64,000 nt of DNA from Acidobacteriota bacterium (GTDB lineage Bacteria > Acidobacteriota > Terriglobia > Terriglobales > SCQP01): contig JAJYIU010000001.1 of assembly GCA_021789895.1 (NCBI GenBank), positions 124,001 to 188,000 on the forward strand, in the 5' to 3' direction. Below, one piece after another: positions 1 to 64,000 of this stretch. The notes under the pieces are model-generated. The model saw only the letters and a program-made list of their open reading frames with translations, ran no database searches and had not been told where the DNA came from. Both the position numbers and the translations under genes were made by a program. Each line of letters begins with the position of its first letter. Position 1 is the first letter of the stretch.

Positions 1-237
1 GGGCAAGCCGCCGCGCCATGCATATCCCCAAGCCCAGAGGCCAATCTCTGCCACATGCAGGCTGAGAATGACGAGGAAGAGGCAAAGAAACACTAGGACA
101 TTGCGGCGCGGCCGGAAATCCGCCTCGATCTTGGGCCATTGCTGCGTCTGCCAATAGAGCAAAGCCAGCAAGCCCAGCGCGTGGATAAGTGCGCTCAGTG
201 TTGCGAGTACGGCCACAAACATTAACGGAGCCAGCAT
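1..237 (-). CDS. Ion-channel-like membrane protein, N-terminal part only
   Basis: The gene runs off the left edge, so only about 79 residues are visible. Reading leftward from ATG at 237 (a second in-frame ATG is at 222), the protein starts MLAPLMFVAVLATLSAL, a first hydrophobic helix. A short charged linker (WPKIEADFRPRRN) follows, then a second helix (VLVFLCLFLVILSLHVAEIG). This helix-linker-helix start resembles bacterial two-TM potassium-channel-like proteins, whose pore would lie beyond the edge. The reading frame is open a little further upstream without an ATG, so the exact start is uncertain. It lies 61 bp downstream of the small arsenic-operon protein on the same strand and could be co-transcribed. 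The family call is an inference from the N-terminus only; no pore motif can be seen. Confidence 0.55.
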   Translation of the reverse strand, partial: MLAPLMFVAVLATLSALIHALGLLALLYWQTQQWPKIEADFRPRRNVLVFLCLFLVILSLHVAEIGLWAWGYAWRGGLP

Positions 238-298
238 ATCGGTCCAATGCCAAAATTTCTGCGGGCGGGGAAGCGCTCGCTGTCCAGAAAACCTCCCG

Positions 299-541
299 TC
301 AACCCTTGACCGCAATCTGCATGAGCATCGAGCCGATGGATAGCCGGTAACATCCATCCCAGTCATGGCATTCAAGGCAGCCTTGCCATTCGGCATGATT
401 GGCGATTGCAATCCGTTGGGTCACGGCCAGACCCGACTGGGCGGTCCGGTAACCAAATACCTTGCCGGCGACGGTCTGGTTGCGGGCCAAAGGAATGATG
501 TCGGGAAACATCTTGCCGTAACAGTCCAATCTTGCTTTCAT
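299..541 (-). CDS. Small conserved-looking protein, last gene coupled to acr3
   Basis: This 80-residue protein starts at an ATG that overlaps the acr3 stop codon (ATGA), which argues for translational coupling and for a real gene. It has no signal peptide or membrane helix. A Cys/His-rich stretch ([13 protein letters not shown], roughly residues 55-67) follows a run of ordinary residues and could bind metal; another Cys is near the N-terminus (LDCYG). I do not recognise a family. Position after arsC and acr3 suggests a role in arsenic handling or in the function of the efflux pump, but this rests only on context. Confidence 0.6.
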
Positions 542-1623
542 GGCGCCGCCTCCCTGGCTTTTGGGCGCGCTGGCAGGGCTTTTGGTGCCTCGCCGTAATA
601 GCGCCGCTGGAGATAGAAGGCCGCGTTCACCAGGCCGATCATGGCCGGCACTTCGACCAGCGGCCCGATCACCGCGGCAAACGCGGCGCCGGAATTGATG
701 CCGAAGACGGCCACGGTCACGGCAATGGCCAATTCAAAATTATTGCTCGCGGCGGTAAAAGCCAAGGTCGTGGTGTTGGAATAATTGGCGCCCAGTTTAT
801 AGCCCAAATAAAATGAAACCAAAAACATGGCGACAAAATAGAGCAGCAGCGGAACCGCGATGCGGATCACATCCAATGGCAAGTGGACGATAGTCGCCCC
901 TTTCAGGGAGAACATCACGACGATCGTGAACAGCAGGGCGATCAGCGTGACGGGGCCGATGCGGGGGATAAAATGCGTTTCGTACCAGGCACGGCCCTTC
1001 CGCCGCACCAGGATCAGGCGGGTGGTCATGCCGGCCAGAAATGGAATGCCGAGATAGAAGAAGACACTGTGGGCGATTTCACCGATGGAAATGTCAACCA
1101 TAGCTCCCCGCAAGCCCAACAGCGGCGGGAGCTTGGTCACAAAAATCCAGGCGTAGACGGAATAGAACAGAACTTGAAAGATCGAATTCAAAGCCACCAG
1201 GCCGGCCGCGTATTCCGAGTCACCCTCGGCCAGATCATTCCAGACGATGACCATGGCGATGCAGCGCGCGAGACCGATCATAATCAGCCCGGCCATGTAT
1301 TCCGGATACTTGCGGAGGAAAATGATCGCCAGGAGAAACATTAAAGCCGGACCGATGATCCAGTTTTCAATCAGCGAGAGGGCCAGAATTTTCCTGTTCC
1401 GGAAGACCTCGCCCAACTCTTCATAACGGACCTTGGCGAGCGGGGGATACATCATCAGGATCAAACCAATGGCAATCGGCAACGAGGTCGTGCCCATGCT
1501 GAAGCGATTCAGGAAGGGCACGATGCCGGGCCAGATCCACCCGCCGCCCACGCCGAGCAGCATGGCGGCAAATATCCACAGCGTCAGGTAACGGTTCAGA
1601 AAAGATAGCCGGCGTTCTTTCAC
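538..1623 (-). CDS. acr3: ACR3-family arsenite efflux permease
   Basis: Integral membrane protein of 361 residues that would export arsenite, As(III), across the inner membrane. About ten hydrophobic segments are visible. The ACR3 signature [19 protein letters not shown] (around residues 118-136) contains the conserved Cys that binds As(III) in this family, and a later stretch has the family's [16 protein letters not shown]. Length is slightly shorter than yeast Acr3 and typical for bacterial forms. It follows arsC by 9 bp and overlaps the next small gene by 4 bp, so the three are one operon read from the promoter near 2200. The N-terminal [17 protein letters not shown] start fits the usual cytoplasmic tail before helix 1. 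Confidence 0.93.
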
Positions 1624-1632
1624 GCAGGACTC

Positions 1633-2124
1633 CTACGACCGGCCGATCCGGTCGAGTGCGCGCCGGATCGCCATGGGCTCCAGCGACGTCAACGGGAGGG
1701 AGAGAAACAGGCCAATTCTGCGGTCCAACATCGTAAACGCATCCTGAAACGCGCGGGCAATTTCTTCCGGCGTCGCGTGAACGGCAGCCGGATCCGGAAT
1801 GCCCCAATGCGCAGTGATCGGCCGGCCCGGCCAAAAAGGGCAGGGTTCCTTGGCGGCGTGGTCGCAGACGGTGAAGACGAAATCCATTTGCGGCGCGTTC
1901 GGCTGCGCGAACTCCTCCCAGGATTTACTGCGCAGGCCGGCGGTAGGCAACCCGGCGGATGCGATCTGCCGCAGCGCCTCCGGCCTCACCTGGCCGGCCG
2001 GATGACTGCCGGCGCTGTAGGCCATAAATCGGCCCTTGCCTTTGTGATTCAAAATGGCTTCGGCCATGATGGAACGCGCCGAGTTGCCGGTACAGAGAAA
2101 CAGGATGTTGTCACGCTTGGGCAT
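1633..2124 (-). CDS. arsC: Arsenate reductase, low-molecular-weight phosphatase type
   Basis: Cytoplasmic enzyme that reduces arsenate to arsenite, which Acr3 then exports. The phosphatase-like P-loop CTGNSAR lies at residues 11-17, with two further cysteines (about 87 and 95, in VCDHAAKEPCPFWPG) that match the resolving pair of thioredoxin-coupled ArsC such as the plasmid pI258 enzyme. The general-acid Asp is in WGIPDPAAV. An upstream in-frame ATG at 2133 is only one base from the GAGG, whereas the ATG at 2124 has GAGGA nine bases upstream, so 2124 is preferred. First gene of the operon. No arsR is next to it, so the regulator must lie elsewhere. Confidence 0.93.
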   Translation of the reverse strand: MPKRDNILFLCTGNSARSIMAEAILNHKGKGRFMAYSAGSHPAGQVRPEALRQIASAGLPTAGLRSKSWEEFAQPNAPQMDFVFTVCDHAAKEPCPFWPGRPITAHWGIPDPAAVHATPEEIARAFQDAFTMLDRRIGLFLSLPLTSLEPMAIRRALDRIGRS

Positions 2125-2184
2125 GAACCGCATTCCTCAGCCCCGGCGCGGGGGCGCGGGATCCAGAACCCATATGCTAAAACG

Positions 2185-2214
2185 AATATATGCATTCTGG
2201 AATACATCTGTCAA
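2185..2214 (-). promoter_or_regulatory. Sigma-70-type promoter of the arsenic operon
   Basis: On the minus strand a perfect -35 TTGACA (2214-2209) is followed after 18 bp by TATATT (2190-2185). It lies about 60 bp upstream of arsC. Both boxes are near consensus, and the whole stretch is markedly AT-rich compared with the surroundings. Confidence 0.75.
2190..2207. promoter_or_regulatory. Inverted repeat in the ars promoter spacer, candidate operator
   Basis: ATGCATTC-TG-GAATACAT: 8-bp arms with one mismatch and a 2-bp centre, placed almost entirely between the -35 and -10 boxes. A dimeric repressor bound here would block the promoter. An ArsR-family repressor is the obvious candidate, but none is encoded in the window. 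Confidence 0.6.
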
Positions 2215-2385
2215 CACGTATGTAATCCACCGCCGAAGCGCGCGGGTAATCTTGTTGTCGGTTTTCTGGCCGTAGGCGCGGCGATGCCGCAGGCGGCAGG
2301 GGTCTGAGGCCGGGATGGATGCCGGTGCATGGGCGCCCGGACCGGCCGCACGCTTGCGTTCCGGCCACGGCCGCCGCGGCGAGCT

Positions 2386-3663
2386 TTAAAACGTGTACAT
2401 GATCCGGGTCAGCGCCAGCAGCGTATTCGGCGAGGTCGCGCCCCCGGGATGCTGCCAATACTCCACATCCGGCTGTACCGTCAGCCGCTTCCAAGCCGCA
2501 ATCTGGTAATACGCCTCGATCTCGTTTTCAAAGCCGTGCAGGAAGCTGTTCTGCGCGCTCAACAGGCTGTCGCTGAAAGCCAGGCCCATCTCATCCTGGG
2601 CCCGTGCCGCCAGCGGACCGGTCCACACCACCCCCGCGCCAAAATGCCGGCGCACCGCCGCGACCGCAGGCGGTCCGGCGCCGAACTGGAAAAACATCCC
2701 CACCCCGCGTTCGGAAGCCGGTTCCGGCTGCCAAAGCTTCTGGCTCGCCACCGCATACACGCCGGAAGCGTGATGCACACGGCCGCCCTGGAAGCGCTGG
2801 AACCGCCCCGTGTCGCGCCAGGCGCCGGTCTGTAGCTTGTACTCCCGCCCCTGCCAGGCGCCTTGCCAGCCAGCCTCGGTCAAATATAGAGCGCCCCCCG
2901 GGTCGTATGCCAACTCCGTGCTGTGGTCGTTGTATATGCCGCCGGAAAAGTACAGCCCCTTGACCGGGTACACGAAGACGTTGCCGCCGAAGGAGCCTTT
3001 CGGGTAGGTGGGCAGAACGAAAGTGCTGATCGAGGAATCGGATGAAAAATCCAGCGAAACGAAATTCTGCCCGTACGGCACCGTGAAGAACCGGTCGTCC
3101 ACATACATCAAACCGATCTGCGCCTGCAGCTTCCGATGGAACAGGTTTTGCTGATACCACGCCCGATCCACCGAGGTTTCGGAGTAAGCATCCATGTTGT
3201 CCGGGTCCTGCAACGCCGGCATCTGGCGGGAGAGGAGGTTGGGGCCGCTGTGACTCTGCACATCAAGCAAAACGGAACCGCCGGGGAGGCTGGCCAGCGC
3301 TTGGGTATTGATATTGATCGAGACATCGAGCAAATACTGGCCGTCGAAACCGAGCGCATGGGGTCGGCCGCCGGACAGCGCGCTGGAACCATCCAGTTGC
3401 AGCCAGCCGCTGAATGAAATGCCGTGCTTCGCCAGCGTCGCTTGGGTCTGCTTCAGTTCGCGGAAGAGAGAAGCGGATGGCCGGCCGACCGCCTCGGCGA
3501 CGGTGCCTTTTGGCGCCGGAGACTGCGCCCTGAGCCGGCACGGGCCGAAAAGCAGCCACCCCAATCCTGCCAGCGCGATTGCCCGCGATGCGACTTTCAC
3601 CGCCTGCCTTGGGGATGGGGTCGGTCGGTAACCGCTGCCAGGACAATGCATCCTGTCACGCAA
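2386..3663 (-). CDS. Carbohydrate-selective porin, OprB-like
   Basis: Predicted outer-membrane beta-barrel of 425 residues. It has a hydrophobic signal segment near residues 28-46 (ALAGLGWLLFGPCRLRAQ) and ends in Phe (RIMYTF), as outer-membrane barrels do. The body fits OprB porins: SGWLQLDGSSALSGG near the start of the mature protein, VDRAWYQQ, LQAQIGLMYVDDRF, alternating aromatic strands, and a C-terminal AWKRLTVQPDVEYW block. OprB proteins let sugars diffuse through the outer membrane, which suits the polysaccharide-degrading context. The first ~20 residues look unnatural for a signal peptide, so the true start may be a later codon. Single gene, facing away from the cytochrome gene. Confidence 0.85.
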   Translation of the reverse strand: MRDRMHCPGSGYRPTPSPRQAVKVASRAIALAGLGWLLFGPCRLRAQSPAPKGTVAEAVGRPSASLFRELKQTQATLAKHGISFSGWLQLDGSSALSGGRPHALGFDGQYLLDVSININTQALASLPGGSVLLDVQSHSGPNLLSRQMPALQDPDNMDAYSETSVDRAWYQQNLFHRKLQAQIGLMYVDDRFFTVPYGQNFVSLDFSSDSSISTFVLPTYPKGSFGGNVFVYPVKGLYFSGGIYNDHSTELAYDPGGALYLTEAGWQGAWQGREYKLQTGAWRDTGRFQRFQGGRVHHASGVYAVASQKLWQPEPASERGVGMFFQFGAGPPAVAAVRRHFGAGVVWTGPLAARAQDEMGLAFSDSLLSAQNSFLHGFENEIEAYYQIAAWKRLTVQPDVEYWQHPGGATSPNTLLALTRIMYTF

Positions 3664-3902
3664 TCATCTCATCATGGCACAGCGTGCCGAAGCGCCGCAA
3701 ATCAATGCCGCCGGGGTAAATCGAATCGAGCGCGGTGGCGTTTTCATGGCTTCCCCCGTGCAAAAGCGAAAGCGTGAGCCTAGCCGGGTTGGCAGGCAGC
3801 ATTCGCTTGGCGATCGGGGCCGCTCCCCGGCCCGCAACGGGCCGTGTCGGCGATCACTGCGAAGTTTGACGCCTTGGCCGAAGATGAAGTTGGAGGGCGC
3901 TG

Positions 3903-4586
3903 ATGACCGCCGCGGCGGGGTTAAAAAAATTCGCCCGATGTATCGCCGCCTCGGGCTTCGCCGGCGTTGCGCTTTTGCCTGTCCCCGGTTGGGCGCAGGC
4001 CCCGGCGCGGGCTCCGCGCATCCCTCCCCGGTCAACCCAGGCGGCGCGGGAAGGTCCGGCGATTCAGCGCTTGTTGGCGGCGCACTGGTCCCGGGCAGAG
4101 TTGCGCAAGCTGGTCACGGCCCCCCGCACCGCTCACGACCACCTCCATCTGGCCAAATATTATCGGCATCAGGCGCGCGGTGAGCAAAGCAGGGCGCAGA
4201 ATGATGCCCGCTTCGCGCGCGCCTTTGGCGATCGGCAACCCGTGGCCGCCGACCGCCACTTTAGCGCCGGCCGGATGGCGTTCTATTATCATGCTTCGGC
4301 GCAGTCGTCCCGGGCGCGGGTCCGCGCGGACCAGTGGCTTGCCGCCCTCTACGCGCAGGCGGTGCGAAAGCAAGGGTGTTTTTCCTGCCATAGCTTCCAC
4401 GGCCGCGGCGCCACGATCGGCCCCGACCTGGCGCTGGAGGGCACCCGGGGACGCTCGCAGGCCTGGCTGATGCGCCATTTTCAAAATCCGCAGGCGCATG
4501 TTCCGGCCTCGGTCATGCCGGCTTTTCGCCAACTGACCCAACGGCAGCTCAAAGCACTCGCCCGCTTCCTGCTTTTGCAGAAATAA
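3903..4586 (+). CDS. Secreted mono-haem cytochrome c
   Basis: Protein of 227 residues. A signal peptide ends near the WAQA at residues 30-33. A central helical region of about 110 residues has no recognised domain, and a C-terminal cytochrome c domain carries CFSCH at residues 159-163. Met205 in SVMPAF is the probable sixth haem ligand, and GPDLALEG follows the haem site as usual for class I cytochromes. Start supported by GGAGG six bases upstream. The haem domain resembles those attached to small electron-transfer proteins; the middle region could bind a partner. It is alone between divergent and convergent neighbours, so its redox partner is unknown. Confidence 0.85.
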   Translation: MTAAAGLKKFARCIAASGFAGVALLPVPGWAQAPARAPRIPPRSTQAAREGPAIQRLLAAHWSRAELRKLVTAPRTAHDHLHLAKYYRHQARGEQSRAQNDARFARAFGDRQPVAADRHFSAGRMAFYYHASAQSSRARVRADQWLAALYAQAVRKQGCFSCHSFHGRGATIGPDLALEGTRGRSQAWLMRHFQNPQAHVPASVMPAFRQLTQRQLKALARFLLLQK

Positions 4587-4633
4587 TGCGCGGTGCAACC
4601 GCGGCCTGCGGCCGTATGCGCTTGCGGCGCGAT

Positions 4634-5629
4634 TTATGCCGCAGCGGAGGGTTCGTCTTCCGGGCTCGTTTCCGGCGTCGGCTTGCGCTCGCTTTTTTCC
4701 CGCTCCTCGCCCACCCGGATGCGCACCACGTCGGCCTGCGGGGTGTGCAGCGTCAGGTCTTCGGTCGTCGAGGCGATCCAGACATCGTCGCGCGATTTGA
4801 GCTGCTGGAAAATTTCCTGAAAAATATAGTTGCTGGCCTGCCGCCGCAGTTTCGGATTGACCACGTAGCGCAGGTTCAGCTCCAGCCAGTTGGAGGTGAC
4901 TTTCATGAAAACGCTCGGCCGTACCTCCACTTCCGCAACTAGAAAATAGCGTTGCATTTCCGCCAACTCCTGCCGGGCTTGGCTTAAATAGGCCTGGCTG
5001 TAGCGCAGCCCCGCCTGCTCAACCATCTCCACGGCGGCGCCCAGGTTGCTTTGATAGGTGATCGGCAGCATGATCTCGTCCCAGATGAAATTGAAGTGAC
5101 GGGTGTAGTTGAACACCGCATTGCCGAACAGTTGCGCGTTGCTGAACTGTATGATTCGCCCGCTGTACTGATCGCCTTGCACCCAGTTGCCGATTTCCAT
5201 CATCCGGGTGTAGAAGAAGCCGATATCAACGACATCGCCCTTCATCTGGTTGATCTCGATGCGATCGCCTATGACGAACATTTTGCCGAATAGCACCGCC
5301 ACCCGTCCGGCGATACCCAGCAGCGGCTCGCGCAGCGCAATCGCGATGCCGGCGCCGATCAGGCCGAGAAAGGTCGCCGTGCGCTGCAGCTCCTGCGCCC
5401 AAACGATGATGATGGCGGCGATGGCCAGAAGTACGATTAGGGTCGCGGATGCCTTGCGGCGGCGGAACTGCTCACGCCAGTCGTACGGTGCCAGTTTTCG
5501 GCTTTGCCATTTGGCCAGCCGATAAATGCCATAAGCCGCCAGCAGGATGATTCCGGTAATCGCGGCCGAGAGGCTCGGTTGGTGCTGGGGGAGGATGGTG
5601 GCAGTGAAAACGAGCATGGGGACCGGCAT
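4634..5629 (-). CDS. Mechanosensitive ion channel, MscS family
   Basis: Inner-membrane channel of 331 residues that would release solutes on hypo-osmotic shock. Three hydrophobic helices are visible (about residues 19-37, 62-80 and 84-105); the third, FLGLIGAGIAIALREPLLGIAGRV in two pieces, is the Gly/Ala-rich pore helix. The MscS beta domain follows (VIGDRIEINQMKGDVVDIGFF) with the usual SNAQLFGNAVFNY. The last ~30 residues form a highly charged tail rich in Glu, Lys and Pro. Monocistronic and convergent with the cytochrome gene. Confidence 0.92.
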   Translation of the reverse strand: MPVPMLVFTATILPQHQPSLSAAITGIILLAAYGIYRLAKWQSRKLAPYDWREQFRRRKASATLIVLLAIAAIIIVWAQELQRTATFLGLIGAGIAIALREPLLGIAGRVAVLFGKMFVIGDRIEINQMKGDVVDIGFFYTRMMEIGNWVQGDQYSGRIIQFSNAQLFGNAVFNYTRHFNFIWDEIMLPITYQSNLGAAVEMVEQAGLRYSQAYLSQARQELAEMQRYFLVAEVEVRPSVFMKVTSNWLELNLRYVVNPKLRRQASNYIFQEIFQQLKSRDDVWIASTTEDLTLHTPQADVVRIRVGEEREKSERKPTPETSPEDEPSAAA

Positions 5630-5700
5630 CGGGGACCGCTGGTGTGATTGGATGCGGGCCGCGGCAGGGGGAAGGGTCTGCTGGTTGACTGGGATCTTGA

Positions 5701-7149
5701 TCAGCGCGGCCGCGCTGCTGGAAACGGCGGAAAATGGCAGGCCGGAGCGGCCGCGCGCCGGTGCCGCGGAGCTAAGCGCGCGATGCGCTCGACCACGTCC
5801 GGCCCATGGATCGGCGGCAGCCGGGTGGCGATGGCTGCAATGCGCGCGTGCTCGGCCGCGATGTGCATCCGTCCATGCGCCTGCAGGTTGCGCAGCTCGA
5901 TTTGCACTCGGTGCCGCGTACCCAGCCCGCGGAAAATCAGCTTCCCGCCGCCGGTGATGCGTATGCCGTCGAGGCGGATGCCGCGGAAGCTGGGCGGCAG
6001 GTCGCGCCGCGGCCCGTAAAACGGGTAATGCATGTCGAACAGCAACGGATTGCGGGTGTTGCGAATGCAGATGTTCCGGTATTGCACCTCGCGCACCACT
6101 CCGCCCCGGCTGACGTTCGACTTGATGCGAATGCCGTTGTCGGCGCCATCAATCGTCAGGTTCGCCACCCGTATGGCGCGCACCCCGCCGTTGGTTTCGC
6201 TGCCGATGGAGATGCCGTGCCCGGTGTAGAAATGGTTGTCGGTCACGCTGATGTGCTCGGCCGGGCCGCCGTTGCCGGCCTTGATGGCGACATCGTCGTC
6301 GCCGGCGTGGATCCAGCAGCGGGTGATGGTCACGTCCGAGGCGCTGAGCGGATCGATCCCGTCGGTATTGCGCGCCCGTTGAGGCGAGTCAATCCGCACT
6401 CCCCAGGCGGTCAGCCCGTCGCCGCCGTTGAACAGGACGTGGAAGTTCGGCGAGTTCCGCAGCGTTATCCGGTAGAGGGTGAAACGGTTGCAGTGGTTCA
6501 GCACCAGCAGCCGGGGGCAATTCTGATTCAATCGCCGGGCCTTTGCTTGCTGCGCCAGCTCCCACCAACTGGCGGCAGGGCCGGGCTGGAGCAGCGGCGC
6601 CCAGCCGCGCCCGTCAATCGTTCCCGCTCCCATCACCGCCGCCCCGTCCACCCGCTCGCCGGTGATCAAAGCCCGGCAGCCGCGTCCGTCGCGATTGACC
6701 ACGCCGCAACTGCCCGGCCGCCGGTCGAACTGTCGCGGGTCGCGTGAAGCCAGCAGCACCACCCGCTGCCCGATAACCAAGGCTGCGGTGCGGCGCAGTT
6801 GCAGCGGGCCTGCCACAAACGCCCGCTCCGCCCCCGCCGCCTGCAGATACACCCCCTGGCCCGCCGGGCAGGCGTCCAGTGCGGCTTGTATGCGCGCCGT
6901 ATCCAGCCGGGTTTCATTCTTCGCGGCGACGGTTTCTGCGAACGTGCCCGCCGGCGAGCCGGGCGGCGCGGGTATGATCAGCAGCCGCTTGCGCGCCGTC
7001 AGCCGGGCACAGGCAGGGGGCAGGGAAGGCCGCTGGATCCGTCTGCGGTCCTGGGCTTGCAGCCCCGCCGCTCCCACCAGACCCAGCCCGGCGGCCAGCA
7101 GGCCCGCGCTCCCTCGAATGACTCGACCCCAACGCCGGCTTGGCTTCAT
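5701..7149 (-). CDS. Secreted glycoside hydrolase family 28 (polygalacturonase-like)
   Basis: Parallel beta-helix enzyme of 482 residues with a signal peptide (about residues 1-33, ending LQAQ). All GH28 active-site motifs are present in order: NTDG at 261-264, GDDD at 283-286, GHG at 310-312 and RIK at 341-343, so hydrolysis of galacturonan-type glycosidic bonds is expected. It is likely periplasmic or extracellular. It follows a small membrane-protein gene by 42 bp on the same strand and probably shares its transcript. The divergent SMP-30 gene on the other side may process the released sugar acids. Substrate (endo or exo, galacturonan or rhamnogalacturonan) cannot be told from sequence alone. 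Confidence 0.93.
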   Translation of the reverse strand: MKPSRRWGRVIRGSAGLLAAGLGLVGAAGLQAQDRRRIQRPSLPPACARLTARKRLLIIPAPPGSPAGTFAETVAAKNETRLDTARIQAALDACPAGQGVYLQAAGAERAFVAGPLQLRRTAALVIGQRVVLLASRDPRQFDRRPGSCGVVNRDGRGCRALITGERVDGAAVMGAGTIDGRGWAPLLQPGPAASWWELAQQAKARRLNQNCPRLLVLNHCNRFTLYRITLRNSPNFHVLFNGGDGLTAWGVRIDSPQRARNTDGIDPLSASDVTITRCWIHAGDDDVAIKAGNGGPAEHISVTDNHFYTGHGISIGSETNGGVRAIRVANLTIDGADNGIRIKSNVSRGGVVREVQYRNICIRNTRNPLLFDMHYPFYGPRRDLPPSFRGIRLDGIRITGGGKLIFRGLGTRHRVQIELRNLQAHGRMHIAAEHARIAAIATRLPPIHGPDVVERIARLAPRHRRAAAPACHFPPFPAARPR

Positions 7150-7191
7150 GAAATTTGCTGGCGGAGCGCCGGATTTTTTGGCGACCCGGTT

Positions 7192-7524
7192 TTACCGCCA
7201 TCCTTGTTTTAATGCGGCGCCGCGCGCCGCAATCGCCGCCGGCCGGCCGGTTTGGCTGCGTGCCGCCGCGCCGTGCGCTCCGCTCAGGACGCGTACCGCT
7301 CCCCACACCAACATTGCGGTTGCCGTAAAGATCAGGGTAAAAAATACGATCGCCATTAAGGCATTGGTCCGCGGCGATAACTCCCGCAGCGCGGTTTCGC
7401 CCGATGGCGGGCTGCACGCCGCGGTCAGAGTCGCCTGCTCGGTCTCGAACAGCGCTTGGGCGACCTCGGCGTCCGTCGGTTCCGGCGCGGCCACGTTATG
7501 CTCGGAATGCCGTAATTCGTCCAC
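7192..7524 (-). CDS. Small single-pass membrane protein upstream of GH28
   Basis: A GTG at 7524 is chosen as start because AGGAGG lies eight bases before it; earlier in-frame ATGs at 7551 and 7623 have no such site. This gives 110 residues: a soluble acidic N-terminal part of about 50 residues, one hydrophobic helix (LMAIVFFTLIFTATAMLVWGAV, split here as two runs LMAIVFFTLIF and TATAMLVWGAV) and a short basic tail. No family is recognised. The topology resembles small anchor or anti-sigma-type proteins, but no motif supports either. It precedes the GH28 gene by 42 bp. Confidence 0.6.
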   Translation of the reverse strand: MDELRHSEHNVAAPEPTDAEVAQALFETEQATLTAACSPPSGETALRELSPRTNALMAIVFFTLIFTATAMLVWGAVRVLSGAHGAAARSQTGRPAAIAARGAALKQGWR

Positions 7525-7621
7525 TGCTGAAACCTCCTGATGCAGCATCATACCCCGGCCATCAGGCGGGCGCACGCCCGGAGCGCTTAGAATAAGCAGC
7601 GGGGTTGAAGGGAGTCGAACC

Positions 7622-8671
7622 ATGATGCGCCTACCCGCTCGCCTGGGCCGTATCCTCCTGCTGCTCGCGGGGATGTGGGCCTCTGCCGCCGCCGGTGCGC
7701 AAATCCCGGTGCGCGTCGAGCGCCTGTCGCCGGCGCTCGATCGTATTCTGCCGCGTCATTTCCGTCTGGTTCGCGTCGGCGGCGGGTTCCATTGGGTGGA
7801 AGGCCCGGTCTGGACTCGGGCCGGCTACCTGCTCTTCGCCGATATTCGCGACAATCGCATCATGCGCTGGCGCCCGCGGCAGGGCTTCAGCGTGTTCATG
7901 CACCCCAGCGGCTATCTCGGCCCCGGCCGCTACGCCGGCCCGGAATCCGGCTCCAACGGCATGACGCTCGACCCGCGCGGGCGCCTTACCGTTGCCGGCC
8001 ATGCCCAGCGCGACGTCTGGCGCCTGGAATCGCTCCGCCCCGGCGCCCGCCGTACGATCCTCGCCGACCGCTATCAGGGCCGGCGGTTGAACAGCCCCAA
8101 CGATCTGGTTTACGGCCCGCGCGGCGCGCTCTACTTCACCGACCCTCCCTACGGCCTGCCCCTGCAAAATGATCATGATCCGTCCAAGCAGTTGCGCGTC
8201 AATGGCGTCTATCGCCTCCCTCGTGCCGCTTCCCGTCCACCCGGCAGCCGCCCCGCCCGCCACCTGCAGTTGCTGGTCGCCAGCCTGCCCCGCCCGAATG
8301 GCATCGCCTTCTCCCCGCATCGCCATTATCTGTACGTGGATAATTCCGCCCCGCGCCGCTTCTGGATGCGTTATCCGGTGCGCCCCGATGGCACGCTCGG
8401 CCCCGGGCACATGTTTTACGACGCCAGCTCGCGCCCGGAAAAAAGCAGCCCGGACGGCATGAAGGTGGACCGCGCCGGCAATATCTACAGCGCCGGCCCT
8501 GGCGGGCTCTGGATTTTCTCCGCCCGCGGCCGCCGCCTCCTGGGCATCGTGCATCTGCCCGAAGTCATGGCCAATTGCGCCTGGGGCGGCGCCGATGGCC
8601 GCACCCTCTACATCACTGCCAACACCAGCCTCTACCGCCTGCGCTTGAAAATTCCTGGCCTGCGCCCCTGA
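7622..8671 (+). CDS. Secreted SMP-30/gluconolactonase-family protein
   Basis: A six-bladed beta-propeller lactonase of 349 residues with a signal peptide ending near AAAGAQ. The metal-site residues of the family are visible: Glu in HWVEGPVW, Asn in NSPNDLVY and Asp in DGMKVDRAGN, together with SNGMTLDPRG. Such enzymes hydrolyse aldonolactones to aldonic acids, and a periplasmic lactonase fits with neighbouring polysaccharide degradation. GGGAG lies eight bases before the ATG at 7622; an adjacent ATG at 7625 is equally possible. Divergent from the small membrane protein and GH28 genes, with the two promoters in the roughly 100-bp gap. Confidence 0.88.
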   Translation: MMRLPARLGRILLLLAGMWASAAAGAQIPVRVERLSPALDRILPRHFRLVRVGGGFHWVEGPVWTRAGYLLFADIRDNRIMRWRPRQGFSVFMHPSGYLGPGRYAGPESGSNGMTLDPRGRLTVAGHAQRDVWRLESLRPGARRTILADRYQGRRLNSPNDLVYGPRGALYFTDPPYGLPLQNDHDPSKQLRVNGVYRLPRAASRPPGSRPARHLQLLVASLPRPNGIAFSPHRHYLYVDNSAPRRFWMRYPVRPDGTLGPGHMFYDASSRPEKSSPDGMKVDRAGNIYSAGPGGLWIFSARGRRLLGIVHLPEVMANCAWGGADGRTLYITANTSLYRLRLKIPGLRP

Positions 8672-8980
8672 TGAAGTCCCGGCTATCAGTTGGGTTGGCT
8701 ACCGTCTAAAATTCGGGGCCGTGGCGTTCGCTTCCGGGAAAAACCCCCGCGCGCCCCGCTACCCGCCGGGTTGCTTCGTCCCTGACCTGACCGAAGTCAA
8801 TTCTTGATGTGCCAGCCTAATCTTTTGCTAGGGCTGGATTTGTAGCCGTTCTGATCGTTGTCAATTTTGGACGCAGCGCCGGCTTTTTCATATTGAAAAC
8901 TATCTCAGCTAGTACATCATCACTAGCGGCGTATTCCTTTTTTTTGTTAGTCGTTGGCCAAAGTGTGTGAGGCAACGTTT
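8672..8980. other. Intergenic region upstream of the first TonB receptor
   Basis: About 300 bp without a convincing gene. The right half is AT-rich (a run of T near 8940) and probably holds the receptor promoter, but no clear pair of -35/-10 boxes and no LacI-type palindrome like those at 42992 and 46426 can be seen. Confidence 0.5.
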
Positions 8981-11900
8981 ATGAATTACCAGGTCGTGAA
9001 AAGGGGTGTGTGGATGTCTCCTCGTCATTCCCGTCGTTTCTCCTTGAGCAATGTCCTGATGCTGCTGGCGGTGGCGGCGCTGCTATTGCCGCGGGTGCGC
9101 GTCTGGGCGCAGGGTGGTCTGGCTACGGTCAATGGCACCGTGTACGACGTGACTCATAAGGTCGTGCCCGGGGCGCAGGTCACGCTGACCAATGAAAGAT
9201 CGGGTGAGATCCGCCAGGTGAAGTCCAATGGCGCCGGTGTGTTCAATTTCCCCGGCGTGCCGCAGGGTCTCTATTCGGTGACGGTGACCAAGACCGGATT
9301 CGCGGCGTTGACCAAGACCAACATCGCGGTCAATGCCTCCGAAGACATCAAAGTCACGGATTTGACCCTGAAGCCGGGCTCGGTGACGCAAACGGTCTCG
9401 GTGCGGGGGACGGCATATTACGCGGTTCCGCTCAGCTCGGGGGCGAAGCAGAACGTGCTCACCTCGCAGCAGATTCAGAACACGCTGGTGGAGTCGCGCG
9501 ATGCGGTCGAGTTGTTGAAGATTCTGCCCGGTGTGGTGAACTTCGGCTACAACCCGGCGCAGGCCTCCGGCTACGGCTCCGGCGTGGGCAACAATACCTT
9601 CACCATCAATGGCACCCGCGGCGACACCATCCAGGAAAGTTTCGACGGCGCCGACAACATTGACCCTGGCAACTACGGCGGCAACGCGGCCATGCCCGAC
9701 GTGGACATGATTTCCCAGGTGACGGTGCAGACCTCGAACTTCAGCGCTTCCAACCCTAAAGGTCCGACCGTAATTAGCGCGGTCACCAAGGCCGGCGGCA
9801 GCTCCTACCATGGCGAAGTGTACTATTCCACCCGTCTGTCGCAGTTCAATGCCAACGATTGGCAGAGCAATCAAAACCACGCCACGCGGCCGGCATCGAA
9901 GTTCTACTATCCCGGCTTCAATATCGGCGGTCCGGTGATCATTCCGGGCACGAGCTTCAATAAGCATCACGACAAGATGTTCTTCTGGGCCGGCTTTGAA
10001 TATATGAAGCAGAACCAGGATACCGGCTTTTTCGATACCGTGGTGCCGACGGCGGCGATGCGCCAGGGCGATTTCACCTATGATCCCTGGGCGATGGTCT
10101 GTCCGGATTGTTGGTCGAAAGATAAATCCGGGAAAATCGTTCCCAACTCGGCCTATCCCGCGTCCTGGCAAGTGGCCCCGGCGACCTTCGGCAATCAAGG
10201 TGGCCAGCCCTGTGTCCAGGGCAATGAGAACTATCTGACGCCGGTGCAGCCTTCCTGCTTGGGCGTAGGGCTGATGAATCCCAAGGCCTTCGATTCGAAT
10301 GGGGTCGCACTGATGAGCATGATTCCGCTGCCCAACGCCGACCCCGCGCAGCACTTCGGCAATAATTTCGTTTCCCAGATTCTCGCGCCCACCAACCATA
10401 AGACTTTCCGCGCGCGCGTGGATTACGACTTCAGCCCCAATACCAAGCTGTACATCGTCGCCGACCGCGATTCGGAATTTCAGTACCAGCCCTATGGTTT
10501 GTGGTGGCACAATTCCGATATTCCGTATCCGGGCCAGCAGGATAACTGGGATCACTCCTACCAGATTTCCGGCACCTTCATCACCACTTTGAGCCCGACC
10601 TTGACCAATGAAGTTCAGGTCGGCAGCACTCGCATTGTATTCAATAACGGCTTGCAGGACCCCAGCAAGGCAAGCCTGAGCGGCGTCGGCTATACCTATA
10701 ACGGAATCTATAAAAATACCACCGGGTTTGTGCCGAGCTTCGGTTCCTGGGGCGGCGGCTTTCCCGATGTCATGGATATGCAAGGCGCCGAGGGCCCCAA
10801 CGATTTTGGCTGGAAATGGAACAACGATGTGCGCGACGACCTCTCGAAAGTGGCCGGCAGCCATGTGCTGAAGTTTGGCGTCTATTACGAGCACGTCACC
10901 AACACCCAGCCGGTGGGTGATCCCCGGGGCACTTACCAGTTGGGATGGAACGGATGCGATGCGTGTGGTTGGGACCAGACCAACACGAACAATGCCGTCG
11001 GCGACCTGTTGATTGGGCATGTTGCTGCCTGGAACCAGGACAACGCGGTGTTGACCGGCTATACCTATGATAATGAGTTGGATTTCTACGGCCAGGATAG
11101 CTGGAAGGCCACGCCGCAGTTGACCTTGAACTACGGCTTGCGCGTTTACTACTCGCCCTTCATGGAAGAAAAATACGGTCGCCAGGCCGTTTTCAATATC
11201 AACGCTTATCAGGGCCCGCTGTGCGTGAATCCCGGCATCATGGGCTGCGGCACCGATGCCACCTTGCAGCAGGATGGCCTGCAAACCCCCATGGTCGGCG
11301 GTAACGCGCCCTTATCCGCCTATTCCGGCGTGCAAAGCCACTCCACCAATCCGAATGTCTCGATGGGCGGCTTCCCCTCGCCCGGCCTGGAATATGCCCC
11401 CAATGTCGGCTTCGCCTACGACCTGACCGGCAAGGGCAATAGCGTCATTCGCGGCGGCTTCGGCATGTACTACTACCGCGATGAGGGCAACTTCTTCTTC
11501 AACGCCATCACCAATCCGCCCTACCTGCTGCACGGCAGCCCGGCCAGCGCGCATACGCTGCTCCAGGTCAATAATCCGAATAACCTCGCGGGCGTGGGGA
11601 AAGTCAGCCTGGATGTGCTCGATCCGTACAACAATCGCATCCCGATGACCGAGAGCTACAGCCTGACCTGGTCGCAGCGCATCGGCTTCCAAACCGTGAT
11701 GGAGGCCAGCTATGTCGGTAACTCCAGCTTCCACCAGGACACCCCCGGCGGCAGCGGCAACGGCGGCTATGACCTGAACGCCGTACCCTGGGGCGCGGAA
11801 ATGCAATATGAGTCCGTCTGCAATCAGCCCAATGCGCCCGCGGAATATAATTGCGGCAACCATGACGATAACTGGTGGCGCCCTTACCAGAACTACGGCA

Positions 11901-12793
11901 CCATCACCTGGTACACCCATAGCCTGGACCAGAACTACAACGCCTTCCAGCTCAGCTTGACCCGCACGGCCGGCCGGCTTAGCTATGCGATCAACTACAC
12001 CTTCAGCAAGGCGTTGGGTGAATCCGGCGTCTTCAACTCCAACGGCAACGTGGTGGATCCGTTCGATGCCCGCGGCCGCAGCTATGGCCCTGTGCCGTAT
12101 GACCGCACCCACGTGCTGAATGTGACCTACAGTATCCTGCTGCCCGATTTCGGCAAGAAATGGTTTGGCGGCAACGCCATCGCCGGCGGCTTCCTCGATG
12201 GCTGGCAGCTCTCCGGCATCAGCAGCATCTCCAGCGGCATGCCGTTTACCTTTGGCAATGGCCAGAATGGTCAGGCGCATGGCTTTGGCTCTGTCTCCTG
12301 CCCGACCTCGGGCATCATGCCGAGCGGCTTCCACTGTACGCCCGTCCCGGGTGGCCTCAATTTGAACGGCGATACCATCAACGGCACCCCCGATTCCACC
12401 GTCAATATGTTCGTGGTCTGCGATCCCACCACCGGACTGCATAAAAATCAGTTCTTTAACGCCCAATGCTTCAAATCGCCCAGCCCGGGGGTCAATGGCG
12501 AATACCAGTTCCCCTATATCCATGGGCCTTCGTTTATGAGCAATGATCTGGGCATCTTCAAGAACTTTGCGCTGGGCAAGAGCGAATCGCAAAAAATTCA
12601 GGTGAGAGTGGAAGGTTTCAATTTCCTGAATCATGCCAATTGGCAGATCACCAACTCGAACCTGCAATTCGCTAATTACAATGCTCATCCCTACTCGATT
12701 TCCCCGACTACGGCTGGCGGCATCGCGCCGGGCTTCCTGACCGAAAAAGCGGGGAACCGGGTGATCGAGTTTGAAATTAAATATATCTTCTAG
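8981..12793 (+). CDS. TonB-dependent outer-membrane receptor, acidobacterial type
   Basis: About 1270 residues. Signal peptide, then a carboxypeptidase-regulatory-like beta-sandwich (TVNGTVYDVTHKVVPGAQVT to DLTLKPGSV), a plug domain with NGTRGDTIQESFDGADN, and a long beta-barrel ending in Phe (EFEIKYIF). This architecture is typical of large Acidobacteriota receptors thought to take up oligosaccharides. Two starts are possible: ATG 8981 with GAGG nine bases upstream, and ATG 9014 with AGGGG seven bases upstream and a shorter signal peptide. A perfect terminator follows. The downstream TPR genes on the same strand therefore need their own promoter. Confidence 0.93.
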   Translation: MNYQVVKRGVWMSPRHSRRFSLSNVLMLLAVAALLLPRVRVWAQGGLATVNGTVYDVTHKVVPGAQVTLTNERSGEIRQVKSNGAGVFNFPGVPQGLYSVTVTKTGFAALTKTNIAVNASEDIKVTDLTLKPGSVTQTVSVRGTAYYAVPLSSGAKQNVLTSQQIQNTLVESRDAVELLKILPGVVNFGYNPAQASGYGSGVGNNTFTINGTRGDTIQESFDGADNIDPGNYGGNAAMPDVDMISQVTVQTSNFSASNPKGPTVISAVTKAGGSSYHGEVYYSTRLSQFNANDWQSNQNHATRPASKFYYPGFNIGGPVIIPGTSFNKHHDKMFFWAGFEYMKQNQDTGFFDTVVPTAAMRQGDFTYDPWAMVCPDCWSKDKSGKIVPNSAYPASWQVAPATFGNQGGQPCVQGNENYLTPVQPSCLGVGLMNPKAFDSNGVALMSMIPLPNADPAQHFGNNFVSQILAPTNHKTFRARVDYDFSPNTKLYIVADRDSEFQYQPYGLWWHNSDIPYPGQQDNWDHSYQISGTFITTLSPTLTNEVQVGSTRIVFNNGLQDPSKASLSGVGYTYNGIYKNTTGFVPSFGSWGGGFPDVMDMQGAEGPNDFGWKWNNDVRDDLSKVAGSHVLKFGVYYEHVTNTQPVGDPRGTYQLGWNGCDACGWDQTNTNNAVGDLLIGHVAAWNQDNAVLTGYTYDNELDFYGQDSWKATPQLTLNYGLRVYYSPFMEEKYGRQAVFNINAYQGPLCVNPGIMGCGTDATLQQDGLQTPMVGGNAPLSAYSGVQSHSTNPNVSMGGFPSPGLEYAPNVGFAYDLTGKGNSVIRGGFGMYYYRDEGNFFFNAITNPPYLLHGSPASAHTLLQVNNPNNLAGVGKVSLDVLDPYNNRIPMTESYSLTWSQRIGFQTVMEASYVGNSSFHQDTPGGSGNGGYDLNAVPWGAEMQYESVCNQPNAPAEYNCGNHDDNWWRPYQNYGTITWYTHSLDQNYNAFQLSLTRTAGRLSYAINYTFSKALGESGVFNSNGNVVDPFDARGRSYGPVPYDRTHVLNVTYSILLPDFGKKWFGGNAIAGGFLDGWQLSGISSISSGMPFTFGNGQNGQAHGFGSVSCPTSGIMPSGFHCTPVPGGLNLNGDTINGTPDSTVNMFVVCDPTTGLHKNQFFNAQCFKSPSPGVNGEYQFPYIHGPSFMSNDLGIFKNFALGKSESQKIQVRVEGFNFLNHANWQITNSNLQFANYNAHPYSISPTTAGGIAPGFLTEKAGNRVIEFEIKYIF

Positions 12794-12825
12794 TCTAAAA
12801 GGACTGTCACTACGGTCCTGAAATT

Positions 12826-12865
12826 GATGGGAGACATGATTGGGTTCATGTCTCCCATCTTTTTT
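12826..12865 (+). terminator. Intrinsic terminator after the TonB receptor gene
   Basis: A perfect 14-bp stem (GATGGGAGACATGA paired with TCATGTCTCCCATC), a 6-base loop and six Ts (12860-12865), 33 bp after the receptor stop. Confidence 0.95.
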
Positions 12866-12914
12866 ATTGGGCGGGAGCTTTTCACCGGGCTAAGATTAAA
12901 TCCAGCAAGCGGTT

Positions 12915-13997
12915 ATGTATGAGGTTCCAGCGAGGTTGGAAGCACGGCGGCTGGCCCGTGGCGTGGCGGCCGGGCTGGGCTTTTTCCTGGCCGCTGTTCT
13001 GCTGGCTGCCCAGAGCGCTTCGCCGGCCGCGGCGGGGGAAGCGGCGCTGAAGGCGGCTGAATGGCGCGCCGCGGTGGCCGATTTCCAGCTTGCCTTGAAA
13101 GCCGATCCGGCGCAGCCGCGTCTGTGGGCTTCGCTGGGCGTCGCCCAGGCTGCGCTCGGCCGGTATGCCGCCGCGGCGGCCGCCGATCGCCGTGCTCTCC
13201 GCCTCTACCCCCGCCTGCGCGCGGCGCGGGTGAATCTGGCGCTGGCGGAGTTCAAGCGCGGCCGCTACGCCGCTGCCGCCGCCGCATTCGAGCGCTATCG
13301 CCGCGATTTCAGCCGGGCCGATTTTCGTGCCACTCTGCTCGAAGCCAATTGCGAGCTCAACCTGGTGCAGTACGCGCGCGCGATTGCGCTGGCCACCCGT
13401 CTGCTGCCTGCCGCGCGCGATAATCCGCTGCTCGACTATATCCTTGGCGTCGCTTATTTTAGCCAGGCCAACGCCGCCGCCGGCGCTCCCTGGCTCCGCC
13501 GCCTCGCCGGCCATGTCTCCGATCCCCAGGCCCGCACCCTGCTTGCCGACGCCCATGGACGTCTGGCGATGCTGTTGCTGAAGAACGGGCATACGGCTGC
13601 GGCTCTGCGCCACTTCCGCCAGGCCGAGGCCCTCGATCCGAATAACTACGACACCAATTTCTACCTCGGCTACCTCCATCGCCAGCGCGGGGAATGGAAA
13701 GCCGCCGAAATCCATCTCCGCCGCGCGATGGCGCTCTCTCCCCGCGCCGCCGGCCCGCGCTACCAGCTTGGGCTGCTTGAACTGACCCTCGGCCATCCCC
13801 ATCGCGCGCTGCCCCTGTTGCGCGCCGCTGTCCGGCTGCAACCCGGCAATGTCACCGCGCATGTACAACTGGCGCAACTCTATTTCCGCCTGCATCGGCC
13901 GCGGCGGGGCGCTCGCGAACAGGCCCGGGTTCAACGCCTGCTGGCCCGCCAGCACGCTTCCTCCTCCCCGGCGCCGCTGCGCCCCCATCACCCCTGA
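12915..13997 (+). CDS. Tetratricopeptide-repeat protein
   Basis: Protein of 360 residues with an N-terminal hydrophobic segment (GVAAGLGFFLAAVLLAAQ, about residues 16-33) acting as a signal peptide or anchor. At least eight TPR-like helical pairs follow, for example AALKAAEWRAAVADFQLALKADP-type units with the W-LG-Y-A-F-A-P pattern, and the clearest repeats are at about residues 235-310 (ALRHFRQAEALDPNNYDTN). No catalytic domain. It probably acts as a periplasmic protein-protein scaffold. Its stop overlaps the start of the next TPR gene by one base (TGATG), so the pair is translationally coupled. Downstream of the TonB receptor but separated from it by a terminator. Confidence 0.85.
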   Translation: MYEVPARLEARRLARGVAAGLGFFLAAVLLAAQSASPAAAGEAALKAAEWRAAVADFQLALKADPAQPRLWASLGVAQAALGRYAAAAAADRRALRLYPRLRAARVNLALAEFKRGRYAAAAAAFERYRRDFSRADFRATLLEANCELNLVQYARAIALATRLLPAARDNPLLDYILGVAYFSQANAAAGAPWLRRLAGHVSDPQARTLLADAHGRLAMLLLKNGHTAAALRHFRQAEALDPNNYDTNFYLGYLHRQRGEWKAAEIHLRRAMALSPRAAGPRYQLGLLELTLGHPHRALPLLRAAVRLQPGNVTAHVQLAQLYFRLHRPRRGAREQARVQRLLARQHASSSPAPLRPHHP

Positions 13998-15256
13998 TGA
14001 ATCTACGGAATCTATTCCCGTCGCTCTGTCTGCGCCGCCTCTCGGGCCGGCGTGCCTTCGGCCAGGTTCTGGTCCTGGTAGCGGGCTTGGCCTTCGCCAT
14101 CTGGCCGCAGGCGCCCGCCGCCCCCCCGCCGGTGGCCAGCGCCGCGGCAGCTTCGCTCCGCGCTCGCGCGCTCACCGCCTTACAGCAAGGACACAAGCGC
14201 CTGGCGGCGCGGCGCTTCCAGCGCGCCTTGCAGGCCGACCCTAATTGGGTGCAGGGCTGGTGGTCGTTGGGCACGCTGCTCTACGACGGCAATCAATATC
14301 CCGCCGCCGCCGTGGCTTACGCCCGCCTCACCCGCCTGATTCCCCATGCCGGCGCCCCTTGGGTGATGCTCGGCTTGTGCGACTTCGAAATGCGCAACTA
14401 CGGCCTCTCGCTGCAGCATATTCAGGAAGGCCGCGCCCTGGGCCTGCCGCCCGATAAGAACCTGCAGGCGGTGGCCCTCTACCACCAGATTCAAGACCTG
14501 CTGGCTGTCGGCAATTTCGTGCACGCCGGCTTCCTGGTGCGTACCTTCGCCAACAAGCACCAGGCCTATCCGGGCATCATCCTTGCTGCCGGGCTGGCGG
14601 CGCTGCGCTATCCGCTGATTACCGAAAACCTAAAAACGGTCATGACGCGCGCGCGTTATCGCCTCATTCGCGACGTCGGCGAGGCCGTGTATCTCGCCCG
14701 GGAGCGGAAACTCGATCTCGCCCGCGCGCGTATGGCGGCGCTGGTCCGGCAGTATCCCCGCGTGCCGTTCCTGCATTACACTTACGCCGATATCCTGCGC
14801 AGCGCCGGCCTGCGGCCGCAGGCGGAAGCCGAGATGCAGCGTGAGTTGGAGGTCAATCCGAACTCGGTGACTGCCCTCCTGCAGCTTTGCGCCGACAAGC
14901 TGGAAGACAATCAAAAGCCCGCCGCCCTGGCCCTAGCCCGGAAAGCCGGCGCGCTTGCCCCCGACAACTTCGCCGTATACTACATGCTTGCCCTGATCCA
15001 GTTTCGTTCCGGGCACCCCCGGCAAGCGCTAAAGCCGGCGCAACAGAGCCAATTGCTCAGCCCCGACGACAGCCAGGTCTCTTATCTGCTGGCGCAGATT
15101 GATATCCGCCTGCACCGCACGGCCGATGCCCGCCGCGAATATCAAAGGTTCCAGCGGTTGCGGAAGATCTCATCCACCTATATGAACGAGGGCGTGCTGC
15201 CGGCTTCCGTCTATCTTCATCCCCATCCCCCGGCCCCCGGCCCGGCAACGCATTAG
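13997..15256 (+). CDS. Second tetratricopeptide-repeat protein
   Basis: Protein of 419 residues, start overlapping the stop of the preceding TPR gene. An N-terminal hydrophobic stretch (VLVLVAGLAFAIWPQAPAA) suggests export. TPR units are visible at about residues 60-130 (AARRFQRALQADPNWVQGW, AVAYARLTRLIPHAGAPW) and again at 270-390 (AEMQRELEVNPNSVTALLQL, ALKPAQQSQLLSPDDSQVS), with a less regular helical region between. Same fold class as its partner but the sequences are only loosely similar. Convergent with CRTAC1, whose stop lies 8 bp away; TPR, CRTAC1 and TonB-receptor genes are commonly close in Acidobacteriota, and a joint surface function is plausible but unproven. Confidence 0.85.
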   Translation: MNLRNLFPSLCLRRLSGRRAFGQVLVLVAGLAFAIWPQAPAAPPPVASAAAASLRARALTALQQGHKRLAARRFQRALQADPNWVQGWWSLGTLLYDGNQYPAAAVAYARLTRLIPHAGAPWVMLGLCDFEMRNYGLSLQHIQEGRALGLPPDKNLQAVALYHQIQDLLAVGNFVHAGFLVRTFANKHQAYPGIILAAGLAALRYPLITENLKTVMTRARYRLIRDVGEAVYLARERKLDLARARMAALVRQYPRVPFLHYTYADILRSAGLRPQAEAEMQRELEVNPNSVTALLQLCADKLEDNQKPAALALARKAGALAPDNFAVYYMLALIQFRSGHPRQALKPAQQSQLLSPDDSQVSYLLAQIDIRLHRTADARREYQRFQRLRKISSTYMNEGVLPASVYLHPHPPAPGPATH

Positions 15257-15263
15257 CTCGAAT

Positions 15264-16928
15264 TCAGCGCGGTTCTACCACTTTGATCCGCCGGTCGGCC
15301 TTGAGATTGCGCAGCCGCTGCTTGCATCCGGACGGCCAGAGGATGATTAATTCTTCCACCCGCCCCGACTTCCCCAGCCCAAAATGCACCGGGCCGTGGC
15401 TGGAAGAGGCATAGCCGACGCTGCTGGTCTGGTGATTCCATTGCAGGCCCGCCGCGGTGCGCACCCGCAGGCGCGCCCCAATGCCATCGCGGTTGCTGCG
15501 TGTTCCCTCCAGTTCGATCTCCAGCCAGTGCGCTTCCGGGGAGCGGTTCAGCCATAATTCCGCCGGCGCGTCCAGCGCCGTGGTGACGATATCCACCCGG
15601 CCGTCGCCATCCAGGTCGCCAAATGCGCAGCCGCGGTGCCGCGCCGCGGGCAGGGCGGTAAAACCCGCCGCGGCTGTCAGCGCCTGCCAGCGCCCGCTCG
15701 CGCCCAGGTTGCGGAAGACGGTATTCGGTTGCCGGATCGGCGTCTCCGGCTTGGGCAGCGCCTCGACGTGCCCCCGCGCCACGAACAAGTCCTTCCAGCC
15801 ATCGTTGTCGAAATCGAAGAAGCCGACGCCATAGCCGCCCATTTCCCAGCTCTCCGCCCGCAGGCCGCTGCTGTAGGTCGCGTCGTCGAAGCCCCGGCCG
15901 TGAAGATTGCGGAAATATGGAAAGGTCTGCCGGTTGAGGGCCGCATAGGCGATATCCGCCCAGCCGTCGTTGTTGGCGTCGCGGAAATCACTGCCCATGC
16001 CGGAAATGAACTGCCCATTGCTCGAAATCGCCACCCCCTCCTCCAGCGCCACCTCTTCGAAGCCGTTGCCCCGGTTGTGGAACAGAAAATTGAGACTGGT
16101 GTCGTTGGTAACGAACAGGTCCGGGCGGCCGTCGTGGTCGTAATCCGCCATGGACACGCTCATACCTTTGCCGACGTGCCGGCGCAGGCCCCAGGCGGCG
16201 GAAACATCCTCGAAGGTGCCGTCGCCGCGGTTGAGAAAGAGCTGGTTGGGGGTGCCGGCGTAGCGTTCCGGCTGGCAGTAATCGTACTGCCCGCGGTAGC
16301 CGCAGAGCGGCTCGTGGGCATAGTTCCATTGCAGGTAATTGCAGACGAACAGATCCAGCCGGCCGTCGTTGTTGACGTCCACCCAGCACGCTCCGACCGC
16401 CCACAGCGGCCCGTATTCCGGATCGTGCCAGCGCTCCAGCCCGGCTTGCCGGGTGACGTCGGTGAAGGTGCCGTTGCCATTGTTGTGATAGAGCGTATTG
16501 CGGTGCACGCCCGCCACGAACAGGTCGGGATAGCCGTCGTTATCGTAATCGCCCACCGCCGCTCCGGTGGCGTAGCCCAGCCCGGCCAGCCCGGCGCGCG
16601 CGGTCACGTCCTGAAAACGCCCGTGACCGTCATTGCGCAGCAGGCGGTTGGCGTATTTGGCGTGATCCTTGGTCAAAGTCGCCAGGTTCGCTCCATTGGC
16701 GAAAAAAAGGTCCAGGTGGCCGTCGCGGTCGTAGTCGAAGACGGCCACGCCGCCCGCCATGGTTGCCGGCACATGGCGCAGGCTCGTCTCGTCGTTTTCC
16801 AGCCGGAAGGGAAGGACTCGCGGTTCGAACCGGATGGGCGCGCTCGCCGCCGCGGGCCGTGCCGGCATCATTCCGGCCGCGGCCAGCATCTTTAAAAGCT
16901 GCCGCCGATTGGGGTTCGCTTCCCGCAT
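15264..16928 (-). CDS. CRTAC1-family FG-GAP/UnbV surface protein
   Basis: Exported beta-propeller-like protein of 554 residues. It starts at ATG 16928 with a Tat/Sec-like leader (NRRQLLKMLAAAGMMPARPAAA). Five or more FG-GAP/VCBS calcium-binding repeats with the DxDxDGxxD pattern follow (FDYDRDGHLDLFF, GDYDNDGYPDLFVAG, VDVNNDGRLDLFV, ADYDHDGRPDLFV, FDFDNDGWKDLFVA). The C-terminal ASPIC/UnbV domain is marked by RDGIGARLRV and LGKSGRVEELIILWPSG. An upstream ATG at 16997 would place the TATAAT inside the coding region and overlap the neighbouring gene, so it is rejected. These proteins are believed to bind ligands or cell surfaces; function here is unknown. Confidence 0.9.
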   Translation of the reverse strand: MREANPNRRQLLKMLAAAGMMPARPAAASAPIRFEPRVLPFRLENDETSLRHVPATMAGGVAVFDYDRDGHLDLFFANGANLATLTKDHAKYANRLLRNDGHGRFQDVTARAGLAGLGYATGAAVGDYDNDGYPDLFVAGVHRNTLYHNNGNGTFTDVTRQAGLERWHDPEYGPLWAVGACWVDVNNDGRLDLFVCNYLQWNYAHEPLCGYRGQYDYCQPERYAGTPNQLFLNRGDGTFEDVSAAWGLRRHVGKGMSVSMADYDHDGRPDLFVTNDTSLNFLFHNRGNGFEEVALEEGVAISSNGQFISGMGSDFRDANNDGWADIAYAALNRQTFPYFRNLHGRGFDDATYSSGLRAESWEMGGYGVGFFDFDNDGWKDLFVARGHVEALPKPETPIRQPNTVFRNLGASGRWQALTAAAGFTALPAARHRGCAFGDLDGDGRVDIVTTALDAPAELWLNRSPEAHWLEIELEGTRSNRDGIGARLRVRTAAGLQWNHQTSSVGYASSSHGPVHFGLGKSGRVEELIILWPSGCKQRLRNLKADRRIKVVEPR

Positions 16929-16937
16929 CCCACGCCG

Positions 16938-16943
16938 ATTATA
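16938..16943 (-). promoter_or_regulatory. -10 element right upstream of CRTAC1 start
   Basis: Perfect TATAAT on the minus strand, nine bases before the ATG at 16928. No convincing -35 or Shine-Dalgarno site is present, so the transcript may be nearly leaderless. Confidence 0.5.
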
Positions 16944-17120
16944 GCGGCTGATCCACTGGTGAACTGCGCGAACGCGTTCAGACGTGCGCTGCATCATTTC
17001 GCGGCGCCAGCCGTTCGCATCCCGGCGGCTTTCGCGCCGGCCGCGGTACAGGAGTACACTTTTTGCAGAGAGGCTTGCGGCTCCCGTGGCCGCCGTCCGT
17101 CATTGGCGCCGGAGTGGATC

Positions 17121-19358
17121 ATGCGTTACACCCTGCTTGCCACACTGGTGTGGATGGCCGCCGCCACCGCCGCCGCCCCGCAAACCCATCCCCCCGCCGC
17201 CTCCCGCCTCACGATCCATAAAAATGTCGGTGAAGTGGTGATTGACCTGGTGGTTACCGATGCCCACGGCAAGCTGGTTCGCCAACTTCGGCCCGCCGAG
17301 TTGCAGGTGCTCGACAATCTCCATCCGCAGAAAATTCTCAGCTTTCGCCGCGTTTCCGCCTCGGTGCATCTGACCGGCGAGCTGATCCGGCAAGCGGGCC
17401 TGCCCAGCCGCTTCCGCGCCCAGCCGTTCAACCTGGTGGCGCTGGTTTTCGATCGCCTGGGGACGGCGGGGCAAGTCCTGGCGCGGCAAGCGGCGCGCCA
17501 ATTGATTGCCAATCTTGGCCCGCGCGACTATGTCGCCGTCTTCGGCGTGGGGCATGCGCTCGCCTTGCTGCAGGATTTCACCCTGAACAAAACCCTGGCC
17601 CTGCGCGCCATCAATGCCGCTACCAGCGGCGCCTCCCGCAGCTACCAGGAAATGGCGGAAGCCGGCCGGATCTTGATGATGCAGACCATCGCGCAGACCG
17701 AGGTGAAAGAAGGCAAGCAGCCGATTGCCTATCAGCAGGCAGTCTTTCAATCCCTCACCAACGGCGATGCCGGCACCGCTCCCGGCTTCAATCCCCTGGA
17801 ACAGTTGTCGCCCACCCAAATCATCCTGACCCATATTCTGGCCCGCGACCTGATGGCGTCCGCGGCCGCCGTCGCCGAAGATCGGAGTTGGGCCAGCCTG
17901 GGCGCGCTCGAACATCTCGTGCATGCCCTCCAGCCGCTGCCGGGCCGCAAATCGGTGGCTTACTTTAGCCAGTTGCTGCGGGTGGATAACAACACCAATG
18001 CGTTGTTTCAACGCCTGGTACGGGATTCCAATCGCGCCGGCGTCAGCTTTTATCCGGTGGATACGCGCGGCTTGAGCGTCCATTCCAGCGCCGCGCAGCA
18101 GCGCGACAGCCTGAACTTCGCCGTTGCCGTCAGTCAGGACAATTCGCTGGCGAATGCCCGCGAGCGCACGACTTCCGAGCAGGCGCATGAGTTCGATGCC
18201 GTCGCCGATGTGCAATACGCCGGCCGGCTCACCAACCTGGCCGCCCTTGCCGCCGCGACCGGCGGTTTTCTCTCGGCCCGCAGCAATAACCTCGATCCCT
18301 ATATGCGCCGTCTGGCCGGCGATCTCGGCCACCAATACGAACTGAGCTATTCCCCCGCATCGGGCATGGATGGCGCCTATCATTCCATTACCATCCGCAT
18401 TCCCGGTCATCCCGATTGGCGCGTGCGCGCCCGCAAGGGTTACTTCGCCATCCCCCGAATGGCCTCTCCAATCGAGACCTACGCCCTGCCCGCCCTGGCG
18501 CTGCTGCAGCGGCCTCAGCCGGCGCATGATTTTGCCTTTGGCTTGGCCGGCTACGAGTTTCCCGAAGATCCCCGCGAACCCACTCTCGATCTGGTCGCCG
18601 CCGTGCCGCTCGCCGGCCTCCGGCCTTATCCCGCGCCCGCCGCCAGCGTGGCGAAAAATCCGAAATTGCAAGGCCGCGATCTGCTGCATGTAGTGGTGCT
18701 GCAACTGGTGCGTGACCGGCAGGGACGCATCGTCCGCAACTTCAGCCGTCAATATGAATGGTCGGCGCCTCCGGCCGCGCTGGCGCGTTTTCAACATAAG
18801 ACGATGATCTTTCGTCGCTTGCTGCGGCTGCCCGCTGGCGCTTATACTCTCGCCACCGCGATCTACGAGCCGCATGGGCATGCGGCCAGCGTGCGGCAGC
18901 GGGCGTTGCAAGTGGCCGCGGCTCTGCCCGGCGGCTTGCGCTTGTCGAGCATCGTGCCGGTGAGCGCCGCCTCGCCGCTGGCCGCCGCGCCGGCGCATTT
19001 CGATCCGCTCTACCCCCGCATACAGGGGCAATGGCTGCGCATTGATCCCAGTTCCGGCAATGTGCTGCCGGAGATCAAGGGCAAGCCGCTGGGCTTTTAC
19101 TTTATCGCCTACCTGCCGCCGGGCGCACCCCCGGCCCGTGCGGAGCTGGCGTTTTACCGGGCCGGGATGCCCTTTGCCGGCTTGCGCCTGGCGCTGCCGC
19201 CGCCCGACGCCCGGGGGCGCGTTCCATTTCTCGCCCGTGTTGATGACTCCTCGCTGCCCCCGGGCAGTTACCGGTTGCGCATCACCGTTCACTCCGGCGC
19301 CCGTTCCGCCGCGCGCAGCCTGAAGTTTCGCATTGTTCGGCCCATGCCGGCGCATTAG
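17121..19358 (+). CDS. VWFA-related acidobacterial protein, copy 1
   Basis: Secreted protein of 745 residues. ATG 17121 has GGAG six bases upstream and opens a signal peptide (MRYTLLATLVWMAAATAAA); longer starts would give a non-signal N-terminus. After it comes the acidobacterial VWFA-related domain: EVVIDLVVTDAHGKLV, a short segment ending KILSFRRV, then NLVALVFDRLG. The usual MIDAS DxSxS is replaced by DRLGT, so metal-dependent adhesion is doubtful. A C-terminal half of about 300 residues (from roughly 440) has beta-rich LDLVAAVPLAGL-type motifs. It is followed by a close paralogue, which suggests tandem duplication. Role unknown. Confidence 0.85.
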   Translation: MRYTLLATLVWMAAATAAAPQTHPPAASRLTIHKNVGEVVIDLVVTDAHGKLVRQLRPAELQVLDNLHPQKILSFRRVSASVHLTGELIRQAGLPSRFRAQPFNLVALVFDRLGTAGQVLARQAARQLIANLGPRDYVAVFGVGHALALLQDFTLNKTLALRAINAATSGASRSYQEMAEAGRILMMQTIAQTEVKEGKQPIAYQQAVFQSLTNGDAGTAPGFNPLEQLSPTQIILTHILARDLMASAAAVAEDRSWASLGALEHLVHALQPLPGRKSVAYFSQLLRVDNNTNALFQRLVRDSNRAGVSFYPVDTRGLSVHSSAAQQRDSLNFAVAVSQDNSLANARERTTSEQAHEFDAVADVQYAGRLTNLAALAAATGGFLSARSNNLDPYMRRLAGDLGHQYELSYSPASGMDGAYHSITIRIPGHPDWRVRARKGYFAIPRMASPIETYALPALALLQRPQPAHDFAFGLAGYEFPEDPREPTLDLVAAVPLAGLRPYPAPAASVAKNPKLQGRDLLHVVVLQLVRDRQGRIVRNFSRQYEWSAPPAALARFQHKTMIFRRLLRLPAGAYTLATAIYEPHGHAASVRQRALQVAAALPGGLRLSSIVPVSAASPLAAAPAHFDPLYPRIQGQWLRIDPSSGNVLPEIKGKPLGFYFIAYLPPGAPPARAELAFYRAGMPFAGLRLALPPPDARGRVPFLARVDDSSLPPGSYRLRITVHSGARSAARSLKFRIVRPMPAH

Positions 19359-19379
19359 CGCGAAGATAACCATGCCGGG

Positions 19380-19409
19380 TTGATATTGGCGGATGGATGC
19401 GGCTATAAA
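19380..19409 (+). promoter_or_regulatory. Promoter of the second VWFA-related gene
   Basis: TTGATA (19380-19385), 18-bp spacer, TATAAA (19404-19409), 31 bp upstream of the ATG at 19441. It supports that ATG over the in-frame ATG at 19393, which lies inside the spacer. Confidence 0.55.
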
Positions 19410-19440
19410 GGAAGCGGTGAAGGTTAGGGACGTAATCGGT

Positions 19441-21681
19441 ATGGTTAAGCTTCCTTTCTACGCTGGCTTGCTGTTTGCTCTCGTAACCGCCGCGCTGCCG
19501 CAGGCCCGCCCCGCCGCCGCTCCGCCCTCGAAATTTCATGCCAACGCCGGCGAAGTGCTGGTGGATCTGGTCGTGACCGATGCCCACGGCAAAATCATCC
19601 CCGGAATCCGCCCCGGCCAGTTGGAAGTGCTCGACAATCATCAGCCGCAGAAAATCCTCAGCTTCCGCCGCGTCAGCCAGTCGGTCAACCTCTCCCGGTC
19701 GCCCCTGGCCGGCGGCAATTTATCCGCCGCGCTGCGTCTGCAGCCGTTCAACCTGATCCTCCTGGTTTTCGATCGCATGAATGTTGCCGACCGCGTCCTG
19801 GCCCGGCAGACCGCCGGCTCCTTTATTCAACACAACCTGGGCCGGCGCGATTATGTCGCCGTTTTTACGATTGACCAGAAGCTTTACGCGCTGCAGGATT
19901 TTACCCTGGATAAACCGCGGCTGCTGCGCGCCATTGCCGCCGCCACTTCCGGCACCAGCACGCATTACCGCCGGCAGACCTTGAATGGCCAGGATATGAT
20001 GGTCAACGCGCTGCAAGAAGTGCAGGTCGCGCTTGCCACCCGCACTCCGGAAGGCCCGAATGGCGTGCCCGGGCCGCCCGATATCGCACACCTGATTGAC
20101 GGCTGGATGAAAGAAGCGGTGGCGCATTCCCTGCTTAGCGCCGCCGCCATGAAAGGACAGCAATCAAGCTGGGCCACCCTCACCGCCTTGCGCAGCATCG
20201 TCCGGGCTATGCAGCCGCTGACCGGCCGCAAGGAACTGGTCTATTTCAGCCGCAATCTGCCGGTGGACGCCAATACCGGTTTTATGCTGCGCAACCTGGT
20301 GCGCGACGCCAACCGCGCCCAGGTCAGTTTTTATACCGTCGATCCGGAAGGCTTGAGCACGATATCCAGTTCCAGTGAAATGCTGCATAGCTTGAACTAC
20401 GCCGCCGGCGTCAGCTATGCCAATGCGAATTCCGTTCCCGCCGGGCCGGGCGGCATCACCCAGGAGCAGGCCAACGAATTTCAGGCGGTGGCCAACGTCA
20501 AATACTCCGGCCGCTTGTCCACCATGTATGAGCTGGCGTCCGAAACCGGCGGCTTTCTCGCCGCCCATACCAACAATCTGGCCCCCTATATGCGCCGCCT
20601 GGCCGGCGACATCAATGGCCATTACGAGTTGACCTATGCTCCGCATTCCGGCCTGAACGGCGCCTGGCACGCCATTTCAATTCGAATCCCCGGGCATCCC
20701 GATTGGCGCGTGCGCGCCCGCAAGGGCTATTACGCCGTGCCGCGCACCGCCTCTCCGGTGGCCGCCTACGCCGCCCCCGCCCTGGCGCTGCTCCAGCAGC
20801 CTCAGCCCGCGCACGATTTTCCCTTCGGCATTGCCGGCTACCAGTTTCCTGAAAATCCCCGCGCGCCGACCCTCGACCTGATTGCCGCCGTTCCCTTGGC
20901 CGGCTTGAAACCGTATCCCGCGCCCGCCGCGGCGGTGGCGAAAGATCCTAAATTGAAAGACCGCGATCTGGTGCGCATCGTGGTTATGCAAATGGTGCGC
21001 GATCGCCGGGGTCGGATCGTCCGCAACTACAGCCATCAATATGAGTGGTCGCTGCCGCCGGGCGGGCTGGCGCGGTTTGCGTCGAAAACTATGGTGCTGC
21101 ACCGCTCAATTCATTTGCCTGCCGGCGAGTACTCCCTCCAGACGGCAATTTACGACCCGCACAATCATGCCGCCAGCGTGCGCACCACCGCGCTGCATGT
21201 GACTACCGCAATGCCCCAGGCGCTGCGGTTGTCGAGTATCGTGCTGGTCAGCGGCACATCTCCCTTGCGCACGCCGCCCGCGCACTATGATCCCCTGAAC
21301 GTGCGCACCCAGGGACAACTGCTGCATATTTTCCCCAACGCCGGAAATGTGCTGGCCCCGGTCAAGGGCCAGCCGATGGGATTTTATTTCATCGCCTACC
21401 TGCCCAAAGGCGCGGCTCCGGCGAAAGTGGCGATGACGTTTTTCCGCGGCTATCGTCATTTTCAGGGCGGTGTGCCTTTCTCCGGCCTCAACGGCCCGCT
21501 TCCGGCTCCCGATGCCCGCGGCCACATCCCTGTCTTCGCCCGCATTGCCTCCAATGCACTGCCCCCCGGCCAATACGAGCTGCGGGTCAAGGTCGAAGCT
21601 GGCGCCCTCTCCGCCACCCGCCGCCTGGCATTTAGCGTCGCTTCGCCTGCTTCCGTTGGCCCACATTCCCCTCACGATTAA
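19441..21681 (+). CDS. VWFA-related acidobacterial protein, copy 2
   Basis: Secreted protein of 746 residues, one residue longer than its upstream paralogue. Signal peptide MVKLPFYAGLLFALVTAAL. The same landmarks follow in order: EVLVDLVVTDAHGKII, VLDNHQPQKILSFRRV, NLILLVFDRMN (again no DxSxS), TGRKELVYFSRNLP, YELTYAPHSGLNGAWH, VPLAGLKPYPAPAAAVAKDPKL. The main difference from copy 1 lies between about residues 190 and 300. The start is fixed by a promoter just upstream. Both proteins are exported and probably act at the same site; the function is not known. Confidence 0.85.
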   Translation: MVKLPFYAGLLFALVTAALPQARPAAAPPSKFHANAGEVLVDLVVTDAHGKIIPGIRPGQLEVLDNHQPQKILSFRRVSQSVNLSRSPLAGGNLSAALRLQPFNLILLVFDRMNVADRVLARQTAGSFIQHNLGRRDYVAVFTIDQKLYALQDFTLDKPRLLRAIAAATSGTSTHYRRQTLNGQDMMVNALQEVQVALATRTPEGPNGVPGPPDIAHLIDGWMKEAVAHSLLSAAAMKGQQSSWATLTALRSIVRAMQPLTGRKELVYFSRNLPVDANTGFMLRNLVRDANRAQVSFYTVDPEGLSTISSSSEMLHSLNYAAGVSYANANSVPAGPGGITQEQANEFQAVANVKYSGRLSTMYELASETGGFLAAHTNNLAPYMRRLAGDINGHYELTYAPHSGLNGAWHAISIRIPGHPDWRVRARKGYYAVPRTASPVAAYAAPALALLQQPQPAHDFPFGIAGYQFPENPRAPTLDLIAAVPLAGLKPYPAPAAAVAKDPKLKDRDLVRIVVMQMVRDRRGRIVRNYSHQYEWSLPPGGLARFASKTMVLHRSIHLPAGEYSLQTAIYDPHNHAASVRTTALHVTTAMPQALRLSSIVLVSGTSPLRTPPAHYDPLNVRTQGQLLHIFPNAGNVLAPVKGQPMGFYFIAYLPKGAAPAKVAMTFFRGYRHFQGGVPFSGLNGPLPAPDARGHIPVFARIASNALPPGQYELRVKVEAGALSATRRLAFSVASPASVGPHSPHD

Positions 21682-21760
21682 AGCTGAAAATTTTCCGGCC
21701 GGTCGCTGTTGACGGATGGCTGTATTACCCGCGGGCGGTAGTTCTATACTGTTTCCGCCC

Positions 21761-24004
21761 ATGAAAAAGTTACTTTTCGCCGCTCTGCCGATGCTGGCCG
21801 CCTCCGCCTGGCTCGGCGCCCAAGCTCCCGCGCGGTATCGTCCCTCGGCGGTCACGCTCGCCCGCTGGCGGCGCGAAGCGGCCGCGGTCACCATCACCCG
21901 CGATCGCTATGGCATCGCCCATATCCATGGCCGCTCCGATGCCGATGCCGTCTTCGGCATGGAGTATGCCCAGGCGGAAGACGACTTCCACCGCATCGAA
22001 GAAAATTATGTGGTCAACCTCGGACGCACCGCCGAATACCAGGGCGCCGCGGCCATCTATGCCGATCTGCGCGTGCGGCTGTTCGTGCACCCTCGCGTCC
22101 TGAAGTCCAGGTACGCCTCCAGCCCGCTCTGGCTGCGGCAGTTGATGGATGCCTTTGCCGATGGCTTGAATTTTTATCTCTATACTCATCCCCGGGTGCA
22201 TCCCCAAGTGATCGCTCATTTTGAGCCCTGGATGGCGCTGGCCTTTACCGAAGGCAGCATCGGCGGCGACTTGTTCGAAGTCAATCTCCCCCGCCTGGCT
22301 GCCTTCTACCGCATGGAATCGCCCGAGGGAAAGCTGCCGGCGCGGCTGGCCGCGCTCGCCTCCGCCCCGTCGCGTCCGCACCCCGCTCCCTGGGTGTTGC
22401 CTGAACCCGGCGGCTCCAACGGCATCGCGATTTCCGGCAAAATCGCGCTCGATCGCCATGCCCTGCTCTACCTCAACCCGCATGTCTCGTTTTACTTCCG
22501 CTCCGAGTTGCAGATGGCCAGCGATCAGAATCTCGATGCCTACGGCGCCGTGACCTGGGGACAGTTCTTTATCTACCAGGGCTTCAACCGCACCTGCGGC
22601 TGGATGCATACTTCGAGCGGCGTGCAGAATGTGGACCGCTTTCTCGAAACCGTTTCCCGCCGCGGCGCCGGCTACGTTTACCAATATGGCTCGCGCGAAC
22701 TGCCCGTCACCACCCGCCGGGTCGTCATCCTTTATAAGACCGCGCATGGCATGGCGCGCCGCATCTTCACCGTTTTTTACACCCAGCACGGTCCGATCAT
22801 CGCCAAAATCGGCCGCCGTTGGGAAAGCGTGCACCTGATGCAGCGGCCGGTGCGCGCCCTGACCCAGGATTTCGAGCGCATGACGGCGCGCGGCTACGCC
22901 GATTTCCGCCGCGTCATGCAGCTCCACACCAACTCCTCCAATAACACCATCTTCGCCGACGCCGCAGGCAATATCGCCTACTGGCATGCCGACTGGATCC
23001 CCCGCCGCAGCGACCAATTCAACTGGTTCAAGCCGGTGGACGGCAGCAACCCCGCTACCGCCTACCACGGTCTGCTCACCCTCGCCCAGACCCCGCACTT
23101 GCTGAACCCGCCCAATGGCTGGCTTTACAACTCCAACAACTGGCCCTGGTCGGCCGCCGGCCGCTATAGCCCCAAACGCCGGGATTTCCCCCGCTACGTG
23201 GACCACGGCACGGAAGAGTCGCCGCGCGGCTACCATGCCTTGCGCCTCTTTACCGGCAGTAAAAACTGGACCATGGCCAGCCTCCTTGCCGCCGGCTTCG
23301 ACAGTTATCTGCCCGCCTTTGCCCGGCTGATCCCGCGCCTGCTGCGCGCCTATGATGCGCTGCCCGCCGCCAGTCCGTTGCGCCCCCGCCTCGCCGCCCC
23401 GGTTACGGTGCTGCGCGGCTGGAATTACCGCTGGGGCTTCCATTCGGTCGCCACTTCGCTCGCCGTCTTCTGGGGCGCCGATGCCTGGCGCCGCCTTGGC
23501 CCCGCCGCCCGCGCTGCCCGCTTGTCGGTCGAGGATTATGTCGCCGGCCGCGCCTCCAACGCCGAGCTGCTGGCTTCGCTCTCCGCCGCCGTCGCCCGGC
23601 TCACCTCCGATTTCGGCTCCTGGCAGACCCCCTGGGGCAATATCAATCGTTACCAGCGCCTCGACGACAGCATTGCTCATCCCCATTTCTCCGACGCCCG
23701 CCCCAGTCTCCCCGTCCCGTTCACCTCCTCTATCTGGGGCTCGCTCGCCGCCTACGGCTCGCATCCGTTTCCCAATACCAAAAGGTGGTATGCCAATTTC
23801 GGCAACAGCTTCGTCGCAGTGGTCGAGTTCGGCCCGCGCGTGAAAGCCTGGGCCGTCTCGACCGGCGGTGAAAGCGGTAACCCGCGCTCGCCTCATTTCT
23901 CCGATCAGGCCGTCCGCTATGTCACCGGCAACCTCCGCCCGGTGTATTTCTACCCCGATCAGCTTGCCGGCCATATCGAGCGCCGCTACCATCCGGGACA
24001 GTGA
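21761..24004 (+). CDS. Penicillin-acylase-family N-terminal-nucleophile hydrolase
   Basis: Secreted Ntn-hydrolase precursor of 747 residues, probably periplasmic. A signal peptide (MKKLLFAALPMLAASAWLGA) is followed by the alpha-subunit part with ITRDRYGIAHIHG and the typical YAQAEDDFHRIE. The autocatalytic cleavage site is PGG/SNGIAISG, which makes Ser219 the candidate nucleophile of the beta subunit. The later LYLNPHVSF and NNTIFADAAGNIAYWHAD match the family. Such enzymes cleave amides, for example acylated amino acids, penicillins or homoserine lactones. The ATG at 21761 has TATACT ten bases upstream and no Shine-Dalgarno site. Not clearly in an operon with the VWFA genes. Confidence 0.9.
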   Translation: MKKLLFAALPMLAASAWLGAQAPARYRPSAVTLARWRREAAAVTITRDRYGIAHIHGRSDADAVFGMEYAQAEDDFHRIEENYVVNLGRTAEYQGAAAIYADLRVRLFVHPRVLKSRYASSPLWLRQLMDAFADGLNFYLYTHPRVHPQVIAHFEPWMALAFTEGSIGGDLFEVNLPRLAAFYRMESPEGKLPARLAALASAPSRPHPAPWVLPEPGGSNGIAISGKIALDRHALLYLNPHVSFYFRSELQMASDQNLDAYGAVTWGQFFIYQGFNRTCGWMHTSSGVQNVDRFLETVSRRGAGYVYQYGSRELPVTTRRVVILYKTAHGMARRIFTVFYTQHGPIIAKIGRRWESVHLMQRPVRALTQDFERMTARGYADFRRVMQLHTNSSNNTIFADAAGNIAYWHADWIPRRSDQFNWFKPVDGSNPATAYHGLLTLAQTPHLLNPPNGWLYNSNNWPWSAAGRYSPKRRDFPRYVDHGTEESPRGYHALRLFTGSKNWTMASLLAAGFDSYLPAFARLIPRLLRAYDALPAASPLRPRLAAPVTVLRGWNYRWGFHSVATSLAVFWGADAWRRLGPAARAARLSVEDYVAGRASNAELLASLSAAVARLTSDFGSWQTPWGNINRYQRLDDSIAHPHFSDARPSLPVPFTSSIWGSLAAYGSHPFPNTKRWYANFGNSFVAVVEFGPRVKAWAVSTGGESGNPRSPHFSDQAVRYVTGNLRPVYFYPDQLAGHIERRYHPGQ

Positions 24005-24032
24005 TCGGCCGCCTGGCGGCAGCCCACGCGTG

Positions 24033-24057
24033 GTGGCAAAAACATTTTTGTCGCCAC
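24033..24057. repeat. Imperfect hairpin after the acylase gene
   Basis: GTGGC-AAAAA-CA-TTTTT-GTC-GCCAC: two complementary arms with a 3-base bulge. It could act as a terminator for the acylase gene, but there is no T-tract after it. Confidence 0.3.
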
Positions 24058-24151
24058 ACCTAACCCACAGAATTATCTAGGTTTAACTGGCCTGTGGCGG
24101 CAGCGCAAGCAAAATTGCAAGGGGTTGTGTAGAGACTGGTTTGCGAAATGT

Positions 24152-24649
24152 TCAAGGTTTATCGCAGTCACATTTCGCCGTATGTTCTCGATCGAGCAGC
24201 GCCATGATCAACATATTGAAGTACCGGCCGTCGCGATACGCCGCTTCCCGCAGCCGGCCTTCCACGCAGAACCCAAACCTCTCATAGAGCCGCTGCGCCT
24301 TAAGATTGTCTTCGAAGACATCGAGCCATAGCCGGTGCGCGCCATATTCATGAAAGACGATCTGTAGCAGTCGGCGCAGCATTGCGCTGCCCACCCCTTC
24401 GCCCGGGCGGCGCACTACAATGCGCTGCAGCAGCACCGAGCCGTCCGGTGCGCCGGCTCCGCGAAGTATGGCGAAGCCGGAATATGGGTCGGCTGCGGTG
24501 GCGGCGATGAAATATCGTGATTCCGTTTCGTCGAACACCCGCCGATGCTTCGCTTCCGGCCATTGCCCGACCTGCAGCCGGAATTGGGGCAGCCGCTCCA
24601 GGGCCATGATTTCAGCTAGGTCGGCAATTTCAGCGGCGCGCAACAGCAT
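24152..24649 (-). CDS. GNAT-family N-acetyltransferase
   Basis: Cytoplasmic protein of 165 residues with the GNAT fold from its first residues (MLLRAAEIADLAEIMALE). The acetyl-CoA binding motif A is VVRRPGEGVGSAMLRRLL (about residues 78-95) and motif B is LWLDVFEDNLKAQRLYERFGF. This FxDNxxAQxLYExxGF pattern is shared with the RimI and spermidine/aminoglycoside-acetyltransferase-like subgroups, but the substrate cannot be read from the sequence. The start ATG has TAAACT 11 bases upstream and no Shine-Dalgarno site. Divergent from the next gene. Confidence 0.85.
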   Translation of the reverse strand: MLLRAAEIADLAEIMALERLPQFRLQVGQWPEAKHRRVFDETESRYFIAATAADPYSGFAILRGAGAPDGSVLLQRIVVRRPGEGVGSAMLRRLLQIVFHEYGAHRLWLDVFEDNLKAQRLYERFGFCVEGRLREAAYRDGRYFNMLIMALLDREHTAKCDCDKP

Positions 24650-24721
24650 GCTAGGGCTATAGTTTACCCGCTGGACGGTGCGCTCGCTGCAATCCTGCTA
24701 ACTTTAGATAAAGCTACAGCC

Positions 24722-25615
24722 ATGCAGGCCTGGCGAACGATCTTTATGATGGGATTGCTTTGGGGCGCCCTGCCGGCGTGCCTCGCCGGTCCTGCCCCCG
24801 CCGCCGGACAAAAGCCGTTATCGTCGCCCGGCTTGCCCGCCCAGCTTCCCAGCCTGTCGGTGATCCTCGATCGTGCCCAGCAGGCGCAGGCCGCCAGCGA
24901 CCGCGCGCTGGAAGGTTATGAATGGCGCGAGCGGCAGGCAACTTATTTTTTAAACGGCCACGGCGGCATCGAGCGGACCGAACGCCGCACTTACGAGGTC
25001 AGCACCGTGGCCGGACGCGAATTTCGCGAGTTGCTGGCGAAAAACGGGCGGCCTTTATCGCCGCGGAAACGGGCGGCGGAACGTAAAAGGCTGTTGCGCC
25101 GGGCCGAAGCCGCGGCGCGCCATCCGCGCCAGGCGGCCAAGCGCCTGGCGCGCGCCGAGCGGCAGCGGCGACTGCTGCGCGAATCCGTGCCGCGGGCGTT
25201 TCACCTGCAACTGCTGGGCACCCGCCTCACTCCCGCCGGCTGTGTTTACCTCATCTCCGCCCGGCCGCGGCGCGGCTGGCGCGCTCCCACCAGCCGGCTC
25301 AAGATATTACAAAATGTGGAAGGTGAAATCCAGGTCTCCTGCCAAACGTACGCCGTGCTTGCGCTGCAACTGCGGGTGTTGAAAACCATCAGCTACGGTT
25401 GGCTGATTGCCCGCATTCAGCCCGGCGCCACGGTGAGCCTGGAGGCCGCCCCCGGGCCCAAGCGCCCGGTCTTTCCTGCGCTCGCCGTGGTGCAGGCCTC
25501 GGCGCGGCTCTTTTTATTCAAGCACTATCGCCTGCGTTCCGTCGTCCACTTCGATCAATACCGTCCATTTACCGTGTCCACTTCTACCCGGCTGAAAAGC
25601 CCAGTGCAGCCTTGA
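24722..25615 (+). CDS. Secreted protein of unknown function
   Basis: Protein of 297 residues with a signal peptide of about 22 residues (MQAWRTIFMMGLLWGALPAC, then LAG). The mature part starts with a coiled helical stretch (LSVILDRAQQAQAASDRALEGYEW), followed by a very basic helical region (RKRAAERKRLLRRAEAAARHPRQ, in which Arg, Lys and Ala dominate, about residues 115-150). A beta-rich C-terminal half follows. Cys residues at about 177 and 200. A Cys near residue 20 is not in a clear lipobox. I do not recognise a family; the layout resembles other uncharacterised exported acidobacterial proteins. It lies between GNAT and a convergent peptidase gene. Confidence 0.65.
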   Translation: MQAWRTIFMMGLLWGALPACLAGPAPAAGQKPLSSPGLPAQLPSLSVILDRAQQAQAASDRALEGYEWRERQATYFLNGHGGIERTERRTYEVSTVAGREFRELLAKNGRPLSPRKRAAERKRLLRRAEAAARHPRQAAKRLARAERQRRLLRESVPRAFHLQLLGTRLTPAGCVYLISARPRRGWRAPTSRLKILQNVEGEIQVSCQTYAVLALQLRVLKTISYGWLIARIQPGATVSLEAAPGPKRPVFPALAVVQASARLFLFKHYRLRSVVHFDQYRPFTVSTSTRLKSPVQP

Positions 25616-25675
25616 TGCGCGCTTTCAGCCGCAATCACGGCCGGGGCGATCTGCAGGGGATGGGATTGGCGAGCT

Positions 25676-26605
25676 TCAGATCTCCGATCGAACTTCCGGC
25701 ATCTCGGTGCGCCGCCAGGCGCGCGCCATCCGGCGCGTATTCCAGGCAATGCCGATTTCGCCATCCGGACGCAGCAGGATCAAGCCGCCATAGCCCTGCA
25801 CGCGGCGGGCAAGCTGCGCGATGGCGGCTTCCGCCGCCTGCCGCGCTGGCATCTGGCGGCTGAGGTCGGCGGCGGTCTTGGCCAACGCCACCCGCATGAT
25901 GCTCTCGCCCCAGCCGGTGGTTGAGACGGCTGCCAGCTCATCGTCGGCATAGCCGCCGCAGCCGGGCAGGGAAGAGTCGCCGATCCGCCCGGGCTGTTTG
26001 AAGAAGGTCCCGCCGGTGGAAGTGCCGGCGGCGAGGTGGCCGGCGGCATCGAGCGCCACCGCGCCTACGGTGTCTCCGGCGGCATCGGCGCTCTGGCTGC
26101 GCAATTCCAGCGGGCCGGGCTCGAATTCGCTGGCCGCGCCGGAGGCTTGCGCCTGCCGCCAGCGCTCGCGCTGCGCCGCGGTGACCAGGGATTCCGGCTC
26201 GCAGAGCGGCAGGCCGTGGGCCTGCGCCCGCGCTTCCGCCGCCGCGCCGGCATAGTAGCTATGCGCATCGCGCTCGAGAATCAGCCGCGCCAGCCGGATC
26301 GGATTTTTGATGCGTTCGAGCGCGGCGGCGGCGCCCGTCCGCAGCTCCCGCCCCTCCATCAGCAGCGCATCCATCTGCGCCCGGCCCTCGCGGTTGAGAT
26401 TGCTGCCGGTGCCGGCGTTGAAGCCGGGGTCGTCTTCGAGGTGTGCGACCGCGGCCTCGACCGCCGCCAGCGCGCTGCCGCCGGCTGCGAGCACGCTCCA
26501 GCCCGCCGCGGCCGCCGCCGCCACGCCGGCGCGGTGTGGCTCCAATTCCCGCCCCGGAATGCTCCAGGCCCCGCCGTGCACCACGATTGCGATGCGGTTG
26601 CGCAT
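25676..26605 (-). CDS. Isoaspartyl peptidase / plant-type L-asparaginase
   Basis: Ntn-hydrolase of about 309 residues. The start is taken at ATG 26605 (MRNRIAIVVHGGAW); a TTG at 26620 with AGGG five bases before it is an alternative. The family entry HGGAW is present, the maturation site is GDT/VGAVALDAAG (nucleophile Thr179), and the substrate-binding GTSTGGTFFKQPGRIGDS and GCGGYADDELAAVSTTGWGE follow. It cleaves beta-aspartyl dipeptides or asparagine after self-processing. It begins 16 bp after the glmU stop on the same strand, so the two are probably co-transcribed. No signal peptide; cytoplasmic. Confidence 0.92.
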   Translation of the reverse strand: MRNRIAIVVHGGAWSIPGRELEPHRAGVAAAAAAGWSVLAAGGSALAAVEAAVAHLEDDPGFNAGTGSNLNREGRAQMDALLMEGRELRTGAAAALERIKNPIRLARLILERDAHSYYAGAAAEARAQAHGLPLCEPESLVTAAQRERWRQAQASGAASEFEPGPLELRSQSADAAGDTVGAVALDAAGHLAAGTSTGGTFFKQPGRIGDSSLPGCGGYADDELAAVSTTGWGESIMRVALAKTAADLSRQMPARQAAEAAIAQLARRVQGYGGLILLRPDGEIGIAWNTRRMARAWRRTEMPEVRSEI

Positions 26606-26621
26606 GATGAGGATAGACAAT

Positions 26622-28022
26622 TCAGCCCTGTTGGGCGCGCGACACCTCGCGCCTCCGCCGCCAGCCGGGCTTTTCCACCTGGCGGCTGCGCCCCAGCGCC
26701 AGCGCTTCCGGAGAGACTTTTTCGGTGATCACGCTGCCCGCGCCGATGTAGGCGTGCTCGCCAATCTCGAGGGGCGCCACCAAGGTCGAGTTGCTGCCGA
26801 TAAAGCAATCCTCGCCGATCCGGGTCTTATGTTTCGCCCGGCCATCGTAGTTGCAGGTAATGGTCCCGGCGCCGATGTTACACCCGGCGCCAATCTCCGC
26901 GTCGCCCAGGTAAGCCAGGTGCATGGCCTTGCTGCCCGCGCCCAGCCGGGCTTTTTTCAGCTCGACGAAATTGCCGACGTGCGCTTCCGGCCCTACCCGC
27001 GCTCCTTCCCGCAGCCGGGTGAAGGGCCCGATGTGGGCGCCCGTCTCCGCGCGCGCTGCCTGCAGCACGCAATAGGGCAGCACTTCCACCCCGTCGCCGA
27101 TCTCCATATCGGTCAGGATGGCGCCGGTGCCGATGTGGCAGGCCGCGCCGATGCGGCAGCGGCCGCGCAACTCGACTCCGGCTTCGAGCACGCTATCTTC
27201 GCCGACTTCGACATCTGCATCTACCCGCACCGTTTCCGGAGCGTAAATCGTCACTCCGGCGGCCATCAGCCGCTGCGCCTCGCGCCGGCGCAGCCGGGCG
27301 TCCACTTGCGCCAGTTCTTCGCGATTGTTGATGCCCAGAATCTCGTCCGCATCCGGCAGGCGATAGGTGGCGATCTCGGCCCCGGCGCGCGCCAGTTCGC
27401 CAATGACATCGGTCAGGTAATATTCGCCGTGTGGATTATCGGTGCCGATGGCGGCGAGCGCCGGCCAGAGCCGGCTGGTTTGAAAGCCGTAAAAACCGGC
27501 GTTCAGCTCGCGGATGGCCTGTTGTTCCGGCGTGGCCACTTTGTCTTCGACAATCGCCAGTACCCTGCCGCTCCCGGGTTCGCGCACGATTCGTCCATAA
27601 GGCCGCGGCACGGCCGGTTCGGCTGTGGCCAGCGCCGCCGCCGCGCCCTGGTCCAGCAACTCCGCCAGCCTGCGAACCGTGGCGGAAGAAAGCAGCGGCA
27701 TATCGCTATAGAGCACGATCAGCCGCGGGTAGGCTTGCGCCAGTTCGCGCGCGGCGCGCACCGCATCGCCGCTGCCGGCTTGCTGCGGCTGCACCGCGCA
27801 GCGCGCCCCGGCCGCTTCTGCCTGCTCGCGCACGGGCTCGCTTTCGTTTCCGATCACCACGATCACGTCGGCCGCCTGGAATCCGGCGCCGGTTGCCGCT
27901 GCCAGCGCATGCTGCAGCAGGCTGCGTCCGCCGGCCTCGTGCAGCACCTTGGGCCGCCGCGATTTCATGCGCGTGCCTTTGCCCGCCGCCAGCAATACCA
28001 CTCCCGTCTTGGCTTGCATCAT
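26622..28022 (-). CDS. glmU: Bifunctional UDP-GlcNAc pyrophosphorylase / glucosamine-1-phosphate acetyltransferase
   Basis: Cytoplasmic enzyme of 466 residues that makes UDP-N-acetylglucosamine for peptidoglycan. The N-terminal uridylyltransferase has LAAGKGTRMKSRRPKVLH (residues 11-28), plus YSDMPLL and GEYYLTDV. The C-terminal left-handed beta-helix acetyltransferase shows hexapeptide repeats (for example EIGAGCNIGAGTITCNYDG, KHKTRIGEDCFIGSNSTLVA). The length matches the family. Start at 28022 is an ATGATG pair with GGAAG four bases before the first ATG. Followed 16 bp later by the peptidase gene. Confidence 0.96.
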   Translation of the reverse strand: MMQAKTGVVLLAAGKGTRMKSRRPKVLHEAGGRSLLQHALAAATGAGFQAADVIVVIGNESEPVREQAEAAGARCAVQPQQAGSGDAVRAARELAQAYPRLIVLYSDMPLLSSATVRRLAELLDQGAAAALATAEPAVPRPYGRIVREPGSGRVLAIVEDKVATPEQQAIRELNAGFYGFQTSRLWPALAAIGTDNPHGEYYLTDVIGELARAGAEIATYRLPDADEILGINNREELAQVDARLRRREAQRLMAAGVTIYAPETVRVDADVEVGEDSVLEAGVELRGRCRIGAACHIGTGAILTDMEIGDGVEVLPYCVLQAARAETGAHIGPFTRLREGARVGPEAHVGNFVELKKARLGAGSKAMHLAYLGDAEIGAGCNIGAGTITCNYDGRAKHKTRIGEDCFIGSNSTLVAPLEIGEHAYIGAGSVITEKVSPEALALGRSRQVEKPGWRRRREVSRAQQG

Positions 28023-28151
28023 CTTGCTTCCTTCCTCGCCGCCTCTACTATTCTCGCGCAGCAGCGCTGAAATCCCTACTGGCAGCCTGCCCCCGATGGC
28101 GTCCCGGCTGCGCTTATTTCTGCGGTCTTCAGAGTGCTAGTTTATATAGTC

Positions 28152-29555
28152 ATGCAATCCCTCCCACGGCTCGCCGCCGCCATGTTGATTGCAATGCCGT
28201 GCCTGGCTCAGGCCGCGCCGGGGCGAACGCGCGCCCCCGCGCGCCCCATCTTCTGGGCGAACCGCTATGGCGCGCGCGGCGACGCCGCTACGCTCGACAC
28301 CGCCGCCATTCAAAAGGCGCTCGATGCCGCCCGGCGGCGGCACGGCCTGGTCGCATTCCAACCCGGCATTTATCTGACCGGTGCGCTGTTCGTGAAATCG
28401 GGGACGGAATTGCGCGTCGGCCGCGGCGTCACCCTGCGCGGGATGGATACGCTGGCCGGCTATCCCCTCCTGCCCACCCGCGTCGCCGGCATCGAAATGC
28501 GCTGGCCGGCGGCGCTGATCAACGTCGTCGGGCAGCACGATGTCGCCATCGGCGGGGCGGGAACGATTGACGGCGATGGGCCGCCCTGGTGGCGCCGCTA
28601 TTGGAGATTGCGGCGGAAGTACCAGCCCGAAGGCCTGCGCTGGGCCGCCGATTACGATTGCCGCCGCCCCCGCCTGATCCAGATTTACAACTCTCGCCGG
28701 GTTACGCTCACCGGGCTGCGGCTGATCCGTTCCGGCTTCTGGACCGTGCATATCTGCTACTCCCGTCACGTGCGGGTGGACGGCCTGACGATTCGCAATA
28801 ATATCGGCGGGCGCGGGCCCAGCACCGACGGCGTGGACGTGGATTCGTCGTCCTACGTGCTGGTCGAGCGCTGTGACATTTCGAATAACGACGACGCCCT
28901 GTGCCTGAAGGCGGGGCGCGACGCCGATGGTTTGCGGGTGAACCGGCCGGCAACGCATGTGGTGATCCGCGACTGCATCGTGCGCGACAGCGCCGCCGGC
29001 TTTACCATCGGCAGCGAGACTTCCGGAGGATTCCGCGATATCGAAGTCTATGGCCTGACGGTGTTGAGCCGGGTGCGCGCGGGCATCAAATTCAAATCGG
29101 CTCACACTCGCGGCGGCGGCGCCGACGGCGTGCGCATCCACGATATTGTGCTGCGGGGCGTGCCCGTGCCCTTTGACTTCAACATGAATTGGGACCCGAA
29201 CTACAGCTACGCCCGCCTCCCTGCCATGCTCCATTCCATCCCGGCGTATTACCGCATCATCACCCGCCCGGTGCCGGCCGCCGAGGGCCTGCCGCATTTT
29301 CGCCGGGTGCGCATCTGGAATGTGCGTGCCACCGGCGCGCAACGGGCCTTTGCCGCCGCCGCTTTTCCGCAGGCGCCGATGGTGAATTTCCGCTTTCGGA
29401 ACCTGCAAATATTCGCTCGCGCCGCCGGCTCGATCCGTGACGCCCGCGACTGGACGTTTCTACATGCCCGTATTCACACCCAGGATGGCAGCCGGGTGCG
29501 GCTGGTGGATTGCCGCCATGTTCGCGGGCTGCCGCCGGCGCGTGCAGCGCATTAA
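28152..29555 (+). CDS. Secreted glycoside hydrolase family 28 with altered active-site motif
   Basis: Beta-helix protein of 467 residues with a signal peptide (MQSLPRLAAAMLIAMPCLAQ). ATG 28152 is preferred to the in-frame GTG at 28134. GH28 landmarks are FWANRYGARGDAATLDTAAIQ, STDGVDVDSS and NNDDALCLKAG, so the acid Asp cluster is kept. At the usual GHG site the sequence reads AAGFTIGSETSGG, so the His that normally lines the -1 site is absent, and RIK is replaced by GIKFKS. Pectin-type substrate likely but of a different specificity from the other two GH28 genes. It overlaps the convergent neighbour by 4 bp at their stops. Confidence 0.9.
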   Translation: MQSLPRLAAAMLIAMPCLAQAAPGRTRAPARPIFWANRYGARGDAATLDTAAIQKALDAARRRHGLVAFQPGIYLTGALFVKSGTELRVGRGVTLRGMDTLAGYPLLPTRVAGIEMRWPAALINVVGQHDVAIGGAGTIDGDGPPWWRRYWRLRRKYQPEGLRWAADYDCRRPRLIQIYNSRRVTLTGLRLIRSGFWTVHICYSRHVRVDGLTIRNNIGGRGPSTDGVDVDSSSYVLVERCDISNNDDALCLKAGRDADGLRVNRPATHVVIRDCIVRDSAAGFTIGSETSGGFRDIEVYGLTVLSRVRAGIKFKSAHTRGGGADGVRIHDIVLRGVPVPFDFNMNWDPNYSYARLPAMLHSIPAYYRIITRPVPAAEGLPHFRRVRIWNVRATGAQRAFAAAAFPQAPMVNFRFRNLQIFARAAGSIRDARDWTFLHARIHTQDGSRVRLVDCRHVRGLPPARAAH

Positions 29556-31198
29556 AGATCGCGCGCGTCCCGGTATTGGTCCGGCTGCAATCGAAATTGC
29601 CGCGCAGCGCCGGAGGGCCATGTCAGCCTGACCGATTCGCTGCCCAGTTCCGTGCCCAGCAACCCGAATAGGCGGCCGCGGCTGTCGGTGACGACCCTGG
29701 CCCGGCCGTGCAGGGTGAAAAGTTTCCGGCGGCCCAGATACAGCACCGATTGCGAGCTGCTGCTGCCGCCGGCCGGCGGCAGGCTGGCCGTCAGCAGGCG
29801 CGGCCGTGCGGTCTGGAATTCGGCTGCATCGCCCGGCGCCAGGCCGGCGCTAAATTCGGCGCGGCGTGCGCCTTCGGGCAGCCGGCAATTCCATTCCAGC
29901 CGGTTGCCGGCGCGGTGCACGCCATACAATCGCGCGCTGAACTCCACCAGCGCCAGCATGGCGGGGGAATAATCTTCGCCGGTCGTGCAGGCGCCGGTTT
30001 CCGGATCGAGCTGCTGCCCGAAAATCGGGGCATCGCGCAGCGCCCGGACCCATTGCGACATCAGGTGGGCCAGATCGGCGGCGTGGCCGTAATGTTCCAT
30101 CCAGCGCGTGGCGCGCAGCGCGGTCAATGCCTGGCTGGGGCCGCACCAACAGTTGTGCGGGGGATGGGCCTGGTAGCCGGCATCGTCGAGCGCAATCGAA
30201 GGCAACGGGTAGGGCGGCCAGAACTCGCGCGGATTGCGAATGTGGCGGGCGTAAATTTCGCCGGCCAGTTTCGGGCCGGGCACATGCTCTTCGAGCATGC
30301 GCAGCAGGGCCACGCCCCGCACGCGCACGAAACGGTTTTCCGCGTCGCGGTCGAAGAAGTCGAGCTCGCGGCGGTCGAAGCACCAGCGAAAAATGGCGCG
30401 GCGGATGAAGCCGGCCAGCGCCCGCCAGCGCTGGGCATCGCGATCGCGGCCAAGCCGCTCGGCCATGCGCGCCAGCGCCAGGCGCCCGCCGTAAACGGTG
30501 GCGGAAAGATCGGGCGCCAAATACGGCAGGCGGGGGTTGCGCGGGCAAAGACGCGCGTCCTGGTGCGGGCATTGCCAGGGCAGTCCGCGAAAGCGAGGGC
30601 TCTTATCCTGGCCGGTATCGTAGCCGCAGAAGGCCTCGCACAGCCCCGTCTTGCGGGTGTCGCGATAGCGCCGCAGCCAGCGGTCCCAGCGGGCGCAGGC
30701 GCGGTACGCCTGCCGCAGCAATCGCTCGTCGTGCAGCCATTCCGCCAGCTCGAGCGCAGTCGAGGCGATGGGGACGGCCATCTGGATCTGGCTATATTCG
30801 ATGCGGTCGCGGCGGATGGCGCAGGGCAGATAGCCGTCGGCGCGTTGCAGGCTGAGGAAGATGCGATGGTTGGCCGCGGCAATTGCAGGGTTGAAATCTT
30901 TATAAAACCAACCCTCCATCGGCCCGCATTCCAGCCAGATGCCGGGATAGCGCCCGCCTTCGATCAGCACGGGCTCGGCAAAGCGGAACAACCGGCGGCA
31001 ATTGCCCGCCAATTGGCGCACGGCGCGGTCGTAGCGCGCCTGCAGCCGGGGATGGTCGCAATGAAAGTCGGGCGCGGTGGAGGGCGCGGCCCGAAACGGT
31101 TCGGCGGCGGCCAGGCTGCCGCCCCAGGCCGCCAGCATCCGCAGCAGCCGGCGCCGCGTAGGGAGATGCGGCTGCTTATGGCCCGCCGGGTTTACCAT
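29552..31198 (-). CDS. Secreted (alpha/alpha)6-barrel glycoside hydrolase, MGH1-like
   Basis: Protein of 548 residues with a twin-arginine signal (TRRRLLRMLAAWGGSLAAAEP, residues 14-33 plus one). The core has the GH37/GH63-type alpha/alpha toroid features: WLECGPMEGWFYKDFNPAIA, SLQRADGYLP, CGYDTGQDKSPRF (which replaces the usual GxWE-SGxDNSPRW), PHNCWCGPSQALTALRATRW, and a late GACTTGEDYSPAMLALVEF. A C-terminal beta-rich tail of about 110 residues follows. Its ATG overlaps the stop of the upstream GH28 gene by seven bases (ATGGTAA), so it is translationally coupled as the third gene of the operon. The specific sugar is unknown; other possibilities are trehalase-like or uronic-acid-active hydrolases. 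Confidence 0.75.
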   Translation of the reverse strand: MVNPAGHKQPHLPTRRRLLRMLAAWGGSLAAAEPFRAAPSTAPDFHCDHPRLQARYDRAVRQLAGNCRRLFRFAEPVLIEGGRYPGIWLECGPMEGWFYKDFNPAIAAANHRIFLSLQRADGYLPCAIRRDRIEYSQIQMAVPIASTALELAEWLHDERLLRQAYRACARWDRWLRRYRDTRKTGLCEAFCGYDTGQDKSPRFRGLPWQCPHQDARLCPRNPRLPYLAPDLSATVYGGRLALARMAERLGRDRDAQRWRALAGFIRRAIFRWCFDRRELDFFDRDAENRFVRVRGVALLRMLEEHVPGPKLAGEIYARHIRNPREFWPPYPLPSIALDDAGYQAHPPHNCWCGPSQALTALRATRWMEHYGHAADLAHLMSQWVRALRDAPIFGQQLDPETGACTTGEDYSPAMLALVEFSARLYGVHRAGNRLEWNCRLPEGARRAEFSAGLAPGDAAEFQTARPRLLTASLPPAGGSSSSQSVLYLGRRKLFTLHGRARVVTDSRGRLFGLLGTELGSESVRLTWPSGAARQFRLQPDQYRDARDL

Positions 31199-32793
31199 GC
31201 CGCGCCGGGAATGGTATGCGCCGGGGCATGTCGCAGCCGCGTGTCGGGCAGCGGCCAGCTTTGCTCCACTTGGAAGCGCTCGACTGCGCGCAGCACGAAG
31301 GCCGGCGGTTGGGTTGGACGCGCGCGCACGTGAAAGAAAGAAGCGTCATCCACATCCTGTAAAACCCAGGCGGGGCGACGTTCATGGCGGTCGGCCTGGA
31401 TTTCGATATTGCTCATCGCCAGCCCGCGCACGTGCCGAATATAAAAGCCGTGCGCCGGCATGGGGCCCATCTTGCCGGGACCGGGATAGCCGCGTTCCCG
31501 CTCCGGCGGGATGATCCGCGCGTCGGCGACGACCGGGTCGGCGGCGTGCGTAATCAGAATGTCATTCATCCGCACGTCTTCAATGGCGTGTCCGGGAATG
31601 CCGCTCAGGATCGAGCACAAGCGCGGATTGGCTCCGTTGCAGGTGATGTTGGAGAGCGCGACGCGGCGCAGTACGCCAATCGGGTAGCCGGCGGGCACGC
31701 GCATGCGGCGGCCCAGGCGCAGGTAGATGGGCGCGCTGCTGATGTGGCGCATGCTCAGATTCGAGATGGTGACGTCTTCCAGGTGGGCGCCATCTACGGT
31801 TTCGAGCGCCAGCCCCTGGCAGCGTTCGAAGACGCAGTTGTTGATGGTGATGTTTTTGAAGCCGCCGGTGGATTCGGTGCCGAATTTGATGCGCCCGGTG
31901 TGCGGCCGGCGTCCGCGAGCGAAAAGCTTGAAGCTGGCATCGAGCAGCGTGCCTTCCTGGAAGCCGCCGGTGACGAAGCAGTTGACGAGGGTGACGTACT
32001 CGGTGGGGCGGGCATAGCCGAGGGCATACGAGCTTTTGAGACAGATGCCGTCGTCCCAGGGCGAGTTGACGCTGGTGTTCGAAATGCGGACGTTGCGGCA
32101 GCAGTCGATATCCATGCCGTCGCGGTTCGTATCAATCATCAGGTTATCAATCGTCAGGTTGTCCACGCCGGTGGCGAGAAGGCCGAAATGGCCGCCGTGC
32201 AGGATGGAGAAGTCGCGCAGCAGCACGTTATGGCAATTTTTCAAGCCGATGGTTTTATCGGCCACGCCGGGCTGTTTTTGATCAGGACCGGGGCCGTAGC
32301 CTTTGCTCAGGCCGCGTCCCCAGATCAGGCCGGGGCCGAGGATGGCGAGATCGTGCAAGCCCTCGCCCCATAGCAGGCTGTTGTGCCAGTGGCGATGGCC
32401 GAAATCTTCGTAATGGCCGGCGGCGGGGTTGGGCTCGGGCGGATCGTAGCCGCCGGGGGAGTTGGCGGGGGGCGGGTCGGCGGCGATCAGCGTGGCGCCT
32501 TCGCCAAGATATAAAGTGACGCGGCTGGCAAGATGGATGGAATAGCTCAAATACCTGCCGGCGGGAAAAACCACCCGGCCGCCGCCGGCGCGCGCGGCGG
32601 CGGCGATGGTGCGATTGATGGCGGCGGTGTCGAGCGCCTGTCCATCGCCGCGGGCGCCGTAATGGCGCACGTTGAACTCCGGCGCGGGCGGTTGGTTCGG
32701 GGCCACGGTGGCGCCGGCCTGCGGCCGCATGCCCATGGCCGCGGTTCCGGCGCCGGACCACTTGAGGAAATTTCTGCGAGATGCGTTTCGCAT
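31192..32793 (-). CDS. Secreted glycoside hydrolase family 28, rhamnogalacturonan-type
   Basis: Beta-helix protein of 533 residues. ATG 32793 has GGAG eight bases upstream and opens a Tat signal (MRNASRRNFLKWSGAGTAAM). The domain begins EFNVRHYGARGDGQALDTAAIN. The active-site block NRDGMDIDCCRNVRISNTSV, the acid pair WDDGICLKSS and the later KFGTESTGGFKN are typical of the GH28 subgroup found with rhamnogalacturonan-active enzymes. Second gene of a three-gene operon, 19 bp after GH106 and overlapping the next gene by 7 bp. Confidence 0.92.
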   Translation of the reverse strand: MRNASRRNFLKWSGAGTAAMGMRPQAGATVAPNQPPAPEFNVRHYGARGDGQALDTAAINRTIAAAARAGGGRVVFPAGRYLSYSIHLASRVTLYLGEGATLIAADPPPANSPGGYDPPEPNPAAGHYEDFGHRHWHNSLLWGEGLHDLAILGPGLIWGRGLSKGYGPGPDQKQPGVADKTIGLKNCHNVLLRDFSILHGGHFGLLATGVDNLTIDNLMIDTNRDGMDIDCCRNVRISNTSVNSPWDDGICLKSSYALGYARPTEYVTLVNCFVTGGFQEGTLLDASFKLFARGRRPHTGRIKFGTESTGGFKNITINNCVFERCQGLALETVDGAHLEDVTISNLSMRHISSAPIYLRLGRRMRVPAGYPIGVLRRVALSNITCNGANPRLCSILSGIPGHAIEDVRMNDILITHAADPVVADARIIPPERERGYPGPGKMGPMPAHGFYIRHVRGLAMSNIEIQADRHERRPAWVLQDVDDASFFHVRARPTQPPAFVLRAVERFQVEQSWPLPDTRLRHAPAHTIPGAAW

Positions 32794-32812
32794 GGCAAGT
32801 TCTCCAATGTTT

Positions 32813-35728
32813 TTATGACTGCAATGAATTCGGAAGGCGGGGCGCCAGCCGGACCGGGCCGAGCAGGCCGCAGGGCGGGATCTGGCGCGGCGCCCGGGCG
32901 CCATACTGGCCCCAGCGGATGCCGAAGCGCTCGGCCACCGGCTTCCAGTCGGGGCGCGGCGCCAGCCGCTGGTGCTCAATCCACAAATTCCCGACCCGCA
33001 CGATCACGCGGTTGCGCCCGGCGCGCAGTGCCGGCCCGCAGACGAGTTGGCGGCGTCCGAACCAGGCGGCGCCGAGCGCGGCGCCGTTGAGTTCCGCCTC
33101 GGCGGTTTCATGCACCCGGCCCAGATCGAGCATCCATTCGAAGGCGTCGTCCGGACGGCGCGGCAGCTCGAATTCCAGCGAGTATTCGCCCCAGCCGCTG
33201 TAGCCGCGCCCTTGCGGAAACTCGTTCCAGGAGCGCAAGCGATCAAGCCGTTGCGCCGGGCCACCGCCTAGTTGCAGCGTCCAAGGGCCGGACAGTGGAA
33301 CCGGCGCCGGCAGCTTTCGCGAGGCCGCGCCGGAAGGAGAAGGTTTCCTGGCTCCGCGCGGCGAGGGTTGGCTGCGATCGAAGCGTATGAAACAGCTCTC
33401 ATACGGTTCGAAATTCAATGCGACCTCGGTCTGCCGGGCGCGCGTCTGCCGATCGCGGGTAAAAGCGTAGTCCCATAGGCGATGCATCTTGCCGCTGATC
33501 GGCTCCATGCGCTCGGGCGCGAAATGGCCGCAGGCGAAACGGTAGCGCAGTTGCCGGGCGGCGGCGGAAATATTGGCGAGGAAATAAATTTCTTCATTTG
33601 GGGTGCGGCGATGGCAGTAGCCGACGTTGGCGCGCGCTGCTTGCAGGCCGCCCGCGGCGCCGGCCAACTCGCAATCGGGCGCGAGGCGGCGCGTGAGTTC
33701 GGCCCTGGCCTCCGGCCATCCGGCCGCATGCATGACCCACCCTTGACCGCAGCGCGCGGCGGCTCCGGCGGCAGGCGGCGCGCCGCCGCCCAATCGGGCC
33801 AGCAGTTGCCGCAATTGCGCGGCCTGGGCGGCGCGATCTTGGTATCCCGGCGCGGCGCCGGGCAGGCGGGAGATGAAAATGACGCTGCCGCCCGATTGCG
33901 CAAACTCCAGGATTTTCGCCAAAGATTCCGGCGGCATGCGCTCGACCGCGGGCAGCAGCAGAATGGACCATGCGGCGCCGCCCGCGAGCAGCCGTCCGTG
34001 TTCGACCTGCGCCTGCTGCTGCAGCGCGCGATCGTTGACGAAGTCGAAATCGTAGCCGGCGCGGCGCAGCTCCAGGTAGGGTTTGGCGCCGAGCTGCCGC
34101 TCGATTTCCTGATCCATTCGCACCGAGCCGGCGGCCAGCCGCGCATAGAGGTCGGCGAGCGGCAGATAAACTGCGATCGGATTGACCGCCTGCCCCTGCT
34201 GCAGCACGGCCGCTACTCGCTGGATGTAACTGGTCAAATGGTGGTAGTGAGGCCACCAGATGTTGTTGTGGTTGACCATGGTCGAGGCATAAAACACCCA
34301 GCCCGGACGGCCGGCCTCGGGCGGCGAGTATGAATAGCCCTGGTTGACGGCCTGCTGGATGCCGTCGAGAAATTGCGCGTCGCTGGCCGCCTTCATCATC
34401 TCCAGCGTCACCAGGTAGCGCGGCTGGCGCAGCCAGGTATAGCTCTCGCAGGAAACCACCGGTTTGGAGTAGATGTGCGCGGCTGAAGCCGCCAGGCGGC
34501 GGTGGCCGATGTCAATTCGAAAGCGGTCGGCGAACTCGCCGCTTTCGCCCTCGGGAATATCGGCGCATCCGTAGCCCTCGAGCACGTCGCCCATGGCGCC
34601 ATGCGCCTGGATGCGTGCGGTGAGGCCGCGCGCATGGCTCCAGTCGCGCAGCCGGGAGAAGAAGTTTTCAACGATCAACTCCGAGAGGGTGAGGTGATAA
34701 TCGTGGCGCACCGCGCCGGTTTCGGTTCCGCAATCCTCGATCAAGGCGGGCAGCAGCGGGATGAGATCGTAGCCGCGGCGGCGGCGGAATTCGGCCGGCA
34801 GCGCCGGAGTCCAGTCGGCGCCAAAAACCTCCAGGCTATCGCAGAAGGCGCTGGCAAAGGGCGCGGGAGGAGTTTCGGCCGCCAGCCCGCGCAAGACTTG
34901 GTCGCCGGCGGCTTCGAGGAACCAATCCATGGCGCGCCGGTTGAAGTGGTCAATCACCCAGCCCTCCATGCCCAGGGTGGGGCGCTTGACGGTTTGACGG
35001 GTGGGCGTATCGAAAAACAGCAGGATGCGCCAGCGGCCGGCGGGCAGGCGCGCGCGCAAGCGCCCGCCTGCCAGGGCGCGCGGCAGGACGCGAACCCCCG
35101 TAAGCTGCATGCGTCCGGCGGCATCGGCCGGGACGGCCAGCGCGGCAAAAGGGCGCCCGGTGTCGGCCAGTTCCGGCATGAGATTCCAATCCAGTTGACC
35201 GGGGCCGGAATCGCGCGAGCGCCAGGTTAATTTACGGGCGGCCAGCGCGGCGGGAATGAACGGACCGCCGTAGGGCCAGCCGCTGCCCAGCGTCAAGTCG
35301 AACTGCAGACCAAGGCGTCGGGCGCTGCGGACGGCGCTGCGCAGGCGCTCGAACCAGGCCGGAGAGAAATAGGGCAGGTTTACGATCCCCTGGCGGGGAT
35401 TGTCCACGGCCAGCGGATAGACGGGCTGGAGCTCGGCGCCGCGGAGACCGGCGGCGCGCATCAGCGCAAATTCCCGCTCGATTTCACCCTCTGTTACCGC
35501 ACCGCCAAACCACCACCAGCGCGTCATCGGCCGGGCAGGTTCGCCGGGGTTCAGAAACGCCTGCAGGGCGTTTGCCCGCAGGCTGGCGCGAATGTCCGCT
35601 GCTGCCCCGGACGGCGCCGGCGATGCCTGGGGCGAATACAGGTGAAGTCCCGGCGCCGCCGCCAGCGCCAGCCCGCTGCGCTTGAGAAAATCACGGCGGC
35701 GGCAGCGGCTGCGTGCATCCGCATCCAT
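32813..35728 (-). CDS. Secreted GH106-type alpha-L-rhamnosidase
   Basis: Large protein of 971 residues with a Tat signal (RCRRRDFLKRSGLALAAAPG). The N-terminal catalytic TIM-barrel fits family 106: RPMTRWWWFGGAVTEGEIE, AGLRGAELQPVYPL, FSPAWFERLRSAVRSARRLG and LTLGSGWPYGG. Later IQAHGAMGDVLEGYGCADIPEGE marks the middle of the barrel, and a C-terminal beta-sandwich with LDLGRVHETAEAELNGAALG resembles a galactose-binding fold. Such enzymes remove rhamnose from rhamnogalacturonan. First gene of the operon with GH28 and MGH1-like. Upstream sits an AACCGGTT palindrome (35765-35772), a weak regulatory candidate. Confidence 0.88.
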   Translation of the reverse strand: MDADARSRCRRRDFLKRSGLALAAAPGLHLYSPQASPAPSGAAADIRASLRANALQAFLNPGEPARPMTRWWWFGGAVTEGEIEREFALMRAAGLRGAELQPVYPLAVDNPRQGIVNLPYFSPAWFERLRSAVRSARRLGLQFDLTLGSGWPYGGPFIPAALAARKLTWRSRDSGPGQLDWNLMPELADTGRPFAALAVPADAAGRMQLTGVRVLPRALAGGRLRARLPAGRWRILLFFDTPTRQTVKRPTLGMEGWVIDHFNRRAMDWFLEAAGDQVLRGLAAETPPAPFASAFCDSLEVFGADWTPALPAEFRRRRGYDLIPLLPALIEDCGTETGAVRHDYHLTLSELIVENFFSRLRDWSHARGLTARIQAHGAMGDVLEGYGCADIPEGESGEFADRFRIDIGHRRLAASAAHIYSKPVVSCESYTWLRQPRYLVTLEMMKAASDAQFLDGIQQAVNQGYSYSPPEAGRPGWVFYASTMVNHNNIWWPHYHHLTSYIQRVAAVLQQGQAVNPIAVYLPLADLYARLAAGSVRMDQEIERQLGAKPYLELRRAGYDFDFVNDRALQQQAQVEHGRLLAGGAAWSILLLPAVERMPPESLAKILEFAQSGGSVIFISRLPGAAPGYQDRAAQAAQLRQLLARLGGGAPPAAGAAARCGQGWVMHAAGWPEARAELTRRLAPDCELAGAAGGLQAARANVGYCHRRTPNEEIYFLANISAAARQLRYRFACGHFAPERMEPISGKMHRLWDYAFTRDRQTRARQTEVALNFEPYESCFIRFDRSQPSPRGARKPSPSGAASRKLPAPVPLSGPWTLQLGGGPAQRLDRLRSWNEFPQGRGYSGWGEYSLEFELPRRPDDAFEWMLDLGRVHETAEAELNGAALGAAWFGRRQLVCGPALRAGRNRVIVRVGNLWIEHQRLAPRPDWKPVAERFGIRWGQYGARAPRQIPPCGLLGPVRLAPRLPNSLQS

Positions 35729-35894
35729 GTCAGCGAAGGTAGCACAAAGCCCGGCCGGCGACTAAACCGGTTGCGCTGCCGGAGGCCGAACTGCATCGAA
35801 CGGCAGCGACAGACATGGTTGACCGATGCGCGTGCAGGCTGCTCCCGGCCGATTTTGCTTGCCCGTTTTACCGCCGCATGCGAGTCTCGACCCG

Positions 35895-37100
35895 ATGAAG
35901 CGCTGGCTGGATTCACAACCGGCCTGGATTCTGGCCGGCACACTCCTGGGGGCACTGATCGGTTGGCTGCGCCCCGCCTGGACGGGCGCGCTGCTGCCGC
36001 TGGAAACGCTCTTTCTGCGGCTGATCATGCTGGTGGTGGGGCCGCTCATCTTCGCCTTGCTGACCAATGGTCTGGCCAGGCATTCCGGCCGCCGCCTGGG
36101 CCGCATCGCGTGGAAAGCGCTGTTGCTGTTTGAAGCGTTCAGCACGCTGGCGCTTTTCTGGGGCTGGATGGTGGCGCGCGCGCTGCCGGTTAAAACGGTG
36201 GCGGCGTTGCCCGGCGTCCGCCCACCCGCCGCGGCTGCCCGGCAATTCGCGAGACAGCATGCATCCGCGGCCGGCAGCGTCCTGTTTGCGCTTGCCCACG
36301 ACCGGCTATTGCAAATCGTGCTGGTCAGCCTGCTTATCGGAGCAGCGATGAATTGCCTGGGCGGGCGCGCTCGCCCGCTGCTGAAATTTTGCGCAATTCT
36401 GGAACGCATCATGCTGCGCCTCACGCGCTGCGTCATGTGGACGGCTCCGCCGGCGGTGATGGCGGCCGTTGCCTGGAGCGTGGCGCATCCGGGAGTGCTT
36501 GCCGGCGTGACGCGTTTCGTTTTTGAGACCTATGCGGCCCTGGCGGTTTTTTCCCTGGCCGCGTTTGGCGGCGCGATTTGGCTCACGCGCTTGCCGGCCC
36601 AGCCATTCTGGCGGGCGGTGCGCGAGCCGGTGCTGATCGGCTTTGCCACTGCCAGTTCAGAAGCGGCGTTGCCTGCGGCGCTGGAGAACCTGGAGCGAAT
36701 GGGCGTGCCGGATGAGATTGCCGCGCTGGTGATGCCCGCCGGCTATAGCTTCAATCTCACCGGCACCAGCGTCTATCTGCCCGCGGCGATGTTGTTTCTC
36801 GCCGCCGCCGGCGGCATCGCACTGCCCTGGACGCGGCAACTTGCGATGCTGCTAACGCTCATGCTGGCCAGCAAGGGGCTTGCGGGCGTGCCCCGCGCCG
36901 TCTTTATCGTGCTGACCGGCCTGGCCGCATCCTTAGGTTTGCCGCCAGCCGGAATCGCCCTGCTGCTGGCGGTGGATCCGTTTATCGACATGGCGCGAAC
37001 GGCGGTGAATGTGATGGGCAATTGCCTGACCAGCGCGCTGGTCGCGCAATGGGAGAAAGTCCTGATGGTCAAAGCCGGCGCTCAGGCGGGAGGAAATTGA
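35895..37100 (+). CDS. Dicarboxylate/amino acid:cation symporter (SDF family)
   Basis: Inner-membrane transporter of 401 residues. ATG 35895 gives a natural N-terminus (MKRWLDSQPAWILAGTLLGA). About eight helices are present, along with the family landmarks: the Ser-rich ATASSEAALPAALENLERMG motif, NLTGTSVYLPAAMLFLAAA (canonical NLDGT altered to NLTGT) and the C-terminal DPFIDMARTAVNVMGNCL that binds substrate and Na+ or H+. It imports C4-dicarboxylates or acidic amino acids; the exact substrate is uncertain. No partner gene in the neighbourhood. Confidence 0.9.
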   Translation: MKRWLDSQPAWILAGTLLGALIGWLRPAWTGALLPLETLFLRLIMLVVGPLIFALLTNGLARHSGRRLGRIAWKALLLFEAFSTLALFWGWMVARALPVKTVAALPGVRPPAAAARQFARQHASAAGSVLFALAHDRLLQIVLVSLLIGAAMNCLGGRARPLLKFCAILERIMLRLTRCVMWTAPPAVMAAVAWSVAHPGVLAGVTRFVFETYAALAVFSLAAFGGAIWLTRLPAQPFWRAVREPVLIGFATASSEAALPAALENLERMGVPDEIAALVMPAGYSFNLTGTSVYLPAAMLFLAAAGGIALPWTRQLAMLLTLMLASKGLAGVPRAVFIVLTGLAASLGLPPAGIALLLAVDPFIDMARTAVNVMGNCLTSALVAQWEKVLMVKAGAQAGGN

Positions 37101-37152
37101 TGCCGGGCGAATCGCCGCCGCGCTCCTTAACCATCACCGTACAATAAGCGCT

Positions 37153-38301
37153 ATGTTCAACACTTTGCTCGATCTGCAATGCCAACGCTGCGGCGCGCTG
37201 TATCCCGCCGACCGCCCGCAGACGCTATGCCCGGTGGATGGCGGCTGCCTTTATGCCCGCTACGATTGGCAAGCCGCGCGGGAAAAGATGGGGCCGAATG
37301 CGGCCCGCGGCCCCCGGGCGGACACGATGTGGCGTTATCGGGCGGTGATGCCTTGTGATGATCCGGTTTCGCTCGGCGAAGGGCAAACGCCTTTGCTGGA
37401 AGTGAGGCCGTTCGGCGGGCTGTGCGGGGCGGAGCATTTTTATCTCAAAGACGAAGGGTTGAACCCGACCGGCAGCTTCAAGGCGCGGGGACTGTCGGCC
37501 GCGGTCAGCATGCTGCGGCAGTTCGGGGTGAAGAAGATCGCAATTCCTACCGCGGGCAACGCGGGCGGGGCGCTGGCCGCCTATTGCGCAGCCGCCGGCA
37601 TGGAGGCGCACATCTTCGCGCCCAAGGATGTGCCACGCGGCAATCTGGCGGAATACCGCGTTTTCGGCGCCCGGCTGACGCTGGTGGACGGCCTGATTTC
37701 GGATTGTGCGCGCAAGGTGGCGGAAGGGCGCGAGCGCGAGGGCTGGTTTGATGTCAGTACGATGAAAGAGCCCTGGCGGGTGGAAGGCAAAAAGACAATG
37801 GCCTATGAGGTGGTGGAGCAGCTGGGACGGGTGCCCCAGGCGATCTTGTATCCGACCGGCGGCGGCGTGGGGTTGCTGGGCATGTGGAAGGCGTTTGAAG
37901 AGATGGAAGCGTTGGGCTGGATCGGCGCGGAACGGCCGCGCATGGTGGCGGTGCAGGCGGCCGGATGCGCGCCGGTGGTGCGCGCTTTCGCGGCCGGCAA
38001 GGCGAGCGTGGATGGATGGGAAAACGCCAGCACGCAGGCGGCGGGTTTGCGCGTTCCCTCGCCCTACGCCGGCGACCTGATCTTGCGGGTGCTGCGGCAA
38101 AGCCAGGGTACGGCGGTGGCGGTGAGCGAAGCCGAAATCGCGCAGGCGGTGGATGAAGTGGGCGCGCGCGCCGGCGTTTTTGCCTCCCCCGAAGCCGCCG
38201 CCGGCTGGGCTGGCGCCAAGCGGCTATATGCTTCCGGTTGGCTGAAACCCGAGGATGCCGTGGTGCTGTATGTTACCGGCGCCGGCGCCAAATATGTGTG
38301 A
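37153..38301 (+). CDS. thrC: Threonine synthase
   Basis: PLP-dependent enzyme of 382 residues that converts O-phosphohomoserine to threonine. An N-terminal zinc-ribbon-like knuckle has Cys10, Cys13, Cys26 and Cys32. The PLP lysine is Lys110 in NPTGSFKARG, the phosphate-binding PTGGGVGL is near residue 236, and TAGNAGGALAAYCAAAG lies between. TACAAT at 37140-37145 is only seven bases before the ATG, with no Shine-Dalgarno site, so the transcript may be leaderless. It is 52 bp downstream of the symporter on the same strand. Confidence 0.93.
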   Translation: MFNTLLDLQCQRCGALYPADRPQTLCPVDGGCLYARYDWQAAREKMGPNAARGPRADTMWRYRAVMPCDDPVSLGEGQTPLLEVRPFGGLCGAEHFYLKDEGLNPTGSFKARGLSAAVSMLRQFGVKKIAIPTAGNAGGALAAYCAAAGMEAHIFAPKDVPRGNLAEYRVFGARLTLVDGLISDCARKVAEGREREGWFDVSTMKEPWRVEGKKTMAYEVVEQLGRVPQAILYPTGGGVGLLGMWKAFEEMEALGWIGAERPRMVAVQAAGCAPVVRAFAAGKASVDGWENASTQAAGLRVPSPYAGDLILRVLRQSQGTAVAVSEAEIAQAVDEVGARAGVFASPEAAAGWAGAKRLYASGWLKPEDAVVLYVTGAGAKYV

Positions 38302-38331
38302 CAGCGCCCATCGCCATCCTGGCCCCGGCTT

Positions 38332-39366
38332 TCAGCTCAACTCTTGCATGATGCCGGCCAGTACCGATTGCGGCGGGCGGACGCGATCTTCCGGCAGCGT
38401 AGCGAGCGGCTCGTCCACCAGGTTGAGCAAGGAATTGAAATCGGGCTTGGCGGCATCCACGTAAAACACCCCGGTCAGCACCTCGCCGTTGGCGTGGGCG
38501 CGGGTAAGCACATCGAGCGCGGCAGTTTTGGAGGCGGGATCGAAGTCGTGGCCGAGCTTGCGCAACAGCAGCCGCGAGCCATCGTGGAGCGTGACTTCCA
38601 CTGCGGTTCCCGGCTCGTACTCGACCTGGATGTCGCCGGCGGCGGGGATAAAATCCACCTCCTGCAGGGCTTCTTCATGCTCCTTGACGTACTTATAGCT
38701 TTTCGTCGAGCCTTCGTGATCGTTGAAGGTGACGCAGGGGGAGATGACGTCGAGCATGGCAGTGCCGCGGTGGGCGAGGGCGGCTTTGAGAATGGCCAGC
38801 AACTGGCGCTTGTCGCCGGAGAAGCTGCGGGCGACGAATGTGGCGCCGGCGAGAATTGCCAGCGCGCAGGTATCGAGCGGCGGCAGATCGTTGCTGACCC
38901 CGGTTTTCAGCGTGGAGCCGAGGTCGGCCGTGGCCGAGAACTGCCCCTTGGTCAAACCATAGACGCCGTTATCTTCGATGATGTACACCATGGGCAGATT
39001 CCGGCGCATGGAGTGGATGAACTGGCCGATGCCGATCGAGACCGTGTCGCCATCGCCGCTGACGCCGATGCCGAGCATGCCGGCGTTGGCGGCCAGCGCG
39101 CCGGTGGCTATGCTGGGCATGCGGCCATGGACGGCATTAAAGCCGAACGCGCGGTTGAGGAAATAGGCCGGGCTTTTGCTGGAGCAGCCGATGCCGCTGA
39201 GCTTGATGACCCGCTGCGGGTCGATGCCGGATTCGTAGCAGGCGTCAATGATGCGTTCGCTGATCGCGTTGTGGCCGCAGCCGGCGCAGAGGGTGGTGCG
39301 TCCGCCCTTGTAGTCGGCGGGTTCAAGGCCGATGCGGTTGTGCTTGGGATTGACCAGGGTAGCCAT
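38332..39366 (-). CDS. korB: 2-oxoacid:ferredoxin oxidoreductase, beta subunit
   Basis: Thiamine-diphosphate subunit of 344 residues, most likely of 2-oxoglutarate ferredoxin oxidoreductase, which makes succinyl-CoA and reduced ferredoxin. CAGCGHN and SGIGCSSKSPAYF carry iron-sulphur cysteines. The ThDP motif is SGDGDTVSIGIGQFIHSMRR followed by DNGVYGLTKGQ. ATG 39366 is preferred, but a TTG at 39408 that overlaps the korA stop is possible. Second gene of a korA-korB operon; this two-subunit arrangement with a fused gamma-alpha subunit is normal. Confidence 0.92.
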   Translation of the reverse strand: MATLVNPKHNRIGLEPADYKGGRTTLCAGCGHNAISERIIDACYESGIDPQRVIKLSGIGCSSKSPAYFLNRAFGFNAVHGRMPSIATGALAANAGMLGIGVSGDGDTVSIGIGQFIHSMRRNLPMVYIIEDNGVYGLTKGQFSATADLGSTLKTGVSNDLPPLDTCALAILAGATFVARSFSGDKRQLLAILKAALAHRGTAMLDVISPCVTFNDHEGSTKSYKYVKEHEEALQEVDFIPAAGDIQVEYEPGTAVEVTLHDGSRLLLRKLGHDFDPASKTAALDVLTRAHANGEVLTGVFYVDAAKPDFNSLLNLVDEPLATLPEDRVRPPQSVLAGIMQELS

Positions 39367-39404
39367 AGGGAAGCTTTCCGCCGGCCGGGCCGGCGCGGGC
39401 GATT

Positions 39405-41279
39405 TCAAGTTTGCTTGGCGGCGTTGCGGGCGAGCATGCCGGGAGCGAGCAGCGCGAGATGGGCTTCAATTTCGCGGCTGATGGCGCGGGCGGCGATGGG
39501 CAGGCCGTCATAGCAGCGCACCGGCTGAAGCCGGGGCGCCATTTCCGGCGCCAGGTCGGTTTTCAACACATCGAGCATCTGGCCGTCGCGATTCTGCTCG
39601 ACCACGAAGATGACCTCGTGGGCTCCGACAAACGCGGCGACTTCGGGCCCGAAGGGAAAAGCGCGCAGGCGCAGGTAACCGGCCGCGATGCCCGCCTCCT
39701 CCTGCAGTTGATCGAGCGCCTCGAGCACCGGGTAATGGCTGCTGCCGAAGGCAATTACCCCGACGCGTCCGGCGCCGGCGCGCTCGCGCACGGCGGGCGG
39801 GACCAGCGCGCGGGCAGTCTCGAATTTGCGCCGCAGGCGGTCCATGTTGCCGGCGTAATCGTGGGGCCGCTCGGAGTACTGGGCGCGATCATTGTGGCCG
39901 CTGCCGCGGGTGAAGTAAGCCGCGTTGCGGTGGGCGGTGCCGGGCAGGGTGCGCCAGGGGATGCCGTCGCCATCCACGTCGCGATAGCGCGCGAATTCAC
40001 CCAGGCGGTTGAGATCATCCGCCGTCAGCACCTTCCCGCGCTGCAGCGGGCGAGCCGGATATTGGAAAGCCGGCGATATCCAATTATTCATGCCGAGATC
40101 GAGATCGCTGAGCACGAACACGGGGGTTTGCAACTGTTCGGCGAGATCGAAAGCGGCGATGGCATGTTCGTAGCACTCGGCCACGCTGCCGGGAAATAGC
40201 ATGAGATGGCGGGTATCGCCATGGGAGAGTTGGGCGATGCAGCCGATATCGCCTTGGGCCGTGCGGGTGGGCAGCCCGGTGGAGGGGCCGACGCGCTGTA
40301 TATCGAAAATGACGGCGGGTATTTCAGCGTAATAACCCAGGCCGGCAAACTCGGCCATGAGGCTGATACCGGGGCCGGAGGTGGAAGTCATGGCGCGGGC
40401 GCCCATCCAGCCCGCGCCCAGCACCATGCCGACGGCGGCCAATTCATCTTCGGCCTGAATGACGGCGAAGGTGGCTTTGCCGGTGGCCGGATCGATCCGG
40501 TGCTTGCGCAGCAGATCGATCAGGGATTCGCAGAGCGAACTGGAGGGGGTAATCGGATACCAGGCGGCGACGGTGACGCCGGCGAACATACAGCCGAGCG
40601 CGGCGGCGGTGTTGCCGTCAATGATGATCTGGCCGGCGGTTTCATGCATGCGTTCGAGGCGGCAGCGATCACGCTTGACCAGATTCTGCCGGGCGTAGTC
40701 GAGGCCGGCGCGCACCGCCGCCCAGTTCAAATCGGCGGCCTTGGGCTTGCGGCGGAACTGGCGGCGCACTGCCGTTTCCACCTCGGCGATATCCATCTGC
40801 AAGAGGTGGGCGAGCACGCCAACGTAGATCATCGTCCGTACCAGCTTGCGCAGCTTGGCATCGGCGGCGATGCCGGTCACCAGCTTGTCGAAGGGGACGG
40901 GATAGAAGATCAGGTCGGTGCGCTGCTTTTCAAGCTGCAGCGGCTGATCGTAAACCACCGCGGCGCCGGGGATCAGACCGGCGACGTCTTCTTGCGCGGT
41001 TTCCGGATTCAGCGCCACCAGAAAATCGGCATCCTGCTTGCGGCCGATATAATGCCGCCGGCTGGCGCGGATGGTGTACCAGGTGGGCAGGCCGGCAATG
41101 TTCGAGGGAAACAGGTTTTTGCCGGAAACCGGGATGCCCATCTGGAACATGGTCCGCAGTACGACCAGGTTCGAGGATTGGCTGCCGGAGCCGTTCACGC
41201 TTGCGACTTGAAGGCTGAAATCGTTGACCAGCTCACCAATTACGGGCGGAGCTACCGCCTCCATTTCCGATGTAGCCAC
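39405..41279 (-). CDS. korA: 2-oxoacid:ferredoxin oxidoreductase, fused gamma-alpha subunit
   Basis: Protein of 624 residues. The N-terminal gamma domain has FSLQVASVNGSGSQSSNLVV (residues 18-37) and the alpha pyrimidine-binding domain begins near residue 220 with AWYPITPSSSLCESL and STSGPGISLMAEF. GTG 41279 is chosen as start because AAGGTGG lies seven bases before it and it gives the family-like VATSEMEAVAPPVIGEL. The longer ATG at 41348 would fall on the promoter -35 box. Partner of KorB, acting in the cytoplasm with ferredoxin. Confidence 0.92.
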   Translation of the reverse strand: MATSEMEAVAPPVIGELVNDFSLQVASVNGSGSQSSNLVVLRTMFQMGIPVSGKNLFPSNIAGLPTWYTIRASRRHYIGRKQDADFLVALNPETAQEDVAGLIPGAAVVYDQPLQLEKQRTDLIFYPVPFDKLVTGIAADAKLRKLVRTMIYVGVLAHLLQMDIAEVETAVRRQFRRKPKAADLNWAAVRAGLDYARQNLVKRDRCRLERMHETAGQIIIDGNTAAALGCMFAGVTVAAWYPITPSSSLCESLIDLLRKHRIDPATGKATFAVIQAEDELAAVGMVLGAGWMGARAMTSTSGPGISLMAEFAGLGYYAEIPAVIFDIQRVGPSTGLPTRTAQGDIGCIAQLSHGDTRHLMLFPGSVAECYEHAIAAFDLAEQLQTPVFVLSDLDLGMNNWISPAFQYPARPLQRGKVLTADDLNRLGEFARYRDVDGDGIPWRTLPGTAHRNAAYFTRGSGHNDRAQYSERPHDYAGNMDRLRRKFETARALVPPAVRERAGAGRVGVIAFGSSHYPVLEALDQLQEEAGIAAGYLRLRAFPFGPEVAAFVGAHEVIFVVEQNRDGQMLDVLKTDLAPEMAPRLQPVRCYDGLPIAARAISREIEAHLALLAPGMLARNAAKQT

Positions 41280-41319
41280 GAGTCTTCCACCTTTATCGAA
41301 AGAAGGATCTTTCTTTTCA

Positions 41320-41348
41320 ATTATACGCAGGGTTGTGCCGGAACCCAA
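41320..41348 (-). promoter_or_regulatory. Promoter of the korA-korB operon
   Basis: TTGGGT (41348-41343), 17-bp spacer, TATAAT (41325-41320) on the minus strand, about 40 bp upstream of the GTG start. Confidence 0.65.
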
Positions 41349-41459
41349 CTATCCGGGCGGATGACCACAATCATAGTAAGCGAGTCAGCGGGAATCACTT
41401 CCACGAGGGAGGATGCGTTGGGGCCTCAGGGCTGCACCGCGAATGGCGATATTTTCCAG

Positions 41460-41488
41460 TTGCCAGCGTGGCGCGGCTGGTTTAAATA
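41460..41488 (+). promoter_or_regulatory. Probable promoter of the glycerate kinase gene
   Basis: TTGCCA (41460-41465), 17-bp spacer, TAAATA (41483-41488), 75 bp upstream of the ATG at 41564. Confidence 0.5.
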
Positions 41489-41563
41489 CAAGAGCGGGAT
41501 ACCGACGAGAGGCGGCAGCCGAGCGCTGCGGACGCCAGGGTGGAAAATTAAGGCGTGAAGCTC

Positions 41564-42949
41564 ATGTCAGCGAAACGCGCGCGGTCGAGACAACTGGCCA
41601 TGAAGCTGTTGCGGGAGACGCTGCAGGAGTTGGCGCCAGCACGTCTGCTGGCGCAACAGATCGAGCGCCAAGGCAGCAGGCTGCTCCTCCCTCCAGCGCC
41701 GCCGGTCGCAGGCGGCGCGTCCGAGGCGCAGGACGGCGGCGCGGAATACGATCTCGGTCGCTACCGGCAACGCCTGGTCCTGGCGTTGGGCAAGGCCGCG
41801 GTGCCGATGCTCAACGCCTGGCGCGAACTGGCCGCGACGCAATCTCCCGGGCCGGCATGGGATGCCATCATCGTCTCCGCCGACCCGCGGCGGGCGGCGC
41901 CGGTGGCGCGGAACGGCTCGCTGCAGCAATTTTTTGGCGGCCATCCCGAACCCAATGCCGACAGCCGCGCCGGCGCTGAGGCTATGCTGGCGGCGGCGCG
42001 CGGGCTGCAGCCGCCGGCGCTGCTGGTGGCGCTGGTCTCAGGCGGCGGCTCGGCGATGGCGGAAAGCCCGCTGCAAGCGGATTGGAGTCTGCTCGAGATG
42101 CAGGAACTCTATCGTCAACTGGTGCGCTGCGGCGCGCCGATTGGCGAGATCAATAGCGTGCGCAAGCACTTGTCGCGCTTCAAAGGCGGTCGCCTGGCGG
42201 AAGCTGCGGCGGAGCTCGACGGGGTGGATCAATTGTCACTCCTGCTCTCGGACGTGCCCCCCGGAGAGGCGGACAGCATATCTTCCGGGCCCACGCTGCC
42301 CGACCGCTCCCGCGTCGAGGATTGCTACCGGATTTACGCTCAGCGGCAGTTGCGGCTGCCGGCGAGGATGGCCGCCATGCTGGAAGGGAAACAGTTGGCG
42401 GAGACGCCCAAGCCCGAAGCCGCCTGTTTTCGGCGGGCGCGCTGGCGCGTGGTAGGCGACAATGCGCTGGCCTGTGAGATGTTGGCGCGGCGGGCGCGCG
42501 CACACGGCCTGGCCGCGGTGATCGAGCATGGCGCGGACGAAGCCGATTACCGCGAAGCGGCGGCCCGCCTGCTGCAGCGCTGGCGCGAGTTGCGGCGGGA
42601 AACCCCCAACGCCTGCCTGATTGCCGGGGGCGAAGTGCGCGTGGCGGTGCCGGAGGAAGCCGGGCAAGGCGGGCGCAATCAGGCTTTTGCGCTGGAATGC
42701 GCGCGCCGGCTGATGCCGGAGGAAGAGGGCTGCATCGCCAGCCTGGGCACGGATGGCGTGGACGGCAGCTCGCCGGCGGCAGGGGCGATCGTGGATGCGA
42801 CCACCCGGGAACGGGCGCGGCGGGCGAATTTCGATCTGGAGCAGGCGGCGGCGAAGTTCGATGCGTACCCGCTGCTGGCGGCAATTGGCGACGCGATTGA
42901 AACCGGGCCGACCGGCAATAATCTGCGCGATCTGCGGCTGCTGCTGTGA
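41564..42949 (+). CDS. Glycerate 2-kinase, DUF4147/MOFRL family
   Basis: Cytoplasmic kinase of 461 residues that phosphorylates D-glycerate, typically after uronate, glucarate or tartronate breakdown. The N-terminal domain has LGKAAVPML and ALVSGGGSAMAE; the C-terminal MOFRL domain has GTDGVDGSSPAAGAIVD and IAGGEVRVAV. ATG 41564 is chosen; GTG at 41555 would begin only three codons earlier. It is 123 bp upstream of the unassigned glycosidase gene, separated from it by that gene's own promoter and LacI-type operator, so it is in the same locus but a different transcript. Confidence 0.9.
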   Translation: MSAKRARSRQLAMKLLRETLQELAPARLLAQQIERQGSRLLLPPAPPVAGGASEAQDGGAEYDLGRYRQRLVLALGKAAVPMLNAWRELAATQSPGPAWDAIIVSADPRRAAPVARNGSLQQFFGGHPEPNADSRAGAEAMLAAARGLQPPALLVALVSGGGSAMAESPLQADWSLLEMQELYRQLVRCGAPIGEINSVRKHLSRFKGGRLAEAAAELDGVDQLSLLLSDVPPGEADSISSGPTLPDRSRVEDCYRIYAQRQLRLPARMAAMLEGKQLAETPKPEAACFRRARWRVVGDNALACEMLARRARAHGLAAVIEHGADEADYREAAARLLQRWRELRRETPNACLIAGGEVRVAVPEEAGQGGRNQAFALECARRLMPEEEGCIASLGTDGVDGSSPAAGAIVDATTRERARRANFDLEQAAAKFDAYPLLAAIGDAIETGPTGNNLRDLRLLL

Positions 42950-42980
42950 GCGGGCGCAGCAACGCGCACCGCCGCCGGGC

Positions 42981-43009
42981 TTGACAGCGCGTGAAATCGT
43001 TTACATATT
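42981..43009 (+). promoter_or_regulatory. Promoter of the glycosidase gene
   Basis: TTGACA (42981-42986), 17-bp spacer, CATATT (43004-43009), 63 bp upstream of the ATG at 43073. A LacI-type palindrome sits in the spacer. Confidence 0.65.
42992..43005. promoter_or_regulatory. LacI-family operator in the glycosidase promoter
   Basis: TGAAATCGTTTACA differs at only two positions from TGCAAACGTTTACA found upstream of the second TonB receptor. Central CG and flanking TG/CA fit LacI-family sites. The site covers the spacer and the start of the -10 box. The likely regulator is the LacI gene at about 49933-50967. Confidence 0.7.
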
Positions 43010-43072
43010 GAGCATGCAGCTTTCCTGCGGCCATTCCCGGGCGCAAACCAAGCCGGAACGAAGAGGGAGCCC

Positions 43073-46048
43073 ATGCAACCACAGCCAGCCAGCGGCAGCA
43101 GCGATCGAACGCTACCATCGAGCCATCGTATGCGAGGACGGGCGCTCTGGCCGGGCGCGGCGGTTGCCATTGCGGCCGCGCTGCTGGCCTCGCTGGCGGC
43201 CGCGGCCCAGGATGTGGCGGTGGGGCCGCCGGCAGGCCCGAGCGCGCCGGCGCCTCTGGTCCGGATCGAAGCCGGGGTCAAGAATCCGCAGTTGGCGTTT
43301 GCGCGGCGGCGGCTGGAGCGCGCACTCAAGGCCGGCGGTTACAAGCTGGGTCCCGGCGGCAAATTCCTGAGACTAGGCCTGGCGGCAGGGCCGGCGGAAA
43401 GTTTTCGCATTCAACCCGGCGCGGAGGGGGTGACGGTCAGCGGGGGCGATGCGCGCGGGTTGATGTACGGCGTGCTGCGGCTCGCCGAGGAGCTGCGCTT
43501 GGGCGTCCGTCTCAGCGCGATCCCGGCCGAAAGCGAGCAGCCGGCGCTGGCGATTCGCGCAATCAAGTACAATCTGCCGCTGCCGGGCACCGATTATCTG
43601 CCGCACCGCACGCTGCGGCGGCACGCATGGTTCTGGCGGCTCGATTACTGGCGCGCCTACCTCAACACGCTGGCGGAAGACCGCTACAACGCGCTCGAGC
43701 TGTGGAGCGCAGAGCCGTGGGAAGAAATGGTGCAGCTGCGGCGATTTCCCGAGGCCAACGCACTGCCGGCGGCGGAGCTGGAGCAGCATATCCGTTTTTT
43801 CCGGCGCATTTTCCGCATGGCGCATGACCGCGGGATCGATATTTACCTGGTGACCTGGAACGTGGATCTGGGGCCGGCGTTTGCCCGGGCGCACCATTTG
43901 CCCAGCCGCAACGTCAACAATTTGCTGGTGCGGCGTTATTTGCGCGCCGCGATCCGCACCCTGCTGCGCACCTATCCCGACCTGACCGGCCTGGGCACGA
44001 CGCAAGGCGAGCAGATGGGGGTGATTCCGCCGCGCCAGCGCGCCGGCTGGGTGGCGCGGGTGTATTTCCGCGCGATCGAGCAATCGGGGCGCAAGCGCGT
44101 GCCCTTCATCCTGCGCTACTGGGGCGGGACGCCCCAGGCGACCGAGCGCGCCGCAGCGCAGTATCATCGCGGGCCGGTCTATCTGGACATCAAATACAAC
44201 GGCGAGCACGCGTTTTCCTCGCCGCGCTATCATCTGGCCAATCTGGCCTGGCTGCGCCAGGCGCACCGGTATCGCATTCTCTGGCACCTGCGCAACGACG
44301 ATATCTTTCTGCTGCGCTGGGGCTCGCCCGAATTCGTGCGCGAGCTCATGCGCCATCTCGGCCGCACCTACAGCGCCGGTTTTTCCTTCGGCTCGGAAGG
44401 CTTCGTGCCGGGCGCCGACGACTACGATACGCCGGCGGCGCAGGCGCGGCAGCATGCGCGCTATGAGTTTCAGAAGCAGTGGTGGGAATACGCGCTGTTT
44501 GGCCGGCTGGGCTACCGGCCGGAGGCGGCGACGCGGCGATGGCGGCAGGCTTTCCGCGCGCGCTACGGCGCCGCCGGCGACGCGCTCTACGACGCCGGCC
44601 GGGCGGCGGGGCGGGTGGCGCCGCTGGCGACTTCGTTCCATTGGAATTACATGAACGGCGACTGGATGGTGGAGGGCGGCATCGGCAGTTGGAATACTTC
44701 CGCCGAGCAGCCGCGGGTGAACTACCGCCGCGCCGAGCTGTATCACGACATCCGCGCCTGGATTTTCAACAACACGATTGACGGGGGGCTGGAAAATATC
44801 ATGCAGTTCGCGGGGCGGCGGCTGGCGGGCGGGACACGCCCCGCGGGCCGGCGCTCGCCGCGGGAGGTGGCGAACGAGCTGGAAGTGCTGGGGCGCGAGG
44901 CGATGGCGGCAAGGGCGATTCCGATCGCGGCCCGGGCGCGCGGCTGGGGGGCGCGCCAGGACGACATTTGCTGGGGCGAGCTGAGCCGGTATTACGCGGA
45001 AAAGATCCGCGCCGCGGCCAGCCTGGCGATCTACCTGTTCAGCGGGAAGAGCATAGACCGGCAACGCGGGCTGCGGCACCTGGCGCTGGCGCTGAAGTAC
45101 TGGAAGGCGCTGGCGCGCGACGGGGACGCGCACTATCGGGCGCACGAAGTCTGGCAATTCGGGGTATTCAACTGGGGGCGATACACGCCGATGGTGGCGC
45201 ACGACCTGGCGGTTGCACGCGGGCTGCAGCCGTATGCGCGGCATGCGCAGCGCTGGCAGGTGGCGGGAAAAGGGTTGACACTGCAAGTGGTTTCTCCCTT
45301 GAGCCAGGCCGGGATGCAGCCCTGGCTGCTCTACGCCGACGCACAACTGAACCGGGCGCGGGTGCAGCGGGCGCTCCACGGGGGGGCCGGCCTGGACTGG
45401 CGGCGGCCATTGCCGGCGCCGCCGGCGGGAGAGGCATGGCTGCTGGAAATCAGCGTTCCGGACGGGGCGGAGGTGCGGCTGAACGGAGCGCCGGCGACAG
45501 GCGGAAGAATCGCCTTACGGCCGCATGTCAATGCAGAGAGTTTCCGGTTGCAGCACGGGGGCGAGCTGAGCGCGCGGATTCCGGGCGCGGGCGTGCCGGT
45601 GCTGAGCCTGATCACCCTCGGAGGAAAAGCGCAGGCGAGCGTGCCGGCACGGACCTGGGCGCCGGCGGAGGCGAGCGGGGGGACGGTGCGGCTGGCGCAA
45701 GCGATCCAATACCCGCGCGACTGGGAGAACGTACGCCGCCAGGTCTTCCATCGGGGCTCGGCCGAGTATCGTTTGCGGCTGGCGCATGCCGGCTTGTACC
45801 GGCTGGACGTGAAGCTGCAAGCGGGCGGGACCGGGCGGCGGCAGGGACTCTCGTACAGCGTGGATCGAGACAATCCGTATGGGTTTATCAGGGCGAGCGG
45901 GGCCGCAGGCTGGGCGCGCGCCGGCGCGCTCGTGGCGCTAGGGGCGGGCGAACACACCGTCACGCTGTACTGGATGGCGCCGGGGGTGACGGTCACGGGG
46001 GTGCGGTTACGGGCGGCGGCGCACTGGCCGAAGCCGCGGCGGCGGTGA
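43073..46048 (+). CDS. Secreted glycosidase-like protein, family not assigned
   Basis: Protein of 991 residues. GGGAG precedes the ATG. The signal/anchor segment is at residues 27-46 (WPGAAVAIAAALLASLAAAA). An N-terminal alpha-glucuronidase/GH20-type beta-sandwich (about 60-165) has SGGDARGLMYGVLRLAEEL. A TIM-barrel-like domain (about 195-480) has strands NALELWS, IDIYLVTWNV, PFILRYWG and YLDIKYNGEH, with candidate catalytic acids Glu313 (QGEQ), Glu378 (NGEH) and Glu442 (GSEG). A helical region follows, then a C-terminal beta-sandwich like CBM35 (to 985, GVTVTGVRL). Nearest known relatives are probably GH67/GH115-like alpha-glucuronidases, but the fit is partial. Controlled by a LacI-type operator and next to a uronate-type transporter. 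Confidence 0.75.
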   Translation: MQPQPASGSSDRTLPSSHRMRGRALWPGAAVAIAAALLASLAAAAQDVAVGPPAGPSAPAPLVRIEAGVKNPQLAFARRRLERALKAGGYKLGPGGKFLRLGLAAGPAESFRIQPGAEGVTVSGGDARGLMYGVLRLAEELRLGVRLSAIPAESEQPALAIRAIKYNLPLPGTDYLPHRTLRRHAWFWRLDYWRAYLNTLAEDRYNALELWSAEPWEEMVQLRRFPEANALPAAELEQHIRFFRRIFRMAHDRGIDIYLVTWNVDLGPAFARAHHLPSRNVNNLLVRRYLRAAIRTLLRTYPDLTGLGTTQGEQMGVIPPRQRAGWVARVYFRAIEQSGRKRVPFILRYWGGTPQATERAAAQYHRGPVYLDIKYNGEHAFSSPRYHLANLAWLRQAHRYRILWHLRNDDIFLLRWGSPEFVRELMRHLGRTYSAGFSFGSEGFVPGADDYDTPAAQARQHARYEFQKQWWEYALFGRLGYRPEAATRRWRQAFRARYGAAGDALYDAGRAAGRVAPLATSFHWNYMNGDWMVEGGIGSWNTSAEQPRVNYRRAELYHDIRAWIFNNTIDGGLENIMQFAGRRLAGGTRPAGRRSPREVANELEVLGREAMAARAIPIAARARGWGARQDDICWGELSRYYAEKIRAAASLAIYLFSGKSIDRQRGLRHLALALKYWKALARDGDAHYRAHEVWQFGVFNWGRYTPMVAHDLAVARGLQPYARHAQRWQVAGKGLTLQVVSPLSQAGMQPWLLYADAQLNRARVQRALHGGAGLDWRRPLPAPPAGEAWLLEISVPDGAEVRLNGAPATGGRIALRPHVNAESFRLQHGGELSARIPGAGVPVLSLITLGGKAQASVPARTWAPAEASGGTVRLAQAIQYPRDWENVRRQVFHRGSAEYRLRLAHAGLYRLDVKLQAGGTGRRQGLSYSVDRDNPYGFIRASGAAGWARAGALVALGAGEHTVTLYWMAPGVTVTGVRLRAAAHWPKPRRR

Positions 46049-46149
46049 GCGCACCGGCGCCGCGGGCGAACGCAGGCGGGGCTTACCCCATCGAGCGATG
46101 AGACACGCCGGGGGCATAGTATTGCCATCAAAGCCAGCGTATGTCATTG

Positions 46150-46166
46150 GGTAAAAAGAGTTTACC
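46150..46166. promoter_or_regulatory. Inverted repeat GGTAAA-N5-TTTACC
   Basis: Perfect 6-bp arms separated by AAGAG. It is in the intergenic region before the receptor and could bind a regulator; no promoter is clearly next to it. Confidence 0.4.
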
Positions 46167-46213
46167 TTTGGCATGGAGCGGAAGGACAAAAGCTGCCATG
46201 TGTCTCATTTTTC

Positions 46214-46229
46214 ATTAGAAAATTCTAAT
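46214..46229. promoter_or_regulatory. AT-rich palindrome ATTAGAA-AA-TTCTAAT
   Basis: Perfect 7-bp arms with a 2-bp centre, unusual in GC-rich DNA. A possible second operator or nucleoid site upstream of the receptor promoter. Confidence 0.4.
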
Positions 46230-46382
46230 AATCGAATCGCGTAATTTTTCCCTCCACCATTTTTCAGATGGTTTGGATATGGTGGCTGCGGCCGGACGCG
46301 TGCCTGGGCGGCGGCGAATTTGAAGGCCAGAGACAAACCCCGGCGCGCGCCGCAAGCGGCGGGGGAGAAGGAAAAGAATTCA

Positions 46383-46412
46383 TTGACACGGCGGCGGGAA
46401 ATGGGGTACATA
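46383..46412 (+). promoter_or_regulatory. Promoter of the second TonB receptor
   Basis: TTGACA (46383-46388), 18-bp spacer, TACATA (46407-46412), about 75 bp upstream of the ATG at 46487. The operator lies just downstream, near the expected transcription start. Confidence 0.55.
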
Positions 46413-46425
46413 AGGGCCTAGTCCT

Positions 46426-46443
46426 GGTGCAAACGTTTACACC
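46426..46443. promoter_or_regulatory. LacI-family operator upstream of the second TonB receptor
   Basis: GGTGCAAACGTTTACACC is a near-perfect palindrome: the two halves differ at one position pair. It matches LacI-type sites with TGnAAACGTTTnCA. It sits between the promoter and the start codon, so binding would block transcription. The LacI gene follows the receptor gene. Confidence 0.8.
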
Positions 46444-46486
46444 CGCAGCCGGGCGGGCTGCGAGCGAGAAACAAAGGAAGCGATCC

Positions 46487-49400
46487 ATGAAGATGCTACG
46501 GCAAGCGTGCAAGTGCGTGGCCTGCGGTTGGAGCCTGATTGGCCTGCTGATGCTCGGCCTGGCCGCCGGGCAGCAAACCACCACGGTGCAGATCACCGGC
46601 CAGATTACCGACCCAAGCGGGGCGGCGGTGCCGGGGGCGAGGGTGCAGGCGCTGCAAACTGCGACCGGGTATGTGGCGACGGCGACCAGCGGGGCGCAAG
46701 GGTTGTATATCCTGCCCAACCTGCCGCTCGGACCCTACCAGCTTACGGTCAAAGCCAAGGGCTTCAAGACCTATGTGCAGAAAGGCATCACGCTGGTGGT
46801 GGGGGTGAACCCCAGCATCGGGGTGAAGCTGCAGGTGGGCTCGAACGTGCAAACGGTTTCGGTAACCGCCAACAGCGCCCAGATCGAGACGCATAACGCT
46901 TCGGTCAACCAGGTGATTGACCAGCGCCGGATTCTGGCGCTGCCGTTGAACGGACGCAACGTTGCCGACCTGGTGCGGCTGTCGGGCGCTTCGACGCCGC
47001 AGAACGGCTCGGGCGACATCAACAGCAGCAAGAATTTCAACTACGAATCGGTGACCACCTCGGTGGCGGGGAGCCAGGGCAACGGCACCAACTACCTGCT
47101 CGACGGCGCCGACAATATTGACCATTTCACCAATGTCAACCTGCCCTTTCCTTTTCCCGATGCGACGCAGGAGTTCAGCGTTCAGACCAGCGATTTAAGC
47201 GCGCAGTACGGGGTGCATCCGGGCGGGGTGGTGAACATCATCACCAAATCGGGGACCAACCAGTTTCACGGCGACCTGTTCGAGTTCGTGCGCAACTACA
47301 AATTCAATGCGGCGCCGACGATCATCAACTACAAGGGCAAAGCGTCGGCTTTTGCCAAGCATCGCGACTCGCTGAAGCGCAATCAATTCGGGGGCACGAT
47401 CGGCGGACCGATCATCCCGAACAAGCTGTTTTTTTTCGGCGGCTTCCAAGGGACGATCTTGCGCAGCGAGCCCTCGAACCATTCCACCCACGTGGCCACG
47501 GCGGCCACGCTGGCGGGCGATTTCACCGCGATGGAGTCGCCGGCCTGCACCGGGAAATCGAGCGAGATTCAGCTCAAGGCGCCGTTTGTCAACGATATGA
47601 TCGCCCCGAGCAGCTACAATGCGGCGGCGCTGGCGATTTTAAAGGACGTGCCCACTTCCAGCGATCCCTGCGGGCTGATCTATTACGGCATTCCGAACAA
47701 CCAGACCGAGCAGCAGTACATCGGGCGGCTGGACTATACGATCAGTTCGAAGCAATCGCTGTACTCGCATTATTTTCTGGTCAACTACAACCTGCCGCCG
47801 TTCTACCAGGGCAACCTGCTGACCTCGACCGCCTATGGGCAAGGGATCCGCAGCCAATCGCTGGTAATCGGCGACAACTACAATTTCTCGCCCAATCTGA
47901 TCAATGTGCTGCACCTGAGCGGCAACCGGCTGCGGATCAACCGCGGTCCGGCGTCGAACCTGCCCAATCCGACCTCATTTGGGGTCAACATCACCAGCCT
48001 GGTGCCGAATTTCATCGACACCAGCATCAGCAACTATTTCAGCACCGGCTGCGGCATCTGCTCGCCGGGGCATTTCAACTCCAATACCATCGGGGCGGCC
48101 GACGACGTGACCTGGATGTCGGGGGCGCACGAGTTCGGCTTCGGCGGCGAGTACATGCGCGGGCAGGTGAACGAGCTCAGCAACTTCAAATCCAACGGCC
48201 AGATCAGCTTCAACGGCAGCGTCACCGGCAACGGGCTGGCGGATTTCCTGATGGGCAACGTCAACGACTTCACCCAGGGCATGGCCGAGCAAGAGAACTG
48301 GCGGGACAACTACATCGGCTTGTACGTACGCGACGTCTGGCATATAGCGCCCAACTTCACCCTGAATGCCGGCCTGCGCTGGGACCCTTACTTCCCGGAA
48401 GTGGACAAGTATCATCGCGGCAATCACTTCGACCTCAACGCCTATCGCGCCGGGCAATTCAGCACGGTTTATGTCAACGCGCCCGCGGGTTTATTCTTTG
48501 CCGGCGACGGGCAGACGCCGACCGCCTACACTCACAGCCACCTGCTCAATTTGAGCCCGCGGTTGGGCTTCATCTGGGATCCGTTTGGCGACGGGAAGAC
48601 TTCGATTCGCTCGGGCTTCGGCATCATTTACGATTACCCCGAAGAATTCTTCTTCGACCGCTTCGCCGACGACGCGCCCTTCGGCAGCTCCATTGACATT
48701 CCCAAGCCGAAGGGCGGCTTGAGCAATCCCTTCCAGGGCTATCCGGGCGGCAATCCATTTCCGCTGCCGTTCCCGCCGCCCAAGAACGCCACCTTCCCGG
48801 CATACGGGGTCTATGTCAACCTGCCGCTGTCCATCCGGCCCACGTACGAGTCGCAATGGAATTTGACCATCCAGCGCCAACTGGCGGCCAACACCGTCTT
48901 CGAGATCAGCTATCTGGGCAACAAAACGACGCATCTTTGGCTGCAGCGGGAAGAGAACCCCGCCTATGCGATGACGGCAACGCAATGCGCGGCGATCGGC
49001 ATTTCCGCGAAGAACTGCAGCAGCACCAGCAGCAACAACCAACGGCGGCTGCTGTACCTGATCAATCCGGCCGCCAATTTTGGCCAGGGGTATTCCAGCC
49101 TTTCGCTGGCCGACGACGGCGGCAACGCCAACTACAACGCCCTGCTGGTGAGCCTGAATCACCGCTTCAGCAAGAACTTCACGGTGCTGGCGAATTACAC
49201 CTATTCGCATTGCTTCGACTATGCCGACTTCGGCGGCGAAGTCTCGGGCCAGAATTACGAGAACACCTATAACCGCAACATTGACTACGGCTCCTGCGGT
49301 TTCGACCTGCGGCACGTCTTCAACGGATCGTTCGTGATCCAGACGCCGGTCACCGGGCCGGCCTGGGAGCGAGCCATCTTCGGCCATTGGCGGTTATCGG

Positions 49401-49861
49401 GCATCCTGAATATTCACAGCGGCGGGCCGTACACGGTGGTCTCGGGCGAGGATTACGCGCTGAGCGCCACCGGCAACCAGCGCCCCAACCTGATTGCCAA
49501 CCCGATTCCGCTGCAACCGCAAAGCTACCAGGAATGGTTCAATCCGGCGGCGTTCGCCTGCGTGGTGCCGGGCAAAGATCAAGCCCATTGCGGCTACGCC
49601 ACGACGCCCTTCGATTACGGCAACGCGGGACGCAACTTCCTGTACGCGCCCAACGCCTGGAACCTGGATACGGGGCTGAGCCGTTATTTCCCGGCTTTCA
49701 AGGAAGGGCAGCAGATCGAGCTGCGGGTGGAAGGCTTCAACATCTTCAATCATGCCAACCTGAACGGGCCGCAGGCGAACATGCACAGCAACTATTTTGG
49801 CCAGATCACCGGCGGCAGCGGGCCGCGCGTGATGCAAGCCGCGGTGAAGTTCATTTTCTAG
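46487..49861 (+). CDS. TonB-dependent outer-membrane receptor, LacI-controlled
   Basis: Protein of 1124 residues. ATG 46487 has AGGAAG upstream and opens a signal peptide (CGWSLIGLLMLGLAAGQ). A carboxypeptidase-regulatory domain follows (VQITGQITDPSGAAVPGARV), then a plug with PLNGRNVADLVRLSGAS and NYLLDGADNIDHF, and a long barrel ending AAVKFIF. It probably imports oligosaccharides or uronides made by the upstream glycosidase. Upstream lie a promoter and a LacI-type operator. The LacI gene follows directly on the same strand. Confidence 0.94.
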   Translation: MKMLRQACKCVACGWSLIGLLMLGLAAGQQTTTVQITGQITDPSGAAVPGARVQALQTATGYVATATSGAQGLYILPNLPLGPYQLTVKAKGFKTYVQKGITLVVGVNPSIGVKLQVGSNVQTVSVTANSAQIETHNASVNQVIDQRRILALPLNGRNVADLVRLSGASTPQNGSGDINSSKNFNYESVTTSVAGSQGNGTNYLLDGADNIDHFTNVNLPFPFPDATQEFSVQTSDLSAQYGVHPGGVVNIITKSGTNQFHGDLFEFVRNYKFNAAPTIINYKGKASAFAKHRDSLKRNQFGGTIGGPIIPNKLFFFGGFQGTILRSEPSNHSTHVATAATLAGDFTAMESPACTGKSSEIQLKAPFVNDMIAPSSYNAAALAILKDVPTSSDPCGLIYYGIPNNQTEQQYIGRLDYTISSKQSLYSHYFLVNYNLPPFYQGNLLTSTAYGQGIRSQSLVIGDNYNFSPNLINVLHLSGNRLRINRGPASNLPNPTSFGVNITSLVPNFIDTSISNYFSTGCGICSPGHFNSNTIGAADDVTWMSGAHEFGFGGEYMRGQVNELSNFKSNGQISFNGSVTGNGLADFLMGNVNDFTQGMAEQENWRDNYIGLYVRDVWHIAPNFTLNAGLRWDPYFPEVDKYHRGNHFDLNAYRAGQFSTVYVNAPAGLFFAGDGQTPTAYTHSHLLNLSPRLGFIWDPFGDGKTSIRSGFGIIYDYPEEFFFDRFADDAPFGSSIDIPKPKGGLSNPFQGYPGGNPFPLPFPPPKNATFPAYGVYVNLPLSIRPTYESQWNLTIQRQLAANTVFEISYLGNKTTHLWLQREENPAYAMTATQCAAIGISAKNCSSTSSNNQRRLLYLINPAANFGQGYSSLSLADDGGNANYNALLVSLNHRFSKNFTVLANYTYSHCFDYADFGGEVSGQNYENTYNRNIDYGSCGFDLRHVFNGSFVIQTPVTGPAWERAIFGHWRLSGILNIHSGGPYTVVSGEDYALSATGNQRPNLIANPIPLQPQSYQEWFNPAAFACVVPGKDQAHCGYATTPFDYGNAGRNFLYAPNAWNLDTGLSRYFPAFKEGQQIELRVEGFNIFNHANLNGPQANMHSNYFGQITGGSGPRVMQAAVKFIF

Positions 49862-49932
49862 CCCGGTGCGTTTCACGAGCAGGAACAGCAACGACAGGGA
49901 AACCCAGCCCGGAGAGCAACAATAAGGCCACG

Positions 49933-50967
49933 CTGCACGACGTCGCCCGGCTCTCGGGGGTTTCGATCGCCACCGTCAGCCGGGTGGTGAACGGGCATGA
50001 GCGGATTCTGCCGCGCACCCGCCGGCGGGTGATGCACGCCATCGAGCTGCTGGGCTACCAGCCCAACGTGCATGCGCGGCGGCTGGTGACGCAGTCGGTC
50101 GAGACGATCGGGTTCGTGCTCAGCAACCGCGATTTTCTCAACCCCTTTCACGCCGGGGTGCTGACCGGAGTGGAGCATGCCGCGGCGGCCATGCGGCACG
50201 AGATTCTTTACGCCTCGTGCGTGTATGCGCCCGAGACGCCAGCGGCGGAGCTGGAACTGCCGCCGGTGCTGCGCAGCCGCGGGCTGGTGGGGGGCGTCAT
50301 TCTGGCCGGCACGAACTATCCCAACCTGGTCCGCGCGGTGCGCGAGCGCGGCATTCCCTTCATCGTCTTCGGCAACAACCTGGTGCGGCAGCGGCAGTCC
50401 CTGCCCGACTGCTGCGTCTATTACGACGACGCCAGCAGCTCGCGCGAGCTGGTGGAGCGGCTGATTGCGATGGGACACCGGCGGATCGCTTTTGCGGGCG
50501 ACCAGCGCCAGCCCTGGTTTGCGCGCCGCCGCGCCGCATATCTGCAGGCGATGGCGCGGCACCATTTGGCGACGATGGAATACACCGCCGCGCTGGATTC
50601 GCCGCACAGCTATGTAGCCTATGGGGAGGCGGCGCTAGGCAAGCTGCTGGAGCGGCATCCGGCGCCCACGGCGCTGTTTGCCGGCAACGACAACATTGCC
50701 GTCGGCGCCTGGCGTCTGTGCCACCGGCGGGGAATCAAGATTCCGGGCGATTTGAGTCTGGCGGGGTTCGATGACCTGGAAATGGCGGTGCTGATCGATC
50801 CGCCGCTGACGACGGTGCGCGTGCCGGTGGACGAGGTGGGGCGCGCATGCGTGGAGATGATGGTGGAAAAGATCCGCCGGCCGGGGGAACCGCAAGCCAA
50901 TCGCAGCATACCCACGCACCTGGTGGAGCGAGCCTCCTGGGGGCCTCCGCCGCCGGAGGGCGCCTGA
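49933..50967 (+). CDS. LacI-family transcription regulator
   Basis: DNA-binding regulator of about 345 residues. The N-terminal helix-turn-helix and hinge are TLHDVARLSGVSIATVSRVVNG (in two pieces, TLHDVARLSGV and SIATVSRVVNG), followed by a periplasmic-binding-like effector domain (IGFVLSNRDFLNPFHAGVL, DDASSSRELVERL, ALFAGNDNIAVGAW, GFDDLEMAVLIDPPLTTVRV). No ATG, GTG or TTG lies in frame between the receptor stop (49861) and the HTH. The first in-frame possibility is CTG 49933 with AAGG five bases upstream; the next GTG (49984) would cut into the HTH. The GTG at 49866 opens a different frame that closes at 49925. So either the start is non-canonical or there is a one-base error or frameshift before the HTH. 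It probably controls the operators at 42992 and 46426. Confidence 0.85.
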   Translation: MHDVARLSGVSIATVSRVVNGHERILPRTRRRVMHAIELLGYQPNVHARRLVTQSVETIGFVLSNRDFLNPFHAGVLTGVEHAAAAMRHEILYASCVYAPETPAAELELPPVLRSRGLVGGVILAGTNYPNLVRAVRERGIPFIVFGNNLVRQRQSLPDCCVYYDDASSSRELVERLIAMGHRRIAFAGDQRQPWFARRRAAYLQAMARHHLATMEYTAALDSPHSYVAYGEAALGKLLERHPAPTALFAGNDNIAVGAWRLCHRRGIKIPGDLSLAGFDDLEMAVLIDPPLTTVRVPVDEVGRACVEMMVEKIRRPGEPQANRSIPTHLVERASWGPPPPEGA

Positions 50968-51025
50968 GCGCCCGGCGGCGCGATCCGGTGTATAAAAGCC
51001 AAAGCCTGGATTTTTTGCCAACGTC

Positions 51026-52312
51026 ATGAGCACTGCCCAATCCACTCCCACCCCCCGCGCCGGCGGCCGCAGCCATGTGCGCTGGGTCATTTGCGCGCTG
51101 CTGTTTCTGGCGACGGTGATCGCCTACGTGGACCGCAGCGTGCTGAGCTACCTGGAAAAATTCCTGGAAGGCATCATTCCCGGGCTGAACAGCGTGGCCT
51201 ATGGGCACATCACCGGCGATTTCATGTTTGCCTACATGATCGGCCTGGCAGTCGCCGGCGGACTGACCGACAAACTGGGGACGCGGCTGTCATTTGCGCT
51301 GGCGATTACGCTTTGGAGCGTTGCCGCGATGCTGCCCGGCGCGGCGCACAGCGTGACGGGGCTGGGGCTGGCGATGCTGCTGCTGGGGCTGGCGGAAGCG
51401 GCGAATTTTCCGGTCTGCATACGCACCGTGGCGGAGTGGTTTCCACAGGCGGAGCGGGCGCTGGCCACGGCGCTATTCAATTCCGGCGCCAACGTGGGCA
51501 CCCTGATCGTGCCCTTCGCAGTGGTGTTTTTCACCGCGCATTTCGGCTGGCGCGCGGCCTTCGTGGCCAGCGGCGCGATGGGCCTGATCTGGCTGGCCCT
51601 GTGGCTGCTGATCTACCGGCGGCCGGAACGGCATCCGCGCGTTTCAGCCGCGGAATTGCGGCATATCGAAGCCGGCCGGGGCGAGGCGGCGGCGAAAGTG
51701 CCCTGGACGAGACTGCTGCCGGTGAAGGAAACCTGGGCCTTTGCGGCGGGCAAGTTTCTGACCGATCCAATCTGGTGGTTCTGGCTCTTCTGGCTTCCGC
51801 GCTACCTGGAAGGCACATTCCATCTGTCCCTGGCGCAGACGCGGATCCCATTTGCGACGGTGTATCTGATCTCGATCGTGGGCAGCATCGCCGCCGGCTG
51901 GCTGCCGGCCTATCTGCTGCGGCGGGGGCATAGCGCCAATTTTGCCCGCAAACTGACGATGCTGATCTGCGCGCTGGCGGTGGTGCCGGTGATTATCGCT
52001 CCGTTCAGCCACCAGGTATGGGCGGTGGTGGGATTGGTGGGGCTGGCAGCGGCGGCGCATCAAGGCTGGTCGGCGAATATCTTTACGCTGCCCTCGGACG
52101 TATTTCCCAAGACGGCGGTGGCCAGCGTGGTGGGGATTGGCGGCTCGGCCGGCGCCTTCGGCGGCTGGCTGCTTTCCAATAGCGCCGGCTACATCATTCA
52201 TTGGACCCACAGCTATATGCTGCTGTTCGCCATCGCCTGCGGCGCCTACTTGATCGCCCTGCTGGCGATGCATGCGCTGATGCCGCGGTTGACCCCGGCG
52301 CAACTGGGCTAA
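51026..52312 (+). CDS. MFS transporter of the anion:cation symporter type, ExuT-like
   Basis: Inner-membrane permease of 428 residues with about twelve helices. The first helix region RWVICALLFLATVIAYVDR, the GLTDKLGTRLSFAL loop between helices 2 and 3, and LLLGLAEAANFPVCIRTVAEWFP match hexuronate/D-galactonate (ACS-family) permeases. It begins 58 bp after the LacI stop and completes the locus of glycosidase, receptor and regulator; hexuronate import is the most likely role. Confidence 0.88.
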   Translation: MSTAQSTPTPRAGGRSHVRWVICALLFLATVIAYVDRSVLSYLEKFLEGIIPGLNSVAYGHITGDFMFAYMIGLAVAGGLTDKLGTRLSFALAITLWSVAAMLPGAAHSVTGLGLAMLLLGLAEAANFPVCIRTVAEWFPQAERALATALFNSGANVGTLIVPFAVVFFTAHFGWRAAFVASGAMGLIWLALWLLIYRRPERHPRVSAAELRHIEAGRGEAAAKVPWTRLLPVKETWAFAAGKFLTDPIWWFWLFWLPRYLEGTFHLSLAQTRIPFATVYLISIVGSIAAGWLPAYLLRRGHSANFARKLTMLICALAVVPVIIAPFSHQVWAVVGLVGLAAAAHQGWSANIFTLPSDVFPKTAVASVVGIGGSAGAFGGWLLSNSAGYIIHWTHSYMLLFAIACGAYLIALLAMHALMPRLTPAQLG

Positions 52313-52345
52313 GCCGCCGGGAAGCGGCGGCGGAAAGAGGCGGGC

Positions 52346-52354
52346 TGCTATAAT
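52346..52354 (+). promoter_or_regulatory. Extended -10 promoter element of tRNA-His
   Basis: TGCTATAAT, an extended -10 (TGnTATAAT), 57 bp upstream of the tRNA. No good -35 is seen. Confidence 0.55.
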
Positions 52355-52410
52355 CACAATGACGCGCCGGCGGGGCGAGCCGGCCCGGGCGCGGCCACGC
52401 GCGCCGCGAT

Positions 52411-52487
52411 GGTGAGTGTAGCTCAGCTGGTAGAGCGCTGGATTGTGGCTCCAGTGGCCGAGGGTTCGACCCCCTCCACTCACCCCA
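52411..52487 (+). tRNA. tRNA-His (anticodon GTG)
   Basis: Complete cloverleaf: acceptor GTGAGTG pairs with CACTCAC, with the extra 5' G (G-1) opposite C73 that is special to tRNA-His. The anticodon stem CTGGA/TCCAG holds TTGTGGC with GTG at 52445-52447. The T arm is GAGGG-TTCGACC-CCCTC, and CCA is encoded (52485-52487). Its 3' half is the attachment site of the neighbouring element. Confidence 0.96.
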
Positions 52488-52729
52488 AGCTAAATCACTG
52501 ATTTCAATTAATTTATCGTTGAAAAACGCGAAGGCAAGAAGCCAGAATTTTGATCTGGTGCCGGCACGTTTCCAGGAATGGGCGTTAATGTCTCAACCGC
52601 GGCCAATTCATGCTCCGACGAGAGATGGGCGTAGCGCCCGATGGTCGCAATGCGTCGATGCCCCCATCCGACGCTGGACGGTTCGCAAACCCACACCAGC
52701 CATGACCAGGCGAGAGGCGAAGGTGTGCA
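52440..52729. repeat. Direct repeat, copy 1: tRNA-His 3' half plus integrase tail
   Basis: About 290 bp nearly identical to 56638-56926, starting inside the anticodon stem of the tRNA gene and running through the 3' end of a leftward integrase remnant. This is the attL-like end of a former integrative element (inference). Confidence 0.85.
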
Positions 52730-52839
52730 AGCACCACCCGCGCCAGGCTGTTTAGCGGAACATGCCGAGCCTCGCCATGTTTATTTCTCGGAATCGTCAA
52801 AATGCGCCGGCGCCAACTCCGTGCGGATTGAAGTCGCAC
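52508..52839 (-). pseudogene. Tyrosine recombinase (integrase) remnant 1
   Basis: Minus-strand fragments match the C-terminal half of a phage-type integrase: LTIPRNKHGEARHVPLN, then HTFASRLVMAGVGLRTVQRR, then, in another frame, GRYAHLSSEHELAAVE with the catalytic Tyr. The WHxLRH part that should precede HTFAS is deleted, and a run of five Gs (ATGGGGGCATC on the minus strand) breaks the frame. The 5' half is missing. Confidence 0.8.
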
Positions 52840-52909
52840 GCCAGCAGGCCGCAGTGTACGCGTGCTCTACGAGGACCGCGCCGTCACCCGCCTGGGTGAA
52901 GATGTCTTC

Positions 52910-52934
52910 CCGGCTAACCCTAGCCGGTTTTTTT
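52910..52934 (+). terminator. Intrinsic terminator beside the integrase remnant
   Basis: CCGGCTA-ACCC-TAGCCGG with seven Ts (52928-52934). It follows an open stretch reading RVLYEDRAVTRLGEDV and ending SFA-stop at about 52960, probably the tail of another lost gene. Confidence 0.65.
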
Positions 52935-52960
52935 ACCTTCAAGGCAAATCGTTCGCATAG

Positions 52961-53053
52961 CAAGTCCTGAGGTTATGAAGTCCTGCAAATCGCCTGTATG
53001 CCGTGTTTTTGCTGCGTTTTCACGGCAGGACTTCGGCAGGACTTTAGGACTTG
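52961..53053. repeat. Cluster of five AAGTCCTG-type repeats
   Basis: CAAGTCCT (52961-52968), GAAGTCCTGC (52977-52986), then inverted GCAGGACTTC (53025-53034), GGCAGGACTT (53035-53044) and AGGACTTG (53046-53053). The outer and inner pairs form nested perfect inverted repeats around a 40-bp centre. It could be arm-type binding sites of the old integrase or a replication or transfer site. Confidence 0.6.
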
Positions 53054-53231
53054 ACCATGACATCGCCGTCCAATGTCCTGGCTGCACTAATGCTGGATTT
53101 TAATTTATACGACCACTAGCCTGCATCATGCTGCCGCCCTCACTTTTGACCCAGAAAATGCTGGGGAATTGGTGGCTCGTCCCGCTTCTCCCGCCTTACC
53201 TATTGCCATCCCATACAACTCGTGTCATGCT

Positions 53232-53248
53232 CTATGTGTATCCCATAG
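53232..53248. promoter_or_regulatory. Inverted repeat upstream of the PadR gene
   Basis: CTATG-N7-CATAG, 13 bp before the PadR start; a plausible autoregulatory PadR operator, by position only. Confidence 0.4.
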
Positions 53249-53261
53249 AAGGATGGCAAGC

Positions 53262-53609
53262 ATGGCCGGTCGGAACGACAAGCACGAAATCTGGCAGGGC
53301 ACGCTGGTGCTGATGGTGCTCAAGACGTTGGAGACCATGGGGGCGCAGCATGGCTACGGTATCGCGCGGCGCATCGAGCAGGTTAGCGGACAGAAGCTGC
53401 TGGTCAACTACGGTACGCTATACCCGGCGCTGATCAAGCTGGAGCAGGAAGGCTATATCAGAAGCGAATGGGGCAACACGGAAAACAACCGCCGCGCCAG
53501 GTATTACCGTCTCACATCCGCCGGGCGCAAGCTACTGGCGGCGGAAGCGCGCGCCTGGAAGCGCGCCCATGACCTGCTCGCCCGCTTCTGGCGCCCGCAG
53601 GAGCCGTAA
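53262..53609 (+). CDS. PadR-family transcriptional regulator
   Basis: Winged-helix regulator of 115 residues. ATG 53262 (MAGRNDKHEIWQGTLVLMVL) is preferred, with GAAGG upstream. The core GYGIARRIEQVSGQKLLVNY and GTLYPALIKLEQEGYIRSEW is typical PadR, followed by a short C-terminal helix. Five bases separate its stop from the permease start, a classic PadR-permease pair in Acidobacteriota. It lies inside the tRNA-His element. Confidence 0.92.
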   Translation: MAGRNDKHEIWQGTLVLMVLKTLETMGAQHGYGIARRIEQVSGQKLLVNYGTLYPALIKLEQEGYIRSEWGNTENNRRARYYRLTSAGRKLLAAEARAWKRAHDLLARFWRPQEP

Positions 53610-53614
53610 ATGCC

Positions 53615-56272
53615 ATGTATCTCGCAGGGCCAATTCGGCGGACGCTAGCGCGGTTCGGCGAGCTGTTTTATCATGGGCGGCGCGAGCGCGAGCTGGCCGA
53701 AGAGCTGGAAAGCCATCTGGCGCTGCAGGCGGCGGAGTACGAGCGCGCCGGCTTGCCGCCGGCAGAAGCGCGACGGCGGGCGCGGCTCAGGCTGGGTGGC
53801 CTGGATGCCGCCGCCGAGGCCTGCCGCGACCGCCGCGGCTTGCGCTGGCTCGACGAGTTGGCGCAAGATCTGCGCTTCGGCCTGCGCCAGATGCGCCGCA
53901 GCCCCGGCTTCGCCGTGATTGTGATCTTAACGTTGGCCCTGGGGATCGGCGCCAATACCGCCATCTTCAACTTGGTCGAAGCGGTGCTGCTGCGGCCGCT
54001 GCCTTTTCCACATGCGCGCCGGCTGGTCGTCGTGTACGAATCGAACGCGCGCATGCCCATGGATGGTTTTTCCTACCCGGTTTTCGATGCCTTGCGGCGC
54101 CAGAGCTCGAGCTTCAGCGCCATGGCAGGCTTCAGCATGCATGCCCTGACGTTGACCGGCGCCGGTGAACCGGCGGACGTGCCAACCATGGCGACCACGC
54201 CGGCATTTTTCCAAACCTTGGAAGTTCATGCCCTCGCCGGACGCGGGCTCGATGCGCGGGATGGCGTGCGCGGGGCGGCGCCGGTGGCGGTCATCAGTGC
54301 GCGGCTGTGGCGGCGGCGCTTTGGCGCCGATCCGAAGCTGATCGGACACGCCATCGAACTGGACCGGCGGCCCTTTACCTTGGTGGGCATCATGCCCGCC
54401 GGTTTTCGCTTCCCGCTCAGCGTCCGCTCGGCCGAGATCTGGATTCCCCTGCCGCAAGACCCTTTTTTCGGCGGCTTAATGCAAAACTCCGGTGGGCACT
54501 TTCTGACGGTTATCGCCCGGCGGCGGGCGGGAATCTCGCCGCCGCGGGCGGAAGCCGCGCTGCGGTTGGATTGGACGCGGCTGGCCCGGCAGACGCTCTC
54601 CGGCGTTGCCGGTTGGTCGCCGAAACTGATGCCGCTGCATCGGATGGTGGTGGCGCGGGCGCGTCGGGGGCTGCTGCTGTTGCTGGGCGCTGCGGGATTG
54701 TTGTTACTGCTGGCTTGTGTCAATCTGACCAACCTGTTGCTGGCGCGCGCCACTGCGCGCGGACGCGAGATGGCGCTGCGCATGGCGCTCGGCGCGTCCT
54801 CGACCCGCCTCCTGCGCCAACTATTGACCGAGAGTGGCTTGCTGGCCGTACTGGGCTGCGTGGCTGGTGTGCTGCTGGCGGCATGGAGCGAGCCGGCTTT
54901 GAAACTCCTGGCGCCAGCCGGCTGGCAAGGCGACGCCGGCCTATCGCCGGAGGTGCTGGCGTTCGCGGCGGTAATCTCGGCCGTGACTTGCCTGCTGTTT
55001 GGGCTGGCGCCCGCTTTCGCTGCCGTCCGCGGGCGGGTGAATCAATCCTTGCAGGCAAATTCCGCCCGCGCCGGCGAATCGCGCCGCGCTGGGCGCCTGC
55101 GCGGCATGCTGGCTGCCGGAGAGATTGCGCTGGCGCTGGTGTTGCTGGCGGCCGCCGGGCTGCTGTTGCGCAGCCTGGCGGACTTGTATGCGGTCACCCC
55201 CGGCTTTCAGCCACGGCAGCTCATGACGGCGGAAGTTTCCTTGCCGCGCTATGTTTATTCCACCCCACAGCAGTGGCGGGCGTTTGCCCAGACCGCGCTC
55301 AGTCGTTTGCGGCATCAGCCGGGTATGCGCCAAACTGCGTGGGCCGCACCTCTTCCTCTCGACGAAGGTATCATTAAACTGCCGTTTTCTATTCCCGGTG
55401 CGCCTTCCCCAGCGCCCGGTGCTACTCGCCTGGCCGATTACGTCACCGCCAGTTCTAATTACTTTCGTGTGATGCGCATCCCGCTGTTGGCCGGACGTGT
55501 CTTCCATCGCCGCGACCGCGCCACCGCCCCGCCCGTGGCGATCATCAGCCAAAGCTTTGCCCGGCGCTACTTTCCTGGAATCAATTCTGTCGGCCGAAGT
55601 TTGATCTTTGGCTTTCCGCCCCATAGCGGCGTGCTGCGCAAGATTGTCGGCGTCGTGGGCGACGTGCGCGATGTCGCCTTGGCGCGGAGCCCGGCGCCGA
55701 TGATGTATGTGCCTTTTGCGCAGGCGCCGATCTGGGGCGGTCAGATTGTTACCCGCACCGCATTGCCCCCCGCGGTTGCCGCACGGGCAATTCGCCGTAC
55801 CATCGTTGGCATTGATAATCGCCTCCCGGTCACCTCTGTGCAAACCTTGCCGCAGGCGATACGGGCTTCGATTGCGCAGCCGCGGCTGCGCGCCGGGCTG
55901 GTGGCGCTGTTTGGCGTAGCGGCGCTGCTGTTGGCGCTGGTAGGCATATTTGGGGTGATTTCCTGTTCGGTGGCGCAGCGTACGCAGGAAATTGGCGTCC
56001 GGATGGCGTTGGGCTCGACCCCGCGCCGGGTGGCTCTGCAGATACTGTGCGAGACGGCTCGGCTGGCCGCGGCCGGCGTGGCGGTGGGCTTGCCGGCGGC
56101 TTGGCTGTTGTCGCGCGGGCTGAGCTCTTTGCTGTATGGGGTGCGGCCGGGCGATCCGCTGACCTATGGTGCCGTCGTTGGCTTGCTGCTGCTCATGTCC
56201 TTACTGGCCGCCTGGATGCCCGCGCGACGGGCGGCGCGCGTTGATCCCGTATTAGCATTGCGCCAGGAGTAG
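53615..56272 (+). CDS. Orphan MacB/FtsX-like permease, acidobacterial duplicated type
   Basis: Inner-membrane protein of 885 residues. An N-terminal basic amphipathic region (RERELAEELESHLALQAAEY) is followed by the first MacB-type core: LAQDLRFGLRQMRRSPGF, LALGIGANTAIFNLVEAVLL, then a periplasmic domain. TM helices appear around residues 350-400 (LLLLLGAAGLLLLLACVNLTNLLLAR in two runs). The second half ends with RRVALQILCETARLAAAGV, helices and a short DPVLALRQE tail. No ATPase gene is near, as for other orphan duplicated permeases. Substrate unknown. Downstream of padR. Confidence 0.9.
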   Translation: MYLAGPIRRTLARFGELFYHGRRERELAEELESHLALQAAEYERAGLPPAEARRRARLRLGGLDAAAEACRDRRGLRWLDELAQDLRFGLRQMRRSPGFAVIVILTLALGIGANTAIFNLVEAVLLRPLPFPHARRLVVVYESNARMPMDGFSYPVFDALRRQSSSFSAMAGFSMHALTLTGAGEPADVPTMATTPAFFQTLEVHALAGRGLDARDGVRGAAPVAVISARLWRRRFGADPKLIGHAIELDRRPFTLVGIMPAGFRFPLSVRSAEIWIPLPQDPFFGGLMQNSGGHFLTVIARRRAGISPPRAEAALRLDWTRLARQTLSGVAGWSPKLMPLHRMVVARARRGLLLLLGAAGLLLLLACVNLTNLLLARATARGREMALRMALGASSTRLLRQLLTESGLLAVLGCVAGVLLAAWSEPALKLLAPAGWQGDAGLSPEVLAFAAVISAVTCLLFGLAPAFAAVRGRVNQSLQANSARAGESRRAGRLRGMLAAGEIALALVLLAAAGLLLRSLADLYAVTPGFQPRQLMTAEVSLPRYVYSTPQQWRAFAQTALSRLRHQPGMRQTAWAAPLPLDEGIIKLPFSIPGAPSPAPGATRLADYVTASSNYFRVMRIPLLAGRVFHRRDRATAPPVAIISQSFARRYFPGINSVGRSLIFGFPPHSGVLRKIVGVVGDVRDVALARSPAPMMYVPFAQAPIWGGQIVTRTALPPAVAARAIRRTIVGIDNRLPVTSVQTLPQAIRASIAQPRLRAGLVALFGVAALLLALVGIFGVISCSVAQRTQEIGVRMALGSTPRRVALQILCETARLAAAGVAVGLPAAWLLSRGLSSLLYGVRPGDPLTYGAVVGLLLLMSLLAAWMPARRAARVDPVLALRQE

Positions 56273-56637
56273 CCATATCGGCCGCCCATAATTCACCGCC
56301 TCGCCGGCGCCGGCCAGCCAGGCATCGGGGCCGCCGAGTTCGGTAGAAGCTGGTGGGGCGTTGGTCGAAGGCGAACTCCCGCTCTTCCCACGGCAGCGCG
56401 CCGCGCATCGGCATCTCGACCTCCAGCCAGCGCGCGGCAGCAGTCCAGCCGGATGAGGGGCGAATTCTAAGCTTTGCGGCGCAAAGTGGTGCCGGTTCTG
56501 GTGCCGGTTGAGATTCGAAAATGGCACGGAGGAGTGCGAAGCGGTGCGAGCTGTAAATCAATTGTAGGTGATTGATATTATTGAGCTTATTCGTATTGAT
56601 GCGGGGTAGTGCTAGATTGTGCTAAAGTGCCCATTTG
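56273..56637. other. Intergenic region between permease and second repeat
   Basis: 365 bp without a clear gene. On the minus strand, fragments of two frames (for example EVEMPMRGALPWEEREFAFDQ, then LGGPDAWLAGAGEAVNYG) may be a decayed gene; I do not recognise it. Confidence 0.4.
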
Positions 56638-56926
56638 GGATTGTGGCACCAGTGGCCGAGGGTTCGAACCCCTCCACTCACCCCAAGCTAAATCACTGAT
56701 TTCAATTAATTTATCGTTGAAAACCGCGAAAGCATGAAGCCGGAATTTTGATCTGGTGCCGGCACGTTTCCAGGCATTGGCGTTAATTTCTCAACCGCGG
56801 CCATTTCATGCTCCGGCGAGAGATGGGCGTAGCGCCCGGTGGTCGTAATGCGTTGATGCCCCCATCCGACGCTGGACGGTTCGCAAACCCACACCAGCCA
56901 TAACTCGGCGTAGGCGAAAGTGTGCC
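56638..56926. repeat. Direct repeat, copy 2: tRNA-His 3' fragment plus integrase tail
   Basis: Starts GGATTGTGGC, includes the T arm and CACTCACCCCA end of tRNA-His but not the 5' half, then the same integrase tail as copy 1. It is the attR-like end of the element or attL of a second one. Confidence 0.85.
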
Positions 56927-57060
56927 GCAGGCAATGCCAGGTGAAATCTTTGATACCAGCTTCGCGGCAGGAGCCTTGGTCCATCGCAGGCTGAATTGTT
57001 CGGACCGCCGAATGCCGACATTACTGCGCGCGATTGAAGTGGCCGGAGAGGCGGCATCGA
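56706..57060 (-). pseudogene. Tyrosine recombinase (integrase) remnant 2
   Basis: Minus-strand pieces: GIRRSEQFSLRW (box I Arg) near 57000, then DFTWHCLRHTFA (box II HxxR) and GRYAHLSPEHEMAAVE (Tyr box). The stretch between box I and box II is shortened, and compensating one-base changes scramble the residues between LRHTFA and GHQRIT. Keeps the same G5 run as copy 1. Inactive. Confidence 0.8.
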
Positions 57061-57116
57061 AGATCAGCGATGAGACGCGTAGAAAATATTTCCATGTGGC
57101 TACAGTTCACGACGCC

Positions 57117-58325
57117 TTAGCCGCCGGCGGTGCGCGCGGGTTCGGTTGGGCGGCGACCGGCGACCAGTGTGACTTGCATGTCGTGAGCCTGGCGCACGAT
57201 CGTTTCCGCCAGGCTGGCCGGCGACCAGGGCCATCGTCGCGGAAGCGAGGGCTTGGAGACAAAAATCTGGGTGATGCGTTGGCGGCGGGCGAAGGCGACG
57301 ACCGCCGCGGCAGTGTCCGGCTCGTTCAGACGGAACGTTTCCAGATGCAAGTCGCGGGCAAAGGACAGGTGCTTTTCAAGGCGCTCGCGGGCGGCAGCGA
57401 CGGTCTCGGCGCTCACGGCGACCGCCATGCAGGGAGCCTGAAGATGGTCGGCGACGCGGCGGGCGCGGCGAATGACGGCCACCGTCCCCGGGTCCTCGGT
57501 CAGGACCACCAGAATGCGCTCTTCGCCGGGGCGCTGCCCCGGAGCGGTATCGCCCGGCTGCCGAATCTCGACCTCGTGCGCGGTCTGGCGCAGCGCGAAC
57601 TCGCGCAGGGTCACCAGGGTGGGTTCCTTAAAGAATTTCCGCATGGCCAACTCGGCGCGGTCCTTGGGATAGACCACGCCCCGCGCCAGACGGTTGAGTA
57701 GCGCCTCCGGGGTGACGTCCACCATTACCACTTCATCCGCGCGGCCAATCACCCAATCGGGAATCGTCTCGCGCACGCGAATGCCGCTGACCTGGAAGAC
57801 CTCGTCGTTCAGGCTTTCCAGGTGCTGCACATTCATGGTGGTCAGCACGTTGATGCCGGTTTCCAGCAAGCCAAGTACGTCCTGCCAGCGTTTTTCTCTC
57901 GGGCTGCCGGGGATGTTGGTATGGGCGAACTCATCCACCATGCAGATTTCCGGACGGCGGCGCACGATCGCCTCCGTATCCATTTCACGAAAGGCAACGC
58001 CGCGATAGATGATTTCGCGGTTGGGCACGAACTCGAGTCCCTCGGTAAGGGCGATGGTAGCCGGCCGCGCGTGCGGCTCGAAATAACCGATCACAACATC
58101 GTGGCCTTGTGCCCGGAGCGCATGCCCGTCGGTCAACATCTGGAAGGTTTTGCCGGTGCCGGCGGCGTAGCCGAGGTAAACGCGCAGGCGCCCGCGCGCC
58201 AGCGGCAGCATCTTGGACGGCGAGACCTCGCGGCTCGCCGGCTGCGCCAGCTCGCCCCCAGCGAGGCGGTCCGATTCGCCGTTCGGAATCGCGTCCGGGC
58301 CGGCGGCTTGCGGTTGTGGTTTCAC
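57117..58325 (-). CDS. KdpD-like sensor without histidine kinase domain, copy 1
   Basis: Protein of 402 residues. The N-terminal KdpD domain has Walker A GYAAGTGKT (residues 52-60) and Walker B VDEFAHTNIPGS, with the VLTTMNVQHLESLND block intact. A C-terminal universal-stress-protein fold (ILVVLTEDPGTVAVIRRARR to the end) follows. KdpD normally continues with four helices and a kinase; both are missing here. GTG 58325 overlaps the stop of copy 2 (GTGA). Probably senses K+ or nucleotide status and regulates KdpFABC or a partner, but no response regulator is in the window. Confidence 0.9.
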   Translation of the reverse strand: MKPQPQAAGPDAIPNGESDRLAGGELAQPASREVSPSKMLPLARGRLRVYLGYAAGTGKTFQMLTDGHALRAQGHDVVIGYFEPHARPATIALTEGLEFVPNREIIYRGVAFREMDTEAIVRRRPEICMVDEFAHTNIPGSPREKRWQDVLGLLETGINVLTTMNVQHLESLNDEVFQVSGIRVRETIPDWVIGRADEVVMVDVTPEALLNRLARGVVYPKDRAELAMRKFFKEPTLVTLREFALRQTAHEVEIRQPGDTAPGQRPGEERILVVLTEDPGTVAVIRRARRVADHLQAPCMAVAVSAETVAAARERLEKHLSFARDLHLETFRLNEPDTAAAVVAFARRQRITQIFVSKPSLPRRWPWSPASLAETIVRQAHDMQVTLVAGRRPTEPARTAGG

Positions 58326-59359
58326 TGGGGAAATACTCTCACATCGACGCTTCCGGAACGGCGTATGAGCTTATCCACGAAGGAACCGCCGAAGCGGGAG
58401 CCGAGCCAGCCCGGGTGGCGGCCGTGGCCCACGAATATCTGGGTCACGCCACGCTCGCGGGCAAAATGCAAAATCGCCTCCACCGCATCCTCGCCGTCAA
58501 GGATGGAGACTTGGGCACCCTGCTCGCGGGCCAGATCGAGGTAATGCGTCACCCGCGTCTGGTCCTCGGGGGAAATCTCGCTCTGCTGCACGTACGCCGC
58601 CAGCAACTCCCCGTGAAAGCGCTCCGCGTTGCGGCGACCGCTGGCGATCATGCGCAGCGCGTTCGAATGCGGGGTGATGCAGACCAGGATACGCTCGTGG
58701 GCGCTCCACGGCGGGCGCAAGCCGTGGTTCTCGAGGTAGCGTTCCAGTTGCGAATCCACCACGTCGGCGGTGAGCAGCAGAGCCATTTCCCGCAAGGTCG
58801 AGAGCCGCAGGTTCAGTTCTTCCTCGCTCATGCCCGTTTTTTGCATCAGCGGCGGATTCGCCGTGGCGTCCACGATCTCGATGTTATCGGCGGTCCGCAG
58901 GAAGGCTTCGGGAATCGTTTCGGCGGCGCGTTTACCAGTCAAGCGTTCCAAATCTTCCTGCCGCTCGGCCACATACTGCAAATTCACCGTGCCCAGCACG
59001 TTAATCCCCGCCTGCAGGATTTCCTCGACGTCTTCCCAGCGCTGCGCGTGGGGGCAGCCGGGAGGATTGTCGTAAGCCAGCCCGTCCACCAGGCATACCC
59101 GCGGGTGGCGCGCCAGCACCCGGGGCACATCAATGCAGCCGCGGCCCTGGATGCGCAGCATCGGGATCAACTCACAGCCCGCCAGCAGATTTTCGGTATC
59201 CGGGGTGTTGTAATCCTGCACCGCAGCGACGACTACGTCCTGGCCGCGCTCGCGGCGCCGGCGCCCTTCGTCGAGCATGCGAAAGGATTTGCCCGCTCCC
59301 GGGGCGTAACCGAGGAAGACCTTGAGCCGGCCGCGGCCATGGGCGGAGGCATGCATCAT
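58322..59359 (-). CDS. KdpD-like sensor without histidine kinase domain, copy 2
   Basis: Protein of 345 residues and paralogue of the next gene. Walker A GYAPGAGKS is at residues 17-25. The Walker B region reads VDGLAYDNPPGC, so the Glu and His of the usual DELAHTN are lost; NVLGTVNLQYVAERQEDL replaces the usual NVQHLES. A universal-stress-like domain follows (RILVCITPHSNALRMI). It may bind nucleotide without efficient hydrolysis. ATG 59359 overlaps the stop of the small membrane protein (ATGA), and its stop overlaps copy 1, so all are coupled. Confidence 0.88.
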   Translation of the reverse strand: MMHASAHGRGRLKVFLGYAPGAGKSFRMLDEGRRRRERGQDVVVAAVQDYNTPDTENLLAGCELIPMLRIQGRGCIDVPRVLARHPRVCLVDGLAYDNPPGCPHAQRWEDVEEILQAGINVLGTVNLQYVAERQEDLERLTGKRAAETIPEAFLRTADNIEIVDATANPPLMQKTGMSEEELNLRLSTLREMALLLTADVVDSQLERYLENHGLRPPWSAHERILVCITPHSNALRMIASGRRNAERFHGELLAAYVQQSEISPEDQTRVTHYLDLAREQGAQVSILDGEDAVEAILHFARERGVTQIFVGHGRHPGWLGSRFGGSFVDKLIRRSGSVDVRVFPQ

Positions 59360-59607
59360 GAGCCGGCCTCGCCAACGCCGGTGAAGCGGCCGGCGGCTCG
59401 AATCCGTTTCCAGCGGCGCAGCGCCACCAGCGTCCAGATCGCCTCGGCGCCGCCGAAAGGCCAAGCGCCCTGCCGGAAGCCGTAGATCGAGCTAAGCACG
59501 CAAGCCCCGGCAAACGCCAGCACGTAAGCGGGGCCCCGTTCTTCCAAGGCATAGCAAAGCAGCATGGCGCAGACGCTAAATAACCCGAAGGCGGAGAGAA
59601 AACTCAT
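59356..59607 (-). CDS. Small membrane protein in the kdp operon
   Basis: 83 residues. ATG 59607 follows an AAGGA ten bases upstream. Two hydrophobic helices (LSAFGLFSVCAMLLCYAL and YVLAFAGACVLSSIYGFRQ) and a C-terminal WTLVALRRWKR basic end are visible. It lies between kdpC and the KdpD-like genes, overlapping the latter. Not KdpF by length or sequence; function unknown. Confidence 0.7.
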   Translation of the reverse strand: MSFLSAFGLFSVCAMLLCYALEERGPAYVLAFAGACVLSSIYGFRQGAWPFGGAEAIWTLVALRRWKRIRAAGRFTGVGEAGS

Positions 59608-59668
59608 CCAGCTATTTTCCTTTATTTCCGGCGGCGCCCGGCCATGCGGAGGCCCAGTCCCTGAACGC

Positions 59669-60256
59669 TTAACGTGAAACTTTGACCGGGTAAGCGGCAT
59701 CCAGCGCCAGGTTCAGCAAGAGCACATTTACCCGAGGCTCGCCCAAGAAGCCTCCCCAAGGCAGCGCGGCATGCGCATGAATGAACTGCCGCAAGCGAGC
59801 CAGAGCGATGCCGCGGGCTTTGGCCACGCGCGGCGCTTCGGCGTAGGCGGAAGCGAGGCTGATATCCGGATCCAGGCCGCTGCCGGAAGCCGTCAGCAGA
59901 TCGGCCGGAATGGCGCCGTGATCATCCGGATTATGGTTGCGGAAGCGAGCGACCGCGGCTTTCACGCGCAGCACCAGGTTCCGGCTGGTCGGCCCCAGAT
60001 TGGAGCCGCCGGAGGCCGCGGCATCGTAGCCGTTGCCGGCCGCGGAGGGGCGCGGATGAAAATAGCCGGGCTGGGTAAAACGCTGCCCGATCAGCGCCGA
60101 ACCCACCACCCGGCCGTGGACCCGAATCAGGCTGCCGTTGGCTTGGTAGGGAAAGAACAACTGGCACAATCCGGTCACCAGCGGCGGATAGATCAAGCCG
60201 GTCAGGAGGGTGAAGACCAGGGTGATGCGAAAGGCGGGAATGATCTGTCGCCACAT
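59669..60256 (-). CDS. kdpC: Potassium-transporting ATPase KdpC subunit
   Basis: 195 residues: one N-terminal helix (FRITLVFTLLTGLIYPPLVTG) and the typical periplasmic KdpC domain with FHPRPSAAGNGYDAAASGGS, GPTSRNL, SGSGLDPDIS and the terminal LLLNLALDA. It stabilises KdpAB and enhances ATP affinity. It begins 20 bp after the kdpB stop. Confidence 0.95.
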   Translation of the reverse strand: MWRQIIPAFRITLVFTLLTGLIYPPLVTGLCQLFFPYQANGSLIRVHGRVVGSALIGQRFTQPGYFHPRPSAAGNGYDAAASGGSNLGPTSRNLVLRVKAAVARFRNHNPDDHGAIPADLLTASGSGLDPDISLASAYAEAPRVAKARGIALARLRQFIHAHAALPWGGFLGEPRVNVLLLNLALDAAYPVKVSR

Positions 60257-60276
60257 GACGAATGTTCCTCCGCCGG

Positions 60277-62403
60277 CTAGGCCAGATGCAGCAGGCCCAG
60301 GATGCGGTCAATCAGCCAAATGCCGGGAAACGGCACGAGAATGCCGCCCAGGCCGAAGAGCAACAGGTTGCGGCGCAGCAGGGTGGCCGCGCTCTGCGGT
60401 TTGTAGCGCACGCCGCGCAGGGCCAGCGGAACCAGGGCGATGATGATCAACGCGTTGAAGATGACGGCCGCCAGCACTGCGCTGGCGGGCGAATGCAGGC
60501 GCATGATATTGAGCGCGCCGAGCGCGGGATAGGTGGCGGCAAACATCGCCGGGATGATGGCGAAATATTTGGCAATGTCGTTGGCGATGGAAAAGGTGGT
60601 GAGCGCGCCGCGGGTGATCAGCAGTTGCTTGCCGATGGCGACCACCTCCAGCAGCTTGGTGGGATTGCTGTCCAGGTCCACCATGTTACCGGCCTCCTTG
60701 GCGGCCATAGTGCCGGTATTCATGGCCACGCCGACATCCGCCTGGGCCAGCGCCGGGGCATCGTTGGTGCCATCGCCGGTCATAGCGACCAGGCGGCCGA
60801 GCCGCTGCTCATTTTTGATGTACTCCAACTTGTCCTTGGGCGTGGCCTGGGCGAGGAAATCGTCCACCCCGGCTTCGTTGGCAATGGCGGCGGCGGTGAG
60901 GGGATTATCGCCGGTGATCATCACCGAGCGGATGCCCATCGCACGCAGTTGCTCCAGGCGCTGGCGCATGCCGCCCTTGACGATATCTTTCAAGTGCACC
61001 ACGCCCAGCACCCGCCGGCCGTCGGCCACCGCCAGCGGCGTGCCGCCGTGGCGGGAGATGCGGTCGGAGAGTTCCATCAATCGCGGCGGCGCCTCGCCTC
61101 CCTGCTCCCGGACGAAATTGGCGATCGCCTCAGTGGCGCCCTTGCGCAGCTTGCGCGCGCGCCAATCGACGCCGCTCATGCGGGTGTAGGCGGAAAAGGC
61201 GATGAACTCGGCCTCGTGCTGGGGAATTTCCCGTCCGCGCAAGCCGTATTGGTTCTTAGCGAGCACGACGATGGAGCGGCCTTCGGGGGTTTCATCGGCC
61301 AGGCTGGAAAGCTGCGCCGCGTCCGCCAACTCGGCCGCGCTGACGTCTTCGACCGGCAGGAATTCTACCGCCTGGCGGTTGCCCAGCGTGATCGTGCCCG
61401 TCTTATCGAGCAACAGCGTGGTGACATCGCCGGAAGCTTCGACCGCCTTGCCGCTCATGGCGAGCACATTATGTTGCATGACGCGGTCCATGCCGGCGAT
61501 GCCGATGGCCGAGAGCAGCCCGCCGATGGTGGTGGGAATGAGGCAAACCAGCAGCGACACCAGCACCGCCACGGTGGGGATATGGCCGGCCTGGGCCGCG
61601 ATTACGGCGTAAGCCGAGTAAGGCTGCAGCGTCACCACGGCCAGGAGAAATATGATGGTCAGCCCGGCGATGAGGATATTGAGCGCAATCTCGTTGGGCG
61701 TCTTCTGCCGCTGCGCGCCCTCGACCAGGGCGATCATCCGGTCCAGGAAAGACTCGCCGGGGTTGGAGCTGATGCGAATGCGGATCTGATCGGAGAGGAT
61801 GCGGGTGCCCCCGGTCACGGCGCTGCGGTCGCCGCCGGATTCCCGGATGACCGGCGCGCTCTCGCCTGTGATCACCGACTCATCCACGCTGGCGATGCCA
61901 TCCATCACCTCGCCGTCGCCGGGAATGACTTCCCCGGCCTCGACCAGGACCACGTCACCGGCGCGCAGCCGCGACGAGGCGACCAGCTCGATGCGATCGC
62001 CCTCGACCACCCGCCGCGCCTGGGTTTCGGTTTTGGTCTTACGCAGGGTGTCGGCCTGGGCCTTGCCGCGGGCCTCGGCCATCGCCTCGGCGAAGTTGGC
62101 GAACAGCACCGTGAACCAGAGCCACAGCGCGATTTGGAACTCGAAGCCGATGCCCCGCGCATGGCGGAACAGATCGCGGAACAGGAGCACGGTGACCAGG
62201 GCGGAAACCACCTCGCAGACAAACATCACCGGGTTTTTCATCAAGCTGCGAGGGCGCAACTTGACGAAACTTTCGCGCAGCGCGCGTTTCACTATCGGCG
62301 GATCGAACAGCGGCCGAGAACGCGCGCCCTTTTGCGGCAACAGGCTGGTGGCGTCGTCCGCGGGCGGGAGCGAAGCCGGCGCCGGCCGATGGGTCATAGA
62401 CAT
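60277..62403 (-). CDS. kdpB: Potassium-transporting P-type ATPase KdpB subunit
   Basis: 708 residues, the catalytic subunit of high-affinity K+ uptake. The phosphorylation motif DKTGT is at residues 333-337, TGES at 179-182, the hinge [20 protein letters not shown] is complete, and the pore-helix [19 protein letters not shown] is present. It begins 19 bp after kdpA. Length and order kdpA-B-C are normal. Confidence 0.97.
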
Positions 62404-62422
62404 GATTCCGCTCCCGGAAGGG

Positions 62423-64000
62423 TCAAAACAGCCTGCCTTGCCGCATGAGGAAATGCTCGACGATCGGGCCCAGCGAATCGGCGGGGAAGAAGGTCAGCGC
62501 GGCGACGATCACGATGGTTCCGATCAGCAGGCCCACGAACAAGCCACCATGGGTGGGCAAGGTGCCGCTGGTTGCGGGCACCCGTTTTTTGGCGGCGAGG
62601 CTGCCAGCGATCGCCAGGGCTGGAATGATGAACAGGAAGCGGCCAATTAACATACAAAGGCCGCCGGCGAAATTGAGCCAGGGGGTATTGCCGTTTATGC
62701 CGGCAAAGGCGCTACCGTTGTTTTCCGACTGGCTGGTGAAGAGGTAAAGCAGCTCGCTGAAGCCGTGCGGCCCGGCGTTATTGAAATTCGCGGTGATGGG
62801 CCCCGGCGGGTTCCAGTAGCCGTGCGCATGAAAGGGCAGTTCGAGGCTTAACGCCGGAAAGACCAGGATGATTACGGCGGTCACCAGCACGGCGATCATC
62901 GCCATCTTGACTTCTTTCTTCTCGATTTTCTTACCTAGATACTCGGGGGTGCGGCCCACCATCAAGCCGGCGATAAATACCCCCAGAATCGCGTAAATCA
63001 GGATGCCGTACAGGCCGGAACCCACGCCGCCGAAGACGACTTCGTCCGTCTGCATGTTGAACAGAGGCACCAGCCCGCCCAGCGGGGTGTAGCTGTCGAG
63101 CATGCTGTTCACGCTGCCATTGCTGGCGTCGGTGGTGGCGCCGGCCCAGAGCGCGGAGGCGGCGATGCCAAACCGCACCTCCTTGCCTTCCATGTTCCCG
63201 CCCGGCTGCAGAGCGGAATGCCGGGTGGCGATGCCCAAGCGCGCCAGATTCGGATTTCCGCGCTGCTCCGCCGCATAGCCCACGAAGAAGAAGACCGCCA
63301 TCAAAATCGCCATCGCCGCTAAAAGCGCCCATCCCTGGCGCGTGTCCCCCACCATGCGGCCGAAGGTATAGCAGAGCGCGGCGGAGAGGACGAGAATGGA
63401 GAACAGTTCGGCGAAGTTGGACAGCGGCGTCGGGTTCTCAAAGGGATGGGCGGAATTGGCGTTGAAAAATCCGCCGCCGTTCGTGCCGTCCATCTTGATG
63501 GCTTCCTGCGAGGCCACCGGCCCCACCGCAATTATCTGCGCCCGGCCCTCCAGGGTGGTGGCGTGCACATCGGGGCGCAGGGTCTGCGGAACGCCCTGCC
63601 AGCATAGAAACAGCGCGAAGATCAACGACAACGGCAGCATGATGTAAACGGTGCCGCGGGTCAGGTCAACCCAGAAGTTGCCGATGGTGTTGACCTGTTT
63701 GCGGGCAAAGCCGCGGATCATGGCAATCGCCACCGCGATGCCGGCCGCCGCCGAAACGAAGTTCTGCACCGTCAACGCCGCCATCTGCACGAAGTAGCCG
63801 AGGGTCTGCTCGCCGCCGTAATTCTGCCAATTGGTATTGGTCATAAAGCTAATGGCGGTATTAAAGGCCAGCGGCGGCGTCACTTGGGTGGCGTTGGCAG
63901 GCGCGTGCGCGGTCCCGAAGCGCATCGGGTTCAGCGGCAGCCATGCCTGCAGCCGCTGGAGCAAATAGACGAACAGAAAACTCACCAGGCTGAAGGCCAG
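62423..64000 (-). CDS. kdpA: Potassium-transporting ATPase KdpA subunit, 5' end cut by the window
   Basis: The C-terminal ~525 residues of the K+-channel-like subunit; the frame stays open past 64000. It has the pore-loop motifs [17 protein letters not shown] and [20 protein letters not shown]. Later [13 protein letters not shown] and [20 protein letters not shown] mark the remaining pore loops. First visible gene of a kdpA-B-C-small-KdpD-KdpD operon read leftward. Confidence 0.95.

Follow-up and report, generated by a model that had tools for sequence, protein, structure and literature searches.

A GH138-like glycosidase of Acidobacteriota in a pectin gene neighbourhood

Within the window, by which is meant the whole 64,000-nucleotide stretch of acidobacterial DNA under analysis, the gene at 43073-46048 (+) encodes a glycosidase-like protein of 991 amino acids that is homologous to the GH138 enzymes, as seen with a family model (NF049878), a PDB entry (BPa0997) and the predicted fold. 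The protein is read here, with moderate confidence, as an exported retaining exo-alpha-D-galacturonidase for pectin (rhamnogalacturonan) fragments that branches off deeply, either alongside GH138 or inside it. The reading frame runs from an ATG to its stop codon with no internal stops and is present as a single genome copy at 100%. The gene is a conserved one, because its orthologues are 53-57% identical to it in nearly full-length alignments. A search of 200 genomes of the same order gave close orthologues (48-59% identity) in five more genomes, every one of them from the same family, while a more distant group with about 30% identity is carried by many members of the order's other main family. 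The clade to which the protein belongs spans Acidobacteriota, Armatimonadota and Planctomycetota, and the protein itself is probably exported.

The original prediction had been unable to place the protein in a CAZy family, a view partly overturned by its clear homology to GH138. Pfam alone was set aside as a classifier, as it leaves the protein unplaced with only a sub-threshold match to a GH20 N-terminal domain. The NCBIfam alpha-D-galacturonidase model of the GH138 kind, NF049878, covers residues 108-689 at E 8.9e-33, with a score of 113.3 bits that falls far short of the curated equivalog cut-off of 1300 bits, where equivalog denotes equal function to the model enzymes. A single-sequence phmmer search against the PDB finds the GH138 enzyme BPa0997 at E 7e-21. 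With a profile restricted to the clade of the protein (A5, 21 rows), BPa0997 alone in the PDB matches at an E-value of 0.001 or lower (3e-61), and the match falls into two blocks, the first covering the N-domain plus barrel and the second the helical region. This profile was preferred to an alignment, A3, whose PDB search (E 1e-141) was set aside as inflated since A3 includes classical GH138-type rows. Over the catalytic fragment the window protein is 23% identical to BPa0997, as against 43% for the classical acidobacterial GH138-type proteins. In the tree BPa0997 groups with these classical proteins (100/100), and a very long branch lies between that group and the window clade, with a support of 87/83 and a warning from the program about long branches. 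A third and still more distant group from the same order (L018, L028, L029 and L030), 17-19% identical to BPa0997, carries KxxAE/KYWGE-type motifs and gave no Pfam match in the two members scanned; it is perhaps another unassigned glycosidase group.

The relationship is also visible at the level of the fold. An AlphaFold2 model from a 30-row alignment (pLDDT 82.2, pTM 0.84), which replaced a first model of pLDDT 65 built on a poorer alignment, was used in the fold search that the original prediction had proposed as a check. Five BPa0997 chains head the Foldseek list (E 5e-35 to 1e-33, with a TMt of 0.79 for 6hzg); GH115 (E 2e-20) comes after them, followed by GH67 (7e-16) and GH20/GH84. The presence of these last families behind GH138, along with a weak GH20b match, bears out the alpha-glucuronidase/GH20-like architecture proposed earlier, and the anticipated TIM-barrel core and helical region are both seen in the model. 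The GH20b/GH67N-like N-terminal domain occupies residues ~60-155 (43250-43537, +), where the match to Pfam PF02838 is weak (E 0.0074, below cut-off) and where a relative, L047, matches the GH67 N-terminal domain PF03648 at E 6e-8. The catalytic TIM barrel is placed at residues ~160-482 (43550-44518, +) from the model strands and the alignment to BPa0997. It is followed by the helical domain, residues ~488-717 (44534-45223, +), which contains the second block aligned to BPa0997 and also a clade-conserved HWNYMNGDWxxEG block that sits in a stretch not aligning with that enzyme. The C-terminal domain, residues ~887-982 (45731-46018, +), had been described as CBM35-like; a beta-sandwich is indeed modelled there, and its similarity to CBM6/CBM35 chains in profile searches is weak (1uxz, E 1.8e-4; 2vzp, E 0.006). 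The C-domains of some clade members show a weak GH115_C-like similarity.

What, then, does the barrel hold in the way of catalytic machinery? In the GH138 enzyme BPa0997 the acid/base and the nucleophile of a retaining mechanism are reportedly E294 and E361, with R332 and R521 said to recognise galacturonate. In the phmmer alignment E313 (44009-44011, +; TTQGEQM) pairs with E294 (CLGEAIG), R348 (44114-44116, +) with R332, and E378 (44204-44206, +; KYNGEH) with E361 (KYNGES), the last of these reading KYNGS in the 6hze/6hzg chain, which is the E361S mutant of BPa0997. E313, R348, K374, N376 and E378 are invariant in all 20 clade rows that cover them. Homology with GH138 thus predicts E313 and E378 as the catalytic pair, and two of the three glutamates originally put forward as candidates find their role in this way. 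The third, E442 (44396-44398, +), which belongs to a GSE motif that follows the final strand of the barrel, is kept in 21 of 21 clade rows, so all three are conserved in the clade, yet it is clade-specific, with no counterpart found in classical GH138. By our numbering of the modelled strands the three residues follow barrel strands 4, 6 and 8, and all could face the active site. In the proposed mechanism, the TIM-barrel pocket would bind an alpha-linked galacturonic acid at the non-reducing end, with R348 touching its carboxylate; E378 would then attack C1 to give a glycosyl-enzyme, with E313 serving as acid/base. The bond cut would probably be an alpha-1,2 linkage to rhamnose, of the kind present in the backbone of rhamnogalacturonan-I (RG-I) or in chain A of RG-II.

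The pocket motifs are not those of classical GH138. Where classical GH138 enzymes read RAHDTD and HILANLEP the clade reads RYWGGT and HLRNDD, and the region of BPa0997 R521 fails to align with the clade profile; because of these differences the sugar or linkage may not be that of GH138. A tentative and clearly less probable reading is that the clade forms a glycoside hydrolase family of its own, a sister of GH138, whose third invariant barrel glutamate (E442) and rebuilt substrate pocket confer a pectin linkage or sugar specificity outside the known families.

The genes around the glycosidase bear on its substrate. A GH28 rhamnogalacturonidase of the BT4146 type (31192-32979, -; NF049898, 636.9 bits against a cut-off of 500) adjoins the sole GH106 alpha-L-rhamnosidase of the genome (32813-35728, -), and with two further GH28 genes at 28134-29555 (+) and 5701-7149 (-) the window accounts for three of the five GH28 loci present in the genome. 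The rhamnogalacturonidase and rhamnosidase genes lie on the opposite strand to the 991-residue gene, with housekeeping genes between, a point that counts against the galacturonidase reading. Also adjoining the rhamnogalacturonidase is an MGH1-like (mannosylglycerate-hydrolase-type) glycosidase (29552-31198, -), which scores far below the glucosylglycerate hydrolase cut-off and whose substrate may be pectic. At another locus of the genome a separate BT1017-like esterase (L053, G000:C7:19489-20544; 6goc, E 2.4e-9) stands beside an amidohydrolase-like ORF. The backbone of RG-I is built on a repeated GalA-alpha-1,2-Rha linkage. The simplest interpretation is an exo-alpha-galacturonidase that acts on fragments of RG-I, given that both a rhamnogalacturonidase and a rhamnosidase are encoded in the window and that neither of two hallmarks of RG-II breakdown, a GH140 apiosidase and a BT0996-type enzyme over its cut-off, turned up in the genome. 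For the latter reason a complete RG-II pathway is unlikely, and such a system was not retained as an explanation; RG-II or homogalacturonan fragments are nevertheless possible substrates.

The control of the gene appears to be shared with its downstream neighbour. A sigma-70-like promoter (TTGACA-17-CATATT, 42981-43009, +), of which there was none in 50 shuffles, precedes the glycosidase, and its spacer is overlapped by the LacI-type operator TGAAATCGTTTACA (42992-43005, +), an exact match to TGNAANCGNTTNCA. A second such operator, TGCAAACGTTTACA (46428-46441, +), lies upstream of an outer-membrane beta-barrel receptor resembling the TonB-dependent ones (46487-49861, +; Pfam OMP_b-brl_4, E 1e-201, and CarboxypepD_reg), whose ORF opens at 46268 and whose start is proposed, from the sequence, at the ATG at 46487. 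The window contains two exact TGNAANCGNTTNCA sites, as against none in any of 100 shuffles, and the whole genome has seven sites, in agreement with the operator originally proposed. A palindrome, ATTAGAA-AA-TTCTAAT, at 46214-46229 between the two genes was set aside as an operator of this kind, as its pattern is unlike the LacI type. Next come a LacI-family regulator (49870-50967, +; Pfam LacI and Peripla_BP_3; start uncertain, with the HTH from ~49930) and an MFS permease of galactonate/hexuronate type (51026-52312, +; Pfam MFS_1). The regulator probably controls the glycosidase gene together with the receptor gene, and the permease would take up the freed galacturonate. The earlier description of a nearby hexuronate-type permease stands as far as the MFS protein goes; its closest match is to the galactonate-transporter subfamily (TIGR00893, E 6e-66), below the cut-off. 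Upstream of the glycosidase lies a glycerate 2-kinase-type protein (DUF4147/MOFRL; 41555-42949, +), identified by family matches, and an ORF at 40206-41558 (+), with no family match and overlapping an oxidoreductase gene on the opposite strand, was treated as a shadow ORF. Elsewhere in the window, 19393-21681 (+) encodes a conserved-looking protein of 762 amino acids that has no Pfam match at E 0.001 and reads as VWA-type, and two consecutive ORFs at 57117-59464 (-), next to KdpC (59669-60256, -), both match the KdpD sensor domain, the pair being a duplicated or split potassium sensor.

Relatives of the protein offer further clues to the substrate. In one from Armatimonadota (L036; 3219-8186) and one from Planctomycetota (L044; 4816-9657) the GH138-like part is fused to a C-terminal esterase domain that is nearest to 6GOC (E 3e-22 and E 8e-32, respectively), the entry for BT1017, a pectin methylesterase with a Ser-Asp-His triad that serves in RG-II metabolism (PMC7939467). 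Offset counting places all three triad residues of BT1017, Ser, Asp and His, in the alignment with L036. A Pfam hint that these domains are CE15 glucuronoyl esterases was set aside, as BT1017 scores far better. L036 has a second alpha/beta-hydrolase match downstream, at residues 1444-1572. The fusions suggest that a single protein may trim the methyl-esterified galacturonic acid of pectin.

Such fusions, with the pectin context of the window, also speak against the doubtful alternative of an alpha-(4-O-methyl)-glucuronidase with a role like that of GH67/GH115, whose substrates would be glucuronoxylan or gum oligosaccharides. It draws on the place of GH115 and GH67 directly behind GH138 in the fold search, on the significant GH67 N-terminal match of L047, in whose vicinity a GH30-like gene weakly matches a glucuronoarabinoxylanase, and on a permease that could carry either hexuronate. 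Against this, Pfam and NCBIfam give no GH67/GH115 catalytic match up to E 10, and the clade profile finds BPa0997 alone in the PDB at E 0.001 or better. The release of a uronic acid, as first suggested, is likely, and galacturonic acid from pectin has better support as that product than has glucuronic acid derived from either glucuronoxylan or gum.

Would another pectic sugar suit the altered pocket motifs better? A change of specificity within the GH138 fold towards an L-rhamnose-, L-fucose- or L-galactose-type residue seems equally improbable. Its support comes from the loci of relatives: L033 (nearest relatives; L034/L041 group) has beside it genes for an RbsC-type permease, an L-fuconolactonase-like protein and a 2,4-didehydro-3-deoxy-L-rhamnonate-hydrolase-like protein, and L049 lies near a galactonate/rhamnonate-dehydratase-like gene. 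L039, for its part, neighbours an MFS permease related to that of the window and a galactarate-dehydratase-like protein. All these neighbour matches are below curated cut-offs, are indications only and come from outside the window's own genome; a rhamnose pathway would likewise be expected with GalA-Rha substrates, and neither R348 nor the catalytic pair varies in the clade. That the protein is no active hydrolase, but a carbohydrate-binding or otherwise degenerate one, as its low identity to characterised enzymes and CBM-like C-domain might hint, is very improbable given an intact ORF and a glutamate pair invariant across several phyla.

The galacturonidase reading gives a testable function to a conserved clade that Pfam leaves unnamed and, if true, would carry GH138-type chemistry beyond the gut Bacteroides in which it is known and into uncultured bacteria of the environment. 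How does the protein compare with the systems already described? With the GH20/GH84 hexosaminidases it shares a GH20b-type N-terminal domain and a barrel, but the sequence match is confined to the N-domain and the fold match is far behind that of GH138. The GH67/GH115 alpha-glucuronidases likewise combine an N-terminal domain with a TIM barrel, and weakly resemble some clade members in the C-domain, but the catalytic domain has no significant Pfam or PDB match to them and their fold match is again far behind. With GH138 (BT0997; BPa0997, PDB 6hzf/6hze/6hzg), where BT0997 cuts alpha-1,2-linked GalA in RG-II (PMC7939467), the fold, the domain order through the helical domain, the glutamate pair, the KxNGE motif and the arginine aligned with R332 are all held in common. 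The differences lie in an identity of about 23%, outside the equivalog cut-off, in the extra invariant E442, in other pocket motifs and C-terminal domains, and in the HWNYMNGDW block that takes the place of the unaligned BPa0997 stretch. The protein seems to be a new branch of an enzyme kind already known, and not a kind of its own.
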